The notes under the pieces are model-generated. The model was not told the origin of the DNA and did not search any database. It saw only the letters and a list, made by a program, of their open reading frames with translations. Below, in pieces: positions 1 through 64,000 of a DNA stretch of 64,000 nt (position 1 is its first letter; each line of letters begins with the position of its first letter). Source of the stretch: Cinnamomum chago (Eukaryota; Streptophyta; Magnoliopsida; Laurales; Lauraceae); assembly GCA_038049695.1 (NCBI GenBank), contig CP142455.1:24899501-24963500 (forward strand), read 5' to 3'. The position numbers and the translations under genes are program-made.

Positions 1-94
1 ACAATAATAGAGAGGGTTGACAAAAATAGAAATGTGATGAATCGAAATCTTTGAGTGGATGTCTTAGGCCGTGATTTGGCTTGAAGGCATTATT

Positions 95-3000
95 TGTAAC
101 ATCCCGAAATTCCAAGGTTGTAATTAGCTTAGTTAATTGTGTTTTTAGCTAATTAAGCTCGTTATAAGCCAAACATGTCCGATTAATCTTTAGGGTTGCG
201 CGTGCAAAGTTGGGTTGAGATCCGAGCCCGTTTAGGTACAGTAGGGGTGTGTGTCGTTATTTCTGAAAAGTTCCGCTTTTCGAGATTTTGACACCATTGG
301 GTAGATTACCTAATTTCCCGGACTTTATCCTTCTGTTGCACCTCGATCGGGACCCTCGAACCCGACCCAAAACGTGACCAGGCCCAAACCTATTTAAACT
401 TCCCTTTCTCTCTCCCCTCATTTCTCTCTCTCACTCATTTCCTTCTCTCCCCTCACTCCACGTGAACAGCCAGCTTCCCATCCCCCTTTCTTTCTTTATT
501 TTTCCTTCTCCCTTATCTTCTTTCTCCTTTTCCTCCTCATCTTCATTCCCCACCGACAGCAGCCCATCCCTCTCTTTTTCCCCTTCTCTCTTCTCCCTCA
601 TCTCACCCAGCCATGCTGCCCACTGTCCCGGCGCCATCACCGTCGCCGTCGGACCCACCTGCACCGCCGCTGAGCTCCCCACCTCCGGCGAACCAGCCCA
701 CTCCATCTCTCTCTGTTTTTCCCCAATTTTTCCCCTTCACTGTTCATTCCTTTCCTTCCTTGTTTCTCTCTTTCATTCTCTCTGTTTCCCTTTCTTTCTT
801 TGTTTCTCTCTCTTACTTTCTTTCTCTCACTCCCTTGCTGCCAACGATTTTAACCCATACCCATTTCACTCTTTTATTCTCTCTCTTCTCTTTGTTTCTT
901 TCTTTCTTATTCCCTGTCTCTCTCTCTCTCTCGTTCTCTGTTTTCTTCTTGTCTCTTTCTCTCTCTATTATTGTCTCTCTCTCTCTAATTCACCCATCTC
1001 ACCATTTCTTCTTTCTTTATTTCTTCCATTCTGTCTTTTTCAATTTTCTGTCAATGGGCCACTAACTTCGTGGGCCACCAATCAAGTGGGCCCCACAACC
1101 TTCGATCATCACTATCATCTTCGCGTGGACTCTGCGAGCTCAATCATCTAGGATTTTTGGATTTGGGCATTTTTCCACCAAAGGCAAGTAGATATTTATA
1201 TATATATGTTTAGATATGTTTGTCTTTCCTTTGATTTGATGATTGATGATGATTTAGATTACCACATGCTCATTGATACTTTAAATGTTGAAAACATGAT
1301 AATATAAATTGAATGGTTGGATTGGGATGGATGTTGGTTGGATGGACTTGATGAGAGGGGGTATGGATGTATGTGGAGAGGGCAAGGCCCTATTTTCTTT
1401 GTTTGCAGGATTAGAATGGAAGGATTAGGCCCTTCATATTGACTGATTACATGTTCTGGGATGTTGGAAAGGGGTTTCCACCCATTTCACTTCAACTGAG
1501 GTTCTGTAACTGCAGTGTATGCGGTTGACCGGGTACTCTGTGTGGGATATGGACCGGGCCCACTGATGGATACCTTTGGAATAACCCTTTTGACACTCTT
1601 TTAGTTAGACTTAGGTGGAACCTTGGCTACCTTTCTAAACTCAAGTGACTATATGTAAAGATGTTTTGAGCCGACGTCTTTTACGGTTAATCCAGTTACA
1701 TCGGTTACAACCTAGCTCAATCTTTAACGGTACGGGACAACGGGATACCCCTTTATATCTATGCACGAAGATTGTTTGTTTGGGTATTGCGAACCATATT
1801 CCCTTCATTGACTGAGTATGGTTGTACGATGCCTCGGGTTTAACATTATACCTAGGATTGGATTGTTTATCGCTTCTGATTCCATATTGTACCGTCTGGT
1901 ACTTTTCTACATGCTATGTTCATGTTCCTTAACTTCGTTTTCTTTGTTTTATTTTTGGGATTTCTTGATGAACCTAGGTGTTGAACTTAGGATCCCTTTT
2001 GATGTTCCGCTTGTTTTGACGATTGATAGGAGTGTTGAGGTTAGGTGGCTTTGATTGTAAAAGCTTGATGAGGACTACTTATGGTATTGACATTTGAATA
2101 AGCTGGCTTGATTGATCTTAACTTGATAATGGAAAGTAGTCTCTCTTTTGATGATAAATCTTGTTCACGCAAGAAAGCCTAGCCCCTCACTATTGTTTGT
2201 CTAGGGATCCTTGTGTCAGGCACCACTTAGCTGTATATCGCCCAACACAGATGGGGCACCATCTATGTGAGGACCTTGATGAACGTCTGCGCAGTACGAC
2301 CTTTTACTTATTGATGGATCTTGCTTGTTTGCCGGGTAATTACCATTGCCGAGTTACTACTCGTGCCTTGTTGCCAGGCTTTAATCTCGTGCCTTGCTGC
2401 CTGGTATATCCAGTGGCTTGATATCTCCACCACAACTCAATGGGAGTAGGGAGGGCAATGATACTATCCCGTGGTAATTAGCATATGTGGACCGCCTATT
2501 TTACTAGATGTTTATGTTAGTTTGTTTATGATTCGTATGCTATGCACTTCTTACGATCAGGATGCTATGCATGTTTTATGATCTTGTCTATCGCCTATTC
2601 TGATTCGTTCTGCATATCTATTGATGTTTTATATTTATATCTACCTGCCGACCGTCGTGTTTGATGGTACTACTCTTGGTGCATAGGTACTGAGCCCTTC
2701 TTCATCGAGGAGGAGACGACGGAGGAGATTCAGGCGGATCAGTCTGATGACCTCCTAGACTATAGTACGGACTGCGTTGTATAGTCGTACCGACCCCGTA
2801 CTCGAGTGCCTCATGCTTATTTTGGATAGATGCATCTTTTGGTTCTTATTTTGGTTAGGTTCTTATTTTGGTTCTTATAATGCCTAAGTTTTATCGTGGT
2901 CTTTCATTGTAATTAATACTTTTGTTTAACTGTTTCAAACTTGAACTTAGATAATATAATTCCGTATTGCTCTTAACTATACATGTTGAGATACCACTTG

Positions 3001-3175
3001 TTTGTATGAAGCTTCCGCTATTAATTTATATATTCAAGGAAACATTTATACCTCACAGCGATCTTCGATCCATTTGGGACATGATTGGGCCAAGTGTTAT
3101 TATTATTATTGTTGAAAAACTTTAATTGGCCCTAATCTCACGCATAACCCTGGTTTTACTTCTGGGGGCGTGACA
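95..3175. mobile_element. Solo LTR, Ty3/Gypsy-like (chromovirus/Tekay style)
   Basis: The segment starts TGTAACATCCCG, ends GGGGGCGTGACA and is flanked by the 5-bp repeat TTATT (90-94 and 3176-3180). That gives the TG...CA ends and 5-bp target duplication of an LTR. About 3.1 kb is long for an LTR, but such lengths and the TGTMAC-rich-C start are known from Tekay-type Gypsy elements. No coding domains, primer-binding site or second LTR are seen, so it reads as a solo LTR, a fossil. A strongly CT-rich block lies at about 410-1060; the long open frames there are by-products of that composition. The family assignment is inference. Confidence 0.75.
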
Positions 3176-3180
3176 TTATT

Positions 3181-4343
3181 TGTAGGATGGAATTAAGGAG
3201 GTGTGACACATGTTGTACCCCTGCCTGGAGAGTCCTGTGAAGATTCGGAGAGTCCTGTGAAGATTCACACTCCTAGATTTTCTCCTTTTTTATTTCATCT
3301 TTTGAAAGTCTTCTTTTGCATTGCTGTAACCGATTATGAGAAATGATGCGAATGAGAAAGCCTTATCATTAATCCCTTTCCATGAAATTAAAGTCTCATT
3401 TTATCAAGTGTTTAACACATTATAGGTCTGACGGAGGGAGCAACTTTGATTGCAGTAAAGTTTCTATAAATGATAGGCCAAGGTGAGACATATGATTTGT
3501 AGCGGTTCCGATTTTGAAAGTGGGTCCCAATGATAAATTTTGTAGAAGATTTTAGGAGAAAATAAGGAAAGATTTAATGATAGAATGATAGATTTTAGGA
3601 AAAATGACATGGAAAGGAGCATGTGTGACTTTGCAACGCCACGTGTTGGTTTCCTAGAATGCTTACATGGCACCCCAAAAAATAGATAAACCCTGAGTAA
3701 TGACGCGGCGCACTTAAGGGCGCACCTCCCCAATTGCTTTAATATATATTATGTTTGTGTTACTCAGATCAAATTCTATGATGGTCATTCTATTTATATA
3801 TATGAAAGAGATTGTTTCTAATTGAGAAATTAGCCTCAATTGCTCAATTAATTTTGACTTTTTCAATTGAATTTGATTATTCAATTCCTTAATACTGCAT
3901 CAATTGCTAATTAACCGACCCTGCTTCTCTTACCAATTTCTTAGAGAGAGACCTTCATAATGCCACGTCATTATGGGGCATTGCATTTCTCAATTAAAAA
4001 TTTTCTTTTCCAATTCTAAAAATGTCATTATTCATGTTAAAAATGATAATGTCTCTTTAATATTATAAATGCCACTAAATTATCAATCTCCTCCTGTATA
4101 AAAAAATAACATCTCTCACATTACCCATGAATCTTTACACTTTATCTTCTATCTCAATTTTCTAACATTTTTTTGCACATTTCCAATTGCACAAGTTTTC
4201 CTTACTCTTCTTTTACCCACCTATTGTCTTGATAGTATATCCACTCCATGAATGCTAAGCTTCCCTGACGCCCCACCAATCAAACACACTTGGAGAAATA
4301 TTGTCTGTTTACAATATGTGCCCTATCAAAATAACTCGGTTTC
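3181..4343. other. Intergenic, AT-rich, no gene seen
   Basis: No coding signal is visible. A short tandem duplication (GGAGAGTCCTGTGAAGATTC, twice) lies at about 3228-3266. The rest is AT-rich single-copy-looking DNA with a run of CAATT-rich text at 3810-3910. Confidence 0.6.
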
Positions 4344-4507
4344 ATCCACAGTGGAATACTTTTTTTTGCTGAAAGGCAATTTGAATTTAAAAGAGAAAGA
4401 GAAAGGAGACAGGGCCAAAGAGCCCACAGGAGAGAAAGCTCAAAGAGCTACAGCATAGAGGGAGGAAACCAAAAATTAAATAGAAGCCAAGAAAACACAA
4501 ACCAGGC

Positions 4508-7500
4508 TTAAGTAATAGGGAACAAAAAATTACAGAAGAGCTTAAGAGGTCTACCAGAAAAAGGCTTGTTAATACGCTTGAAAGAGACAGAAAGGAGCTC
4601 AGTCAGGTATAGATTGACCTTCGTCTGCGAGGCTCTAGAGTTCGAAAAAATAGCATCATTCCTGCAGTTTCATAAAGCAAAAGCAGATGAGAAGAAGATG
4701 GTAGAAACTCCTTTGCAGGCCAGAGTATCACTGTGGAGGGAAAGAGCTTGCCAGATCTTTGATGGAAGGAGAGGGCCATCAACAGCCAAACCAGCCTTGG
4801 AGAGAATCCGCTTCCATATGTCAGAGGAAGAAGAGATGCAGAGTAGACTCATGTTCTTGGAGACACAGGCTGCACCTAGAAGCCAGACTGATACCAGAGT
4901 GCTGAGCCCAAGCTTGAGAAGGGGTCTTACCATGCAGCAGCCTCCAGGCAAAGAAAGAGACCCTGGGTTACTGAATGGAGTTCCATACCAGAGGAGCCCA
5001 GTTCAATCAATAAGAAGAGTGGTTACTGGTTCTGATGATTTGCCAAGCTTCTTGGAGAGAGAGGCCTTGGTCCTGGTGGGAACTCCATTGCAGAGTGTCT
5101 TTAGAAGACAGGTCCAAGGAGAGGTGCTGGGTTGCTTACCGCAGGGAGGTAGCCGCTGCAACTGGAAGGTCTGGAGGAGTCGTCCATTGGGAACCATCCC
5201 AGAGAGAATGAAGCTTCTGGTTAGAAGGAAAATTGATAGAAGGGTATAGGGAGGTCATTCTACCTTCTTGCATCCAATTGTCATACCAGAAGTCGATTTG
5301 CTTACCATCTCCAACTTTCCACTTACTGCCAGAATGGATGTGATGAGCCAAATTCCTGATTTTGCTCCAAATACAAGATCCTGATTTGGAGGTGGAAGAA
5401 TGCCAGATGAAAGAATTTGGAAAGTACCTGCCGACCATCCAGTTGGCCCAAAGCGAATTGGAAGACATGGCCATCCAACCCAATTTGATGAAAGAGGCAG
5501 CATTTTGCTCACTGACACGCCTGATGCCCATGCCTCCTTCTTTGATGGGGAGAGTGATCGTGGCCCAGTTAATTTGGCTTCTTTTCTGCTTGGTTGCCCC
5601 CCCAGACCAAAGGGAATTCCTCATGAAAGTCTTCATATTGATGGACACTGACTTAGGAATAGGAAGAACCAAAGCAATGTGGATAGGCAAGCTGCTAAGC
5701 ACATGCCTCACTAGAGTCCTACAACTAGCAAGAGAGAGAGGCTGAGATTTCCAGCCAGATAGTTTGCGCAGGAATCTGTCAAGCAGGGAGGTGAAATGAT
5801 GTCTTCTTGGGGTGCCAATAATGAGAGGAGCTCCAAGGTAGAAAGAGTGGAGAGGTCTGTCCTGAATATTAGTGATGTCCAGAATTTGTCTTATCTTACT
5901 GGGGTTACATTTGCCAATGAAAAGTTTGCTCTTGTCCAAGTTAATGGTCTGGCCAGCACTGGACTGGTAATTAGAGATTACCTCCTTTAAGGCTAAGAGG
6001 CTCCTTTTGTGACTTTTGAGGAATAGAAGAATATCATCAGCATACATAAGATGGCAGGGGGTATTTGGAGTAGATGAGAGGGGAGAAATGGTGTTGTTAG
6101 AGACCAGACTATGGATGTTGAGGCTAAGAATTTCTTCAGCGAGGATAAATAGATAAGGGGATAGAGGGTCCCCTTGCGTTAAGCCGCAAGAGGAGTTGAA
6201 GAAACCATAAGGAGTTCTATTGATGAGGACAGAGCCTTTGGCTGTGCAGACACATTCTCTGATGAGACTAATCCACTTAGAGGAGAAACCAAAGAATTGA
6301 AGACATTTGAAGAGGAAGGGCCAGCTAAGTTTATCAAAAGCCTTGGAAATATCCAATTGCATACACAAAGTGCCACCTTTTAGGTTGGTATGGAGTTTTT
6401 GAAACAATTCATGAGCTAAAGGTATGTGTTGATGAATTGATCTGCCTTGGACAAAAGCCGCATGGTTAGGGGAAACAAGATGGGGAATGATCTTAGAAAG
6501 TCTGGAAGCCAGAATTTTAACAATGATTTTGTAGTTAAAGTTGAGGAGGCTAATAGGCCTATAGTCAGCAAAGGTGGTAGGGGAGGTGGATTTGGGGATC
6601 AGAGATAGGAAATAGGGTGTTGAAAGCACTATATAGCTTGCATGAGATGAAGAACCGTTGCATTGCTTTAACCCCAGAGGAGCCAATGATGTGCCAGGCA
6701 GCAGTGAAAAAATGGCCTGAGAAGCCATCCGGGCCTGGAGAGCTGTCTTTTTTAAGGGCAAAAACAGCTTTCCTAATCTCTACAGCATCAGGAGTTCTGG
6801 AGAGGAGGATGTTCATTTCTTCATTCACTTTGTTGCTGCCTACCCCAAAAAGGAAATCAGAGGGTACTGAGTGATAGGAATTAGCTATAGAGGAAAAGTG
6901 ATCCACTGCAAAGGACTGAACATCTTTTGGGTCCTCTACCCAGATACCATCTAATTGGATTTTGTCGATGCGGTTAACTACCCCTCTGGATTTGGCAGAG
7001 GCATGAAAGAAAGCAGTATTCCTATCTCCCTCATTTAGCCATCTGATTCTGGATTTTTGGCGCCAGTGAGTTTCTTGAAGATGGAGGCAGTTGTGGAGGG
7101 AAGCCTTAGCTTCAGCAAGAGAAAGGTGAAGAGAGGGGGTAGGACCAGCATCAAGGAGATCTTGAGCCTCTTGAACAAGCTTTTCTGCAGCTGCAACCTT
7201 AAGCCTGATATCACCAAAGACATTTTTGTTCCAACCTTTGAGGACCTGCTTCAAGTTTTTCAGGTTGGTAGCCAGCTCCTGCTGGTAATTGCCTGCAGAG
7301 TCTTGGTTCCAGGAGTCCACCACAAGATTGAGAAAATCAGGGTGTTGGATCCACATAGCTTCAAACTTGAAAGGAGCCATAGGAGCAGGAGGCCGTCTGT
7401 TGTGAGTGAGTAGCAAGGGGCAGTGATCAGAGGAAATCTTGGGCAGGTTGATGAGCTGAGGGTCGGAGGAAGTGGAGAGCTAGAGGTGGTTGCAGAGGGC

Positions 7501-8091
7501 TCTGTCCAGCCTAGTTGTGACATAACTGGTTCCCTTGCGGTTGTTGGACCAGGTATATTTATTGCCTGAGAAACCCATGTCCTGCAAGCCAGAGGAGAGA
7601 AACAACTGCTGGAATTCTAGATTGAGGTGGGAAGGCCTTACACTGTATTTCTCAGAGGCAGAGATGATGGAGTTGAAATCGCCCAACACACACCAGGGGC
7701 AGTTGGTGTTAGCCTAAGAGGAGAGGTAGCTCCACAGATCTCGTCTCTGGATATAGTTTGTTGATGCATAAATCCCTGTAAAAAGACAATTTGTGGCAGT
7801 AGAAGGGTTGATGAAAGAGATGGTCAGGAATTGGGGGGAGAAGTCAATGAGAGAAATACCAAGATTGGGATTGGATTTGAAGAAGCACCATATAGAGGCT
7901 GAAGAAAGGGGGTTGTTAGAGAAGAAACCATCATAGCCCAAGGATGAGAGGAGGGAGGGAGGAGGGGAGGCAGTCTTAGGTTCAGCAATAAAAATGATAT
8001 CAGGGGATTTTGAGGAAGCCAAGTGGCGGAGGGATCTAATGGTTGGGGAATTAGAAATTCCCCTGCAGTTCCAGTAGAGGACTTGGATCAT
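4508..8091 (-). pseudogene. LINE-A ORF2 (endonuclease-RT), broken
   Basis: This is the ORF2 relic of an L1-type LINE. The start ATG at 8091 (MIQVLYWNCRGISNSPTIRS) matches both sister copies and overlaps the ORF1 stop as ATGA. An APE-type endonuclease domain comes first (DIIFIAEP, then GDFNSI). The RT follows, with QLDISKAFDKLSWPF, the CGLTQGDPLSPYLF block and the catalytic YADD (CHLMYADDILLFL). The C-terminus ends near RPLKLFCNFLF with TAA at 4508-4510. In-frame stops (for example 7714-7716, 7480-7482 and 5136-5138) and at least one frameshift near 6.6 kb break it, so no full protein can be made. Confidence 0.9.
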
Positions 8092-8284
8092 TTGGAACTA
8101 GTTAGAGGGGGGGGGGGGGGCATTGGAGTTCCTTGCAGTTGGCCTGGAATTGGAACTGTCTATTTTTCTTTTGGGTTTGGGTTTCTTTTTCTTGGAGTAG
8201 GGGGTGAGATCCACAACTAGGGAGATACCAGAGTTGTGAGAGATAGCAGGCGTCTGGGCAGAAGCTACACCTGTATCAGAGTTT

Positions 8285-8330
8285 TTAGAGTTGGGGGCGG
8301 GCGGGGGGGGGGGGGGGGGGGGGGGGGGGG
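8285..8330. repeat. Poly(G) tract in LINE-A ORF1
   Basis: About 35 G residues run almost uninterrupted after GGGCGGGC. On the sense strand of the LINE this is poly(C), lying in what was a proline-rich stretch of ORF1. The run could form G-quadruplexes and may also be unreliable in assembly. Confidence 0.9.
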
Positions 8331-8698
8331 AGAGGGGGAGGGAGGTTAAAAAAGAGAACAGTTTTCTAGGATGGAGAAAGAATTAGAAGTATCAAGGATT
8401 GGTTCTGGGAATTTTGCCAGAATGTCAAAAGATAAGTCTTGGGGTGTATCAACAAGGCCAGAGCAAGAGACAATATTAGAGCAGGGGATAAGAGGGGGGG
8501 ATGAGGTGAAGTTAGAGATGTTGTGGAGAATGGCTGGATCCATGGTGTCTGAAACAGGGAGTTCTGGAGGGGCAATATTCGGATGGGAGGATAGGACAGA
8601 AGTGAAAGTATTTGCTGGGGATAGGAGGTTGGCATGGGAGGCCAAGGGGGGAGCATTGGAGGCCAAAGCAGGATCTAAATCAGGAGTAGTGGCTGAAA

Positions 8699-8699
<1 letters not shown>

Positions 8700-8729
<30 letters not shown>
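8700..8729. repeat. Second poly(G) tract in LINE-A
   Basis: A homopolymer of about 30 G lies close to the truncated 5' end of LINE-A. It matches in position the shorter 14-G run in LINE-B ORF1 (33695-33708), which suggests growth of an ancestral proline-codon run. Confidence 0.85.
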
Positions 8730-8730
<1 letters not shown>

Positions 8731-8860
8731 GGTGTTTCTGGTGGGGGTGAGATCCACAGTGGAATACTATTTTTACATTTTTCACATCATGAGATATGTT
8801 AACACGGGCATCTTTCGCTAGTTTTTATATATCATAGGTGTAGGATCTGATTTCGAAATT

Positions 8861-8968
8861 GGAGTCCGATTTTGAAATTGATTGAGAAATTGGAATTCAA
8901 TTTCGATTTCAATTGGAGTCCGATTTTGAAATTGATTGATAAATTGGAATTCAATTTCGATTTCAATT
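8861..8968. repeat. 54-bp tandem duplication
   Basis: Two adjacent copies of a 54-bp unit starting GGAGTCCGATTTTGAAATTG (8861-8914 and 8915-8968) are nearly identical. The unit is rich in AATTGGAATTC/CAATTTCGA inverted motifs. No function is apparent. The rest of 8769-9540 is AT-rich intergenic DNA without genes. Confidence 0.85.
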
Positions 8969-9178
8969 GCAAAATTGATTTTGATTATATTTAACTTAGA
9001 GAAAAGTTTTAGGGATCTACTAGAGTTGAGATCTTTATCTATATGAGTTGGATATTCCTAATTTATATCCTACCATTTTATTACATGAAAACCACTGAAT
9101 TAATCTATCTACACCGGACCCATTTGAGGGGACAGTATAGCCCACTTGTCTGCTGCAAGATGGCCAGCCGCCTATGAT

Positions 9179-9225
9179 CCCTCCATAACATTTTTTTTTT
9201 TTTTTGCAAAGGGCCCCTCCATAAC
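9179..9225. repeat. 25-bp insertion between direct repeats (possible LINE tail)
   Basis: CCCTCCATAAC occurs at 9179-9189 and 9215-9225. Between them is a T-run followed by GCAAAGGG. That resembles the 3' termini of the LINEs here read on the opposite strand (T-run then GCTAAAGGG in LINE-B). It could be an extremely 5'-truncated LINE insertion. A third near copy, CCCTCCGTAAC, follows at about 9241, so simple local duplication is also possible. Confidence 0.4.
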
Positions 9226-9540
9226 CATTTTTTTAGAGGGTCCCTCCGTAACATGCTTTCAAATCAAATCCTATCTCTATAATATATAGTAATAAATTAA
9301 TATCTCAAAAATTAATAGTTTCAGATTAAATATGCTTTTATTTTTGGGCCGCTTCGCTCCAGTTTGTTTTCCTAGTAGGATTTATTTGCATTAATTCTAA
9401 TGAGCTGCTTCGTGAGAAAAATCATTCTATGTGTGTTGGCTTAAAATAATTTTACAAATAAAAAGTCATAAGCACACTTGTAGTACTACTCATTGTGGCT
9501 AATTTCTCATTATTCTAGTTACAATCAAAGCACACTGACA

Positions 9541-9592
9541 TGTGTTAATTAGCTTTCAGCACAAAGTGTGTTAATTAGCTTTCAGCACAAAG
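9541..9592. repeat. 26-bp tandem duplication
   Basis: The unit TGTGTTAATTAGCTTTCAGC plus ACAAAG occurs twice head to tail, exactly. The surroundings are AT-rich intergenic DNA. Confidence 0.85.
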
Positions 9593-9674
9593 CATGTTAC
9601 CGACATCTGAACCACCATGATTATTCCAATAACATTTATGTCCAAAATTCCAGTTTGTATTATAATATTAGTAG

Positions 9675-9820
9675 TGCTACCTGGATAAACTTTTTTGTCA
9701 GAATTTTGGACAACTCCTATGATATCCCTTGATTATCATATAGATTTTTGGACAACCCCTATGCAAGGGATATCATAGGGGTTGTCCAAAATTCTGACCA
9801 AAAAGTTTGTCTACGTAGAC
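9675..9820. repeat. Foldback hairpin (MITE-like)
   Basis: A left arm of about 55 bp and a right arm of about 57 bp are inverted copies. The core is AATTTTGGACAACYCCTATG and then ATATCCCTT, with one mismatch over roughly 36 bp. The loop of about 30 bp repeats part of the arm (TTTTTGGACAACCCCTATG). This is a short foldback element or MITE; a transcript would form a long hairpin. Confidence 0.75.
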
Positions 9821-9996
9821 TTTTTGTTATAATATATAGAAACCGTACGTATTCATAAATTTCATACAACAACATTTCCTTTTAGAGAATCAAAAGAACT
9901 TGAGAAATGAATAAACCAACAATCACCTTATTAGTTCATTTCCAATCTCCTTCTAATTATATATTTTTTAAAATATTTAATGCTCATTTTTTAAAA

Positions 9997-11379
9997 GGGC
10001 ATTTTATTAGAAAGATCTCATGAAACTCACTGTAGAGCAAAAGAGCCTTAGAATATATAAAATGACCGTAGTAGTCTCAGTTAAGCGGCGATATTCCCCT
10101 CATTCGTTTATTCTCCTCCTCCTCCTTCCACCGCTACCAACTAATCAATTACCCCCTTATATCCAACTTTGATGGCACCACTCTCGTCGGTCCAAATCCG
10201 AATTAGTTATGAGTTCTGAAATCTAGAAGCGATCCAGGTTGCAAATGAAATCAATAGATCCTCATTTAATTCTTATCCTTTTCCACCTTTCTCGAGTTTC
10301 CACTTGTTTAGATAGCTTGAATTAGGACCATGCTAGTAGGATTTTCATTTCATTTCTCTGACGGTTCATAGTAATAGAACTCCATTAACTACACCTACCT
10401 ATGGAAGGACAGAATTGATAGTATTTCGTTTTTTATAGCCAGACCCAAATACCAGCATGTTATTTGAGCGGACAGCTCTAATGCAAAGCTCAAAATCAGA
10501 TACCCCTCTTCAGAATAGTGGTTTGTACAGCTAAATGACTGAATTGCCAACATTGTTGGTCATTGTTGAAATTAAATCCCTCTGGAAGTAGCAGTCTGAT
10601 TTGTGCCTGTTATGGCCAAGTCAAAGACATTCACCGATCGCTCGTTAAAAACCATCGGGATCAAACTGAACAAGGGTCTCTCTCTCTCTCTCTCACATTA
10701 TTTTCTTTTATAGGTTTTTTATAATGTCATTTGACTTTCATGGCTGGACCTAGACAGACTAGAGAATGAATCGGTTTGGACTAATGTGCCCACTACATAG
10801 AAGTTTGACTTCCTGCTAGTTCTTACAACATTTATCTCCTCCTTAACTCACTTGGACACATTTATGTAGAAATTCACTATTCAAATTTCAACCCCAGGAG
10901 GATCCGGCTATTAAAAATCAAGCCAAAATCAAGTTTCATATGTCGGCATAGATCACATGGGATGGGACTGTCTAAAGCTTATTCTGAGTAGGTAGTAGCA
11001 AGCCATAACTAATTCTTGGACCGGCGAAAGCATTGCCATCAAAGTTGGATATAAGGGGTAAGTGATTAGTTGGTAGAGGTGGAAGGAGTTGGAGGAAGGA
11101 GGAAGGAAGAGGAAGAGGAAGAAGAATAATAATAATAATAATAAGAATAAATGAGTGAGCAGGGATATCGTCGTTTAAATATGAAGAAGAAACCACTTAA
11201 CTGTGAAGAAGAAGAAAAACGAGCAGGGATATTGTAGGTGAGCGGGGATATCATCGCTTGACGAAACAACAAAAAAAATGAATTGAAAAAGGCCCTTGAG
11301 ACTAGTATGGTCATTTCATATCTTTTAATGCCATTTTGCTCTACAGTGAGTCTACTGGTACTTTTTCAATAAAATCCCC
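9997..11379. mobile_element. MULE-like non-autonomous element with long inverted ends
   Basis: The left end GGGCATTTTATTAG and the right end (reverse complement GGGGATTTTATTGA) open inverted arms of at least 200 bp. Shared blocks are CTCACTGTAGAGCAAAA, CTACCAACTAATCA-TTACCCCTTATATC and CAACTTTGATGGCA. The right arm is longer because of extra GATATC-containing repeats. Flanks TTTTTAAAA (9988-9996) and ATTTTAAAA (11380-11388) fit a 9-bp duplication with one mismatch, as in Mutator-like elements. The internal 10220-10980 shows no transposase. A short CT microsatellite lies near 10680. Confidence 0.75.
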
Positions 11380-11765
11380 ATTTTAAAATTATTGTTTGAT
11401 CTTTATTGTAAACTATTAATGGTATGAAACCAATCAATGCAAAAAAAAATAAAAAAAATCAATGCATTTTAATGCAAACTAGGCCGGTTTGCAAGTTAGG
11501 CTTGTTTACATTAAATTACACAAGAATTGAATGCATAGGATGGTTAAAAATGAAGATCAAAGGTGAATGTCCCAAAGTAGCATCAAATAATATTTTCTTT
11601 TGATTTTATTTCTCAAAAAGAAAATGTTATTTGTTCTTCATTTTTTAAATTCACCTTTTATTTTCATTTTTTACCACCCTATATATGCAATTCCTATGAG
11701 TTCTAACAAACTTGCCCTAATAATATAATTAAGCATTCCTCATTGTTTAAGCGTAAATACATTTA

Positions 11766-12290
11766 GGGCATGTTTGTGTAACATTTTTCCGCGGAAAAGT
11801 TTACGGTTTTCCGCGGAAAACCCATTTTTCCGGCGTTTGGTGCGGAACAATTCCGCGGAAATGTTTTCCTGTCTCGTCAGCATTTTCCTTGATAATTGTG
11901 GAAATGGGTTTCCCATGGGAGGGTATGGGAAATGGTTTTCCTCGGAAAACTTCTCCCTCTTTTCCTCACTCTTGTCCATTTCAACCCAAAAACCCTATAA
12001 CTCTTTCATTTTTTTATATAAATTATTATTTAATATTAAATAAATAATATACATGTTATGTTATTTTCTTCAAAAAATTATATCACCAAATAAGAAATTT
12101 TGATTTTCTATAAGGAATCCACAGTCGCACCAAACAACATCTGCACCAATTCAATGAGAAAACTCTTTTTGCACCAAACATGAATTTCTAAATTCTACGG
12201 AAATCCTTTTCCGAGGTTTTCATTTCTATGGAATTTGCTGACGTGGCAATTTCCTCTTTCCGCGGAAAGGGTGCGTACACAAACGTGCCC
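11766..12290. mobile_element. Tourist/Harbinger-type MITE
   Basis: The inverted ends are AGGGCATGTTTGTGTA and, from the right, AGGGCACGTTTGTGTACG, followed at both ends by TTTCCGCGGAAA palindromes. The element is flanked by TTA (11763-11765 and 12291-12293), the target duplication of PIF/Harbinger elements. It is 525 bp and non-coding. It lies only 88 bp downstream of the HIPP1 stop codon, so it may supply 3' UTR or polyadenylation sequence to that gene. Confidence 0.75.
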
Positions 12291-12378
12291 TTACTTAATA
12301 TAATAAGATATGGATTTAGTAGAAACCCAAATAATGTGGAACATGAATAGAACCATACAGGAAGAAAGTGACCACATC

Positions 12379-15323
12379 TCACATGATAGAGCAATTACTT
12401 GGGTTAGGTTCGTCAACGGTCTCATAATGTACAAAATATGGATGTCCATGGCATTGTGGTTGACATGTATGCTTCTCTTCCTTTTTCTCTTCCTTTTCCT
12501 CTTCCTTCTTTTCTTCTTTTTTCTCTTCTTTGGGCTTCACTTCTTCTACAATGACAAGATCTGCGTAGCCCACCTTCTTCCTCAACCTCTTGACTAAGCA
12601 AGCAGAATCGACTCCATCGCCGATGACGACAACCTGATCTTGCTCGTCGCCTTCTATGGCGACCGAAATGACACCTGCATCACAACAACATAAATTAAGT
12701 CCAATGACATGTATTTTTGTTAGGGGGACACAGCTTAAAAGTACTTGGGAATTCTCTGTGTTACTTAACTCAGGTGAGTCTTATTGAACACATGGTTCGA
12801 CTTGGTCAGACTCATTCCCACTAATGTTACTTGGTGATTTATTGAGCTGACTTGACTCGCTCCAGTTTTGGTGAGTTAAAATGATCGAGACTTTAAAACA
12901 ATGCTGGGGATAAACGTTTAAGAAATGAACTTATGTTGCCATTAGTATGGTGCTGAAGAATGCTAACCACCCCATTTATGCCATGGCGATCCCTCCTTTG
13001 CTTGATCGTAGCTCATATCAGTCACCCCCCTCTATAGAAATTAGCAGAAGTTTTGCTCAAACTAAAGTGAAGCATAGTTGGGTAGATCAGGAATATATAG
13101 GAAATTTAACTAATTATTTCTAACATATGTCATTCTTAGCAAACTTTGAGCTAATTCATATGAAGCTTTGTGTGCAAAATGAGAAGCTTTGATCCAGCAA
13201 AGGCGGATCCAATGCAGGTGAGATCAGGTACAAGTTCTCATTTGCATCTTACTAATGACAGTGACATGAGCCCAAGCCCAAATAAAGAGTGGCTACAATA
13301 TTATGACGACGGTCATGGTTTATAATCTGTGAAACCTGACTTGAAAGGCCATTACCAACTAACTCGGGCAGGTTTGACTATGTACTCTAATTGTCCTCAA
13401 CAAGACTCGACTGACTCGCTTGAGTCGGAACCCAAGAACCCGATGAACTGAGTTAATTTAGTCAACTGCCACTGATTAAAGCTAACAAAATGAGTTTTAT
13501 AACTACGCCATGATTGGCACACATTGCCAGATGAAGTCCATAGAATTGCTTTAACTATTCCATTGTAGGTCCTATGTAATGTTCCCTAAATTAATCAAAG
13601 ATCATTCCATGTCAGTTAAATAATTTAATCAATTCTTGAAGTCAAGTAATAATGTAACATTGAATCCATTGCCACATGGGAGGAAACGTGTAAGCAAGTC
13701 TCCCATGTGCTTATAGATTTACAATATGCAAGGATCCACATCCTAGCTACTTTCCTTTCAAGATTGGACATGTGGTAGGATTTGGGGGTACTAACGTTTC
13801 GGCTGTCAAATAAATGGCAATGAAATGGATAATTAAAAAATACACTTTTTTTAGCGCCCATTTTATTGCCTTGGATTTGACACATGGTGGTGTCCCATAC
13901 ACTTAGTTTTAACTGTTGGCAGACACGTAATTGATAGATCTTCGGATTGAGCATACACAGAAGCACAGCAGTTGTGTATGCAAAAAAAATAAAAAAAAAT
14001 GACTCTATTTAATTAGAGAAATAATTACAAGAAGATGACTTTTTTTTTTTTAACGGCAACGCAAAAAATATATTAAGATGAGAGAAAACTTACACCAATA
14101 AAGGAAGAAAAAGAAAAATCATATCTAGGTATGGAAGACATATACCCAAACACAAGATACAGTTATATAAGAGAAGCCTCCAAATGCCAAAATTCTAATA
14201 GCTTGTTGCTTGGCCAAAGCATCTGCGATCAAATTAGCTGAGCTCGTCACAAGATGATATTTTGATTAGGTCTAGTCTAACCCACGTGTGTGGGAGCCAC
14301 ATTTCAAAATGGCAAGCTCTAGCATCACAATCTACTATAGTTGATCGATGGGCCTCAAAATCACCATTAGAGGAGCGATATTAACTGTTAAATTAAACCA
14401 CAGCTTTGATTAATGGAGATAATCATGCTCTAAGATATCCTTCCATTCAAGGATGAACATTAAGTTGATTTTCAAGTTCAGTGTCTCTCATAGCGTTAGG
14501 TTGAGATCCAACTCCAAGGGTTCATCACTGATTTTTTCAGAATCTACTATTATTAGAGGGGGATGCGGGAGAGAGAGTGATGTTCTCCTTTCATTTAGGT
14601 TCACCCGTATGTTAAATTGTTAATTACCTTTATTCGTGCACTCATTATTAGAATTTGCTTAACCTTACCATCCAAATGCATAAAATCAAACTGTCAATAG
14701 GCAATGAAATAAAATAGAATGAGATTAGAAGTAATGACCATCTACAACTGCAGCTATCTCCATAGCCTTCGATCGGCATTTCTGACAATGCATATCCACC
14801 TTAATCACTATCTTTTGCTGCACATACAAAATTAGTGAAAAACTGAGTTCTTAAGCATGAGCCTTGATATCCTTAAATAAACTGAACTTCTCAGATGACC
14901 CATATCAAATATAACTTCCCAATCAAATGAACTAATGGCACCCAATTTACATTTGGGTTTTGTTTGTGGAGACATTTTTTAAGAAAAAAAAATGAAAATA
15001 ATTTCCTAAAGAGAACAATTTTATCCGATGATTCTTTGTTTCCACAAATTTTAATTTAAGATAAAACATTTCCATAATTTTCTTCCATAAGAAGATTCAG
15101 ACCCAAAGAGGTAGAGAAACTTTTTTCAGTCTCATGCACAATTGGCTATCGAGAGTTTTTTGCTGCACCTAACAACAAAAATGGAAAACTTGGGAAATGA
15201 AGTCTTTGTATTTGAAATTTTCATGAAAAATGAAATCACATTGGAAAAAAGATTCTGTGGAAAACTGTTGAGCATGAATATACCCTTGGAAATGCCAACT
15301 ATGTTAGAATGGTATACCTTCAT
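12379..15323 (-). CDS. HIPP1: heavy-metal-associated isoprenylated plant protein
   Basis: Three exons can be read on the minus strand. Exon 1 is 15323-15318 (ATGAAG, then GTATAC). Exon 2 is 14817-14739 (79 nt after a TGTGCAG acceptor, ending at GATG before GT). Exon 3 is 12674-12379. The product is 126 aa and starts MKQKIVIKVDMHCQKCRSKA. Residues 1-70 form an HMA fold with the metal site MHCQKC, and the block KRLRKKVGYADLVIVEEVK closes the domain. A Lys/Glu repeat linker follows (about residues 77-95). The protein ends NCSIM, a CaaX box for farnesylation that would tether it to membranes. HIPPs bind heavy metals or act as metallochaperones. The small HMA type with this MKQKIVIKV start is the group used as bait in rice Pik-1/RGA5 immune receptors and targeted by blast effectors (family knowledge). 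No breaks are seen. It is paralogous to HIPP2. Confidence 0.92.
14041..14262 (-). mobile_element. LINE 3' fragment with RNase H end, in HIPP1 intron 2
   Basis: Read on the minus strand, 14262 to about 14130 encodes SSANLIADALAKQQA. This is the typical C-terminal RNase H motif (N-x2-AD-x-LAK) of plant LINE ORF2 proteins. A short 3' UTR and an oligo(A) tail follow (T-run at 14041-14051). It is a dead-on-arrival 5'-truncated copy of a LINE family unlike LINE-A/B/C, which lack RNase H. Possible target repeats ACAAGAAGATGA and CACAAGATGATA are weak. The rest of HIPP1 intron 2 (12675-14738) holds no other gene. Confidence 0.6.
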
Positions 15324-15445
15324 CTTTGCTACAGTTTGGGCAATGAACAAACGTTGTACAATTGCACTGGCTTGCACAACCCAAGACAAAAAATGTAGCC
15401 TTCAAGAGAGAATTCGTGCGGTGGAAAGTGATGGTGGATTGGTCA

Positions 15446-15451
15446 TTTATA
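15446..15451 (-). promoter_or_regulatory. Candidate TATA box of HIPP1
   Basis: On the minus strand CTGTATAAATG lies about 123 nt upstream of the HIPP1 ATG (15323). This would give a 5' UTR of roughly 90 nt. It is the only clean TATAAA in that interval. Position and sequence fit, but no transcript supports it here. Confidence 0.45.
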
Positions 15452-15626
15452 CAGAAAAAGGAAACGAGTAGAAAGCTTTCAAGTCAACTTCCTCTGCACG
15501 CGGATTTTTACTGACCACATGCAACCTTTAAAAATGGAAGGTAAGTTTAATTAAATCATGCTAATCTACTAATCCTCTCCAAACTCATTAAAGTCAAAGT
15601 CAAGGTTCTGGCTCACATCACAACTG

Positions 15627-15747
15627 CCCTATTATAATTTACAGGTCAAATGATTAATTTGGTCATAATGGATGGAGTGAAACTGCCTATTATAATTGAC
15701 AGGTCGACTGATAAATTTTGTCATAATGGATGGAGTGAATTTATATA
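15627..15747. repeat. About 60-bp repeat, two tandem copies; a third beyond the MULE
   Basis: The unit CCTATTATAATTKACAGGTC followed by TGGTCATAATGGATGGAGTG occurs at about 15627-15686 and 15687-15747. It occurs again at about 16752-16810 on the far side of the MULE-like element. The transposon therefore seems to have landed inside a short tandem array. Confidence 0.7.
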
Positions 15748-16746
15748 GAGCTTTTTGTATATACCCCCCAAGGTTTGTAGGATTTGAAAATAGGCCCCCC
15801 GAGGTTTTACTATTTGTAAAAAGGCCCATGCGTTTTCTTTTTAATACATTCCATGTCCCTAAAATCAATATTCCTAACAAGAATGGCCATCAACCATGAG
15901 GATTTGTATTGAATTTTTTATATAAATGACAGCTTTACGCTTACATCTATTATTTTATCTCTATGTCCCAACTGTTTATCTCAATAAATCTTTCATCCAC
16001 ATGACCAAGGTTGGACTCAGGTACAATGGCCTGAGGACTGAATCCCCCACCCACGTCTGGGAAAATTCTAAAATTCCCTCCTCCCCCGAAAATTCTAAAA
16101 ATTAATATATTCTATTTACATTTGTCCCTTTCCTCCAATATTTCTTTTACATAGCGCCAAACACCACTCCGCTCACAAATTAAAAAAAATAATAATTTTT
16201 TTTTTTTACATTTGTATGTTTCTTCAAGATTTCTTTTACATCTCATACACATGAAGCATAATCATGTATTTTAAAACTTTCATCAATCCAACGGTGGGTC
16301 ATGTATGGATTGGATAAATCATAACCGGTTATAACTTATACGTACAAGTGTTGATTGTTGTCATGATAACCCCAAGGGGTACATTAACTTAGTTGGCCTA
16401 CGACCACGGTTTGCACCCAGAGGTCTTGAGTTCGAAACTGCACTACCACACTGAGGCTACAGAGGAATTTACCTGGCTTCTATATTATCTCATTAAGTGC
16501 AATTGTTAATGTTACATGCTTTAAAAAAAATTTTGAGTCCAAGCTTTTGAAATTATGAATATAAGGACAAAAGAGATGGTCAAAAGTATCATTTTGCTCT
16601 AAAAACCTAGGGTTGTTGGAATACTATTGATTTTAGGGAAACAAAAGGTAATAAAATAAAAATGCAGGGGCCTATTTGAAAAATACTAAAACTGATAAAC
16701 ATATTTACAAATCCTAGAAACCTAGGGGTGTATATACAAACAGCAC
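15748..16746. mobile_element. MULE-like element with about 130-bp inverted ends
   Basis: The left end GAGCTTTTTGTATATAC and the right end (reverse complement GTGCTGTTTGTATATAC) continue as inverted arms through AGGTTT-TAGGATTTG, TAGGCCCC and CCCTAAAATCAATA. The flanks ATTTATATA and AACTATATA agree at 7 of 9 positions, as expected of an old 9-bp duplication. There is no coding content. A SINE-like sequence lies inside it. Confidence 0.65.
16376..16530 (+). mobile_element. tRNA-derived SINE-like sequence
   Basis: TTAGTTGGCCTACGACC resembles a pol III A box. GAGTTCGAAACTG, about 40 bp downstream, resembles the B box (GGTTCGANNCC). The spacing fits a tRNA-related SINE head. An A-run follows at about 16522. 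The exact ends are not clear. Confidence 0.45.
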
Positions 16747-17707
16747 AACTATATATTATAATTGACAGGACATTGTCCTCATTAATTTGGTCATAATGGA
16801 CGGAGATGGAGAGAAACTTTCGCGTGGAAACTCCCCCACCCCATTGAATCCCATGGGTTTGCACCATTGAATCATTGGATGGAGGGTCATATTTTCTTTT
16901 TTAATATAAATATGCATTAAACTAGTGGACCAGAGATCAAGGGGCTCAAAAAAATTGTGCACGCTGAATGCTCAGAACAAAAATATTACCCAATCTATAG
17001 ATATTCTATAAACTGTAAACCTTTTGAAAAGCAAACAAAACCATATATTGGGCATCCAATCCGATTCCAAACCAACTCGGTCTTTATTGAACCCACCGGG
17101 GCTTCCTTATCGGGAACCATTTGCGGCATCGCACATGGATAGTGGGAAGTCATATGATCATGTCTCACATGCATGCACCGCGTTAGCTTGCGTGTCATAG
17201 AAAGTATATATCCTCCACAGCTTCAGATGAGGTTCTTTCTGTGATTTTCTAGTTTTCTTTAATCCCGAAGCAACATGTAAGTGAATGCACCCAATACACA
17301 GTATGAGGACCACTAAGCATTGCGTAGTACACTATGCGACTTCTTTGCACTTTTGTTTTTAATAGAGGATAGATAATGCTCAAGTTTTTCAGCCACTTAA
17401 CCATATAATGCAATGAGAGTTTAATGTTTATGGTGTAACTATATCCATCAAAACCATATGAATGCACAAACCTATAAGGCTTTGGGCGCACGAGAATTTT
17501 ATGATGCTCTTCAATAGGCTCACTTTGATCGAAAGAAGAAAAAAAGAATCTAGCAGAACAATGTAAATAACTCCTAGTTGTTTGGTTCATTTCTGTCATT
17601 AATCACTTATAAAATATATGAATAAAACATTATAAAAAGTTCAAGTGTTTTACATTGATCATTTCAAGAATGGGTCCAACTTCTATGAAAGTTAGATTTA
17701 ACTACTC

Positions 17708-17747
<40 letters not shown>

Positions 17748-17826
17748 TCACTAATTCATGATGGTGCCACTTTTATGAAAAGTCTGGATTTGGCCTCATT
17801 GAGGAGGCCCTGAAAATTTACGAGCA
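16747..17826. other. Intergenic, no gene seen
   Basis: No homology or exon structure was recognised on either strand. It begins with the third copy of the repeat described at 15627 and contains an AT microsatellite at 17711-17754. Confidence 0.5.
17711..17754. repeat. (AT)n microsatellite
   Basis: About 21 uninterrupted AT dinucleotides. Confidence 0.95.
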
Positions 17827-17834
17827 TGTCTTGG

Positions 17835-19619
17835 TAGGGGTGTACACGGATTGGATTTGTGCGGATTGAGCCAAATCCGTCACCAATCCATTACCCACGG
17901 ATTGATGTATTTTGAATCAGTCACTAATTCATGCTGTTAAAACCCGATCCGTGGAGGACCAGATCGGATTTCAATTATATATATTAAAGTAAATGAGGAG
18001 GGGGGCTGTAAGGGATGCCACCTCATCCCTAAAAAGTCTCTCCTTTTCAAACAAATATGCACAAAAAACCCACATTGTTTTAAGGTGCCACCTCACTTTG
18101 GATTACTCTTTCTCTTATAAAACCTCTCTCATAAAAGACTTTTATGAATATTTGAATTTGAGTCATATTTCTTGCCATTATCCAAATTATAAGCAAATTT
18201 TTACAGTCGGTTTGTTTTATTTTCTTAGATCTTCAATCATCAATGGGTCCCATATTAAATATGTTTTGTGGGCTCTACCGATGAATGAAATACAAATTGT
18301 TGCTCCTTTACTCTCCTATCAATCTTTTATTTTCCTAAATGGATGGATCCAGTAGTGGGCACCAGTTCGTATTAAATATATTTCAAGATTGGACTCCAGT
18401 ATTGGATGAAATTCCAATGGCCTTCTCTTAACCCATTTTTTCTAAGAGTGGGCCCCATTGATGGAGGGAGGTAAGCCTTTTGGCCGTTGTCTGGTTTCTT
18501 AATGGATGCATATCAATTAGTGGGCCCCACACATACTTATTTATGCAATGGGACCCACTCATGGATTATGCATAAGTATTAGTTTTCTGGATCAATATGT
18601 ATCCATAGTGGGCAATCAGACTGGATTGGTATCATACACAAGCTTAATTTCTTTAATAATTGTTAGGATGTAACTTGTGTGCATATGAGTTAGAACTATT
18701 AGAAACATACTATGATGACTCATATCTATATCCACGTACACTCATCCCATGCAATATATATCTTTTATGTTTTTTTTCTTCTTATACTATCATTCATCTA
18801 TGGGGCCCAACTATTCTATCACTATAAATCCAGATGTGGTGTGTGGCCCATTGAGGATGAAATCATTTGATTTTCATTTCGTTTCTTCTTATCTTCCATT
18901 TTTTCTTCTTTAGATGCAGAGCCATCAGTGGGTCCCACATATTAAAAACATCTCAAGGGTGGCCCCCACTGATGGATCAAACACGTTAAATTTTGTATCC
19001 CTTTCTTTTGGTTCTTTTTAGTAGACGTAGATCCATCCGGTTTGTTTTCTTTTTCTTATATTTTCAATCATCAATGGTATAATATATCCGTTAATGAGAT
19101 GGTCGAATGGTCAATGCTTTTAAATTAAAGGGGTCGTCGTGTTATATTAATTTACTATATTTTATATTTATTTTCATACATAGAAATTTTTTTAATAATC
19201 AAAAGATAATAAAAAAACTTATTTTATATTTAGTTTATCTTAACAATATTTCAAAAGAATTCTTAAATTTTAACATATTTTCATTCTAGGCTCGAGCCTT
19301 TGTTACTAGTCTAATGTTAAAAGAAAGATATTAAACATGTTGTAAAAAATTTCATATTTAATCCCTTAAAAAAATTCTTATTTTATATTTAGACATCTTA
19401 ACTTATATTTAGGCCTCTTAAATTTTTTTTTCATTTATATTTAATGTCAACGGACCGGATATGATTGAATCCACGGATTGAAGGTGAAATCCATCACCGA
19501 TCCGTTATTAACGGATTACAAGATTTTCAATCCGTCACTAATTCGTTTACCTTCGGATCAATTAAAAATTCAGGAATCGAATCGATTTTATGGATCAACG
19601 GATCTTTTGTACACCCCTA
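17835..19619. mobile_element. Non-autonomous hAT element
   Basis: The ends are TAGGGGTGTACACGG and, from the right, TAGGGGTGTACAAAAG. The 8-bp flanks TGTCTTGG (17827-17834) and TGTCCTAG (19620-19627) agree at 6 of 8 positions. Both subterminal regions carry many inverted copies of GGATTGA/AATCCGTCAC-type words, as hAT elements do. The interior has no transposase but repeats GTGGGCCC/GTGGGTCCC-type words with ATGGATG (18240-18980). Confidence 0.8.
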
Positions 19620-19627
19620 TGTCCTAG

Positions 19628-20153
19628 TCTCAAAACTTGAACTTTTAAAGAAATAGGAAGCTAAAAGAAATTCTAAAAATAAGACAGTATATAAATAAAA
19701 TATTTATATATGACATCCCGTGCCTGATCCAACACATGGATGCCAATTAACTTCGTTTCGTTATCTCGTCTAACAGTACGATGACGATGAAATAGGATAC
19801 ATCAGCAATTGCGTCACTTGCTGACCTTCCTCTTGGAAGAAATGTGGTCACCAAGAAGAGCTATTTACAACAAGGTCCCCTACCTTTTTAGATTATCTAA
19901 AAAAAGCTCTTATATTTTATTTTTTGTATAAATGCCTCTTTCATATGATGATAAAACAATTTACTATTAGTTGTAATGATATCACAAAGATTTCCGTTTA
20001 GCAAACTCACTAATTCATTAATTCACATTAGATGGGCTACTTGAATACAAGATGAAGAAGGGAGGTATGGCAATTGAAAGGTTTGGAAGTGGATAAAGAA
20101 AATATATAATATTAATTCCATCAAATGATGTTCGCCCTAAGTTCTAGGCCACC
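19628..20153. other. Intergenic, no gene seen
   Basis: AT-rich DNA between the hAT and the CACTA element. No recognisable coding or RNA feature. Confidence 0.5.
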
Positions 20154-20184
20154 AAACACTACAAGAAAAATCATTTTTCGCAGC

Positions 20185-20580
20185 AAATATTCCGCGACGT
20201 TTTGAAATTTTGTCACTAAATGTTGTTTTTCGCGACGAAAAATTCATTTCGTCGCCTAAAACAAAAACACAAATTATTTAACGACGATAATTTTCAATTG
20301 ACGCTAAATATTGTCGCGAAAAGTTTGGCGCCAAAAAATGGAGTTGGCGCCAGGAAGAAGTAAAAATTTTCCGACAAAATTATTTATTTGGCGACGAATT
20401 TTTTTCGTCGGTAAATCATTTACACCATATTTTATTAAAAAAAATTTCACGACAAAAATATGTCGTCGCCGAATTCCCTAAAAATAATCCACTACGAAAA
20501 TATTTCGTCGCAAAATGCATAAAATTTGGGCGCGCGATTTAGCTTCGCGGTTCATTTTTCAGAACCATGGGCGACGAAAT
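20185..20580. repeat. CACTA left subterminal repeat array
   Basis: Words such as GCGACG, TCGTCGC, CGCGACGAAA and GGCGACGAA recur roughly every 20-40 bp in both orientations. In En/Spm such arrays are the binding sites of the TnpA-type protein (family knowledge). Confidence 0.8.
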
Positions 20581-21625
20581 GAAACGACATTACACCCTTC
20601 ACGCTAAACTCGTCCATTTTTCTCACACCGGAACCAAGGCACAGCACCATCACCTCCACTCCATCACCTCCTCTCCCTCTCGACCTCGGCCCTCTCTCTC
20701 TTTCCATCTCGCAACCCCCTGCGCAGACCCATCTCAGAGGCAGCCCCCCTCTCCAGTCTCTCTGCTCTTCATCTCTCTCACGCCCGCGGACCGTCGCCCC
20801 TTCTTCCTCCACGCGCAGACCGCACCACCACCACCACCAGCGCAGAGCCCCATCATCTCTCCCTCTTCTCCCTCCACGCGCAGAACTCATCCCATTCACA
20901 GGTAAGAGCCTCTCTCCCAATTCTCTGCATCACCATCGCATCCCTCAGCACTTCCCCTGCACGCCAGCGCACCCTCTCCTCTCATAGAAATCTCCAGATC
21001 TCCAAGAAGGATATCTGTTTATATTTTATTTTATTTTTTATTCTGGGTTTTTCTTTTTGTTGTTTTTGTGGGGTTTTGTAATTATTATTTTTATTTTTTT
21101 TTGGATGAGAGATTGGATTTGGGGGGATGTTTCTGTGGGTAGGTTCTACTATTTGTGGGGTTTTGAGGAATAGGAGTTTGAGTTTTTGTGTATTAGGGAT
21201 TTGATTTTATTAGAAGATCTGAGTTGGGGTGGTGTATTTTCCGGTTGACATCGGAGAAGAAGAAGCAGAAGCCAGAGCAGTGAGCAGCGGTAAGACCTAC
21301 TTCGCTGCATTTTCCGCTCTTCGATCTTTGATCTTTGAGATCTCTCTTCCCCAAAACCCTAATCTTTGTTTGGAGCTTCCAGCAGCTTTGAGGTTTCCGA
21401 TCTGGTCGATATCGGAGAATACCTACTTCCCTGCATTTTTTTTTATCTTCGACACTTTGCTTACGTTAGGCCTAGGTCTGAGAGTTTTCTTGAGTTAATG
21501 AAATAGTAGTTTATGTATTCAACCTTCTATAACCAACTTCTTTGGGTATATGAAATTATTGTATCCATGGTGGTGGTATGCCAGCTGAGGAAGTGTTATT
21601 GAGTGATGCTTGTTCCTTTTAATAG

Positions 21626-24600
21626 GATGATACTGCTTTTGAGAAGCAGAGTGCTCTATTTGCTTTGGCAGTCTCGGATGTTGTATTGATAAACATGTAA
21701 GTTTGGTAACATTTGGATTTGGTATGGATGGAGAAGAGTGTTCTCTGGAAGTACTGATTAAAAGTAAATTATCTAGGTGGTGTCATGATATTGGTAGGGA
21801 GCAAGCAGCAAATAAGCCACTTCTAAAGACGGTTTTTCAGGTGATTCTGTTTTCAGTTCTCCTTTCAACTGAAAGTGCTGATGTGTGCAATGCTTATTTT
21901 ATACAAACCATCTTTCTATCTATCGCAGGTCATGACGCGCCTATTCAGTCCTCGCAAAACAACTTTGTTATTTGTCATTCGTGATAAAACGAAGGTTTGC
22001 ATTCTTTTGTAGTATTTTTTGTTCGAAAGAAATGTTTTTCCATTTTGGTTTTATCCCTAGTGTGTCCTTTTCCAGCAAATTTATGAATTGTTGCATCATG
22101 ACTCTTCATCAAAAGAAAATAAAATTGCTGCTCAGAGTTCATTCCTATTTAACGTTTTCCATGCAGACCCCACTTCAGCATTTAGAACCTATTCTAAGGG
22201 AAGACATTCAAAAGGGGAATTCTACATTTTGAATTCTTTTGAATGATTCTACATTTGCAGTGCTATGTGGCCTTTCTTGTATCTGCTGAGTTGTCATTAA
22301 TCATGATCACATTATTGCTGTAGATTTGGGATACAGTATCCAAACCCCAGACTCACAAGGATACTCTACTTAGTGAATATTTTAGGGTGAGCTGTCAGTT
22401 ATACATAATTGAGCCTGGTTATACATAGTTGATCACTCTTCTTTTCTTTTTTTTTTCCCTCTCTGAAGTATGTGGTTTTTTATTTTGAAGGTGGAGGTGA
22501 CAGCTTTGTCCAGTTATGAAGGACAGTTCAAGCAGGAGGTATGAGACCAAATGAAACAGCAAAAGTTTGAATATTCAAGACTTTGCTTGAGCACTAACAT
22601 GTGTTAGTTTAGCTTTGAGTAAAATGTATCATGGTGTCCTGTTTATAGTTGTGCATTTGATGCAAGCAAGCAATCTGCCAAGTAGCTAGGGTCTGGATGC
22701 ATTTTGCACCGTAACATGATTAAAGTAGTTTCTTTCTTTCTTTCTTTTTTTCATTTTTTACTTTGAGTCATATTTCATGCATTCAATGATGTCTGATTGG
22801 CATGAAACTGGGTGAGTTCAAGTTTGTGCAATTTTGAGAAGTATTGGCGAAGATATGGTCCGCTTTCTGTTATGTTATGAGTTATGATTTTAGGATATTT
22901 TATTTGTTTGGTATTTGAATGTTTGAGTTGAATGAAAACATCTCTAACTTTATGGTAAGACGAGAGAAAAGGTAAGAGTTACATAAGAAGATCAATTTGC
23001 TTTAGTTTTTCTAGCAAAAAAGTTTTGCTTTATTGTAAAAACAATTCTATGATTTATTGTATAGAGAAAGTTTGAGAAGTTAACCCACCCCAGTACATTG
23101 ATCATTCTTCAGTTTTAACTGCTCAATTCTTTCTAAAATTGTGTAATTCGAGTTTCTTGGATTCGATGAGTCAATATGCCGGGCAACGATATTGGTAATA
23201 TGGAAGATATGAGGTTCTGGAGTATATTGGGGATCACATTCAAGAAATTTGTGCTAATGGTAATAATATCATTTCTATTGATCTTAAGAAAAAGATGTTA
23301 AAGAGTTAAAGATGTGGCGATACAAGGATAGTGATGGTGGAGCACTTTGGAGGTCTTTGTTTGCCTCAGAACTTGTGATAGGAGGTGCACCAAATTTGAG
23401 AACCTTGTTTAATGAGGCAGGAGACGTTATTGATGTTTTTGTTTTGGTAAATAGGAACAACATAAAATCTATAGGGTTCACGTTGTAAGGTATGGGAGTT
23501 GGAACAAAAGATAAAGCTCTTTGGACAATTGAGAGGATTTTTGGCTGAGCTCTTTCTGTACTTTCATCTTAGAAACCAGTACAAGGTGTAACACAGGTGA
23601 TTTGTTGGGAAACTGATTCTAATAAAGGAGGTGGAACTTAAGACACCTGCTCATCCTACAATGGAGAAATCTGGAAAAGTGAGGTTGAGAAAGCAGTATA
23701 GATTGAGAAAGGAGAATGAAGGAAATTTGGAAGTTGTGTAAGCATCAAAGTTACTATCCAACCTTAAAAGCTTCCCTTCAACAAACTTTTGATGCAAGTG
23801 GTTATATTTCAGATGATAGTTATCATCATGATCGTGGTGCCCAAGGATTGACATCTATAAATCAGCTTAGGCCACACCGAAACATTGATGTAATTGGTGT
23901 TCTTCTCAGTCATGTCGGTGTGAATCAATCAATATACGTTCGATACGACCCGTCTGTTGGTTGATACACACTCCTTGAACAACCTACCCTAGTTTTGGGT
24001 TGTGAAAGTTTGGGGAAAGGCTTTTTTGACATTTCTAGCACAAGAAATTTAAAGAAATATAGGAAATCAAAGAAATGAAGAATCAAAGTTGATATGCAAA
24101 GCATTAGCTTGGGGGTTATCTTTGAGGCAAGGAAAAACAATCAAGAATAAGTGAAATATGTTGGTGTTTTGGTTTGTTTTGGATATGAATGAGTTCCAAA
24201 TCATAAGAGGAGCATGTTTTCAGCATCTGTCTTGGTTTGTGGTCTGTATTGTAGTTATATTGATTTAACTATAAAATGCATGTGGGCATGTGCATGGTGG
24301 CATGAGGGTAATATGCAAGTATATATGTAAGTTTATTTCATAGGTATCCATTGATGAAAAGTTTGCAAATGGTAGTATGAACCGTGAGTGTTGTCTTTCA
24401 TAGGTTCGACAGCTGAGGCAGCGCTTTTCCAATTCTATTGCTCCTGGAGGGCTTGCTGGTGACAGACGGGGTGTCGTTACTGCCTCGGGATTTTCTTTCA
24501 GTGCACAACAGATATGGAAAGTTATAAAAGAGAATGAAAACCTTGACCTTCCTGCTCACAAGGTGTTCAGCTTTGAATTTCACCTGCTTTGTGGCAAGCA

Positions 24601-25488
24601 ACCACGGTCTAGTGTTTGAGACATTCTCTTATTTCCTATGTTATTTATTTAGGTGATGGTTGCCGCCGTTCGCTGTGAAGAGATTTCAAATGAAAAGTTC
24701 AGTCGTCTGATCTCTGATGAGGTAGCCATTTTCTGTCTGCCTAGCTGCAGTTTTTATTTTATTTTATTGGATCAATTGGAAAATTGTTTAAAGAATATAC
24801 TAACCCTTGCATGTGCTTTAGCGTTTGTTGGAGTTGGAGGCAGCTGTTCAATCTAATCCAGTATCAGGCTTTGGAAAAAAGCTTAGCTCCATTTTAGATA
24901 CTTATCTATCAGAGTAAGGCCACTTCTCCTTTTCTTCTTTGTATAGAATTATTTGTTTGCGCCAAGTAATGTGTAATATGAGAGATGTCATAAGCTGTTC
25001 TAGGATGTTTGAAACAGATTTTTAAGGTGCAAAAAGTAATTATATGGGTGGAGAGAATAGAATTACATCAAACATCCTTGTGTATCAGTTCGTGCACAAG
25101 CAGAATGGCAATCCATACTGTCTATGTAATATAGCCTCAGCCATGTAAATGTGCTTTTGCTTCTGAAAGGTCCATTGAAACATATAACTGAATATATTCT
25201 TTTTGGTTTACAGTTCAAGCACTTCTACCTGTTTCGAAATTTGGTTGTTGTCTTGCTAAGTATTGGGCTTATTGCTCAATTGCTCATTAACTAGATTGAA
25301 TTCTTTTTATCACCTAAGTTCGTATCGCCTTTGCTAGATTGTAAGTTCCTCCTAATACTTAAATACACTGATATCAAATATTCAACTGGAAATGAGTCAT
25401 TGTTGCATTTTTGGTGTTCACACAAACAACTGCAGAACCATCCAACTCTAACTACAAATATGATATGGAGACTGTATACTTTGATGAG
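21626..25488 (+). pseudogene. RHD3: Captured RHD3/Sey1/atlastin-type GTPase gene fragment
   Basis: RHD3 is a dynamin-like GTPase that fuses ER membranes. Nine exons read in order: 21626-21696, 21777-21840, 21929-21994, 22167-22214, 22324-22386, 22491-22538, 24404-24562, 24653-24721, 24822-24913. Hallmarks are [45 protein letters not shown] (the RD G4 motif), [15 protein letters not shown] and NPVSGFGKKLSSIL. A remnant YDMETVYFDE lies at 25459-25488. All exons are open and phases agree, about 226 codons. Missing are the start, the P-loop, switch regions and DxxG before EDDTAFE, and everything after FDE, including the helical bundle and membrane hairpin. The donor after 22214 reads GG instead of GT, and the acceptor before 25459 looks lost. 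A 9-nt loss sits near SSYEGQFKQE. It cannot encode an active GTPase. Confidence 0.93.
23390..23550 (+). pseudogene. RRM-like coding fragment inside the captured RHD3 intron
   Basis: Within the 1.9-kb intron 22539-24403, the frame at 23393 reads NLRTLFNEAGDVIDVFVLVN and then KSIGFTL. This resembles the helix 1-strand 2-RNP1 part of an RNA-recognition motif. After a frame change, VRYGSW and then DKALWTIERIFG fit the rest of RNP1 and helix 2. It is a broken piece, perhaps from an RRM-bearing LINE ORF1 or a host RNA-binding protein. Similarity is by eye only. Confidence 0.4.
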
Positions 25489-27204
25489 CTTCTGCTTCTA
25501 ATATTTTCCATCCATTTGGCTTGAGATACTTTTATCCAATGTTCTAGCTCATAATTTTCTTGCTTTCTCTCTGACTGATGAGTGCCAGATCATTGTAGGC
25601 AACATAGACTGCAGGACTTCATCTTGGATATTGGTTATAAAGATCCAAAATCGAGGCTAATTTATAAGTAAGGACTCAACATAGACCCTTGGTTCAATCC
25701 TAGTCTAATTGAAAACTTAGTCATCACCCTACATAGTTCCTAAGCTCTTTACTGGCCCTTCATATATGTTTTGTATATTAGAATATACCCATTAGTGTAA
25801 TCTTTTTTCTTTAGTGTTTTCCAAACTAATTAATATGTTTCTCTTAAAGTTGTATAAAGAAATGTAAATTTCATAAATTTTACAAATGAATTTAAAGAAG
25901 AATTAGTAAAATGACTGAAGCCAAAATCTGCAACAATTTAAAAGCATCTGAGGTCCTTCCAGACAAGTTCAAGAACCCATATGCACAAAGAGAGAACAGG
26001 GGCAGCCACATTTGGGGGATGTTTGAAAAATGCTGTATTGAAAGGACCATCAACAGTTCTTTGAAAAGGATATGATGTAGCATAAATAATCTATCGATCT
26101 GATATACTCAAGTGTATCATCGATTTGATACAGTCAAGATCATAACCACTCAAGTGTATCATTGATGTCATACAGGGACCATTTTTCATCATGACAAACT
26201 CTGGATATCAGCCTGTACCTGGCTTGATCAACTCCCATTCATGTCCCCTGGTTGGTCAATGCAATTGTTTGTTGCCTTTAGTTGTGTTAACCATTTTACA
26301 TATTTGGTGCAGAGAGGTGCCCCCACTGACCAAATATTCCTAGTGCGCCACGGCTCTTGCAAACATTTCCTACACTCAAATGTTGTGTCAGTGAGACAAC
26401 AAACCATAACCAATACTAGTATTCCGGGGGGCTCGGTGTAATGGTTAGCTCCAATTTTTTTCTAGGCCCAAAAACTTTACATCTTGTGTTTTATATTGCT
26501 CATACCCAGTTGCTATATTCTTATGCTTTAATAGTTTCCTTTGTTGGTTATGATACAAAGAATGTACCACAAAGCAAACTATTAATAGTTTCGTCCTAAC
26601 ATACTTTGCACTCAAATCCTAACATCTTTTTATGTACCATAGATTGGGACTAGAAACAGTGCAGAGAACTGATTTCAAACAGGGGTTAGTAGAGAGGCCA
26701 TCATTTTCTCTGAGAGTTCTGTTATTAGATAAGAGTAAACTCTCTTGAGGCTTTTTATTATTATTTTTTTTATGTTGTGTTGTTTGGTGTTTGGATTGAT
26801 GGGTTCTTCTTACTTTGTGGGCATTGCATCAGTATAACTTCCATTTCACCATGGACATCACATACTCATATTAACTGTTAGGATAGTGATTTAGCTTTGT
26901 GATCTTGAATCAACTTGTTTTGCTTCAAGTTCACTTTTATTTTTTAATTTTCCCAGGCTTTTATTTTGTCTCACTTTGCTTTTGATTCCCATGTTTAATT
27001 CCTAACATATATATTTTTTTTTGTACCATAGGTTGAGATTGGAGATCAATGTAATATAGGCCAATTGCTTGAACATCTTTTTGTTTTTCATAAGAATATT
27101 GTACTTGCACTATTTTGGATGCTACATTTTTACTTAAATTAGTGACGAGGACGTGACTAAACTTGTGGGTTGGATTTAATAGTTATATGTTTCCTAATAT
27201 GTTG

Positions 27205-27365
27205 AAGGAGCAGGTGTACATTTTTTATTAGTTAAATGAGCCGACCTTATTATACATTTTGTTTGAGTTGAATGAGTAGGTTTTATTGTACATTTTATTT
27301 TTGTTGAATGGGAAGGTTTTATTATACATTTTATTTTAGTTGAATGAGCAGGTTTTATTATATTC
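27205..27365. repeat. 36-40-bp tandem repeat, about four copies
   Basis: The unit GTTGAATGAGCAGGTTTTAT followed by TATACATTTTATTTTA is repeated about four times with some divergence. It sits just inside the right subterminal array of the CACTA element. Confidence 0.8.
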
Positions 27366-27424
27366 AACATAAAGGAGGTTTTTGAGGTGGCATGCAGTGA
27401 TTTATAAAATAAATATATTATTTT

Positions 27425-28020
27425 TAGCAACGAATTTTATTTGTCGCCTAATAGAAATAAATATATCTTTTCATATTATCCCGACATATATAATTTGTCG
27501 CCTAAGAGAATTTGTGGCAATGTTAAATATTTGGCGACGAAATAAGGTGATTGCCTAATGTCTAAAAACTATGCGCGACAAAACTAATTCGTCGCTTATT
27601 ATAACTTATGGCAATTTATACACTATTTAGCGATAATATAGTTTTGTCGGTAAAAGATATATTTTAGCGACGATTCCGTTTTGTCGCCAAATTCCTTTTC
27701 ATCGTGTTTTATCCTTTTTTTTTTGCAATGAATTATAGATATTTAGCGACAAAAAAATCCTTTTTACCGACATAATGTGTTGTCGCAAAAAATTGATATT
27801 TGGCGACGATAACATGTTGACGCAGAAAATTGATATTTGGCGACGATATCATGTTGTCGCAAAAAAATTGATATTTGGCGACGATTAGTTGTGATCGTCG
27901 GCAAAAAAATTCACCGACGCCTAATAGGCGACGAACTGGCTACGAAACCATTTTCGTCGCAGAAAATATTGGGCGACGATTTTCAGATTTTCTGCGACAA
28001 AAATTTTCGTCGCGAAAAAT
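27425..28020. repeat. CACTA right subterminal repeat array
   Basis: Repeated GGCGACGA, TTGTCGC, TCGTCGC and ATTTAGCGAC words occur in both orientations, mirroring the left array. Three near-identical units (ATATTTGGCGACGAT...) occur at about 27800-27890. Confidence 0.8.
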
Positions 28021-28287
28021 GATTTTTGTTGTAGTGAAAGTTTAAAGGCATATATTGCCTAAACTCCTTTCTAATAAAATTCAATGGTGGATGATGTCCA
28101 AAATACAACAAAATGGGGTCAATTTCAATTAAGGGTCCCAATGTATGTGATTTTTTTTTTTTTGCTAAAGGGTCATTTGAATTAGAAAAAGAAAGAGGAG
28201 AAACAGAGGCAAGACGCCCACAAGAGAGAAGAGCAGAGAACTACAACCAGGGAGGAGAAACCTACAAACCAAAAGCACAAAGCCAGC

Positions 28288-31200
28288 TTAAGGATTGGAA
28301 AACAAAAAATTACAGAAGCTTTTAAGAGGTCTACCAGAGAAGGGCTTTGAAAGTTTCTTGAGAGAATCAGAGAGGAGCTCCAACAGGAAACGGGTGACCT
28401 TCACCTTGGAGACACTGATATTGTTGAAGATGGCTTCATTTCTGCATTTCCAAAGGACATAAGCTGTAGAGAAGAAGATGACAGCTACACCTTTGCAAGC
28501 AAGTCTATCACTGTTGCAGGAGAGGGCTTGCCAGATCTTGGAGGGGAGAAGAGGGCCAGCAACTGCTGTTCCAGCTGAGGACAGAATCCAGTTCCAGATG
28601 TCTAAGGAGAAAGAACAGAGGAAGAACAGATGGAGAGAAGACTCTACGGCTTGGGAGCATAGACTGCATCTGGAGGCCAGAGTGATGCCACAGTGTTGAA
28701 GCCAGAGCTGAGAGGGAGTTTTACCATGCATGAGCCTCCAGGCAAAGGAAGAAACTCTCGGCTGCTGAAATTGGTTCCAGACCAAGGGGGCCCAATTCGA
28801 CCAATAGGCAGAGGAGATCCTGGCTCTGACCATATTCCAAGCTTCTTTGGAAGAGAGGCTATGGTCCTCCTGAGAGTTCCATAGGAGAGAATCTTTGGAT
28901 AGAGGATCCAAGGAAAGGAGCTGGATGCCTTCTTGCAGAGTGGCTGCCACGTCACTGGGAACATCAGGGGGAGACAGCCACTGATTTCCATCCCAGAGGG
29001 AAAGGAGGTTCTGGTTGGGGCGGAAGTGGAGGGAAGGAAACTGAGAAGCCAAGCTACCTGCTTCCATCCAATTATCATGCCATAGGTTAACCAGGCTGCC
29101 ATCTCCAATTCTCCAGGAGCTCCCAGATTGGATGAAGTGAGCTGAGGATCTGATTTTCCTCCAAATACAGGAGCCAACTTTGGAAGAGGAGGGATGCCAG
29201 AGAGAAGTTCTTGGGAAGTATCTACTAATCATCCATCTAGCCCATAGGGAATTTGACGTGGAGGCAGTCCAGCCCAACTTAATGAAAGAAGCAGCATTTT
29301 GCTCATGAATTCTTCTGATTCCCAGACCTCCTTCTGAAGTAGGGAGGGTGACTGTTGCCCAGTTGACTTGACTCCTATTCTGCCTGAGAGCTCCCCCTGA
29401 CCAGAGAAAGTTTCTCATAATCGTCTCCAAGTTAGCACAGATTGACTTAGGAAGAGGCAGGATCATGGCAGTGTGGATTGGCAGGCTACTGAGAACGTGC
29501 CTTACCAGAATTCTTCTTCCAGCAAAGGATAAAAATTTTGACTTCCAGCCTGAGAGCTTGCTAATAAATCTGTCCAACAGAGAGGAGAAGTGCTGTCTTC
29601 TAGGGGTGCCAATAATCATAGGAACTCCGAGGTAGGAAGAGCTTAGCGGTCTATCTTGAATACTTGTAATGTCCAGAATTTGCCTCCTCTTCCTGTGATT
29701 GCATTTGCCAATGAACAGTTTACTTTTTTCCAAGTTAATGGATTGACCAGCATTTGCTTGATAATTTGAGATGACCTCTTTCAAGGCTAAGAGGCTCCTT
29801 TTATGGGTTTTAAGGAACAAAAGGATATCATCAGCATACAAAAGGTGGCATGGGGTATTTGGAACAGAGGATAGAGGAAGGATGGAACTATTAGAAACCA
29901 GATTTTGGATGTTGAGGCTAAAAATTTCTTCAGCAAGAATGAATAGGTAAGGGGATAGAGGGTCCCCTTGCCTTAATCCACAAGAAGAGCTGAAAAAGCC
30001 GCAAGGCGATCTGTTAATGAGGACGGAGCCTTTAGTAGTACACACACATTCTTTAATGAGGTTGATCCATTTGGGAGAGAAACCAAAGAAGTGGAGAGAT
30101 TTGAATAGGAATGGCCAGCTAAGCTTATCGAAAGCTTTTGAGATGTCCAATTGCAAACACATGGTGCCACCTTTTTGCTTGGAGTGGAGCTTTTGAAACA
30201 GCTCATGAGCAAGAGCAATATGTTGGTGGATAGACCTACCCTTGACAAAGGCTGCCTGGTTGGGGGAGACCAAGAGAGGAATAATCTGAGAAAGCCTAGA
30301 GGCCAAAATTTTAGCTATAATTTTGTAGGTGAAGTTAAGGAGACTGATAGGCCTGAAGTCAGCAAAGGAGGAAGGGGGGTTGCATTTAGGGATTAGGGAA
30401 AGAAAGTAGGAATTGGATGCTCTATATAACTTGCCTGAGTTGAAAAAATGCTGGGTAGCCTTGACTACAGAAGAACCAATGATGTGCCAAGAAGTGGTGA
30501 AGAAGAGGCCAGAGAAACCATCCGGACCAGGAGAACTATCTTTTTTAAGACCAAAGACAGCACTTCTGATCTCCTCTGCATCAGGAGTTTTGGAAAGACT
30601 GAAGTTAATATCTGGAGGAACTTTGTTGCTGTCTAACCTGAACAGGCCTTCGGAGGGATCAGAGTAGCTTTGGTTAGCAACTGAAGAGAAGTGGTCCACT
30701 GCCAAAGACTTAATAGCAGTCTGATCGTCCACCCACAAGCCTGCAGAGATGATTTTATCAATGCGGTTCACCACGCCTCTAGATTTGGCTGAAGCATGGA
30801 AGAAGGCCGTGTTCCTGTCACCATCTTACAGCCAGCTAATCCTAGACTTCTGACGCCAGTGTATTTCTTGAAGGTGGAGATAATTGTGGAGGGTAGCCTT
30901 GGCATTTGAAAGGGAGAGGTGGAGAGAAGGAGAAGGGTCAGCATCATGGAGGGCTTGGATCTCAAGAACATCCTTTTCAGCTTCAGCAATCCTAATCCTA
31001 ATGTCGCCAAAGACATTCTTGTTCCAATCTTTGAGAATCTGCTTCAGATTTTTAAGGTTGGAAGCAAGATCCTGTTGGAAGTTACCTGAGGAGGCTTGGT
31101 TCCAGGAGGCAGCAACAAGGGGAAGGAATTCAGGGTGATGGGTCCACATGGCATCAAATTTGAAAGGAGCCTTGGCAGCTAGAGGGCGCCTGGAATGGGT

Positions 31201-31885
31201 GAGAAGCAAAGGGCAGTGATCAGAGGAGAGCTTAGGAAGGTGAGAGAGCAGGGGATCAGAGGAGCAGGAGAGCCAGGAGGAGTTGCAAAGAGCCCTATCA
31301 AGCCTAGCTGCTACAAAGCTGGTCCCCTTGCGGTTATTTGACCAGGTGAATTTGTTCCCTGAGAAGCCCATGTCCTGCAGATCAGAGGACGTTAACAGCT
31401 GCTGGAAATCTAGGTTGAGACGAGTAGGATTGAGACTAAATTTCTCAGAGGCAGACAAGATGGAGTTGAAGTCACCAATTACACACCAGGGACTAGAGGT
31501 GTTATGCTGAGAAGAGAGGTAAGTCCAGAGATCTCTTCTCTGGATATAGTTAGTGGAGGCATAAATGCCTGTGAGGAGGCAGAGAGAGGCAAAAGAGGGA
31601 CTGATAAAGGAAATAGTCAGGAATTGGGAGGAGTAATTAATCAGAGAAATGCCGAGATTTGAATGGGATTTAAAGAAACACCAAATGGAGGCAGGAGAGG
31701 AGGGATTGTTAGAGAGAAAGCCATCATAACCCAAGGATGAGAGGAGGGAGGCGGGGGGGGGAGGAAGTCTTAGGTTCAGCTAAGAAAATGATATCAGGAG
31801 AATTGGAGGAAACCAGGTGCCTAAGAGATCTAATGGTAGGGGAATTTGAGATACCCCTACAGTTCCAGAAGAGGACTTGGATCAT
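28288..31885 (-). CDS. LINE-B ORF2: endonuclease-reverse transcriptase
   Basis: This enzyme nicks target DNA and reverse-transcribes the LINE RNA at the nick. It starts MIQVLFWNCRGISNSPTIRS at 31885 and is about 1199 codons long. Domains in order are APE-type endonuclease (IGDFNSI, SSDHCPLLL), RT (QLDISKAFDKLSWPF, CGLRQGDPLSPYLF, catalytic YADD) and C-terminal zf-RVT (CSLCSQAVESSLHLFFLC). There is no RNase H. Two breaks are visible: a frameshift at the G-run near 31750, and an in-frame TAA at 30826-30828, where LINE-C has WLKEGDRN. The region 28288-30774 alone is an uninterrupted 828-codon RT part. Confidence 0.93.
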
Positions 31886-33769
31886 TTGGAACTATTTGGA
31901 AGGGAGGAGGGACCAATGAAACTCCTAGTAGCAGGCCTGGAAATAGAGCTGGCAGATTTTTTTTTTTTGGTTTTTGATTTCCTTTTATTGGAGTAGGGAG
32001 AGAGGTCCACAATTAAAGAGATGCCAGCATTAAGAGAAGGTTCAGGGGGCTAAGCAGGGACAATGACTGTATCTGAGGTAGAGCTTTGGAGAGGGAAGGA
32101 GGGGTCTGAGAGGGGGTAGCTATCCAGGATGGAGAAGGAGTTAGAAGTATCTAGAATTGGATCTGGAAATTTCTCCAGAATATCAAAGTCTAGGGGGGGT
32201 CAGCCAAATCCTGGAGGGGGTTAGCAAGACTGGTTTGAAAGGCAGGGCTAGAGCAGGGGATTTGGCCAGGGGAGGAGGTGGAGCAGGGAGTAGGACCTGG
32301 ATTCACAGTGGCGTTGGGAGGGTCTGAAGAGTGAGGGAAAGTAAAGCCAGGAGGAGCAGAGTTCTGGAGGGAGGGTAGAATAGCAGGGGGAGGGTTGGCG
32401 GAGAGGGGAGGAGATTGTTGGATGGGATTTACTGGGGAAGCCAAAGGAGGGTCCGAAGAGGCCAAGACTGAAACAGGGGGTCCAATACCTGGGACCAGAG
32501 AGGAAGCAGGGGCAGGGAAGCTAGAAGGGGGTTGGCCTAAAATGCCTGGACTAAGCAGGGAACTGGGATTATTGGGGATATAAGGTTTAGCTCCAGAATT
32601 GCAGAGCTGCGCCGAGTGGCCTGTGGAAAGACATTGAGAACAAGGAAGGTTTTCATAAGAGATAGAAAGAGTAATTTTGGATTCGCCTTCAAGCTCCACT
32701 TGAATCTCTGAGGGCTTAGGACCAGACAGGTCGAGCCTCACAAGGATCCTGGCAAAGGTAAGAAGCTTTTGAGAGGCTGTGATATCATCCAGCTTGATAG
32801 GGGAGCCAATGGAGCTAGCTAGAGAAAAGAGGATGTTAGAGCTCCAGCAATGATAAGGGATACCATGAATACGAATCCAGACTGGGTGGAACGATGGCCA
32901 TGAGGAGAGATCTTGACCAGGCGACCAGGGGATGATTTGGAGTTTTCTAGCTTGCAGGAGAGTAGGACCCTTGGAGATGGCAATATCTCTGTCCTCCTTG
33001 GAAGCAAATCTAAATAAGAAGGAACCCTTATCCGTAAGGGAAATTAGGCAAGGCTTAGATAGATTCCACTTGGAATTAACCTGGGCAGTGAGCCATTCAA
33101 CTGTAGGTCTATTCCCAAAAAATTTACCTATAGCTGCATTGGAGAAGGAGGCTTTACTAGGTCCAATCAGAGATGAGGGGATCTTCATAGAAAGGAGACC
33201 ATCTATTATGGAGGAAGGGGGGAAATCCGAAGGAGATAGGGGTGTAGATTCAGGGAAAAGGGATAACCAGGGTTTGTGAATGATGGGAGGTTGAAGCTGA
33301 CTGGTAGGAACGGTTTGAAAAGCCTGAGGGTTGGAGAGGAGCGACATGAGATCTGAGGGAAGACAGAAATGAGGGGGGACCGGGTCTGGAGGTTTGGGAG
33401 GAAGAAGGGTTTGCTCACCTGGAGACTTACCTTTAGCTGAGAGGATGATGCCAGAGAGGTGGTGGTGGAGCATTTCCAGTTGGTTGATGTCCCTGCTGGA
33501 AGGGGATGGAGGGGGAGGAATAGCTGCAGCTGAGCTGGAATCATTTGCAGGAGAGGAGCTGAAGATCTGGGAGGAGTGTTCTGTCCGAGCCAGAAGAGAA
33601 TGGGGGGGAGCTGCCGAGTTTCCCAAGGAGGGGATCAACAGCGAAGGGGGATTTAGGGAGCTGGAGGTATGGGTCGAGGGGACTGGACAACTAAGGGGGG
33701 GGGGGGGGAATCAGAGGAGGAGGAGGACGGAGGGGGAGGGTGGCTGAGGAAAGGGGGGAACGCTACCAT
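31882..33769 (-). CDS. LINE-B ORF1: nucleic-acid-binding protein (DUF4283, zinc knuckle)
   Basis: ORF1 proteins of plant L1 elements coat the LINE RNA. The probable start is MVAFPPFLSHPPPP at 33769. A proline/serine-rich N-terminus is followed by a DUF4283-like domain (VEWLTAQVNSKWNL, then FHPVWIRIHGIPYH). A CX2CX4HX4C knuckle follows (CSQCLSTGHSAQLC, about 32600-32643), then a second proline-rich region and a Lys-rich tail. Two frame changes occur at C-homopolymers (33695-33708 and near 32192). The longest uninterrupted part is 32190-33638 (482 codons). The final TGA overlaps the ORF2 ATG as ATGA. Confidence 0.85.
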
Positions 33770-33820
33770 GCTCTTGAATGTAGTTGTGGTTTTAACTAAA
33801 TGAATTAAATGTATGTGATT

Positions 33821-35313
33821 CGATTGATGAGAAGTGGACCCCTTATATAAAAGCCTAAAACAAAGTATTTGTGACAATGGAATCTTGAGAACATCATCGT
33901 CTGAATCATTTGAGTTGTTCTTGAGGTTAAACAAGTTAAACAAAATTTGGAGAGTATTATCACTTTTATTATCATTTTGACTATAAATAAGAGGGGAATT
34001 TAGTACAAACATAAATATAGAGGCCCTTTTGAGCTTGCTTGATAATACAGCAGTTATCCCATTGGTATGGTGCGCTAGCTGCTATAGGGCCCACATGGTG
34101 ATGTGACATGGGGATTGAAAGATTGGATTGAGCCCTACCCATGTACAAAAACTAGACCACACACGATCATCATAACCCCTTCATCAATAGCCCACAAAAT
34201 TTCACCTTTAAAAATAAGTGTACAAACAGCCCACCAGTCCAATCCATTTCGAACCCCCGCAAAAAAAAAAAAAAAAAAAAAAAATCCTCAGAACCCTAAA
34301 TTTGACAAACCCCTCCAAATTCTCAGAAGCCCAAATTTGACACTCATTAAATGTTAGGGCCAGGGATATGGGTTAGGATGATCAAATGGAGTCTAGATTT
34401 TGCACGTCGGTAGTCTTTTATAGAACTTTCCATCCAACAAAATTTCCATGATCACCATGCATCCTGGTGGAGCCCACTAAGAGAGTAAGGCTCAAGCGCA
34501 CAAGGTGTGCACCATTGCACTGTGTGCATTGTTGTGGGGCCCAAATAACCCTATCTAGGTCTAGGACTTAGAGATTTAAAGATCTACTTGGGCCTGATCT
34601 GCCTCCTAAGTTTGGGAGTCATTTGATCATCCTATCGTCTTTATGTAGGCCCCATAAACTTTAATGGTTTTTTAGTCCATTCAGATGGGTATGCAATCAA
34701 TCTATGGGACCAGTCCATTTGGATGGGTGTAAAACCCATGGATATTCTAGCGTAATGGGGGGCCCTTTTTATGGTCCATCTAAATGGACCAGCAGTGGGC
34801 CTCAGTGGGCCCCACTGTCAGGTGTGCACTATGCTCCCAGTGTGCAACTGTTCTTTTGCATTTTGTGTTAAGGCAGGTGTGTGCTCTAAGTCCAGTGGAG
34901 TCAAGGTTGGCGTTGTATGCCCTGTATGTTGAACCCATGTCAGTCTAGGTCCACCATGGACTTAAGCTAAACCTGACTCTTCAATAATTCTCTCTTGGAA
35001 TTCATTTGATATGAGTTTTTAGGAATATAATCTCATGCAAACAAATGAACGCTGCGTATTTGTTTTGATGGGAATCAAATATGGAGGAATTTTTTGTAAA
35101 ATGAGCTTCAATTAAAATTATTAAAGAGGTGAGTGGTGAATGGTAGACGTGGATACTACCATTAATTACATTCCTAGATTTGAGTTATGGTGTGTTGACT
35201 GAGTATTTATTTCTCATCTTCCCTTATTTATGTTTAATGAGAATGAAAGAGATTTTACAATCATTTTAAAAATACATTGTTATTTCTAAGATTTTAACCA
35301 TTTTTAGAAATAA
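33821..35313. other. Intergenic, GTGGGCCC-rich, no gene seen
   Basis: No coding region is recognised. A homopolymer of about 23 A lies at 34261-34283. The block 34480-34860 contains repeated GTGCACCATTGCAC/GTGTGCA and GGGGCCCA words that look weakly inverted, perhaps a worn MITE. Confidence 0.5.
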
Positions 35314-35322
35314 AAGTATTAG

Positions 35323-37308
35323 GGGTTTTTATCGGGAAAATCCCTTTAGGTCCTTAGTAGACCGAAAAAGAACTAAAATTCTGTTTGTGACCAGACTAGA
35401 CTTCCTGCCACATTTTACCTTTTTTTTTCACTTTTTCACTTAGCAACGATATCGCTACTTATTTTCACTAGTACATATATACTGACTCAAATTCCCTTTT
35501 CTCATTTAGCATCTTTTTTATTTTTAGAAGAAATTATCACCAACCTTTTCATCTGAAAACCCTTTCTCGACTTCCTTGATTTGTTTTTGCAAATAAAGAA
35601 TTTTTGGAACTAAAATGTGAAAGGTGCACTCTATTATAGTGGTTCCCATGTGTTATTTTATTGAGGATTTTACTAGAAAAATCACATTACATGGGTGTTG
35701 CACGAAATAATGCCTCCTAACTCGGGCAGCACAAACGAGTACTTGAGAGGAGCGATGCTAGCGTCGGTCGTCTCTAATTAAGCGACACTAGCGTCACTCC
35801 CCATAACTACGTGAGGAATACTTTCATGATGCGTAAGTTAAGAGGTAATATTTCGCACAACCCCCACGTAATGGGAATTTTTCAGTAAAATCCATTATTT
35901 TATTTATATTTTTTACTCCAATAAAGAGTTTGGTGTATTATAGTATCGAAGTTGGTGGAGTCATTTTCCTATCTTTAATGTCATAGTTGTTCATTTGTAG
36001 GAGAATGGGAATTGGCATTGGCATTGCCCAAAATGTGCAATATCTTACTAACATCTATGTGTAAAAGCTTATTTACAAATGTGCAATAGCCTACTATAAG
36101 CATAGATATCGCTGCTCGCGACAATTAAAAGTCAGAGGATAGATACTAATAAGGGACTCAGCCTGCTACAAGCAGATATCGCTGTTCATAACAATTAAAT
36201 GTCAATGAATATATGCAGTTCTGCGACTAGTAGCCTATGTTGAGCATAGATATCGCTGCTCATACGGAGGTTTGAGGGAAAAAAAAAACCCTTTGACATT
36301 AAGGGATCATCATGAAAGTTCATTCCTATAATGATCAATTGACCTCAATCTTTATGTCTAACCAAGCTAACAACAATTTCAATTTCGCAGTTACCATCAG
36401 ATTCACCTCTACATTCATCTTCACAAACCTCTTCACATTCACAAACATTTTGACAGTCACTTCCATATTCGTAGATACCGTGGCCACTCACCTTCACATT
36501 TAGTTTACATTCCTAATCACTGACACTCACACATTCACATGCACATGGCAATTCACATTCACACCTTTGCACATCCACCCGACCATACATGCACCAGAAG
36601 ATTCAGCATCACATTTCTATCCACATTCATAGACATCTTCGTAATCACCTTCATGCGACAAATTCAACTAGCTCTGAAATCACAACTTCAACCATGCCTT
36701 TATCAAAAATAATAAAAAAACTTCAACCATGCAACGACACACTCTTTCATATACAGGATAAGAATCACAAAAACAATTCAATCATGTAGCCCTAAAATCA
36801 AGCACATTCAAGAGAGGGGAAGTCCCTTTATACGCTAGAAATCAAAATCAAAAGAGGAAAAGTTATTCATGCATGGTTTACCTCGATGTGAAGTTGTGAT
36901 TGCAGTGGAGGGTTGGCGGATGAATAGTAAAAGGAATACATTCCCGATCATCCACCTATGGGCCACAAAGAGGAAAGAGTATACAGCTAAGATGCCAATA
37001 CATGTTTGGGAGGAATGAAAAGTTGGGAAAAAAAATACAATAGATAGGTGGCCTAGAGGAGCTCTGGACCATACCAAGTTGGAGGATCATTATTGATGGA
37101 GAGGGGAAGGATTAGATAAGGAAGAGGAAGAAAAGAAGAGGCTAGGGAGCGGAATAAGTTTTTTTCCCATAGTAGCGAGTGACGATATCACTGCTCATGA
37201 AAAAAAAAGATCGAAAAGGGCCCATGGGACTGCTCCTAGCCATAAATTTCTTAGGGGGCCTTTTTGGTCTACTAAAGGTCTACAGAGATTTTTCCGGTAA
37301 AAAATCCG
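35323..37308. mobile_element. MULE-like element with GATATCGCTGCTC repeats
   Basis: The left end is GGGTTTTTATCGGGAAAATC. The right end, reverse-complemented, is CGGATTTTTTACCGGAAAAATC. The two share GTAGACC further in. Flanks AAGTATTAG and AAGTATTAT (35314-35322, 37309-37317) fit a 9-bp duplication with one mismatch. The interior has no transposase. It carries at least five copies of a word close to AGATATCGCTGCTCA (about 35446, 36103, 36174, 36246, 37178) and CA-rich text with TTCACATTCACA repeats (36400-36640). Confidence 0.7.
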
Positions 37309-37347
37309 AAGTATTATTAGATGAAACAATTATGCCATAATTGTTGA

Positions 37348-37349
<2 letters not shown>

Positions 37350-37394
<45 letters not shown>
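37350..37394. repeat. (GA)n microsatellite
   Basis: About 22 GA units, just outside the MULE-like element. Confidence 0.95.
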
Positions 37395-37396
<2 letters not shown>

Positions 37397-38960
37397 TATG
37401 AGAATACAGTACCCTCTCTATGTTAGAGAAAGCCAAACTGGCAGATCCCCTTCAGATGGTTCCACCTAGGGGTGTAAAAATGGGAGCCGGCCACAGGGCC
37501 AGCATGGAAAAACCGTGCATATATAGGCAATTGACCAAGTCAAAGCGCTGGCACGGCATCTAATCCCCCCCAGGTGGCCACAGGTGCCAACCCCGTGGCA
37601 CTAATCCGTGTCGTGCTTGGCCAGTGCCCCAAGCCTGCGGCACGGCACAGGACAACCTAAGTGGTTCAGTAAATGAGACGGTCCCCAGTTATGCAGTGGA
37701 ACCTAAACATGTAGTGTGGGGGTTCATAGTTCGTTCCAAATCATCTAACTGAAGGCACCACTACAAATTGGGATACCATGTTCTGTGGGCTCCATAGTGT
37801 TATAATTGGGTAAGCCCCATTTTGATTTCCATATGCAGTCTTTTCCATCTTTTGAGGACCGGCCATGATTTTCATCTATTTGGGGGTCTTACAGTAGTTT
37901 CCGACATCAGTGGACCCGCTGTAGTTTAAATACTTTGGGTGAGCTGACCATGAATGGGTAGACGGAGACCCCAAACAATCGGTTCTAGCATAATTATATG
38001 TTTCTATCATCTCGTAGCCTTATTTTTGTTGCTTCATTTGGGCAGGTCTCATTTTGTAATCACGGACACCACTAAGCCCACTGTGATTACATAAATGGTG
38101 GGTCTCTTCCATGGGCCCCAAAGTTAGGCCCTGGATGGGAGTTCAAAAGAATAGATATGCCTGGATAGGGCTGGCTTCAATGAGATCCAACAGTCCTCAT
38201 GGGGGACCGTGCCCGAATTCGGTCCCCCATTCGGTCCATGTGGACTTTCCCTTTCAAAAAATGCGGTTTAACCGCATACAAATTGAACTTTTCAAAAGAT
38301 GTAAATCCAAACCATCCAACCCATAATACATATCCAAACAAGTTTGTCAAGTTTTATTGGGGAAGACAATGAGTTTGGTCATGGTCATGTAAATTCTGTA
38401 CCTTGACTCAAACCTAGAACCTACCTGAATGGAACTCAAATTGTACCTTTAACTCAGTGGCAAGGAACCTCAAACTCACAGTAAACGCATGATCCCTGGT
38501 TCTCACATTGGATGCCACTCCTACAATCATTGACCCAATACAGCAAAATATCTTGGATCGAAGTTACTGGACCTACACACAGACGCACATAAATGTTGTG
38601 GTATTGGTATTCTGGTTCTCAGCAATTCAAGCCCACGCAGAACACCCCTATCTGGAAAAAAAAAGTGACACATGGGTCCAGATATTGAACACCGGCCCAG
38701 TTTTTCTTTTAATATTTTATCTCCCTCATCAGGTCCTTCTGGTATTCTGAGATCCACTTTAAAAAGTCCCCAATTCTGTTTGATCATGAATTCATGTTCC
38801 TGAACCAAAGAGTTTGTATAGTAACTTGTGCCTTTGAAATTGATTGTCCATGCACATACACAGGAATAACTACTTTAAAAAGTCCCCAATTCTGGGGTGT
38901 ATTTTTTAGCATCGAATAACTAAAGACCATTCATCTGATTGTCCATGCATTCATAAGTAT
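37395..38960. other. Intergenic, no gene seen
   Basis: No reading frame with recognisable homology. It contains TGGGCCCCA-type words and a short duplication of TTTAAAAAGTCCCCAATTCT (about 38759 and 38875). Confidence 0.5.
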
Positions 38961-38964
38961 GCGA

Positions 38965-39215
38965 GTGGTTTTTTTTTTTTTAATTATTTTTTTATTTTTG
39001 GTAACCTGGCCAAGGAGGCCGGGACCCAAAGATAGGGCCCGCACATACACAGGAAGATAGCTCACACAAGTGGAAAAGAAGCCCACATAAGCATGAAGAA
39101 AGTCCGGACAAGTGGAAAACTGTACTGTATCTAGGGTTTGAATCCTGGGCAGCCAGGTGAGAAGTGCCACCACTTACAAGTAAGGTAAGTGGCCGTTCTC
39201 AAGTATACAACTGTC
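38965..39215 (-). mobile_element. SINE, copy 1 (minus strand)
   Basis: Read on the minus strand, a head with a B-box-like GGATTCAAACCC is followed by GTGGGCTTCTTTTCCACTTG and GCGGGCCCTATCTTTGGGTC, and ends in an A-rich tail (T-rich 38965-38998 on the plus strand). Two further copies lie at 62.7 and 63.7 kb, which shows this is a dispersed family. The A box is not clear. Confidence 0.6.
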
Positions 39216-40221
39216 ATATATGCAGGAATATTCACCTACATTTAAGGCCAAAGCTTGTCCAAGCTCAGACATTTTGGGTTATGGGCTTAATATTCTGGCC
39301 CAATTTAGCTAATAGGCATAAAAATAGGCCCAAGCCTGGACCATTTGCAAAATCTATACACCTGTGTGCTAATATGTTGGGCCAAGCAATTAAGCATGTA
39401 TAAGCACGGGCCCAACCTATTAAATCTTAGTATTAAACGTTAGGCCAAGTCCAGCACATAAAAAGGTTGGGTCAGGGTTGATTACAGAAGGTAATCAATA
39501 GGCATGCCCGAAAAGGATAAGTTAAGCACCAAAAATATCTTTGCTGGAGTCTTGAGGTTGGGAATATCCAATTTGCAATCCTTGTACTGTAGAGGATCCA
39601 GACTCGGGAAGCCTACAACTGAAAGAGTACATCTATTCATCAAAATGGAAGGAGAGAAGGGTTAAGATTGGTTTTCACAATTTTTCTTTCTTGTCAATGG
39701 CCAACCCAAACACAACCTAGATGAAACCCCAAATGGATTAAAATAAAAAATTAAATAAATAAGTAAAATTGTTAGGGTCAGAAATTTCAAAATATAAATT
39801 AATTCCTGAATTGATGGTAGTTTAAATTTAATTGCCAACAATTCCCATAATTAGAAAATATAGAGTAACGAAGTAATGTAAATGCATATTATGGTGAGAG
39901 GCAGCTTCATGGGGACAACCTAGGGCCCCACTGATCACAGGACCAGGGGATGGAAAAAGTCGGCTTTGATGGGACTAGATATCAATTTCAGAGTCAGTTC
40001 TATATCTCTAATTCCTTCATCCGTGACGCATAAGTTTTGCGGCTTTAATATTAAAAGGATCTCGCCCTCGATCCAATGGTACAGTCCATTTGGATCGGTG
40101 AAAACTCAACGGAACTGAAATAAATAAGGGGGTCCCATGTGTCTGTATGGTTCGGATTGGTGATAGGTGGGTCCCAACATGCTACCACTCACTATATTAT
40201 GGTAAGAGGTATATGCATATG
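39216..40221. other. Intergenic, no gene seen
   Basis: GGCCCAA-rich single-copy-looking DNA (GGCCCAAGCCTGG, GGGCCCAACC around 39300-39450) and AT-rich text. No coding evidence. Confidence 0.5.
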
Positions 40222-40238
40222 AAAATCTCTAAGTTATA

Positions 40239-43200
40239 TCTTTCCACCAGAACTCTGCTCCCCGAGGTCTCACCACCCCTAACTCTACAGCCACTTCCAA
40301 CCCCACCTCCATCCCTGCTCTCATCCCCTGTTCCAACCCTGCCCCCCAATCCTGTCTTGTTGACTCCACCAAAATCTCTGAAGACCCTCCTTTAGACTTT
40401 GATATTCTGGAAAAATTTCCAGAACAAATTATTGATACCTCTAACTCCTTCTCCATCCTGGAAAGCTGTCCTCTTTTAGATCCCTCCACTTTCCCTCTCC
40501 CTAACTCTAGGAATTCAGACTCAGCTGAGGAAACTGACCAGTTTCCTGATTTCTCCCAAAATGCTGGCATCTCCTTAGTAGTGGACCTCTCTCCCTACTC
40601 TAAGAAAAAGAAATAAAAAATAAAAAAGAAATCAGCCAGAACCACCTCTAGGCCTACTACTAGGAGCTCCAATGGTCCCTCTTCCCTCCTTACTAGTTCC
40701 AAATGATCCAAGTCCTCTACTGGAACTGTAGGGTTATCTCCAATTCCCCAACCATTAGATCCCTTCGCCACTTGGTTTCTTCTAATTCCCCTGATATTAT
40801 TTTCATAGCTGAACCTATGACTGCCTCCCCTCCCCCCTCCCTCCTCTCCTCTTTGGGCTATGATGGTTTCTTCTCTAGCAATTCCTCCTCTCCGGCTTCT
40901 ATTTGGTGTTTTTTTAAATCTCATTCTAACCTTGGCATCTCTCTTACTCAATTCTCCTCCCAATTTCTGACCATTTCCTTTACCATTCCCTCTACTGCTT
41001 CCAACTGTCTCCTCACAGGGATATATGCCTCCACTAATTATCTCCACAGAAGAGACCTATGGAGCTACCTCTCTTCTCAGTCCAGTACAAATTGTCCCTG
41101 GTGTGCAATTGGTGATTTCAACTCCATCACTTCTGCCTCCGAGAAATTCAGTCTCAAGCCTTCTCGCCTCAACCTTGATTTCCAGCAGCTGCTCATCTCC
41201 ACTGGATTGCAGGACATGGGATTCTCTGGGAATAAATTCACCTGGTCCAACAATCGCCAGGGGACTAGCTATGTTGCAGCAAGGCTGGATAGAGCTCTCT
41301 GCAATCTTCCCTGGCTCTCCTACTCTACTGATCCCCTGCTCGCCCGCTCTACTGATCCCCTGCTCGCCCACCTTCCCAAATTCTCTTCGGACCACTGCCC
41401 CCTGCTTCTCACCCACAGTAGGCAGCCTCTTGCTTCCATGGCCCCCTTCAAATTTGATGCAATGTGGATCCATCACCCAGATTTCCTTCAGCTCGTTGCT
41501 GACTCCTGGAACCAAGTTTCTACAGGAAATTACCAGCAGGAGCTTGCTGCCAACCTGAAAAACATGAAGCGTATCCTCAAAGGTTGGAATAAGAATGTCT
41601 TTGGTGACATCAGGCTCAGGATAGCAGAGGCAGAAAAGTCTGTTCTAGAGATCCAAGCTCTCCTTGATGATGGTCCAACTCCTTCTCTTCATCACTCTCT
41701 GGCTGAAGCCAAGGCTTCCCTTCACAACTGTCTCCACCTTCAAGAAATTCACTGGCGTCAGAAATCTAGAATTAGATGGTTGAAGGAGGGAGATAGAAAC
41801 ACAGCTTTCTTTCATGCTTCAGCAAAATCCAAAGGAGTTGTGAATCGTATAGATAAAATTCTATCAGCTGGCTCTTGGGTGGATGATCAGGCAGCTATCA
41901 AGTCTCTGGCTGTGGATCATTTCTCCTCTATTGCTAACTCAGACCACTCTGCTCCCTCTGATTTCCTGTTTGGGCTAGGCAGCAACAAAGTCTCCTTAGA
42001 TATGAACACCAGTCTCTCCAGACCTCCTGATGCAGAAGAAATCAGAAATGCAGTCTTTGCTCTTAAAAAAGACAGCTCTCCTGGTCCGGATGGCTTCTCT
42101 GGCCTCTTCTTCACTGCTACTTGGCACATTATTGGCCCTTCTGTGGTTAAGGCAACTCAGCACTTTTTCACTTCAGGCAAGTTATACAGAGCGTCCAACA
42201 CCTATTTTCTTACTCTGATCCCCAAAAGTAACTCCCCTTCCTCCTTTGCTGACTACAGGCCTATCAGCCTCCTAAACTTCACATACAAAATCATAGCCAA
42301 AATTTTGGCTTCCAGACTTTCTCAAATTATCACCCACCTGGTTTCTCCTAACCAGGCAGCCTTTGTCAAGGGTAGATCTATCCATCAACACATTGCCTTA
42401 GCCCATGAGCTGTTTCAAAAGCTCCATTCCAAGCTTAGTGGTGGCACCATGTGTTTGCAATTGGATATCTCCAAAGCTTTTGATAAGCTTAGCTGGCCTT
42501 TCCTTTTCAAATCCCTTCACTACTTTGGTTTCTCTTCCAAATGGATTAACCTCATTAGGGACTGTGTTTGCACTGCAAAAGGCTCCGTCCTCATTAACAG
42601 ATCTCCCTGCGGTTTTTTCAGCTCCTCTTGTGGGCTAAGGCAAGGGGACCCTCTATCCCCTTACCTATTCATTCTTGCTGAAGAAATCCTAAGCCTCAAC
42701 ATCCATAGCCTGGTTTCAAACAATACCATCTCCCCCCTCTCCTCTGTTCCTAACACCCCTTGCCATCTTTTGTATGCCGACGATATTCTTCTATTCCTCA
42801 AAGCCCATAAAAGGAGTCTCTTAGCCTTGAAGGAGGTAATCTCAAATTACCAAGTCAGTGCTGGCCAATCTATTAACTTGGACAAGAGCAAACTCTTCAT
42901 TGGCAAATGCAATCACAGGAAGAGAAGACTTATCTTGGACATCACCAATATCCAAGATAGACCTCTCCACTCTTCATATCTCGGAGCTCCTCTCACTGTT
43001 GGTATCCCCAGAAGACAACACTTCACCCCCCTGCTGGATAGATTCCTCAGCAAGCTCTCAGGCTGGAAATCAAAGCTTCTCTCCATTGCTGGTAGAAGGA
43101 TTTTGGTTAGGCATGTGCTCAGCAGTCTTCCAATCCACATTGCCATGGTTCTTCCTATCCCTAAGTCAATCTCTACTAACTTGGAGACTATCATGAGAAA

Positions 43201-44454
43201 CTTCCTGTGGTCAGGGGGGGCTCTCAGGCAGAAAAGAAGCCAGATCAACTGGGCTACAATCACTCTCCCCACTTCTGAAGGAGGTCTGGGAATCAGACGT
43301 ATCCATGAGCAAAATGCAGCTTCCAACATCAAGCTGGGCTGGACTGCTATCACTTCAAATTCTCTCTGGGCAAACTGGATGGTTGGTAGATATTTTCCTA
43401 GATCTTCTCTCTGGCATTCCTCCTCTGCTAAAGCTGGCTCTTGCATCTGGCGGAAAATCAGGTCTACTAGCCATTTCATTCAATCTGGCAGTTCCTAGAA
43501 AGTTGGGGATGGTAGGTTGGTTGATCTCTGGCATGATAAATGGATGCAAGCTGGTAGTTTGGCCTCTCAGTTTCCTTCCCTCCACTTTCCCCCCAATCAG
43601 AAACTCCATTCCCTCTGGGATGGTAACCATTGGTTGCTTCCTCCTGGTATCCCAAGTGCTGTGGCTGACTCTCTTTAGGCAGGTGTCCAGCTCCTCCCCT
43701 TGGATCCTTTCTCCAAAGACTCTCTGCTCTGGAACTCCCATGTTGATCAAGGCCTCTCTACCCAGGAAGCTTGGCAATTAGTCAGATCAAGGAACCCCTC
43801 AGCTTATTGGTCGTACTGGGCTCCGCTGGTTTGGAACAACATTCAGCAGCCGAGGGTATCCTTCTTCGCCTGGAGGCTCCTTCATGGTAAAACTCCTTCT
43901 CATCTCTGGCTCCAACTTTCGGGAATCCGCCTGGCCTCTAGGTGCAGTCTGTGCTCTCAGGCGCAGGAATCTACTCTCCACCTCCTTTTCCTCTGTTCCT
44001 TCTCCTCTGACATCTGGAAATGGATCCTCTCCTCTGCGGGGATTGCTGTTGCTGGTCCTCTTCTCCCCTCCAAGATCTGGCAGGCCCTCTCCCACTGCAG
44101 CGATAGATTGGCCTGTAAGGGTGTTGCTGCCATCTTCTTCTCCACAGCTTTTGCTTTATGGAATTGTAGGAATGAAGCCATTTTCAACAACCACAGTGCC
44201 TCTCAGGTGAAGGTTACCAGCTTCCTGACTGAGCTCCTCTCTGCCTCTCTCAAGCGAATCTCCAAGCCATTCTCTGGTAGACCTCTAAAGAACTTTTGTA
44301 ATTTTCTGTTCTCCAATTCTTAAGTTGGTCATGCTGCTGGTTTGCTGTGTTTTCTTTTTCCTTGCTGTTGCTCCTTGAGCTTCCTTTTGAGGGCTCTTAG
44401 CCTCTGTTTCTCTTCTCCTCTTTTCTTAATTCAATTGCCTTTTAGCAAAAAAAA
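40239..44454 (+). mobile_element. LINE-C, 5'-truncated L1-type retrotransposon
   Basis: A plus-strand LINE truncated in ORF1. The target duplication AAAATCTCTAAGTTATA lies at 40222-40238 and about 44455-44471, after an A-tail following GCCTTTTAGC. The ORF1 relic (40239-40706) keeps the C-terminal part, with one in-frame TAA near 40613. It holds ORF2 with the fewest breaks in the window, so it is a young member of the family shared with LINE-A and LINE-B. Confidence 0.95.
40703..44323 (+). CDS. LINE-C ORF2: endonuclease-reverse transcriptase
   Basis: One frame of 1206 codons from ATG 40703 (overlapping the ORF1 TGA) to the stop at 44323, broken only by TAG at 43496-43498 and TAG at 43676-43678. 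Residues about 1-230 are the APE-type endonuclease (DIIFIAEP, IGDFNSI, SSDHCPLLL). Residues about 500-760 are the RT, with QLDISKAFDKLSW near 585, GLRQGDPLSPYLF near 645 and the catalytic YADD near 690. The zf-RVT is near 1035-1120 (CSLCSQAQESTLHLLFLC). By comparison with LINE-B (SSWRIGDG, LQEGIQ) the two stops replace Trp and Gln codons. A tandem duplication of STDPLLAR lies near residue 215. Confidence 0.94.
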
Positions 44455-44490
44455 AAAATCTCTAAGTTATAGTTGCTAGATTAATAGAAA

Positions 44491-46201
44491 GGGGCATTCA
44501 ACGAAAGGTCCTGAACATTTCACATTCTAGCCTTAGATCCACAATCTTATTTCATAGTGTGGTATGTCCTTTTTCCAAATTTGAAGACCTAAAATGTCCA
44601 AATTACCCTTTCTTTAAATCATATCCCATGATTAGTGAAATATGCCATTAATAATGGTCAGCTACCATTTAATTAGATACGATTAATGAAATCCCATTAA
44701 TGAGATTTTCAGATAAATTCTAAAACCACACAAATAAATTTCAAAAAACTCAATAATTCCAAAAAACACAATAAATTTCAAAAGGACGTAGAGAAATTTA
44801 AGAAAACACAAATAAAATTCAAAAATCCAAATAAATTTCAAAAGATCTAGAGAAAATTCAAAAAATGTAAATAAATTTCAAAAGACACAAATAAATTTCA
44901 AAAGATGAAAATAAGATAAAAAAAAAGCAAAGAAATTTCAAAAAATGTAAATACATTTGCTAAAACTAAGATAAACTAATTTTTCAAATTTCAGAAACTT
45001 TTTCCAAAAAATCAAGTATTTTTTCCAAAACTCAAGTAAATTTATTTCAAAAAACGCAAATAAATTTGAAAAAAGAAAATAAATTTCAAAAGACACAAAT
45101 AAAATTTAAAAACAAAATTAGATTTCAAAAAACACAAATAAATTTTCAAAAAAAAAATTAGATAGATTTTCCAAAAGCACAGAAAGATTTGTTCAAAACC
45201 TCAGTTAAAATTTCCAAATTAAATGCAGATAAGTTTGTTTGAAACTCAGATAAATTTACCAAAAACTATAATAGATTTTCCAAAAACTTAGATAAATTTT
45301 TCAAAAACTCAATTAAAATTTTCAAAATGGAGATAAATTTGTTAGAACCTCAGATATAATTGCCAAAAACTTAGATAAATTTTCCAAAAAACTAAGATAG
45401 AATTGCCAAAAACTCATATAATTTTTTTCAAAAACTCAGAAAAATTTATCAAAACTCAGCGAAGGGCGGTGCGTGGCGAGTGCTCCAGCGATCTTTCCAA
45501 TCTTCTTCCTCCGTCACGGCTGCAAGTGGGCAGCAGTGATCATAGAGCCTAGATGCTTTGCGATTTCTCCTCCAGTCCTCTCCTCACATGGTTTTTTGCA
45601 ATCAGAAAAAAATTGCCTCTCCTCCAATTGTCTTTTCCATGCATGGCATGCGGAACTCCTTTGATCTGTGTTCGAGATCAGCGATCGGAACCCCTTTTTT
45701 TATTAGAATCGAAAAGAGATAGCCCCCGTCTTCTCCTCGACCAATTCAATCCGATCGAGGGCGCACCTTGATCAACGCCTCCGATGTTCCTCTCTTCGAT
45801 TGAAGCAAATAGCAACTACCAGATTCGATCCCCCTTCTTCCTGTTGTTTCTGCAAGACAAAGTTGAGTCTACCTTTTGCAACGGACGAGTGTGGCAAAAA
45901 CAAGAGATCTAGCAAATCTCTTCTCCGCGACTGACCGAAAGAGATTCTCCGGGACAATAGAGAATGAGAGAGAGCCTTTCCCTAGGAACAAGGGAGAATG
46001 AAATATTTGAAATTTTAAAATTCAAACTTTTATGCCGAAACAGTTAAAAGGGCAAATCGGTCATGAAAATATCTAATGTGAAATATCTAGGGACCTCTCG
46101 CCAAAATATGTCTAGATGAGTAGACTACAGCCCTTAAACGAAACTTATGTGGACCAGAGCCTTTAAACGTTCCATTTCAAGGACCTTTCGCTAATTTACT
46201 C
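44491..46201. mobile_element. MULE with GC-rich core (possible Pack-MULE)
   Basis: A perfect 9-bp duplication TAATAGAAA (44482-44490 and 46202-46210) flanks ends that share CGAAAGGTCC in inverted orientation. A further inverted block is near the right end (AGAGGTCCCTAGATATTTCA against TCCTGAACATTTCACATTC). Left of centre it is filled with degenerate AAATAAATTTCAAAA repeats (44720-45450). Then a sharp GC-rich block (about 45455-45990) looks like captured 5' UTR or gene DNA. No transposase, and no recognised protein in the block. Confidence 0.8.
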
Positions 46202-46210
46202 TAATAGAAA

Positions 46211-47199
46211 AAGTATACTTTGTGGATTTTATAAAATGTGCTAAAATTTGAAATGATTTTTTTTTAACTCTCAAAGTGATATATTTCCAAGATTTATATG
46301 CAAAAATAAAAAAAAAGATGTAAGTAATAGAATTATATCATTCGTATAACCTCTGTGGTAGAGTGCTTTTCCTAGGATCCTCAGAGGAAATGGTTTTTTT
46401 ATGTCAGCACGGAAAAGATTATTTACTTTGTTTTTCTTTTTTCCTTGAAAAAGATGGAACCCATTAAAACAAGGTCATCCAAACATACCATAAAGAAAGA
46501 AAGAAAAAACATATTACTTAGTTTTCAATAATTAGAATAAGTAAATCACCTTATATTTTTAAATATCTACTATCGTATTCATGTGCATTTTTTAAAAGAA
46601 GAAAAAGAAGAAAGTAATCCAAACCACTCAAGTTGATTACTTGGTATATTGGATCTAGGAAAATTTAATTTTCAGTCAATGTTATGTCCGCCGTTAGATT
46701 GAATTCTTGTGAAATACGTGATTTAACTATACAATAGGGAGCAAATAAGTGTTACCAATTATTAGAATTTAGCAAAATAAAAGTGTAACAGATAAAACAG
46801 GAGAAGTATTGGTTATAACCCAGTCATGACTCTTTAAATAAAAGCAAAGAAGACATTGCTTATTATTAAGAGCATGTAGAGTACTTGTGGACAGATATGG
46901 AACAATTTTTGCAAAGACATCAACGAAATACAAATAGGAATGGCAATGGGTTAGGTTTAAAGGGGGACTGACTTGACCTAACCCACTCATTTTTTTTCCC
47001 TAGCAAAATCGTCATACCTGCCCTTTCGCTGGAAACTAAAGAAACTATAATGCCCTTTACAAGTTGTCCAAGATAATCAATAATTAACAAAATAGAAACT
47101 GGTGGGGCCACATGGAGAGGACTACAACCTGCAAGGTTAGTATCACATACAACCAGATACACAGCATGGACTAGGGCTAAGAAGGACTCCCATCTATCA
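46211..47199. other. Intergenic, no gene seen
   Basis: AT-rich DNA without recognisable exons. The right part may already belong to the worn interior of the Copia-like element. Confidence 0.45.
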
Positions 47200-49134
47200 T
47201 CTCATGACAAAAAATCCGGACAGCCAAAACATGACAGTGCCCTATCCTCTTGAGTGAGGTGGAATCCGCTTGAGTAGACATTCACTGAACCTGGTCTGCT
47301 CAAGCGGGGTCGAGTTCGCTCAAGCATGCTAGCGGCAGTGACCAAGTCTGCTCGAGTGAAGCAGAGTCCACTCGAGCGGTTGACTCGTAGGTTTTGAAGA
47401 AAACTGCAGTTTTTGCCCATGCATAAAAACAACAAAAACTAATCCTTACACGACCCTAGATTCATCCACTCCACATCTCATATAGAGACTAGATCTAGAA
47501 AACTGATTTAACGCGATGAAAACATAGGGATCACTCTGATACTAATTGTTGGAAGTATGTGGGCCTCATGGATATATATTCAAAAACTTTTGACCCACTT
47601 GAAGCAAAGATCAAATATCCATAAGGCCAATAACCCAACCACAAGATCTAAAACCCTTATCTCATGCATTAAAATAAAAAATTCATCAGAAGGCAGATCA
47701 AGAAACAATCAAGACAAACATAGAACATCTACTAAAACCAACTAGAAGTAGAGCTATACGTGAGGAGCTTAGTTGTGCTCTAATCGAAAACTTTGATTTT
47801 TACGAAAAACTCTTTTTCGCAGAGTTTGATCTCCCTTGCCTTCGTGTTCTTCCACGCTATGACCCTCTTAGAGAACTTTTCAAAGAGAATGGTGAGATCT
47901 CCAAGTAGAAGAAAATCCTAGCACTCTAGTAGGAAACTAGAGGAGAGAGGGGAGGAAGATAGAGGGGAACTTGAGAGATTATTGTGTGTAGAGATCTCTA
48001 ATCATCACCTCTTGTTTATAGTTTATGGAGTACCTCCTCTTAGTCCAAGATTAGAGGTCTAACTTCTATTCTTAGTATGCGTCCTACTCCTCCTTTCCTT
48101 AAGAGTTTCAATAGGATTAGTATCCTTCTCTTATTAGGGCTAGCATTGGGATCACTAGGGATTCCTTAGAATCTGGCTCCAACTAGGAATCTGGACTCCA
48201 CATCTCATGTGAACTCCGGACCCACAGTTAATCACAAATAAGTCCACTAAATAAATGTCATTGCACTCCAGTCTTAGGAATGATTACAAGAAGACCCTAA
48301 ACTTCTCAATTACTACAAGTAGGCCCCTCCATCAAATATATCCACGGATCTATTGAAATAAATATGTCCAAACAAATTGGATTCATCTCTTATTATCCTT
48401 GTGACCCAATTAATCACAGTAATCATTAGTACAATCTAATTTACTCTTAATTGAGATGGGTGCGCACTTATCAGTGATAAAATTCATTAATTGGCACAAG
48501 GGGATATTTAAGGGATAGATTACATCTTGAGAATTATATGTTCTCACAGCCCCACTACCATGTACCCAAGACATCGAGGTGTTGACTTAGAATTAGCTTC
48601 ATTCATTGATGACTCAAAAGTAAATGCATAATAGAAACTTAAGTTTATTAATCTCTCAGGATTGAGAGCCTATTGCTTGATAATTATAAGAGCGGTCTTT
48701 AAATCAAAGACAGATTTGCATAGGCTACTACTCATGGTCCTTCAGTACATCCAATGTATTAGTACAATGGTCCACAGTCTTATACACTCTGATGATCGAT
48801 ACATATCACACTATCTTATAGTGACAACAGTGCTGCAACCTTATTAGATGAGATGCCCAGTCTAATCACTGGTTGTGAAAATATTTTAAGTATAAGATTT
48901 GTGATCTATGTCTTCCGTATGTGTATTTCATCCATACACATTGATCACATCTAATATTATACTTGTGAACTTCGATTCATCTCATGATCCATCATGTCAT
49001 TTTGTATTGATTATGTACTAACATAAAATAAAATATCATTCAACACATGAATAAAGCAGGAAAATATAAATTAATTAATGAAACAAATCAATTTATTGGG
49101 ATCATCCACTAGATTGCAGACATATAATCTAACA
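47200..49134 (-). mobile_element. Copia-like LTR retroelement remnant: LTR plus leader
   Basis: The LTR spans 47547-49134 (plus-strand ends TGTTGGA...TCTAACA). On the minus strand it is followed within 2 bp by TAGTATCAGAGTG, close to the initiator-Met-tRNA primer-binding site TGGTATCAGAGC. It is therefore a 5' LTR with its leader (about 47200-47546, rich in CTCGAG/CGCTTGAG words). No gag-pol or second LTR is recognised nearby. It is a broken fossil lying 127 bp downstream of HIPP2. Confidence 0.6.
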
Positions 49135-49261
49135 ATTAATGATTTAAGTCTTATCACAAACATGATTACGCTCATAAAATGAAACCAGGAGGCTGTGTCA
49201 GACAAGAAATGACCCCAAAAAATCAACTTTTTTGGTAAGTAAAAAAAATTACAACTTGGGT

Positions 49262-52200
49262 TTACATGATAGAACAATTTGGGCCTGATTCAGAAATCTT
49301 CCCTGATAAGTATGGCTGTCCACGGCAGGTTCTTTGACATTTAGGTTGGGTTTTGTTGCAACTTAGTGGACATGGCAGTGGATTTTCGGTGCACCTTGCT
49401 GGACATGGAGGTGGGCAAATTATTGGACCTGGACATGGAGGTGGGCAAATTATTGGACCTGGACATGGAGGTGAGCATCCAGAGAAGCAAATTGGAACTG
49501 GACAAGGTGGTGAGGTATGATGCACGGATACTTCAAAATGAGCAAAATATCGTGTCGTATCGTATCTGATACTTCACTTTTTACGTGTAAAATCCGTGTC
49601 CTTGCCGTGTCCATGGCGTGTCCCTACCGTGTCTATGCCGTATCTGGACATCATAGGTGGTGAGCATCCGGAACAGCATGTTGGAACTGGACATGGTGGT
49701 GGTTTTGGCTTCTCTGGAGATTTGGGCTTCACCTCTTCTACAGTGACAAAATCTGCATAGCCCACCTTCTTCCTTAACCGCTTGATTAAGCAAGGTGAAT
49801 CCACTTCATTGCCAGTAACCACCAACAGATCAAGGTCCTTCCCCTCTATTGCCACAGAAATGACGCCTGCAATATGTCAATTGGCACACAATTTAGCCCT
49901 TTATGTACTTTTAATTTGCGTTATATACAAGTTGAGCTTGGGCCAGAAAAATCCAAGTTTTCAACAAACTGGGGGCAACAATTAGTTTAAAAAGATCGGT
50001 CCTCCTAGTAGTTTCATGACCATAACTTTGAGTTGTATAAGAGACCCCATGCCAACTTCACTGTTCGATTGGGATAAAAATAAAAAATAAAAAATAAAAA
50101 ATAAAAAATAAAAAACAAAAAGACAGCTTCAGTTTAATCTATAAAGTTTGGTCCATGCTTATGTTTTAAATAATTTGTAAAATAGAAAATACTAGAAGTA
50201 TACTTAACATTGTAGTATTCGGGCTAATACATAAGAATAGCATTTGTAGGAGTTCAAAATTAACTAAAGAGGCCTGTCAACTCTAATAAAGGATTCGGCT
50301 ATCTCTGTACCAACTCCTATGAGTTTATTTCAAATTCTAAAACACATTTGAACTCCATTCTTTCCGCCTTTATCTTCTATTTTGTTATTTTGTTTACAAC
50401 TAAAACACCTTGAAAATAATTAAAATGAAGGTTTATAATTTTTATTATATATTTCTAAAAAATCTATGAGAAAATGCTAAAACAAATTTCCATTTCAATC
50501 TAACAGAAATTCATCACCAATACCTCAAGAATATTGAAGTTTGAGTGATATTGAATTATAAAATCAGAATAAAACTTAAATTCAGGGCCTGCTTTTTATT
50601 ACATGGTAGCACCCTTATTAAATGGATGTGCATAGCACACCTTTTAAAAATCCAAACTTTTTAGTTTTATATGCCTTTACACCCAATATATAGATTGAGT
50701 TTTTATATGCCTTTACACCCAATATATAGATTGAATATAAATACTATAGTCAATTGCAATTAGCTCCATTCCTTTTTCCCATAAAACAGAGGAAAGTGAA
50801 GGAAGTGGGTTGGGCTTCCATACAACGTCGCTGCAGCATAATCTTCCATCCAATAAGAGACAGCCATGTCATTTAAAATTCAAAATGAGAGTCACAACTT
50901 TCAATGACTCATCGGAAGTTAACAGTTTTCTCTCATTTCTATCATTGCCCTTCTCAACATAAAGAACTTCTCACAAAGTCTCTTGAGCTCCCTACCTAAA
51001 AAAATTGTAAAAACGTCTCATACCTCAACATCTTTCCCACATAATGGATAATGTTCTCGTCCTAGAATATGGAACCACTTGGACCCCACCTTTAATTACT
51101 TCAGACCCTTGGACCCTCTTCTCATACCATGATTTGGCATTTACAAATGTGATTAAATATGAAAAAAATTAAAAATAAAATAATAAATTGAATCACATCA
51201 GAGATACTGTCATTGATTCACATCATCCATAATATGCCGCAGCAACGTCTTCTATCTAGTTGGAGGAAGCCACGTCATATGAAATTAAAAAATTATCTCA
51301 TTAAACCATTTAAATTTATCACTAAATCTCAGCTCTCTATTTAATCTCCATGTTAAAATCTCTCTTACATCCCTAAAATCTCTCATGACTTTCCTTCTTG
51401 CTCCCTTGATGAGTGTTAAATATTACATATTTTACCCCTCATTAGTCCGAGTTTTATCGGCATCTTGATGAGTGTTAAATATTGCATATTTTACCCCTCA
51501 TTAGTCCGAGTTTTATCGGCATCTCATATGCATATCATTTACCTTATACAGAGATTTTATCATTCTATCATATTAACGGATTATTGGATTATCATGTATA
51601 AATTCGATTATTTGTAACGCATTTTTATGTAATTTCTCTTGTGTAGGTGGACCCCGCGACTATCCCAACATTCCGCTTACTGTCCCAAGCCATCAAGAAG
51701 AGATTTCAATAAAAAAGTTACATGAAGAAATCTTAGGAAGTGTTGAAGAATTTCAAAATATGAGGATTAGATTTTATGGATAAAAGAAGTCATTTTCTAA
51801 CACAAATGATTGGTTGGTATATTGGTTAAAACTTTGTTTGGTATGGAATAGGTTATGGGATAAAATCCCAACAATTGCATATTATTTTTTTTCCATCCAA
51901 GTCACATATGCTAAGCAAATGAGTCAATCAAAAGCCTTCAAGTTACAACCAATCAAATGGAAAAATGAGCTTAGCAATAGTTAGTCTATTTGCAATTTTA
52001 TTTTTACTTTTAGATTGTAATTAGGAGCTTCTTTGTAAGTAAGCTAGAGAGAGTGTGTAATTGAAGATCATTAATGAAGATTTGGAGCGTTTAGTGGCTA
52101 AGGCTCTTGGATTAGGCTCTCCCTTTGAAACTAAGTAATGTGATTAGTTTAATTACATACATGTTTTAGTTCAAATTCCCTACTTTTGCCTTCATTGATT

Positions 52201-55200
52201 AATAGATCTTAGATCTAATTGTACTAATCTCTCTCATTTTTCTTGCTCTATCTCTACACTTGATGCTTGGATAATCTCAATTGATGCTTTGTAGTTGGAT
52301 TATGTTCTCTTACATAGCATGCTCTAGAGCCCTTATTTTTTATCTTTTGTAGCTTGATTTTGATGATTTATTATTAGGATGGTTAAATGATGATCTATGA
52401 TCTTGGCCTTTTATTTTCTTTACTTTGATCTTCATTGTTATATCATTCAATCTAATTAGGCAAGAGATTGTTAATTGGATTGTAGATTTAGGAGTTGAAT
52501 TAGAACATGCATTGGTTGAATTAATTACATATTTAGTAGATTTTGGATTGCCTAATCTCTTATATTTTATTGTTGTTGATTTAAATCTTTGTTTGACTTG
52601 CTATTTTCACTTTTAGATTGTTAGATCCACATTTCACATAATTTGTTTTAGAATCCTATACATTTCACACCACATCTTCAAATTAAATCTTTCATTTCCA
52701 CCACCACTCATCTACTAGTTTAGTAGAGTTTATTAGATCTTACTAATGTCATATTTTAAATTGTTAGTTAGAGTAGTTTAGTTGCTATTTTAATTTTGTT
52801 TCACATTTCAATTAGTTTAATTTCATTTTTTTCACCCATAGTTTAGCAGTTTCAATTGTTCACTTCAATTGTTTACATTAACTGTATCTTAGTTCAATTC
52901 TACTTTAATTGGATTCATTGTTTCTTCCATCCTCTTTCTGTGGGATCGATAATTCGGACTCTTTAGTCCTTTACTACTTGATGACACAGTAGTCTTGCGG
53001 TTAAGCGTTACACATATAAATGTCGATCATTCCTCCCTAATCTCTAGTCCTTTCACGTTGCCCCTTATAACACCATGATAAGATACCAATCCATCTTCGT
53101 TTTGAGAAGACCAGAAAAAAATATGTATCTCAATCTATTCTCATCCCTCTCTTGATGGTAATTTCCTTATGATGTATGGCTTGAAATACCATGTGCTTAA
53201 AATATTTAATACAAGTATTTAAGACAAGGAAAGAATAATAAATTTGGGATAAGGATAGGTTATACTACATTGTGTAGTATTACTTTACTTACTTTTGTTA
53301 ATATTAATCTTTTAATTGTAAGGTATCATGTGATTTAACCTTTTAATTACATCATACTAGGCGTATGCACTTAAAACATTGTGTGTCTCAAGTTCTCGCT
53401 CTCTCTCTCTTAACAAATTTCTCTCTACAATTTTCTTATTACAAATGTAGTTGGTAGCTTGCCTGTGCTTAGCACAGGTTTTCTCTTCACTAGTCAAAGT
53501 TGAATATTGAAGTTGATTGGCTTGGGCCTCAAATTTCTGAGGTGACAAATGGGTAATGCTTTTCCTTTGTTGCATTTTTGTTAATTCTTATTATTAATTT
53601 TTAGAAATTTTTATATTTTATTTTTATTTAATCTTTTCTAAGGGCTTTCTCCATGATTAAATCATCTACAATCAATACATTTTTTAAGAATAAAAGTTCA
53701 AAATTTAGAGGATAATACAATATCATCTGCTAATTCTAACTCTTTATTTCATAAACCATAAATCTTACATCCTTTAAATTCTCCAACTTAAATAGATTTA
53801 GTAAATTTATTACAAAAATCTAACAATCTAATTTAGGGATTTTTTTTCCCTTACTTTGCACACCCCCTCCACAAATAAATAAAATCCCAATTCAAAGGTA
53901 CAAGATGTGGGTTTTCTCCCCTTTGAGTCCCAACCCAGACTTACCTAGAGCACATGTATTCCAGGGCCATATGCACCATGGTTTAAAATCGCGGTTCGCG
54001 GTCATCGCGTCGCGGTTATCGCGGTTCGTGGGCATCGCGTCGCGGTCATCGCGGAGCGAATTTTTATTTGACCCCAAAAAAATCCAAAAAATCCAGAATA
54101 TTATAAAATGATAGAAACTAATGTTTTTTTTCCATTAGTGCATACTTAAAAGCAAAATAACGGTCCCCTCAAGTTATAACATCCTGCATTCATTGCTGTA
54201 TCGATATATATATATATATATATATATACTAAAATAAGCTGAAATATCATAAATTTGACATAATGCAACCATAGTTTTGGACAAACTAATAATGTTAACA
54301 GTTTACACTTAAACATTTACAATCAAGCAATAAATAGTAATAGAGTTAGTGCATGTGCCTAATGCCAAAACGAGTGGCGTCCTGGCTCGATATCATCATC
54401 ATCATCATTATTTCTTGAAGGGTAGAAGGCACCAAATTGTTGTGTTACATAGCCTCCACTCCCATGGTGATGGTGCCCATAAAATTGTTGTGCCTGTGGA
54501 TGTGGTTGAGGAACGAAAATTGCTTCATAAGGTGAGGCCGAGTCATTAGTAGACTGAGATGACTGAGGGTAGTCATGGTACTGATGATAAAATTCATGGG
54601 GAAGTTCAAGTTGCTGATTTGGATGTAATACATAGTAATCACCATACATGACTTGTTGGTGGCCAACATCACCACCACTAGTACCCTCTCCCCCGCCATA
54701 TCCACTACCACTAGCACCTGCATGTGATGATTCGGTTGGTGGGACAATTCTCTGGTACCCACGGGTCGAGTCTATGTTACCTGAAGAAGGAAAATGTTCT
54801 ACTGTCTTCATCATATGGGGTGGTACCTCACCACCGTCTCCACCACCATCACCACTGCCATCCCCATCAGAATCATGCGGCACATCTGAAGATGAGCTAG
54901 TACTGCTGAGGCTAGTGTCCTCATCATCATCAACCTCATCTCGCATCTCCTGAGGGTCGACCCCACGCCTTCGTTGATGGGTAAGATTTATCTCGCGTAG
55001 GCGCTCGGCAGCTCTCATTGGCTCTGGCCTTTCCCCAGTCAAATCCTGGACCATATCACCAATCTGTTCATCATGATCTAGCACTAGCTCTTCTACCTCT
55101 TCTACCCATTGTGCCAACACATCATCATTCTCTGAAAAAATATAGTTCAGATTGATTGGGCAGAAGTAATCTATTTGGTCCTCAAATTCTCTCCTTCTTC

Positions 55201-58200
55201 TTTGTCTGTTGCGGAGCTTAATGTTGTAATGTATATACACCAATTTGTTCAACTTTTGCATCGTCAGCCGATTTCTCACTTTAGTGTGAATGAATGAAAA
55301 GGTGCTCCAATTCCTCTCACAATTTGATGATGTAGTTGCTTGACTAAGGACTTTCATTGCTATTTTCCTTAGTATTGGAGCACTTTCTCCGTAGTTTAAC
55401 CACCACTCAGCTGAAAATAAAATGGAAGTATATTTATTAATTAAATCATACATGAGTAACATGACTCAACTTTTAAACTGACGTAGAATGAATGAAATTA
55501 CCATGATCTTTACCTGGAAATGACTTCATGATAGCTCGTCTGGCGGTCGGTGTCCCAAAACTACCAAAGGCTTCATTGTATATATCAATCTGGTGATTCA
55601 TTGAAAATAAAATAAGGATGAAATAGCTCTTTACGCTCATTCAAAAAAAAAATAATAATAAAAATATCCCATTAGTCCATTACACTTACTTGGTTAATAG
55701 CCTCACATGCATCATCCTCATTCACTGCAAGTTTTTCAATAACATTTTTTAGACCTACATGTATCTCGTCTGTTAAGCTTCTGTCTTCATTTTCATAGTA
55801 TCGATACTGTGGGTTGAAAAAATAACCTGCAGCGTGCGAGTCATGATGGAGTTGTTTTTCCCAACGATTGTCGATGATCTTCCAATAAGCCTTGTAGTAT
55901 TTGCAATTTGCTTGTATGGCTAACTTAGCTCGATATACTCGTACAAGAAGCCCATTATAGGTTTGTCATCTCCATCGGCCAACCGAAGGACCTTTATCAA
56001 AGGCTCTAAGACCTTTAAGGTCTCACCAACAAATGGCTAATATCTCTTAGATTGTACAATCTTTACAACTTGCTTTGCTTGGGGCGTCAGCTTCTTCCCC
56101 CACTTTGATTCCAACCATTCTTGTGATGTAAATAGTTGGGGTAGCCCTCCTCTGTATTTATAAAGGCTTTCTAGAGCTATAAAGTGGGTGGCAAATCTTG
56201 TAATGCCGGGCCGTAGTAGCTCATGGTTGTCCATATATTTCTTCATCATCGCTATGAGCCTGTTTGACTGATAGATAAAATTATTGATCTTTTTTGCCTT
56301 CAATATCACACCTTTTATCATTTTCCTCTTAGCAATGTCTTCTATCATTAAATCCAAGCAATGTGCAGCACATGGAGACCAAAAGATATTGGGCCTTTGC
56401 TGCATGAGTATCATTCCCGCCTTTTTCATGCTTGCATCATTATCTGTGATGATCTGAACAACACATTCTGCCTCAATATCCTCAATTACCTCATTGAAAA
56501 GCTTATTCAAGTATGTCGCATCTTTGACGTACTCAGTTGTATCAACCGATTTAATAAAAACAGTCCCTAAAGATGAATATACTAAAAAATTCAATAGGGA
56601 CCGTCTGGTGATGGTAGTCCACCCATCACACATGAGTGTGCAACCCCTCTCTCTCTCCAGATCCTCTTAAAGGTATTCACCTAATCAACCGTCTCCTTAT
56701 ATTCCTCTTCAACACAATAGTGGCCAATCTCATATGGTGTGGGTGGCTTTATACCCGGACCATGTTCTGCAGCAGCGTCCAACATGGTCTTCAAATAGGG
56801 TGAAGTTGCCTTATTTGGTGCAATGGCTCCATCAAAGAAGAATTTCCCAACTGCCCTAACCAACCTGTTTCTTGCATAACCCATCTTCCCGCTTAAGGCT
56901 TTGGCTATAGAAGGTTGCTTTGCAGATGGAGACCTATATGCAGCAGGGTCAATTGGACCCACAACTTCTGGTCTACGAGCATGTTGTGTGGGTGATTCAC
57001 CAGACTCCAACCAATCCGGTGGTCGACGAGTCTGTTTTTGACTAAACATCCGACGCAGCATCCCACCACCACCACTAACTGAGCCAAAGCCACCCCTCTC
57101 TTCATATTGGCCCCCTCTAGAAGCAGACTCATAGATCATTCTTCTCCTCTCTTCTTCCTCATTATATGATCTCATGCTCTCTCTCCTTACTCTATCTACA
57201 TTTGATTCCCCATTATCATCATCATCTGAGTCAAGCACCTCCCTAGTCCCATACACCTCTTCTCTACATGCTTCATACTCTGCCTCTCTCCTTTTCTCAG
57301 CCACTACTTTTTTTTGCTTCCCTGCATTTAAGAATGCTTGCATTTCATTCTTTAACTCTGGGGATATCTTGGTACACTTTGCCACATTTCCCGTCTTATG
57401 TGCCAAGTGTTCCTTCAATCTGGTGATTCCCCCAGTTACCACCTTACCAAAATAATTGCATTTAATTCTACTCTTTTTTCCATCCACATCAACACCATGT
57501 TGCCACGCCGGGTCAACTTCACGTACCATTGTTTCTACCAAAGAATAACAGTAAACACATAATCCATAAAGCAAAGTAGTTTAGAATTTGAAACATAGAA
57601 GCTTAAAATTAAATGTTTTATATCCATGAATTAGGAAGCTTACACAATCTTTAAAAAAAAAAAAAAAAACTAAAATAATTCGGATTTAAATAATGAAAAA
57701 ATGAAAAATATTACAAAAAGTGCTAAAACTCACACTTTTTTGTTCCAAAAGTGTAGATCTATTTTAAACTAACATATTATAAATGCATTTGAACACTAAT
57801 TTGAAAAAATGTAAATGATATCAAGAAAAGCCCCAAATTTTGAAAATAAAAAAATCTAGATCTACACCTTAAAACACTAGATCTAGGAAAAAATTAGTGA
57901 GTAAAGTAACATCATATCTAATCTAACTCAATATAAAGCATTTGGTTCATGAATTAGTGTATTACACAATCTTAAAAAAAAAAAAAAAAAAACCTTAAAA
58001 TAATTCGGATTTAAATAATAAAAAAATGAAAAATATTACAAAAAGTGCTAAAAATCAAACTTTTTTGTTCCAAAAGTGTAGATCTATTTTAAACTAACAT
58101 ACCGTAAATGCATTTGAACACTAATTTGAAAAAATGTAAATGATATCAAGAAAAGCCCCAAATTTTAAAATAAAAAATCTAGATCTACACCTTAAAACAC

Positions 58201-58280
58201 TAGATCTAGGGAAAAATTAGTAAGTAACATCATATCTAACTCAATATAAAGCCTTTGGTTCATGAATTAGTGTATTACAC

Positions 58281-58325
<45 letters not shown>

Positions 58326-61300
58326 CTAAAATAATTCGGATTTAAATAATGAAAAAATGAAAAATATTACAAAAAGTGCTAAAAATCACACTTTTTTGTT
58401 CCAAAAGTGTAGATCTATTTTAAACTAACATATTATAAATGCATTTGAACACTAATTTGAAAAAATGTAAATGATATCAAGAAAAGCCCCAAATTTTGAA
58501 AATAAAAAAATCTAGATCTACACCTTAAAACACTAGAACTAGGGAAACATTAGTGAGTAACATCATATCTAACTCAATATAAAGCCTTTGGTTTATGAAT
58601 TAGTGTATTACACAATCTTAAAAAAAAAAAAACCCTAAAATAATTCGGATTTAAATAATGAAAAAATGAAAAATATTACAAAAAGTGTTAAAACTTGAAT
58701 TTTTTTTGCTCCAAAAGTATAGATCTAACACATCTCAACCACCTCTAAGTTATTTTGATGTTGAATCTTGAAAATAACTCCAAAAAATAAAAAAATAAGC
58801 TTACCAAAGAGGTCCCTTGAGTTTGATTAGCTTTTCCCACATACAAATTCACCCAAAAGTAGCTTAGATCTAAGCTTTTAGGTCTCCTCCATGCCTTAGA
58901 AGTTGTAGCAGCCCTTTAGGAACCTTTAGGAAGCTCTTAGGGAAGAGAAAGAAGTGAAAGAAGTGAAGGAAGAAGACATTACACGTTTTTTTTTTAAAAA
59001 AAACCTGTCAGCGATATAACAGCCGTTATTTTGAATATAACGGCCGTTATAACGGTTCGACCGTTATATTCAAAATAACGGCCGTTATCGGCCGTTATTT
59101 ACACGAATTTCGCCCCCACCCCCCGTTAAATACCGGATATAACGGCCGTTATTTTGAACCCTGATATGCACACCCTAGGGAATAGTCTTGTCAAGTAAAA
59201 TTATCATGGGGATACCCATGCAATAGAAAAAAAATATCCCTATTCCGCCTCTGTCGATGCCAGTATCTAATGTGATTCAATTTCTTATTTTGTTTTTTAA
59301 TTTTTTTTCAAGTTTAACCACATCTGTAAATGATCAATTTGAAGGTTGGGCCCACTATTATATTTGTGTTCGCCAATGATCTTCAACGAACAAACTACAT
59401 ATTGGTAAAATGCAGTTTAGCTTGTGAGGCCAGCTTAAATATATGTCTATCAATCGGAGAGGGCCGTCAAAAAATTTTTATAGATTTTATTTTTTATGTT
59501 TAGATACAATCCAACAATGAGTGAATGATTAAAAAGTGTAAAAATATGTCCTAATGCCAAATCATGATACGAGAAGAGGGTCCAAGGGTCTGAAGTAATT
59601 AAAGGTGGGGTCCAAGTGGTTCCATATTATAGGACGAGACCATTATCCATTATATGGGAAAGATGTTGAGGTGTGACATGTTTTGCAATTGTTTTTAGGT
59701 AGGGAGTTCAGGAGACTTTAGTGAAAATTCTTTATGTTCAAAAGGGCAATGGTGGAAATAACAGAAAACTGTTTACTTCCGTTGAGCCTTTGAAAGTTGT
59801 GACTCTTATTTTAAATTTTAAATGACATGGCTGACTCCTATTGAATGGGAGACTTGCTGCAGCATAATATGCTGCAGGGACGTTGTATTGAAGCCCAACC
59901 CAAAGGAAGTTAAACGTGTGTTCAAGACATGGTTCAAAATCTCGGTCTCGGTCGCGGTATTGGCCAGGCCGAAAAATTGATATGATATCGGTATCAGTCG
60001 CGGATATCAATCCGTCGCGGTCATCGCGGTGTAAAATTTTTTTTTTAATCCAAAAAAATTCGCAAAAATATTCAAAAAATCAAGAATATTAGAAAATGCT
60101 GGAAAACTATATTTGTTTCCATTAATAACAACAATAAATCAAAATCTCGGTCACCTTAAGTTATGAGTCTTGTATGTGTTGCAGACTCGCAGTTCACTGT
60201 CTTTTAATAAAATCATTTTCAAAATCCTAAATATATAGATCTAACATGAAAGTATGTAGATCAATCATTTACACATCATACAATGATCATTAATCATTAA
60301 AACAACATATTTATGATGAAATCCCCAAAAAATGATATATTATAATTCAAATATTAAAAAATCCGAAAATAAAATAATTAAAATAAAAATCTAAATCATG
60401 TTTATGACTATGAGTAGATGTAGATCTATCATCTACACACTATTAATAAGCCTTTGGTATCACAAATATCCTAACAAGTAACAACAATTATTTTTTGGAA
60501 AACAAAAATTAATAAAATCATTTTCAAAATCCTAAATATATAGATCTAACATAAAAGTATGTAGATCTATCATTTACACACCATACAATGATCATGAATC
60601 ATTAAAAAAACATATTTATGATGAAATCCCCAAAAAATGATATATTATAATTCAAATATTAAAAAATTTGAAAATAAAAAAAATTGAAAAAAAGTTCAAA
60701 ATCATGTGTATGAGTAGATCTAGCATGAAAGTATATAGATCTAACTTCTAAATGAAGAAAACAACACAATTACACAAGTGAGTAAGTGACAAATCTCTAT
60801 GCTTCATCTAAAAAAAAACATAATATGCTTTAAGTTGATTTCCTCTTACCTTAGATAATATTTTCTTCAAAAAATAGAAGTGAGATTTGAAAATATGCAA
60901 GAGAGATGGTGGCTGCTGCTATGGCTAGTAAGGGCCTTGAGAAGAGAGGAGAAGAAGATGAAGATGGGAGAAGAAACATAAAAATTAGGGTTCTTATGCT
61001 TTTTATACATCTTGGCCGAGATATTGAAAATCCCGAGATGATGTTCATCTCGGCCGAGATGGCCCGAGATAATGGTGAAAAAACCCGAGACCGATATCTC
61101 ACTGAGATATCGGCTCGGTATCGGCCGATACCGGTTCATATCGGTTTTTAAAACCATGGTTCAAGATATAGTAAATTCGGTGGTGGACTAATAATGGTCA
61201 TCTTATTAATTGGAGTAGAATTTTATACTGTGGTAAAGCAAGTGGCAGAACAATCTTTGAAACGTGAAAATTATTAGAAATTCAGTTGAAACAGTAATGT

Positions 61301-63584
61301 AAACTTCCAAAGGTATGACATTCTAATTTAGTAGTTGTCATCTCATTCTCGGGGCACAAGCTTTTCCAAGCAATAGTCGTGCCCAGTTTTCAAGAAAAAA
61401 TGAAGCTATTTCAAAGGTCAAAATGCAGTTTCCATACAAAACTTACTATTTATAGTATTTTTTTTTTCTTATTTTAGGTGTTTTCAATCCATTGGAGTCT
61501 GAATTTTTGTGGAAACTCATTAACAGTAATTAATAAACTAGTTGAAGGGGTTTTTTGTAATTAATTATTTTACTATTTTTAATAACTTTTATTATTTCGG
61601 AAATGGAGGGTTTTGGATTGCTACGTATTGCTTAATAATATGAAATCAAGTTTCTATTTTTGTATTTTCCTTTTTTTTCCTTCTAAATTTAGAATTTTTT
61701 ATTAAGTTGAGGATGATAGTCTCCCTGTTTTTTTTTTTTTTTTTTTTTTTCCACACTTTTTGCTGGGCGCATATGTACATTACAAGGATTGTTGGGTTAT
61801 GTAAATGATTTTGGAAAGATGGCCCCACTCATGAGCATATCAAAAGTTTTGTGATCTCATAAAATGCAGCCGAATCGGGATCATCTGAGGCTTTTCCTCA
61901 AGGTGACCATGGGGAGATTAATTACTAGGGGTGCATAAAAAAACGGTTAAACCGCTAAATCGATCTAGACCTATCTGAACTGAGCGGTTCGTATTGGCCG
62001 GTTTTGAGGTAGATCGGTTCGGTCACGGTTCGGATTTCCTTCAAATCGTTCGGTTTGGTTCGGTTTTCGGTTCGAATGTGCGATTAAACCGCTTAAATCG
62101 AACCGATCCGAACCAATTATATAAATTTATATCTTTTATAAAATTTATAAAGAAATATGAAAAATTACTTGAAGAAGACTCAAACCCTCACTTCGTTACT
62201 TGAAGTCCAACATCTCTCACCAATTAAACTTCCATTAATTTTTTGTGAAAAAATAAATAAAATAAAACAAAAACAAAAAAACTGTAACTGGATCGAACTG
62301 AACCGGTTCCTTTCGGTTTGGTTTGGTTTGGGCACATGGGCGGTTCGGTTCAGTTTGGTTGATGGTTTCCCCTCTAAACTAATTAATCAGAACCGCCCAT
62401 CTGCACCCCTTTTAATTATGGTCCACCATGTCACCATGGGTAGCCCATGCCCGGACAGTGGGCAGTTGCCCCACATGCATGGCAAGCTGCCCACGGTGAC
62501 ATTGAAGACCGTGATAGGTCCACTCAAGGTCACCTTCAGTAAAAGCCTCACCAGACCCTGACTCAATGCAGCGTCACCAGTGACAATTGTTTGTGTGCCA
62601 CTCATACCTCAGCCGGAGAGAATATTTTATATTAAGATTGATTCCAAAGCTGGCGTGATTTTTTATTTTTTTTTGTACTCCAGCTAAAGAGGCTAGGACC
62701 CAAGAGAGCCCGCACGAGTGAGAATGCAACCTACTCAAGTGGGAAAGTAGCCAACACACAAAAATCAGGCATGGAATTACGAAATGCAAGAGTAACCAAG
62801 GGGCCTAAAAAATAGAAAACTACTCACTCGATCATGCATGGGTGTTATGGGAGTCCGGATACCCTGTTTTGTTGAAATAGGGAGATACTGTTTCATCCTA
62901 TCAACATTCTCCGGTTGTATAAAATCTCTTCTCTTCTTTTTTTTTTTTTCCATTTCAAAGATGCAATTGAAAATGTGCATTAGCTGACAGGAGATTTTAT
63001 ACAGCTGGGTAATGTTGATGGGATAAAACTATATCTCCTGTTTCCACAAAACAGGTGCTCCAGATTCATGTTACGGACACACCTCCTAAATGTATCCAAC
63101 TTATGTAATCGAAGTAACTGACTTCACGAGGCTTTCATAACCCACTATATAATTAGTCAAATGACTATATAACTGACATTTTGGTAAGGTGTGGCCAAGT
63201 CCATGTCTGGGAGTCACTTCTTATCAAGGCAAGCTCTAAGATCTCAAGATAATTATCTAATGATAGGTAATGTGCCTCAATCACATATGTAGGAATGACA
63301 TTACCCATTGGATCAATTAACCTGGTTAATCATGCATCTTCAGATTCAAAGCATATATTTCAAGCTAGTCACCTGTCATAAGTTTAGGTTAAGATTTAAG
63401 GGTTAATTTGATTTAAAACCAGTTGTAGATGACCTTCAGACCTTACCTAGCATCAGAATCTATTTGGCAGCGAAAAAAATATAAAATGAGGTCAGTAATA
63501 ATGACCTTCGAAAACTGCAGCAATCTCCATAGCCTTTGATCGGCAATCCTGGCAATGCATGGCTACCTTTATGACTATCTTTTG
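49262..63584 (-). CDS. HIPP2: HMA-domain isoprenylated protein gene, disrupted by a MITE
   Basis: Exon 2 is 63584-63506 (79 nt, as in HIPP1) and exon 3 runs from 49866 down to 49262. Exon 1 (presumably ATGAAG) was not found below 64000 and may lie outside the window. Exons join in phase 1 as in HIPP1: QKIVIKVAMHCQDCRSKAME, then GVISVAIEGKDLDLLVVTGN, then KRLRKKVGYADFVTVEEVK. The HMA metal site is MHCQDC. The linker differs from HIPP1, being Pro/Cys-rich with repeated PGPIICPPPC (about 49406-49470), and the end is NCSIM, a CaaX box. A 140-bp MITE at 49515-49654 inserts new residues and a TGA at 49574-49576. Unless spliced out, it removes half the linker and the CaaX box. Intron 2 is 13,639 bp, filled with nested transposons. 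Confidence 0.85.
49515..49654. mobile_element. 140-bp MITE in HIPP2 exon 3 (Mutator-type target size)
   Basis: The ends GTATGATGCACGGATAC and (from the right) ATGATGTCCAGATACGG are imperfect inverted repeats. The 10-bp sequence AGGTGGTGAG flanks it (49505-49514, 49655-49664). The interior repeats CCGTGTCC-type words. Removing it with one repeat copy leaves the Pro/Cys linker of HIPP2 open on both sides, so the insertion is clearly secondary. Confidence 0.85.
49867..50797. other. HIPP2 intron 2, resident part
   Basis: AT-rich intron sequence next to exon 3. It holds an AT-rich microsatellite of ATAAAAA units (50074-50119) and a 35-bp tandem duplication around ATATGCCTTTACACCCAATA (50663-50733). 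No other feature. Confidence 0.6.
51407..53029 (+). mobile_element. LTR-like segment (probable solo LTR, Gypsy type)
   Basis: It begins TGATGAGTGTTAAATATT, and its first 59 bp are tandemly duplicated (51407 and 51466). It ends with GTGGGATCGATAATTCGGAC, TTTAGTCCTTTACTAC and CTTGCGG, text typical of the 3' part of many plant Gypsy LTRs. Neither the exact right end nor a target duplication is clear. A fossil inside the MULE. Confidence 0.4.
54359..57574 (-). pseudogene. hAT transposase (BED, DUF659, hAT dimerisation), broken
   Basis: The transposase cuts and pastes the hAT element. The likely start is MVREVDPAWQHGVD at 57529. A BED-type finger follows (IKCNYFGKVVTGGITRLKEH); its second Cys is Phe here. 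Then come a DUF659/RNase-H-like core (MCDGWTTITRRSLLNFLVYS, ITDNDASMKKAG, SPCAAHCLDLMIEDI; 56633-56037), a linking part (55500-56036) and the C-terminal dimerisation block (AEWWLNYGESAP, SSNCERNWSTFSFIHTKVRN; to 54359). A probable intron lies at about 55412-55502. In-frame stops near 56681 and 56037 and a frame change near 56650 disable it. The tail after the dimerisation block is Gly/His-rich. Confidence 0.9.
57600..58730. repeat. Tandem array, about 4 units of 309-331 bp
   Basis: Units can be phased on AATAATTCGGATTTAAATAA: CGG at 57681, 58006, 58337 and 58646, giving periods of 325, 331 and 309. Each unit has an A-run of 12-40 bp and the words CCAAAAGTGTAGATCTA and TAAAACACTAGATCTAGG. It lies upstream of the hAT transposase, probably in its 5' UTR or subterminal region. 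Confidence 0.9.
59928..61158. mobile_element. Non-autonomous hAT related to the 54-59 kb element
   Basis: The 8-bp duplication GTTCAAGA (59920-59927, 61159-61166) is perfect. The ends CATGGTTCAAAATCTCGG and (from the right) CATGGTTTTAAAAACCG match the larger hAT's ends in style. The interior contains a tandem duplication with a period of about 307 bp (copies from about 60205 and 60512, with CCCCAAAAAATGATATATTA). No transposase. It sits 17 bp past the MULE's right target repeat. Confidence 0.85.
61167..61917. other. HIPP2 intron 2, resident part
   Basis: AT-rich intron DNA with a T-run of about 22 bp (61730-61751). No coding or RNA feature recognised. Confidence 0.55.
61926..62411. mobile_element. 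Short non-autonomous hAT (CGGTT-rich)
   Basis: The left end is TAGGGGTGCATAAA. The right end (reverse complement) is AAGGGGTGCAGATGGG. The 8-bp flanks TTAATTAC (61918-61925) and TTAATTAT (62412-62419) differ at one base. Both subterminal regions are filled with CGGTTCGGTT/AACCG words in both orientations. Confidence 0.78.
62651..62775 (-). mobile_element. SINE, copy 2 (partial)
   Basis: A T-rich start (62661-62679) is followed by GCTAGGACCCAAGAGAGCCC, GCACGAGTGAG and CTACTCAAGTGGGAAAGTAG. These align with the tail half of copy 1 at 39 kb, in the same orientation. The head with the B box is missing. Confidence 0.55.
62850..63062. repeat. Foldback element with about 65-bp arms
   Basis: The left arm (CCCTGTTTTGTTGAAATAGG, then ATCCTATCAACATTCTCC and TGTATAAAATCTC) pairs with the right arm (reverse complement CCTGTTTTGTGGAAACAGG, ATCCCATCAACATTACCC, TGTATAAAATCTCC). 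The loop is about 75 bp and pyrimidine-rich. It is a short MITE inside HIPP2 intron 2, 444 bp from exon 2. Confidence 0.75.
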
Positions 63585-63661
63585 CTGCACATGATGTCAA
63601 TCAATAAAGGAAACACAAAAGATTAACCACATTTTTACCATCACACTTGTATTTTTCACTG

Positions 63662-63830
63662 AAGTCAACGTGACTGAGACCCAAGATAGCCCCGCACATG
63701 AAAAAACAACCTACTAAGGTGGGAAAGGATTCCGTACATGTGAAAATGCTGCATATTTAAGATTTGAAACCTTGGCAGCTAGGTGAGAACCACCATTCCT
63801 TACCACTCAGATAAGGAGCTGTTCTCCACA
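63662..63830 (-). mobile_element. SINE, copy 3 (HIPP2 intron 1)
   Basis: GACTGAGACCCAAGATAGCC, GGTGGGAAAGGATTC, GATTTGAAACCTTGGCAGCT and AGGTGAGAACCACCATTCC align in order with copy 1 at 39 kb. On the minus strand the B-box-like word is AAGGTTTCAAATC. The rest of 63585-64000 is AT-rich intron DNA. HIPP2 exon 1 was not found there. Confidence 0.55.
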
Positions 63831-64000
63831 CTTAATTTCTTAAATGCATACTATACTAAATGACTCAAAATTTACAGATGGAATGAACCAAAATCGTGTA
63901 TGTTCATGCAGATCATTTTTCATAAAAGATGAACATGATTTACAAAACAGAATGATTTTTTGTTGATCTAATTACAAAGTCACAACCTACAGAATTCTCT

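Follow-up and report, generated by a model that had tools for sequence, protein, structure and literature searches.

The window analysed here is a stretch of 64,000 nucleotides of Cinnamomum chago contig CP142455.1, and at positions 20157–28036 it contains a non-autonomous CACTA transposon, an element of the cut-and-paste type. Both ends begin with CACTA in inverted orientation, as in the CACTA/En-Spm superfamily, and the terminal inverted repeats (20157–20181, plus strand, and 28012–28036, minus strand) are alike at 24 of 25 bases; the inverted match extends over 35 nt at 86%. The 25-base end was found twice within the window and not at all in 100 shuffles. The 3-bp target-site duplication AAA flanks the element (20154–20156 and 28037–28039), and subterminal repeats are present at both ends. 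CGACGA/TCGTCG-type repeats make up the left array (20182–20580); of the 49 CGACGA-type words in 19.6–28.6 kb, 48 lie within 20157–20580 or 27411–28036 and the remaining one is at 20792. The observed/expected ratio of CpG is 2.76 over the left array (20157–20580), 2.50 over the right array (27411–28011, calculated over 27411–28036) and 0.20–0.61 between them. The ends, the duplication and the two arrays had all been described in an earlier note on this DNA, and the counts bear them out.

Next to the left array, on its inner side, lies a GC-rich leader (20581–21470, plus strand) with two GTAAGA donor-like sites, identified by eye, which is native chassis of this CACTA family and is not derived from RHD3. 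It is followed by six joint bases (21471–21476) that can be aligned with neither the chassis nor the donor, and then by the captured RHD3 segment (21477–25489, plus strand). On the right are a segment at 25497–26025 that is common, at 97–99%, to nine places outside the window and the sister copy C4, at least three of them near listed left ends; a right chassis (26102–27215) common to other family members at 94–97% over long matches; and a tandem repeat with a 36-bp unit in 4.1 copies (27217–27362). Non-autonomous CACTA members lack a transposase by definition, Transposase_21/TNP2 being encoded by autonomous members only, and no transposase family was detected in any of the 94 ORFs of at least 40 codons that overlap the element.

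The cargo is the middle part of an RHD3 gene, which codes for an enzyme of endoplasmic-reticulum fusion; it comprises nine complete exons and a truncated tenth, with introns included. The exons, all on the plus strand, are located at 21626–21696 (beginning DDTAFEKQ), 21777–21840, 21929–21994, 22167–22214, 22324–22386, 22491–22538, 24404–24562, 24653–24721 and 24822–24913, and the truncated exon 10 (YDMETVYFDE) at 25458–25489. As had been proposed, the nine exons are open and in phase (680 nt, with no stops as against 9–20 in the other five frames), and protein searches return RHD3/Sey1: their translation matches Pfam PF05879 RHD3_GTPase (E=2.1e-69, 234 bits against a cut-off of 42.4, positions 66–245 of 245) and yeast SEY1 in the PDB (E=4.4e-24). 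The claim that one donor and one acceptor site are damaged was upheld for the donor of exon 4 at 22215, which is GG in the window copy only and GT in the parent, C4, C12, C5b and C8. It did not hold for the acceptors of the nine complete exons, which are all AG; the damaged acceptor belongs to exon 10, which had not been listed, and is AA at 25456–25457 where the parent, C4 and C5b have AG. The window copy has also lost nine bases of exon 6, a deletion common to C4, and, at 25449/25450, a stretch of donor intron 9 amounting to 578 bases. The captured segment does not include the early GTPase motifs, helical bundle and membrane anchor of a functional RHD3/SEY1 protein, as the donor exons before DDTAF and those after part of exon 10 are outside it; we take the first GTPase motifs to be in the exons upstream.

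Several other candidates within the element were set aside. A degraded RRM-like relic in captured intron 6 (23288–23488, plus strand; RRM_1, a weak match at E=0.073) was considered as a second captured gene and ruled out, as it is inside the donor-matching stretch and was carried passively. Weak Pfam matches of short ORFs (Imm27, SOP4, CsiD, VapE-like, FAST_1, ATP-synt_10 and others; best E 0.0018) are attributed to chance. Changes in the copy at 21 of 187 shared residues, seen in a comparison with Arabidopsis RHD3/RL1, were likewise set aside, as the donor has most of them.

A search of the source genome identified the donor: an RHD3 gene of full length on the minus strand of contig C7 (about 47.682–47.698 Mb), in which RHD3 exons continue on both sides of the captured region. 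The intact parent that the earlier note had called for is therefore present, and it matches the window at 97.4–97.5% over introns and exons alike (97.43% over 21477–23554 and 97.47% over 23555–25449; donor interval C7:47692553–47697197), whereas the other three RHD3 genes of the genome match in exons only, at 76–85%. This match across introns demonstrates directly that the cargo was captured as DNA with its introns, as had been claimed. The element is thus non-autonomous and carries host-gene DNA whose donor lies elsewhere, as do Pack-TYPE/Pack-CACTA elements. No match to the 25-base CACTA end, allowing up to 5 mismatches, was found in the 24.8 kb around the donor.

Four further carriers of the RHD3 cargo were detected: C4, C12, C8 and C5b (C5:27.43 Mb). 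The left joint, including its six filler bases, is identical base for base in the window, C4, C12 and C8, and the right joint in C12 and C5b, the two copies without a deletion there, is at the same position of the donor string (11461). These identical left joints and coinciding right joints indicate one capture, followed by spread with deletions and exchange of ends. The sister copies have target-site duplications of their own, ATG/ATG in C12 and, provided that the element there has lost its final G, TTA/TTA in C4. Window and C4 are united by the deletion in exon 6, the break at exon 10 and two other sites. C8 has an exchanged end, so recombination has contributed to the history of the copies, which does not follow a simple tree. 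A tree pairing the window copy with C12 was dropped, as all nine of its supporting sites are at 25451–25504, in misaligned columns.

The left 1.3 kb of the element is a standard chassis that is repeated elsewhere in the genome. At least 40 left-end matches were found (the best 40 of 167 candidates were scored), so the family occupies several sites. Among the 41 matches listed for the leader, 15 reach position 873 or beyond of the 896-base query; four of these 15 are RHD3 carriers, and the 11 other places, which match to within 20 bases of the leader's end, were absent from the results of the RHD3 searches. Cargo other than RHD3 begins at the same chassis point. It is possible, although on balance doubtful, that cargo is loaded onto the chassis at a preferred point, with RHD3, a plant-like ORF ('X') and an ARF-like piece ('Y') starting within a few bases of about 21470, and that cargo and ends have been re-assorted between elements. 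Transposase_21 domains are common in other parts of the genome, and no autonomous partner was found among the candidates compared: the nearest of the best 150 of 1658 transposase domains is, by eye, about 24 kb from any of the best 40 of 167 left ends.

The open frame had earlier been taken to imply either recent capture or some constraint. Selection might keep the exons in frame if the element made a shortened RHD3-like protein useful to itself or to its host, and the nine exons, open and in phase in both the window copy and C4, read in the sense direction downstream of a GC-rich leader that has donor-like sites (by eye). The divergence data argue against this, and it is very improbable. Exon and noncoding divergence did not differ in any of ten pairs (lowest p 0.065), with for example 8/670 exon against 32/3158 noncoding changes between window and C4, and 7/670 against 58/3147 between window and C7. 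For this test the columns beyond window position 25440, which are misaligned, were removed, and the gap mask was reduced from 8 to 5 bases; a lower exon divergence initially seen in five of the ten pairs (p 0.003–0.04) vanished with these two changes. Exon divergence from the donor is nominally below noncoding in the window, C4 and C12 (about 1.0% against 1.7–2.2%, none significant), a pattern that a donor under selection would give. Copy-private changes in the window, C4, C12 and C5b, counted with C8 and exon site 22324 (beside the deletion in C12) excluded, number 10 nonsynonymous to 4 synonymous, where about 70–74% nonsynonymous is expected under neutrality (p 0.77–1.0). Frames are broken in three of the five carriers: C12 (17 nt), C5b (2 nt and large losses) and C8 (1 nt). 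The lost splice sites of exons 4 and 10 and the exclusion of the first GTPase motifs from the captured stretch also speak against a useful protein, and the open frame of the window copy is expected by chance, the probability of no stop from its four copy-private exon substitutions being about 0.86. The captured exons in the window copy thus appear to drift neutrally, and their frame is still open because capture was recent and few mutations have fallen in them; the evidence favours recent capture and does not support constraint.

Silencing in trans, an idea raised in the earlier note, is a further reading, in which transcripts or read-through antisense would give rise to siRNAs that lower expression of the C7 gene. 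Near-identity to the donor across about 4 kb would suit such a role, and captured fragments in maize are described as siRNA reservoirs against donor genes in the cited part of a review (PMC13317346). Yet of the 88 inverted pairs in 20100–28100, the 25 longest involve no RHD3 exon, the window has no Rfam match at the gathering threshold, and we consider this role improbable. That the RHD3 exons were already at the site, and that a CACTA element happened to insert around or next to them, is refuted by the sister copies, as the joint of chassis and RHD3 is also present at three further genomic sites and C12 and C4 have different target-site duplications. The composite may instead descend from two neighbouring CACTA insertions that flanked the gene piece and were mobilised as one, a model proposed for Pack-CACTA with support in rice and maize, as far as the cited text sets it out (PMC8903248). 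The donor region without CACTA ends does not favour it, although that region would look the same if this allele had never had, or had lost, such insertions, and the filler bases at the left joint also count against it; we regard it as rather unlikely.

The element is very probably a non-autonomous CACTA of the Tpn1/Pack-CACTA kind that captured RHD3 once from C7, spread and drifted neutrally. A pre-existing chassis, consisting of ends, subterminal arrays, GC-rich leader and right-hand segment, took up about 5.3 kb of the C7 gene as double-stranded DNA, from intron 3 to beyond exon 10, in a single event, most likely through copying into the chassis that was interrupted while a break was being repaired. 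We infer this capture step from the filler at the left joint and the donor without transposon ends, and the joints are compatible with copying of a repair type, though they leave room for the model of two neighbouring insertions. As no transposase was found inside the element, the composite was then presumably mobilised by one supplied in trans; at least five copies have arisen and lost pieces, at least one has exchanged an end, and the RHD3 exons of the window copy appear to have drifted neutrally since.

The Tpn1 family proper is defined by a 28 bp terminal inverted repeat and the SRR sequence. This family of morning glory and Pack-CACTA appear to be the closest known systems. The Tpn1 elements of Ipomoea nil, as the cited passages describe them, are CACTA elements about 7 kb long that are not autonomous. 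Their terminal inverted repeats are conserved, subterminal repeats are present, the target duplications are 3 bp long and AT-rich, and fragments of host genes take the place of the interior; a chimeric transcript is reported (PMC5105172). The likeness of the window element to them is one of architecture, and the captured gene here is RHD3. In Pack-CACTA/Pack-TYPE elements of Arabidopsis, rice and maize, CACTA ends likewise enclose gene DNA, but on the cited account the target duplication of CACTA elements in rice and maize is 5 nt (PMC8903248), as opposed to 3 bp here, and the donor of the window element still exists at full length, no CACTA end having been found near it. Tgm-Express1 of soybean (5.7 kb) also carries host-gene exons and introns; according to the cited part of its description it holds five gene fragments that are unrelated to one another and lies within an intron of a gene (PMC1947982), whereas in the window element a single gene has supplied the sequence of all ten exons, whole or in part.

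No publication joining 'ROOT HAIR DEFECTIVE 3' and CACTA was found, RHD3 did not occur together with Pack-CACTA among the literature matches listed, and a search for CACTA, capture and atlastin gave only unrelated work. Neither RHD3 nor the CACTA end was found in viral contigs.

The gene capture is a clear but ordinary case. It is unusually complete: a single genome contains the donor gene, the joint left by the capture, five carriers of the cargo and related elements loaded with something else, and capture, spread and decay can for this reason be traced base by base. It also illustrates that an open multi-exon frame in a transposon can mislead gene annotation without any sign of selection. 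If the loading point is real, the family would be a modular shuttle in which cargo is joined at a fixed place, and not a set of accidental captures.

The CACTA element begins with CACTACAAG at 20157 and its last base is 28036. The terminal inverted repeats are alike at 24 of 25 bases (none in 100 shuffles), and AAA flanks the element on both sides. Two subterminal arrays were delimited by CGACGA-type words, as 48 of the 49 found in 19.6-28.6 kb fall within them, and by high CpG, with an observed/expected ratio of 2.76 in the left array and 2.50 in the right, versus 0.20-0.61 inside the element. The ends, duplication and arrays are thus as the earlier note described them. No transposase family was detected in any of the 94 ORFs of at least 40 codons overlapping the element.

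The nine captured exons total 680 nt and form a single open frame with no stops; the other five frames contain 9-20 stops each. They match Pfam RHD3_GTPase (E=2.1e-69, profile positions 66-245) and yeast SEY1 (E=4.4e-24), and the protein search suggested in the earlier note therefore bore out its RHD3/Sey1 identity, as the frame did its nine open, in-phase exons. A truncated tenth exon follows at 25458-25489, the full version of which is held by the donor gene on contig C7. The peptide of exons 7-9 plus ten residues of exon 10 gave a weak match to Sey1_3HB (E=0.052).

The 1.06-Gb genome containing the window was searched for this donor using two RHD3 blocks as queries. A full-length RHD3 gene is located on the minus strand of C7 at about 47682281-47698220, an extent taken from tblastn exons (Arabidopsis protein as bait, last exon located separately). 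Window 21477-25449 is about 97.4% identical to it across introns and exons alike, and 25446-25489 is 95% identical. In three further host RHD3 genes (C1:15.93, C1:95.05 and C5:76.56 Mb) the similarity is limited to exons, at 76-85%, and capture therefore occurred as DNA, as previously proposed, from the C7 gene or a close ancestor. The residue common to the other three host genes is retained in the copies at three exon positions where C7 has diverged (V to I, I to M, A to S), which means that the copies record an earlier state of their donor; a fourth difference, G in the copies versus A in C7, may have arisen on either side.

Four sister copies carry the same cargo, at C4 46.149 Mb, C12 21.403 Mb, C8 39.990 Mb and C5 27.43 Mb (right end only). 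The left joint is identical in the window, C4, C12 and C8, and six bases there align to neither chassis nor donor. C12 and C5 have a common right joint further downstream, at donor string position 11461, which indicates an original capture of about 5.3 kb; they also have in common about 280 bases past this joint that have no match in the window or C4. The window and C4 copies share the exon 10 break and a 9-nt exon deletion. Within the C8 stretch compared (C8:39989923-39992590), the match to the window reaches only about 22662, and the leader (20581-21476) differs at 37/869 positions versus 7/1162 in the RHD3 part (Fisher 2.4e-8); because of this disparity, the C8 left end was probably replaced, some time after the capture, by the end of a different member of the family. 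The C4 copy has an insertion of about 0.8 kb in intron 6 (L021 4357-5150), with an 8-base flanking repeat, TGTGCATG, the kind of footprint expected of a hAT-type insertion.

No CACTA end (up to 5 mismatches to the 25-base end) was found in 24.8 kb around the C7 donor, and this, with the filler bases at the joint, leans towards the chassis having been loaded by repair-type copying. A two-insertion capture, as described in PMC8903248, is a less likely alternative. Noncoding divergence is 58/3147 between the window and the donor and 1.0-2.0% between copies, so capture shortly preceded spread. The earlier note had offered recent capture or some constraint to account for the open frame; this low divergence favours the former, and the sequence comparisons reveal no apparent constraint on the captured exons. 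Exon and noncoding divergence did not differ in any of ten pairs among five sequences (C8 left out, misaligned tail removed), exon changes private to the window, C4, C12 and C5 copies comprise 10 that are nonsynonymous and 4 that are synonymous, in line with an absence of selection, and the frame is broken in C12, C5 and C8. The window copy itself has lost the exon 4 donor site, which the earlier note had named as damaged, and the exon 10 acceptor; it also lacks 9 nt of exon sequence, in frame, and differs by three amino-acid changes of its own. It carries only four private exon substitutions, and the probability that none of them would create a stop is about 0.86.

Pieces of this gene also occur elsewhere in the genome. 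An exon 5 piece (window 22132-22545, mostly 22314-22414, with some reaching exon 6) matches at least 34 further places at 69-87% (best 40 of 52 candidates). Of six loci examined (L045-L050), four (L047-L050) carry a single repeat of more than 3.1 kb, its copies being about 97-99.9% alike. In decayed form it contains exon 5, intron 5 and exon 6, which resemble the C7 lineage at 76-82%; none of the six loci has a CACTA end at 2 mismatches or fewer. Apparently a different repeat took up part of this gene in an earlier, independent event. The window also contains three LINE-type retrotransposons (4360-8250, 28152-33710 and 40303-44458; 75-81% alike); the scanned ORFs of the latter two contain RVT_1, endonuclease, zf-RVT and DUF4283, and one end of the middle LINE lies about 113 bases from the duplication of the CACTA element. 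On the minus strand are pieces of a hAT transposase gene (54359-57580; zf-BED, DUF659, Dimer_Tnp_hAT) and two related ORFs (12379-12780 and 49262-49876; 80% alike over 151 bases) that look HIPP-type (heavy-metal-associated) by eye; Pfam scans of the two pieces gave nothing at E 0.001 or below.

The chassis is more widespread than its RHD3 cargo. The leader gave at least 41 matches (best 40 of 276 candidates); among those listed, at least 15 extend to position 873 or beyond of the 896 in the query. At least 11 of these 15 lie at places that the RHD3 searches did not return, and at least 10 of the 11 have a left end among the left-end matches listed. The right segment is likewise common to other places (at least 49 matches, best 40 of 230 candidates). 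The joint was read across in three such elements: in each, the chassis stops at a common point, CTTACGTTAGG (with a single-base change in C2), beyond which lies other sequence, termed X in C2:99.58 and C9:23.34 Mb and Y in C9:51.60 Mb. X contains a 104-codon ORF, plant-like by eye, with no Pfam or PDB match at E 1, and occurs at 17 genomic places, 8 of them within elements that also match the leader (lists compared by eye). Near-full matches to X number 15, with identities of 82-100%, and 11 of these have no stops. At E 1 or better, the Y peptide matches nothing in PDB but auxin response factors, in four weak hits (E 0.036-0.049). X and Y are likely to be pieces of host genes. As the same joint leads into RHD3, X or Y, one chassis carries different pieces, in which it resembles Tpn1 as portrayed in PMC5105172, and the RHD3-carrying CACTA element is a well-resolved example of an already known type.
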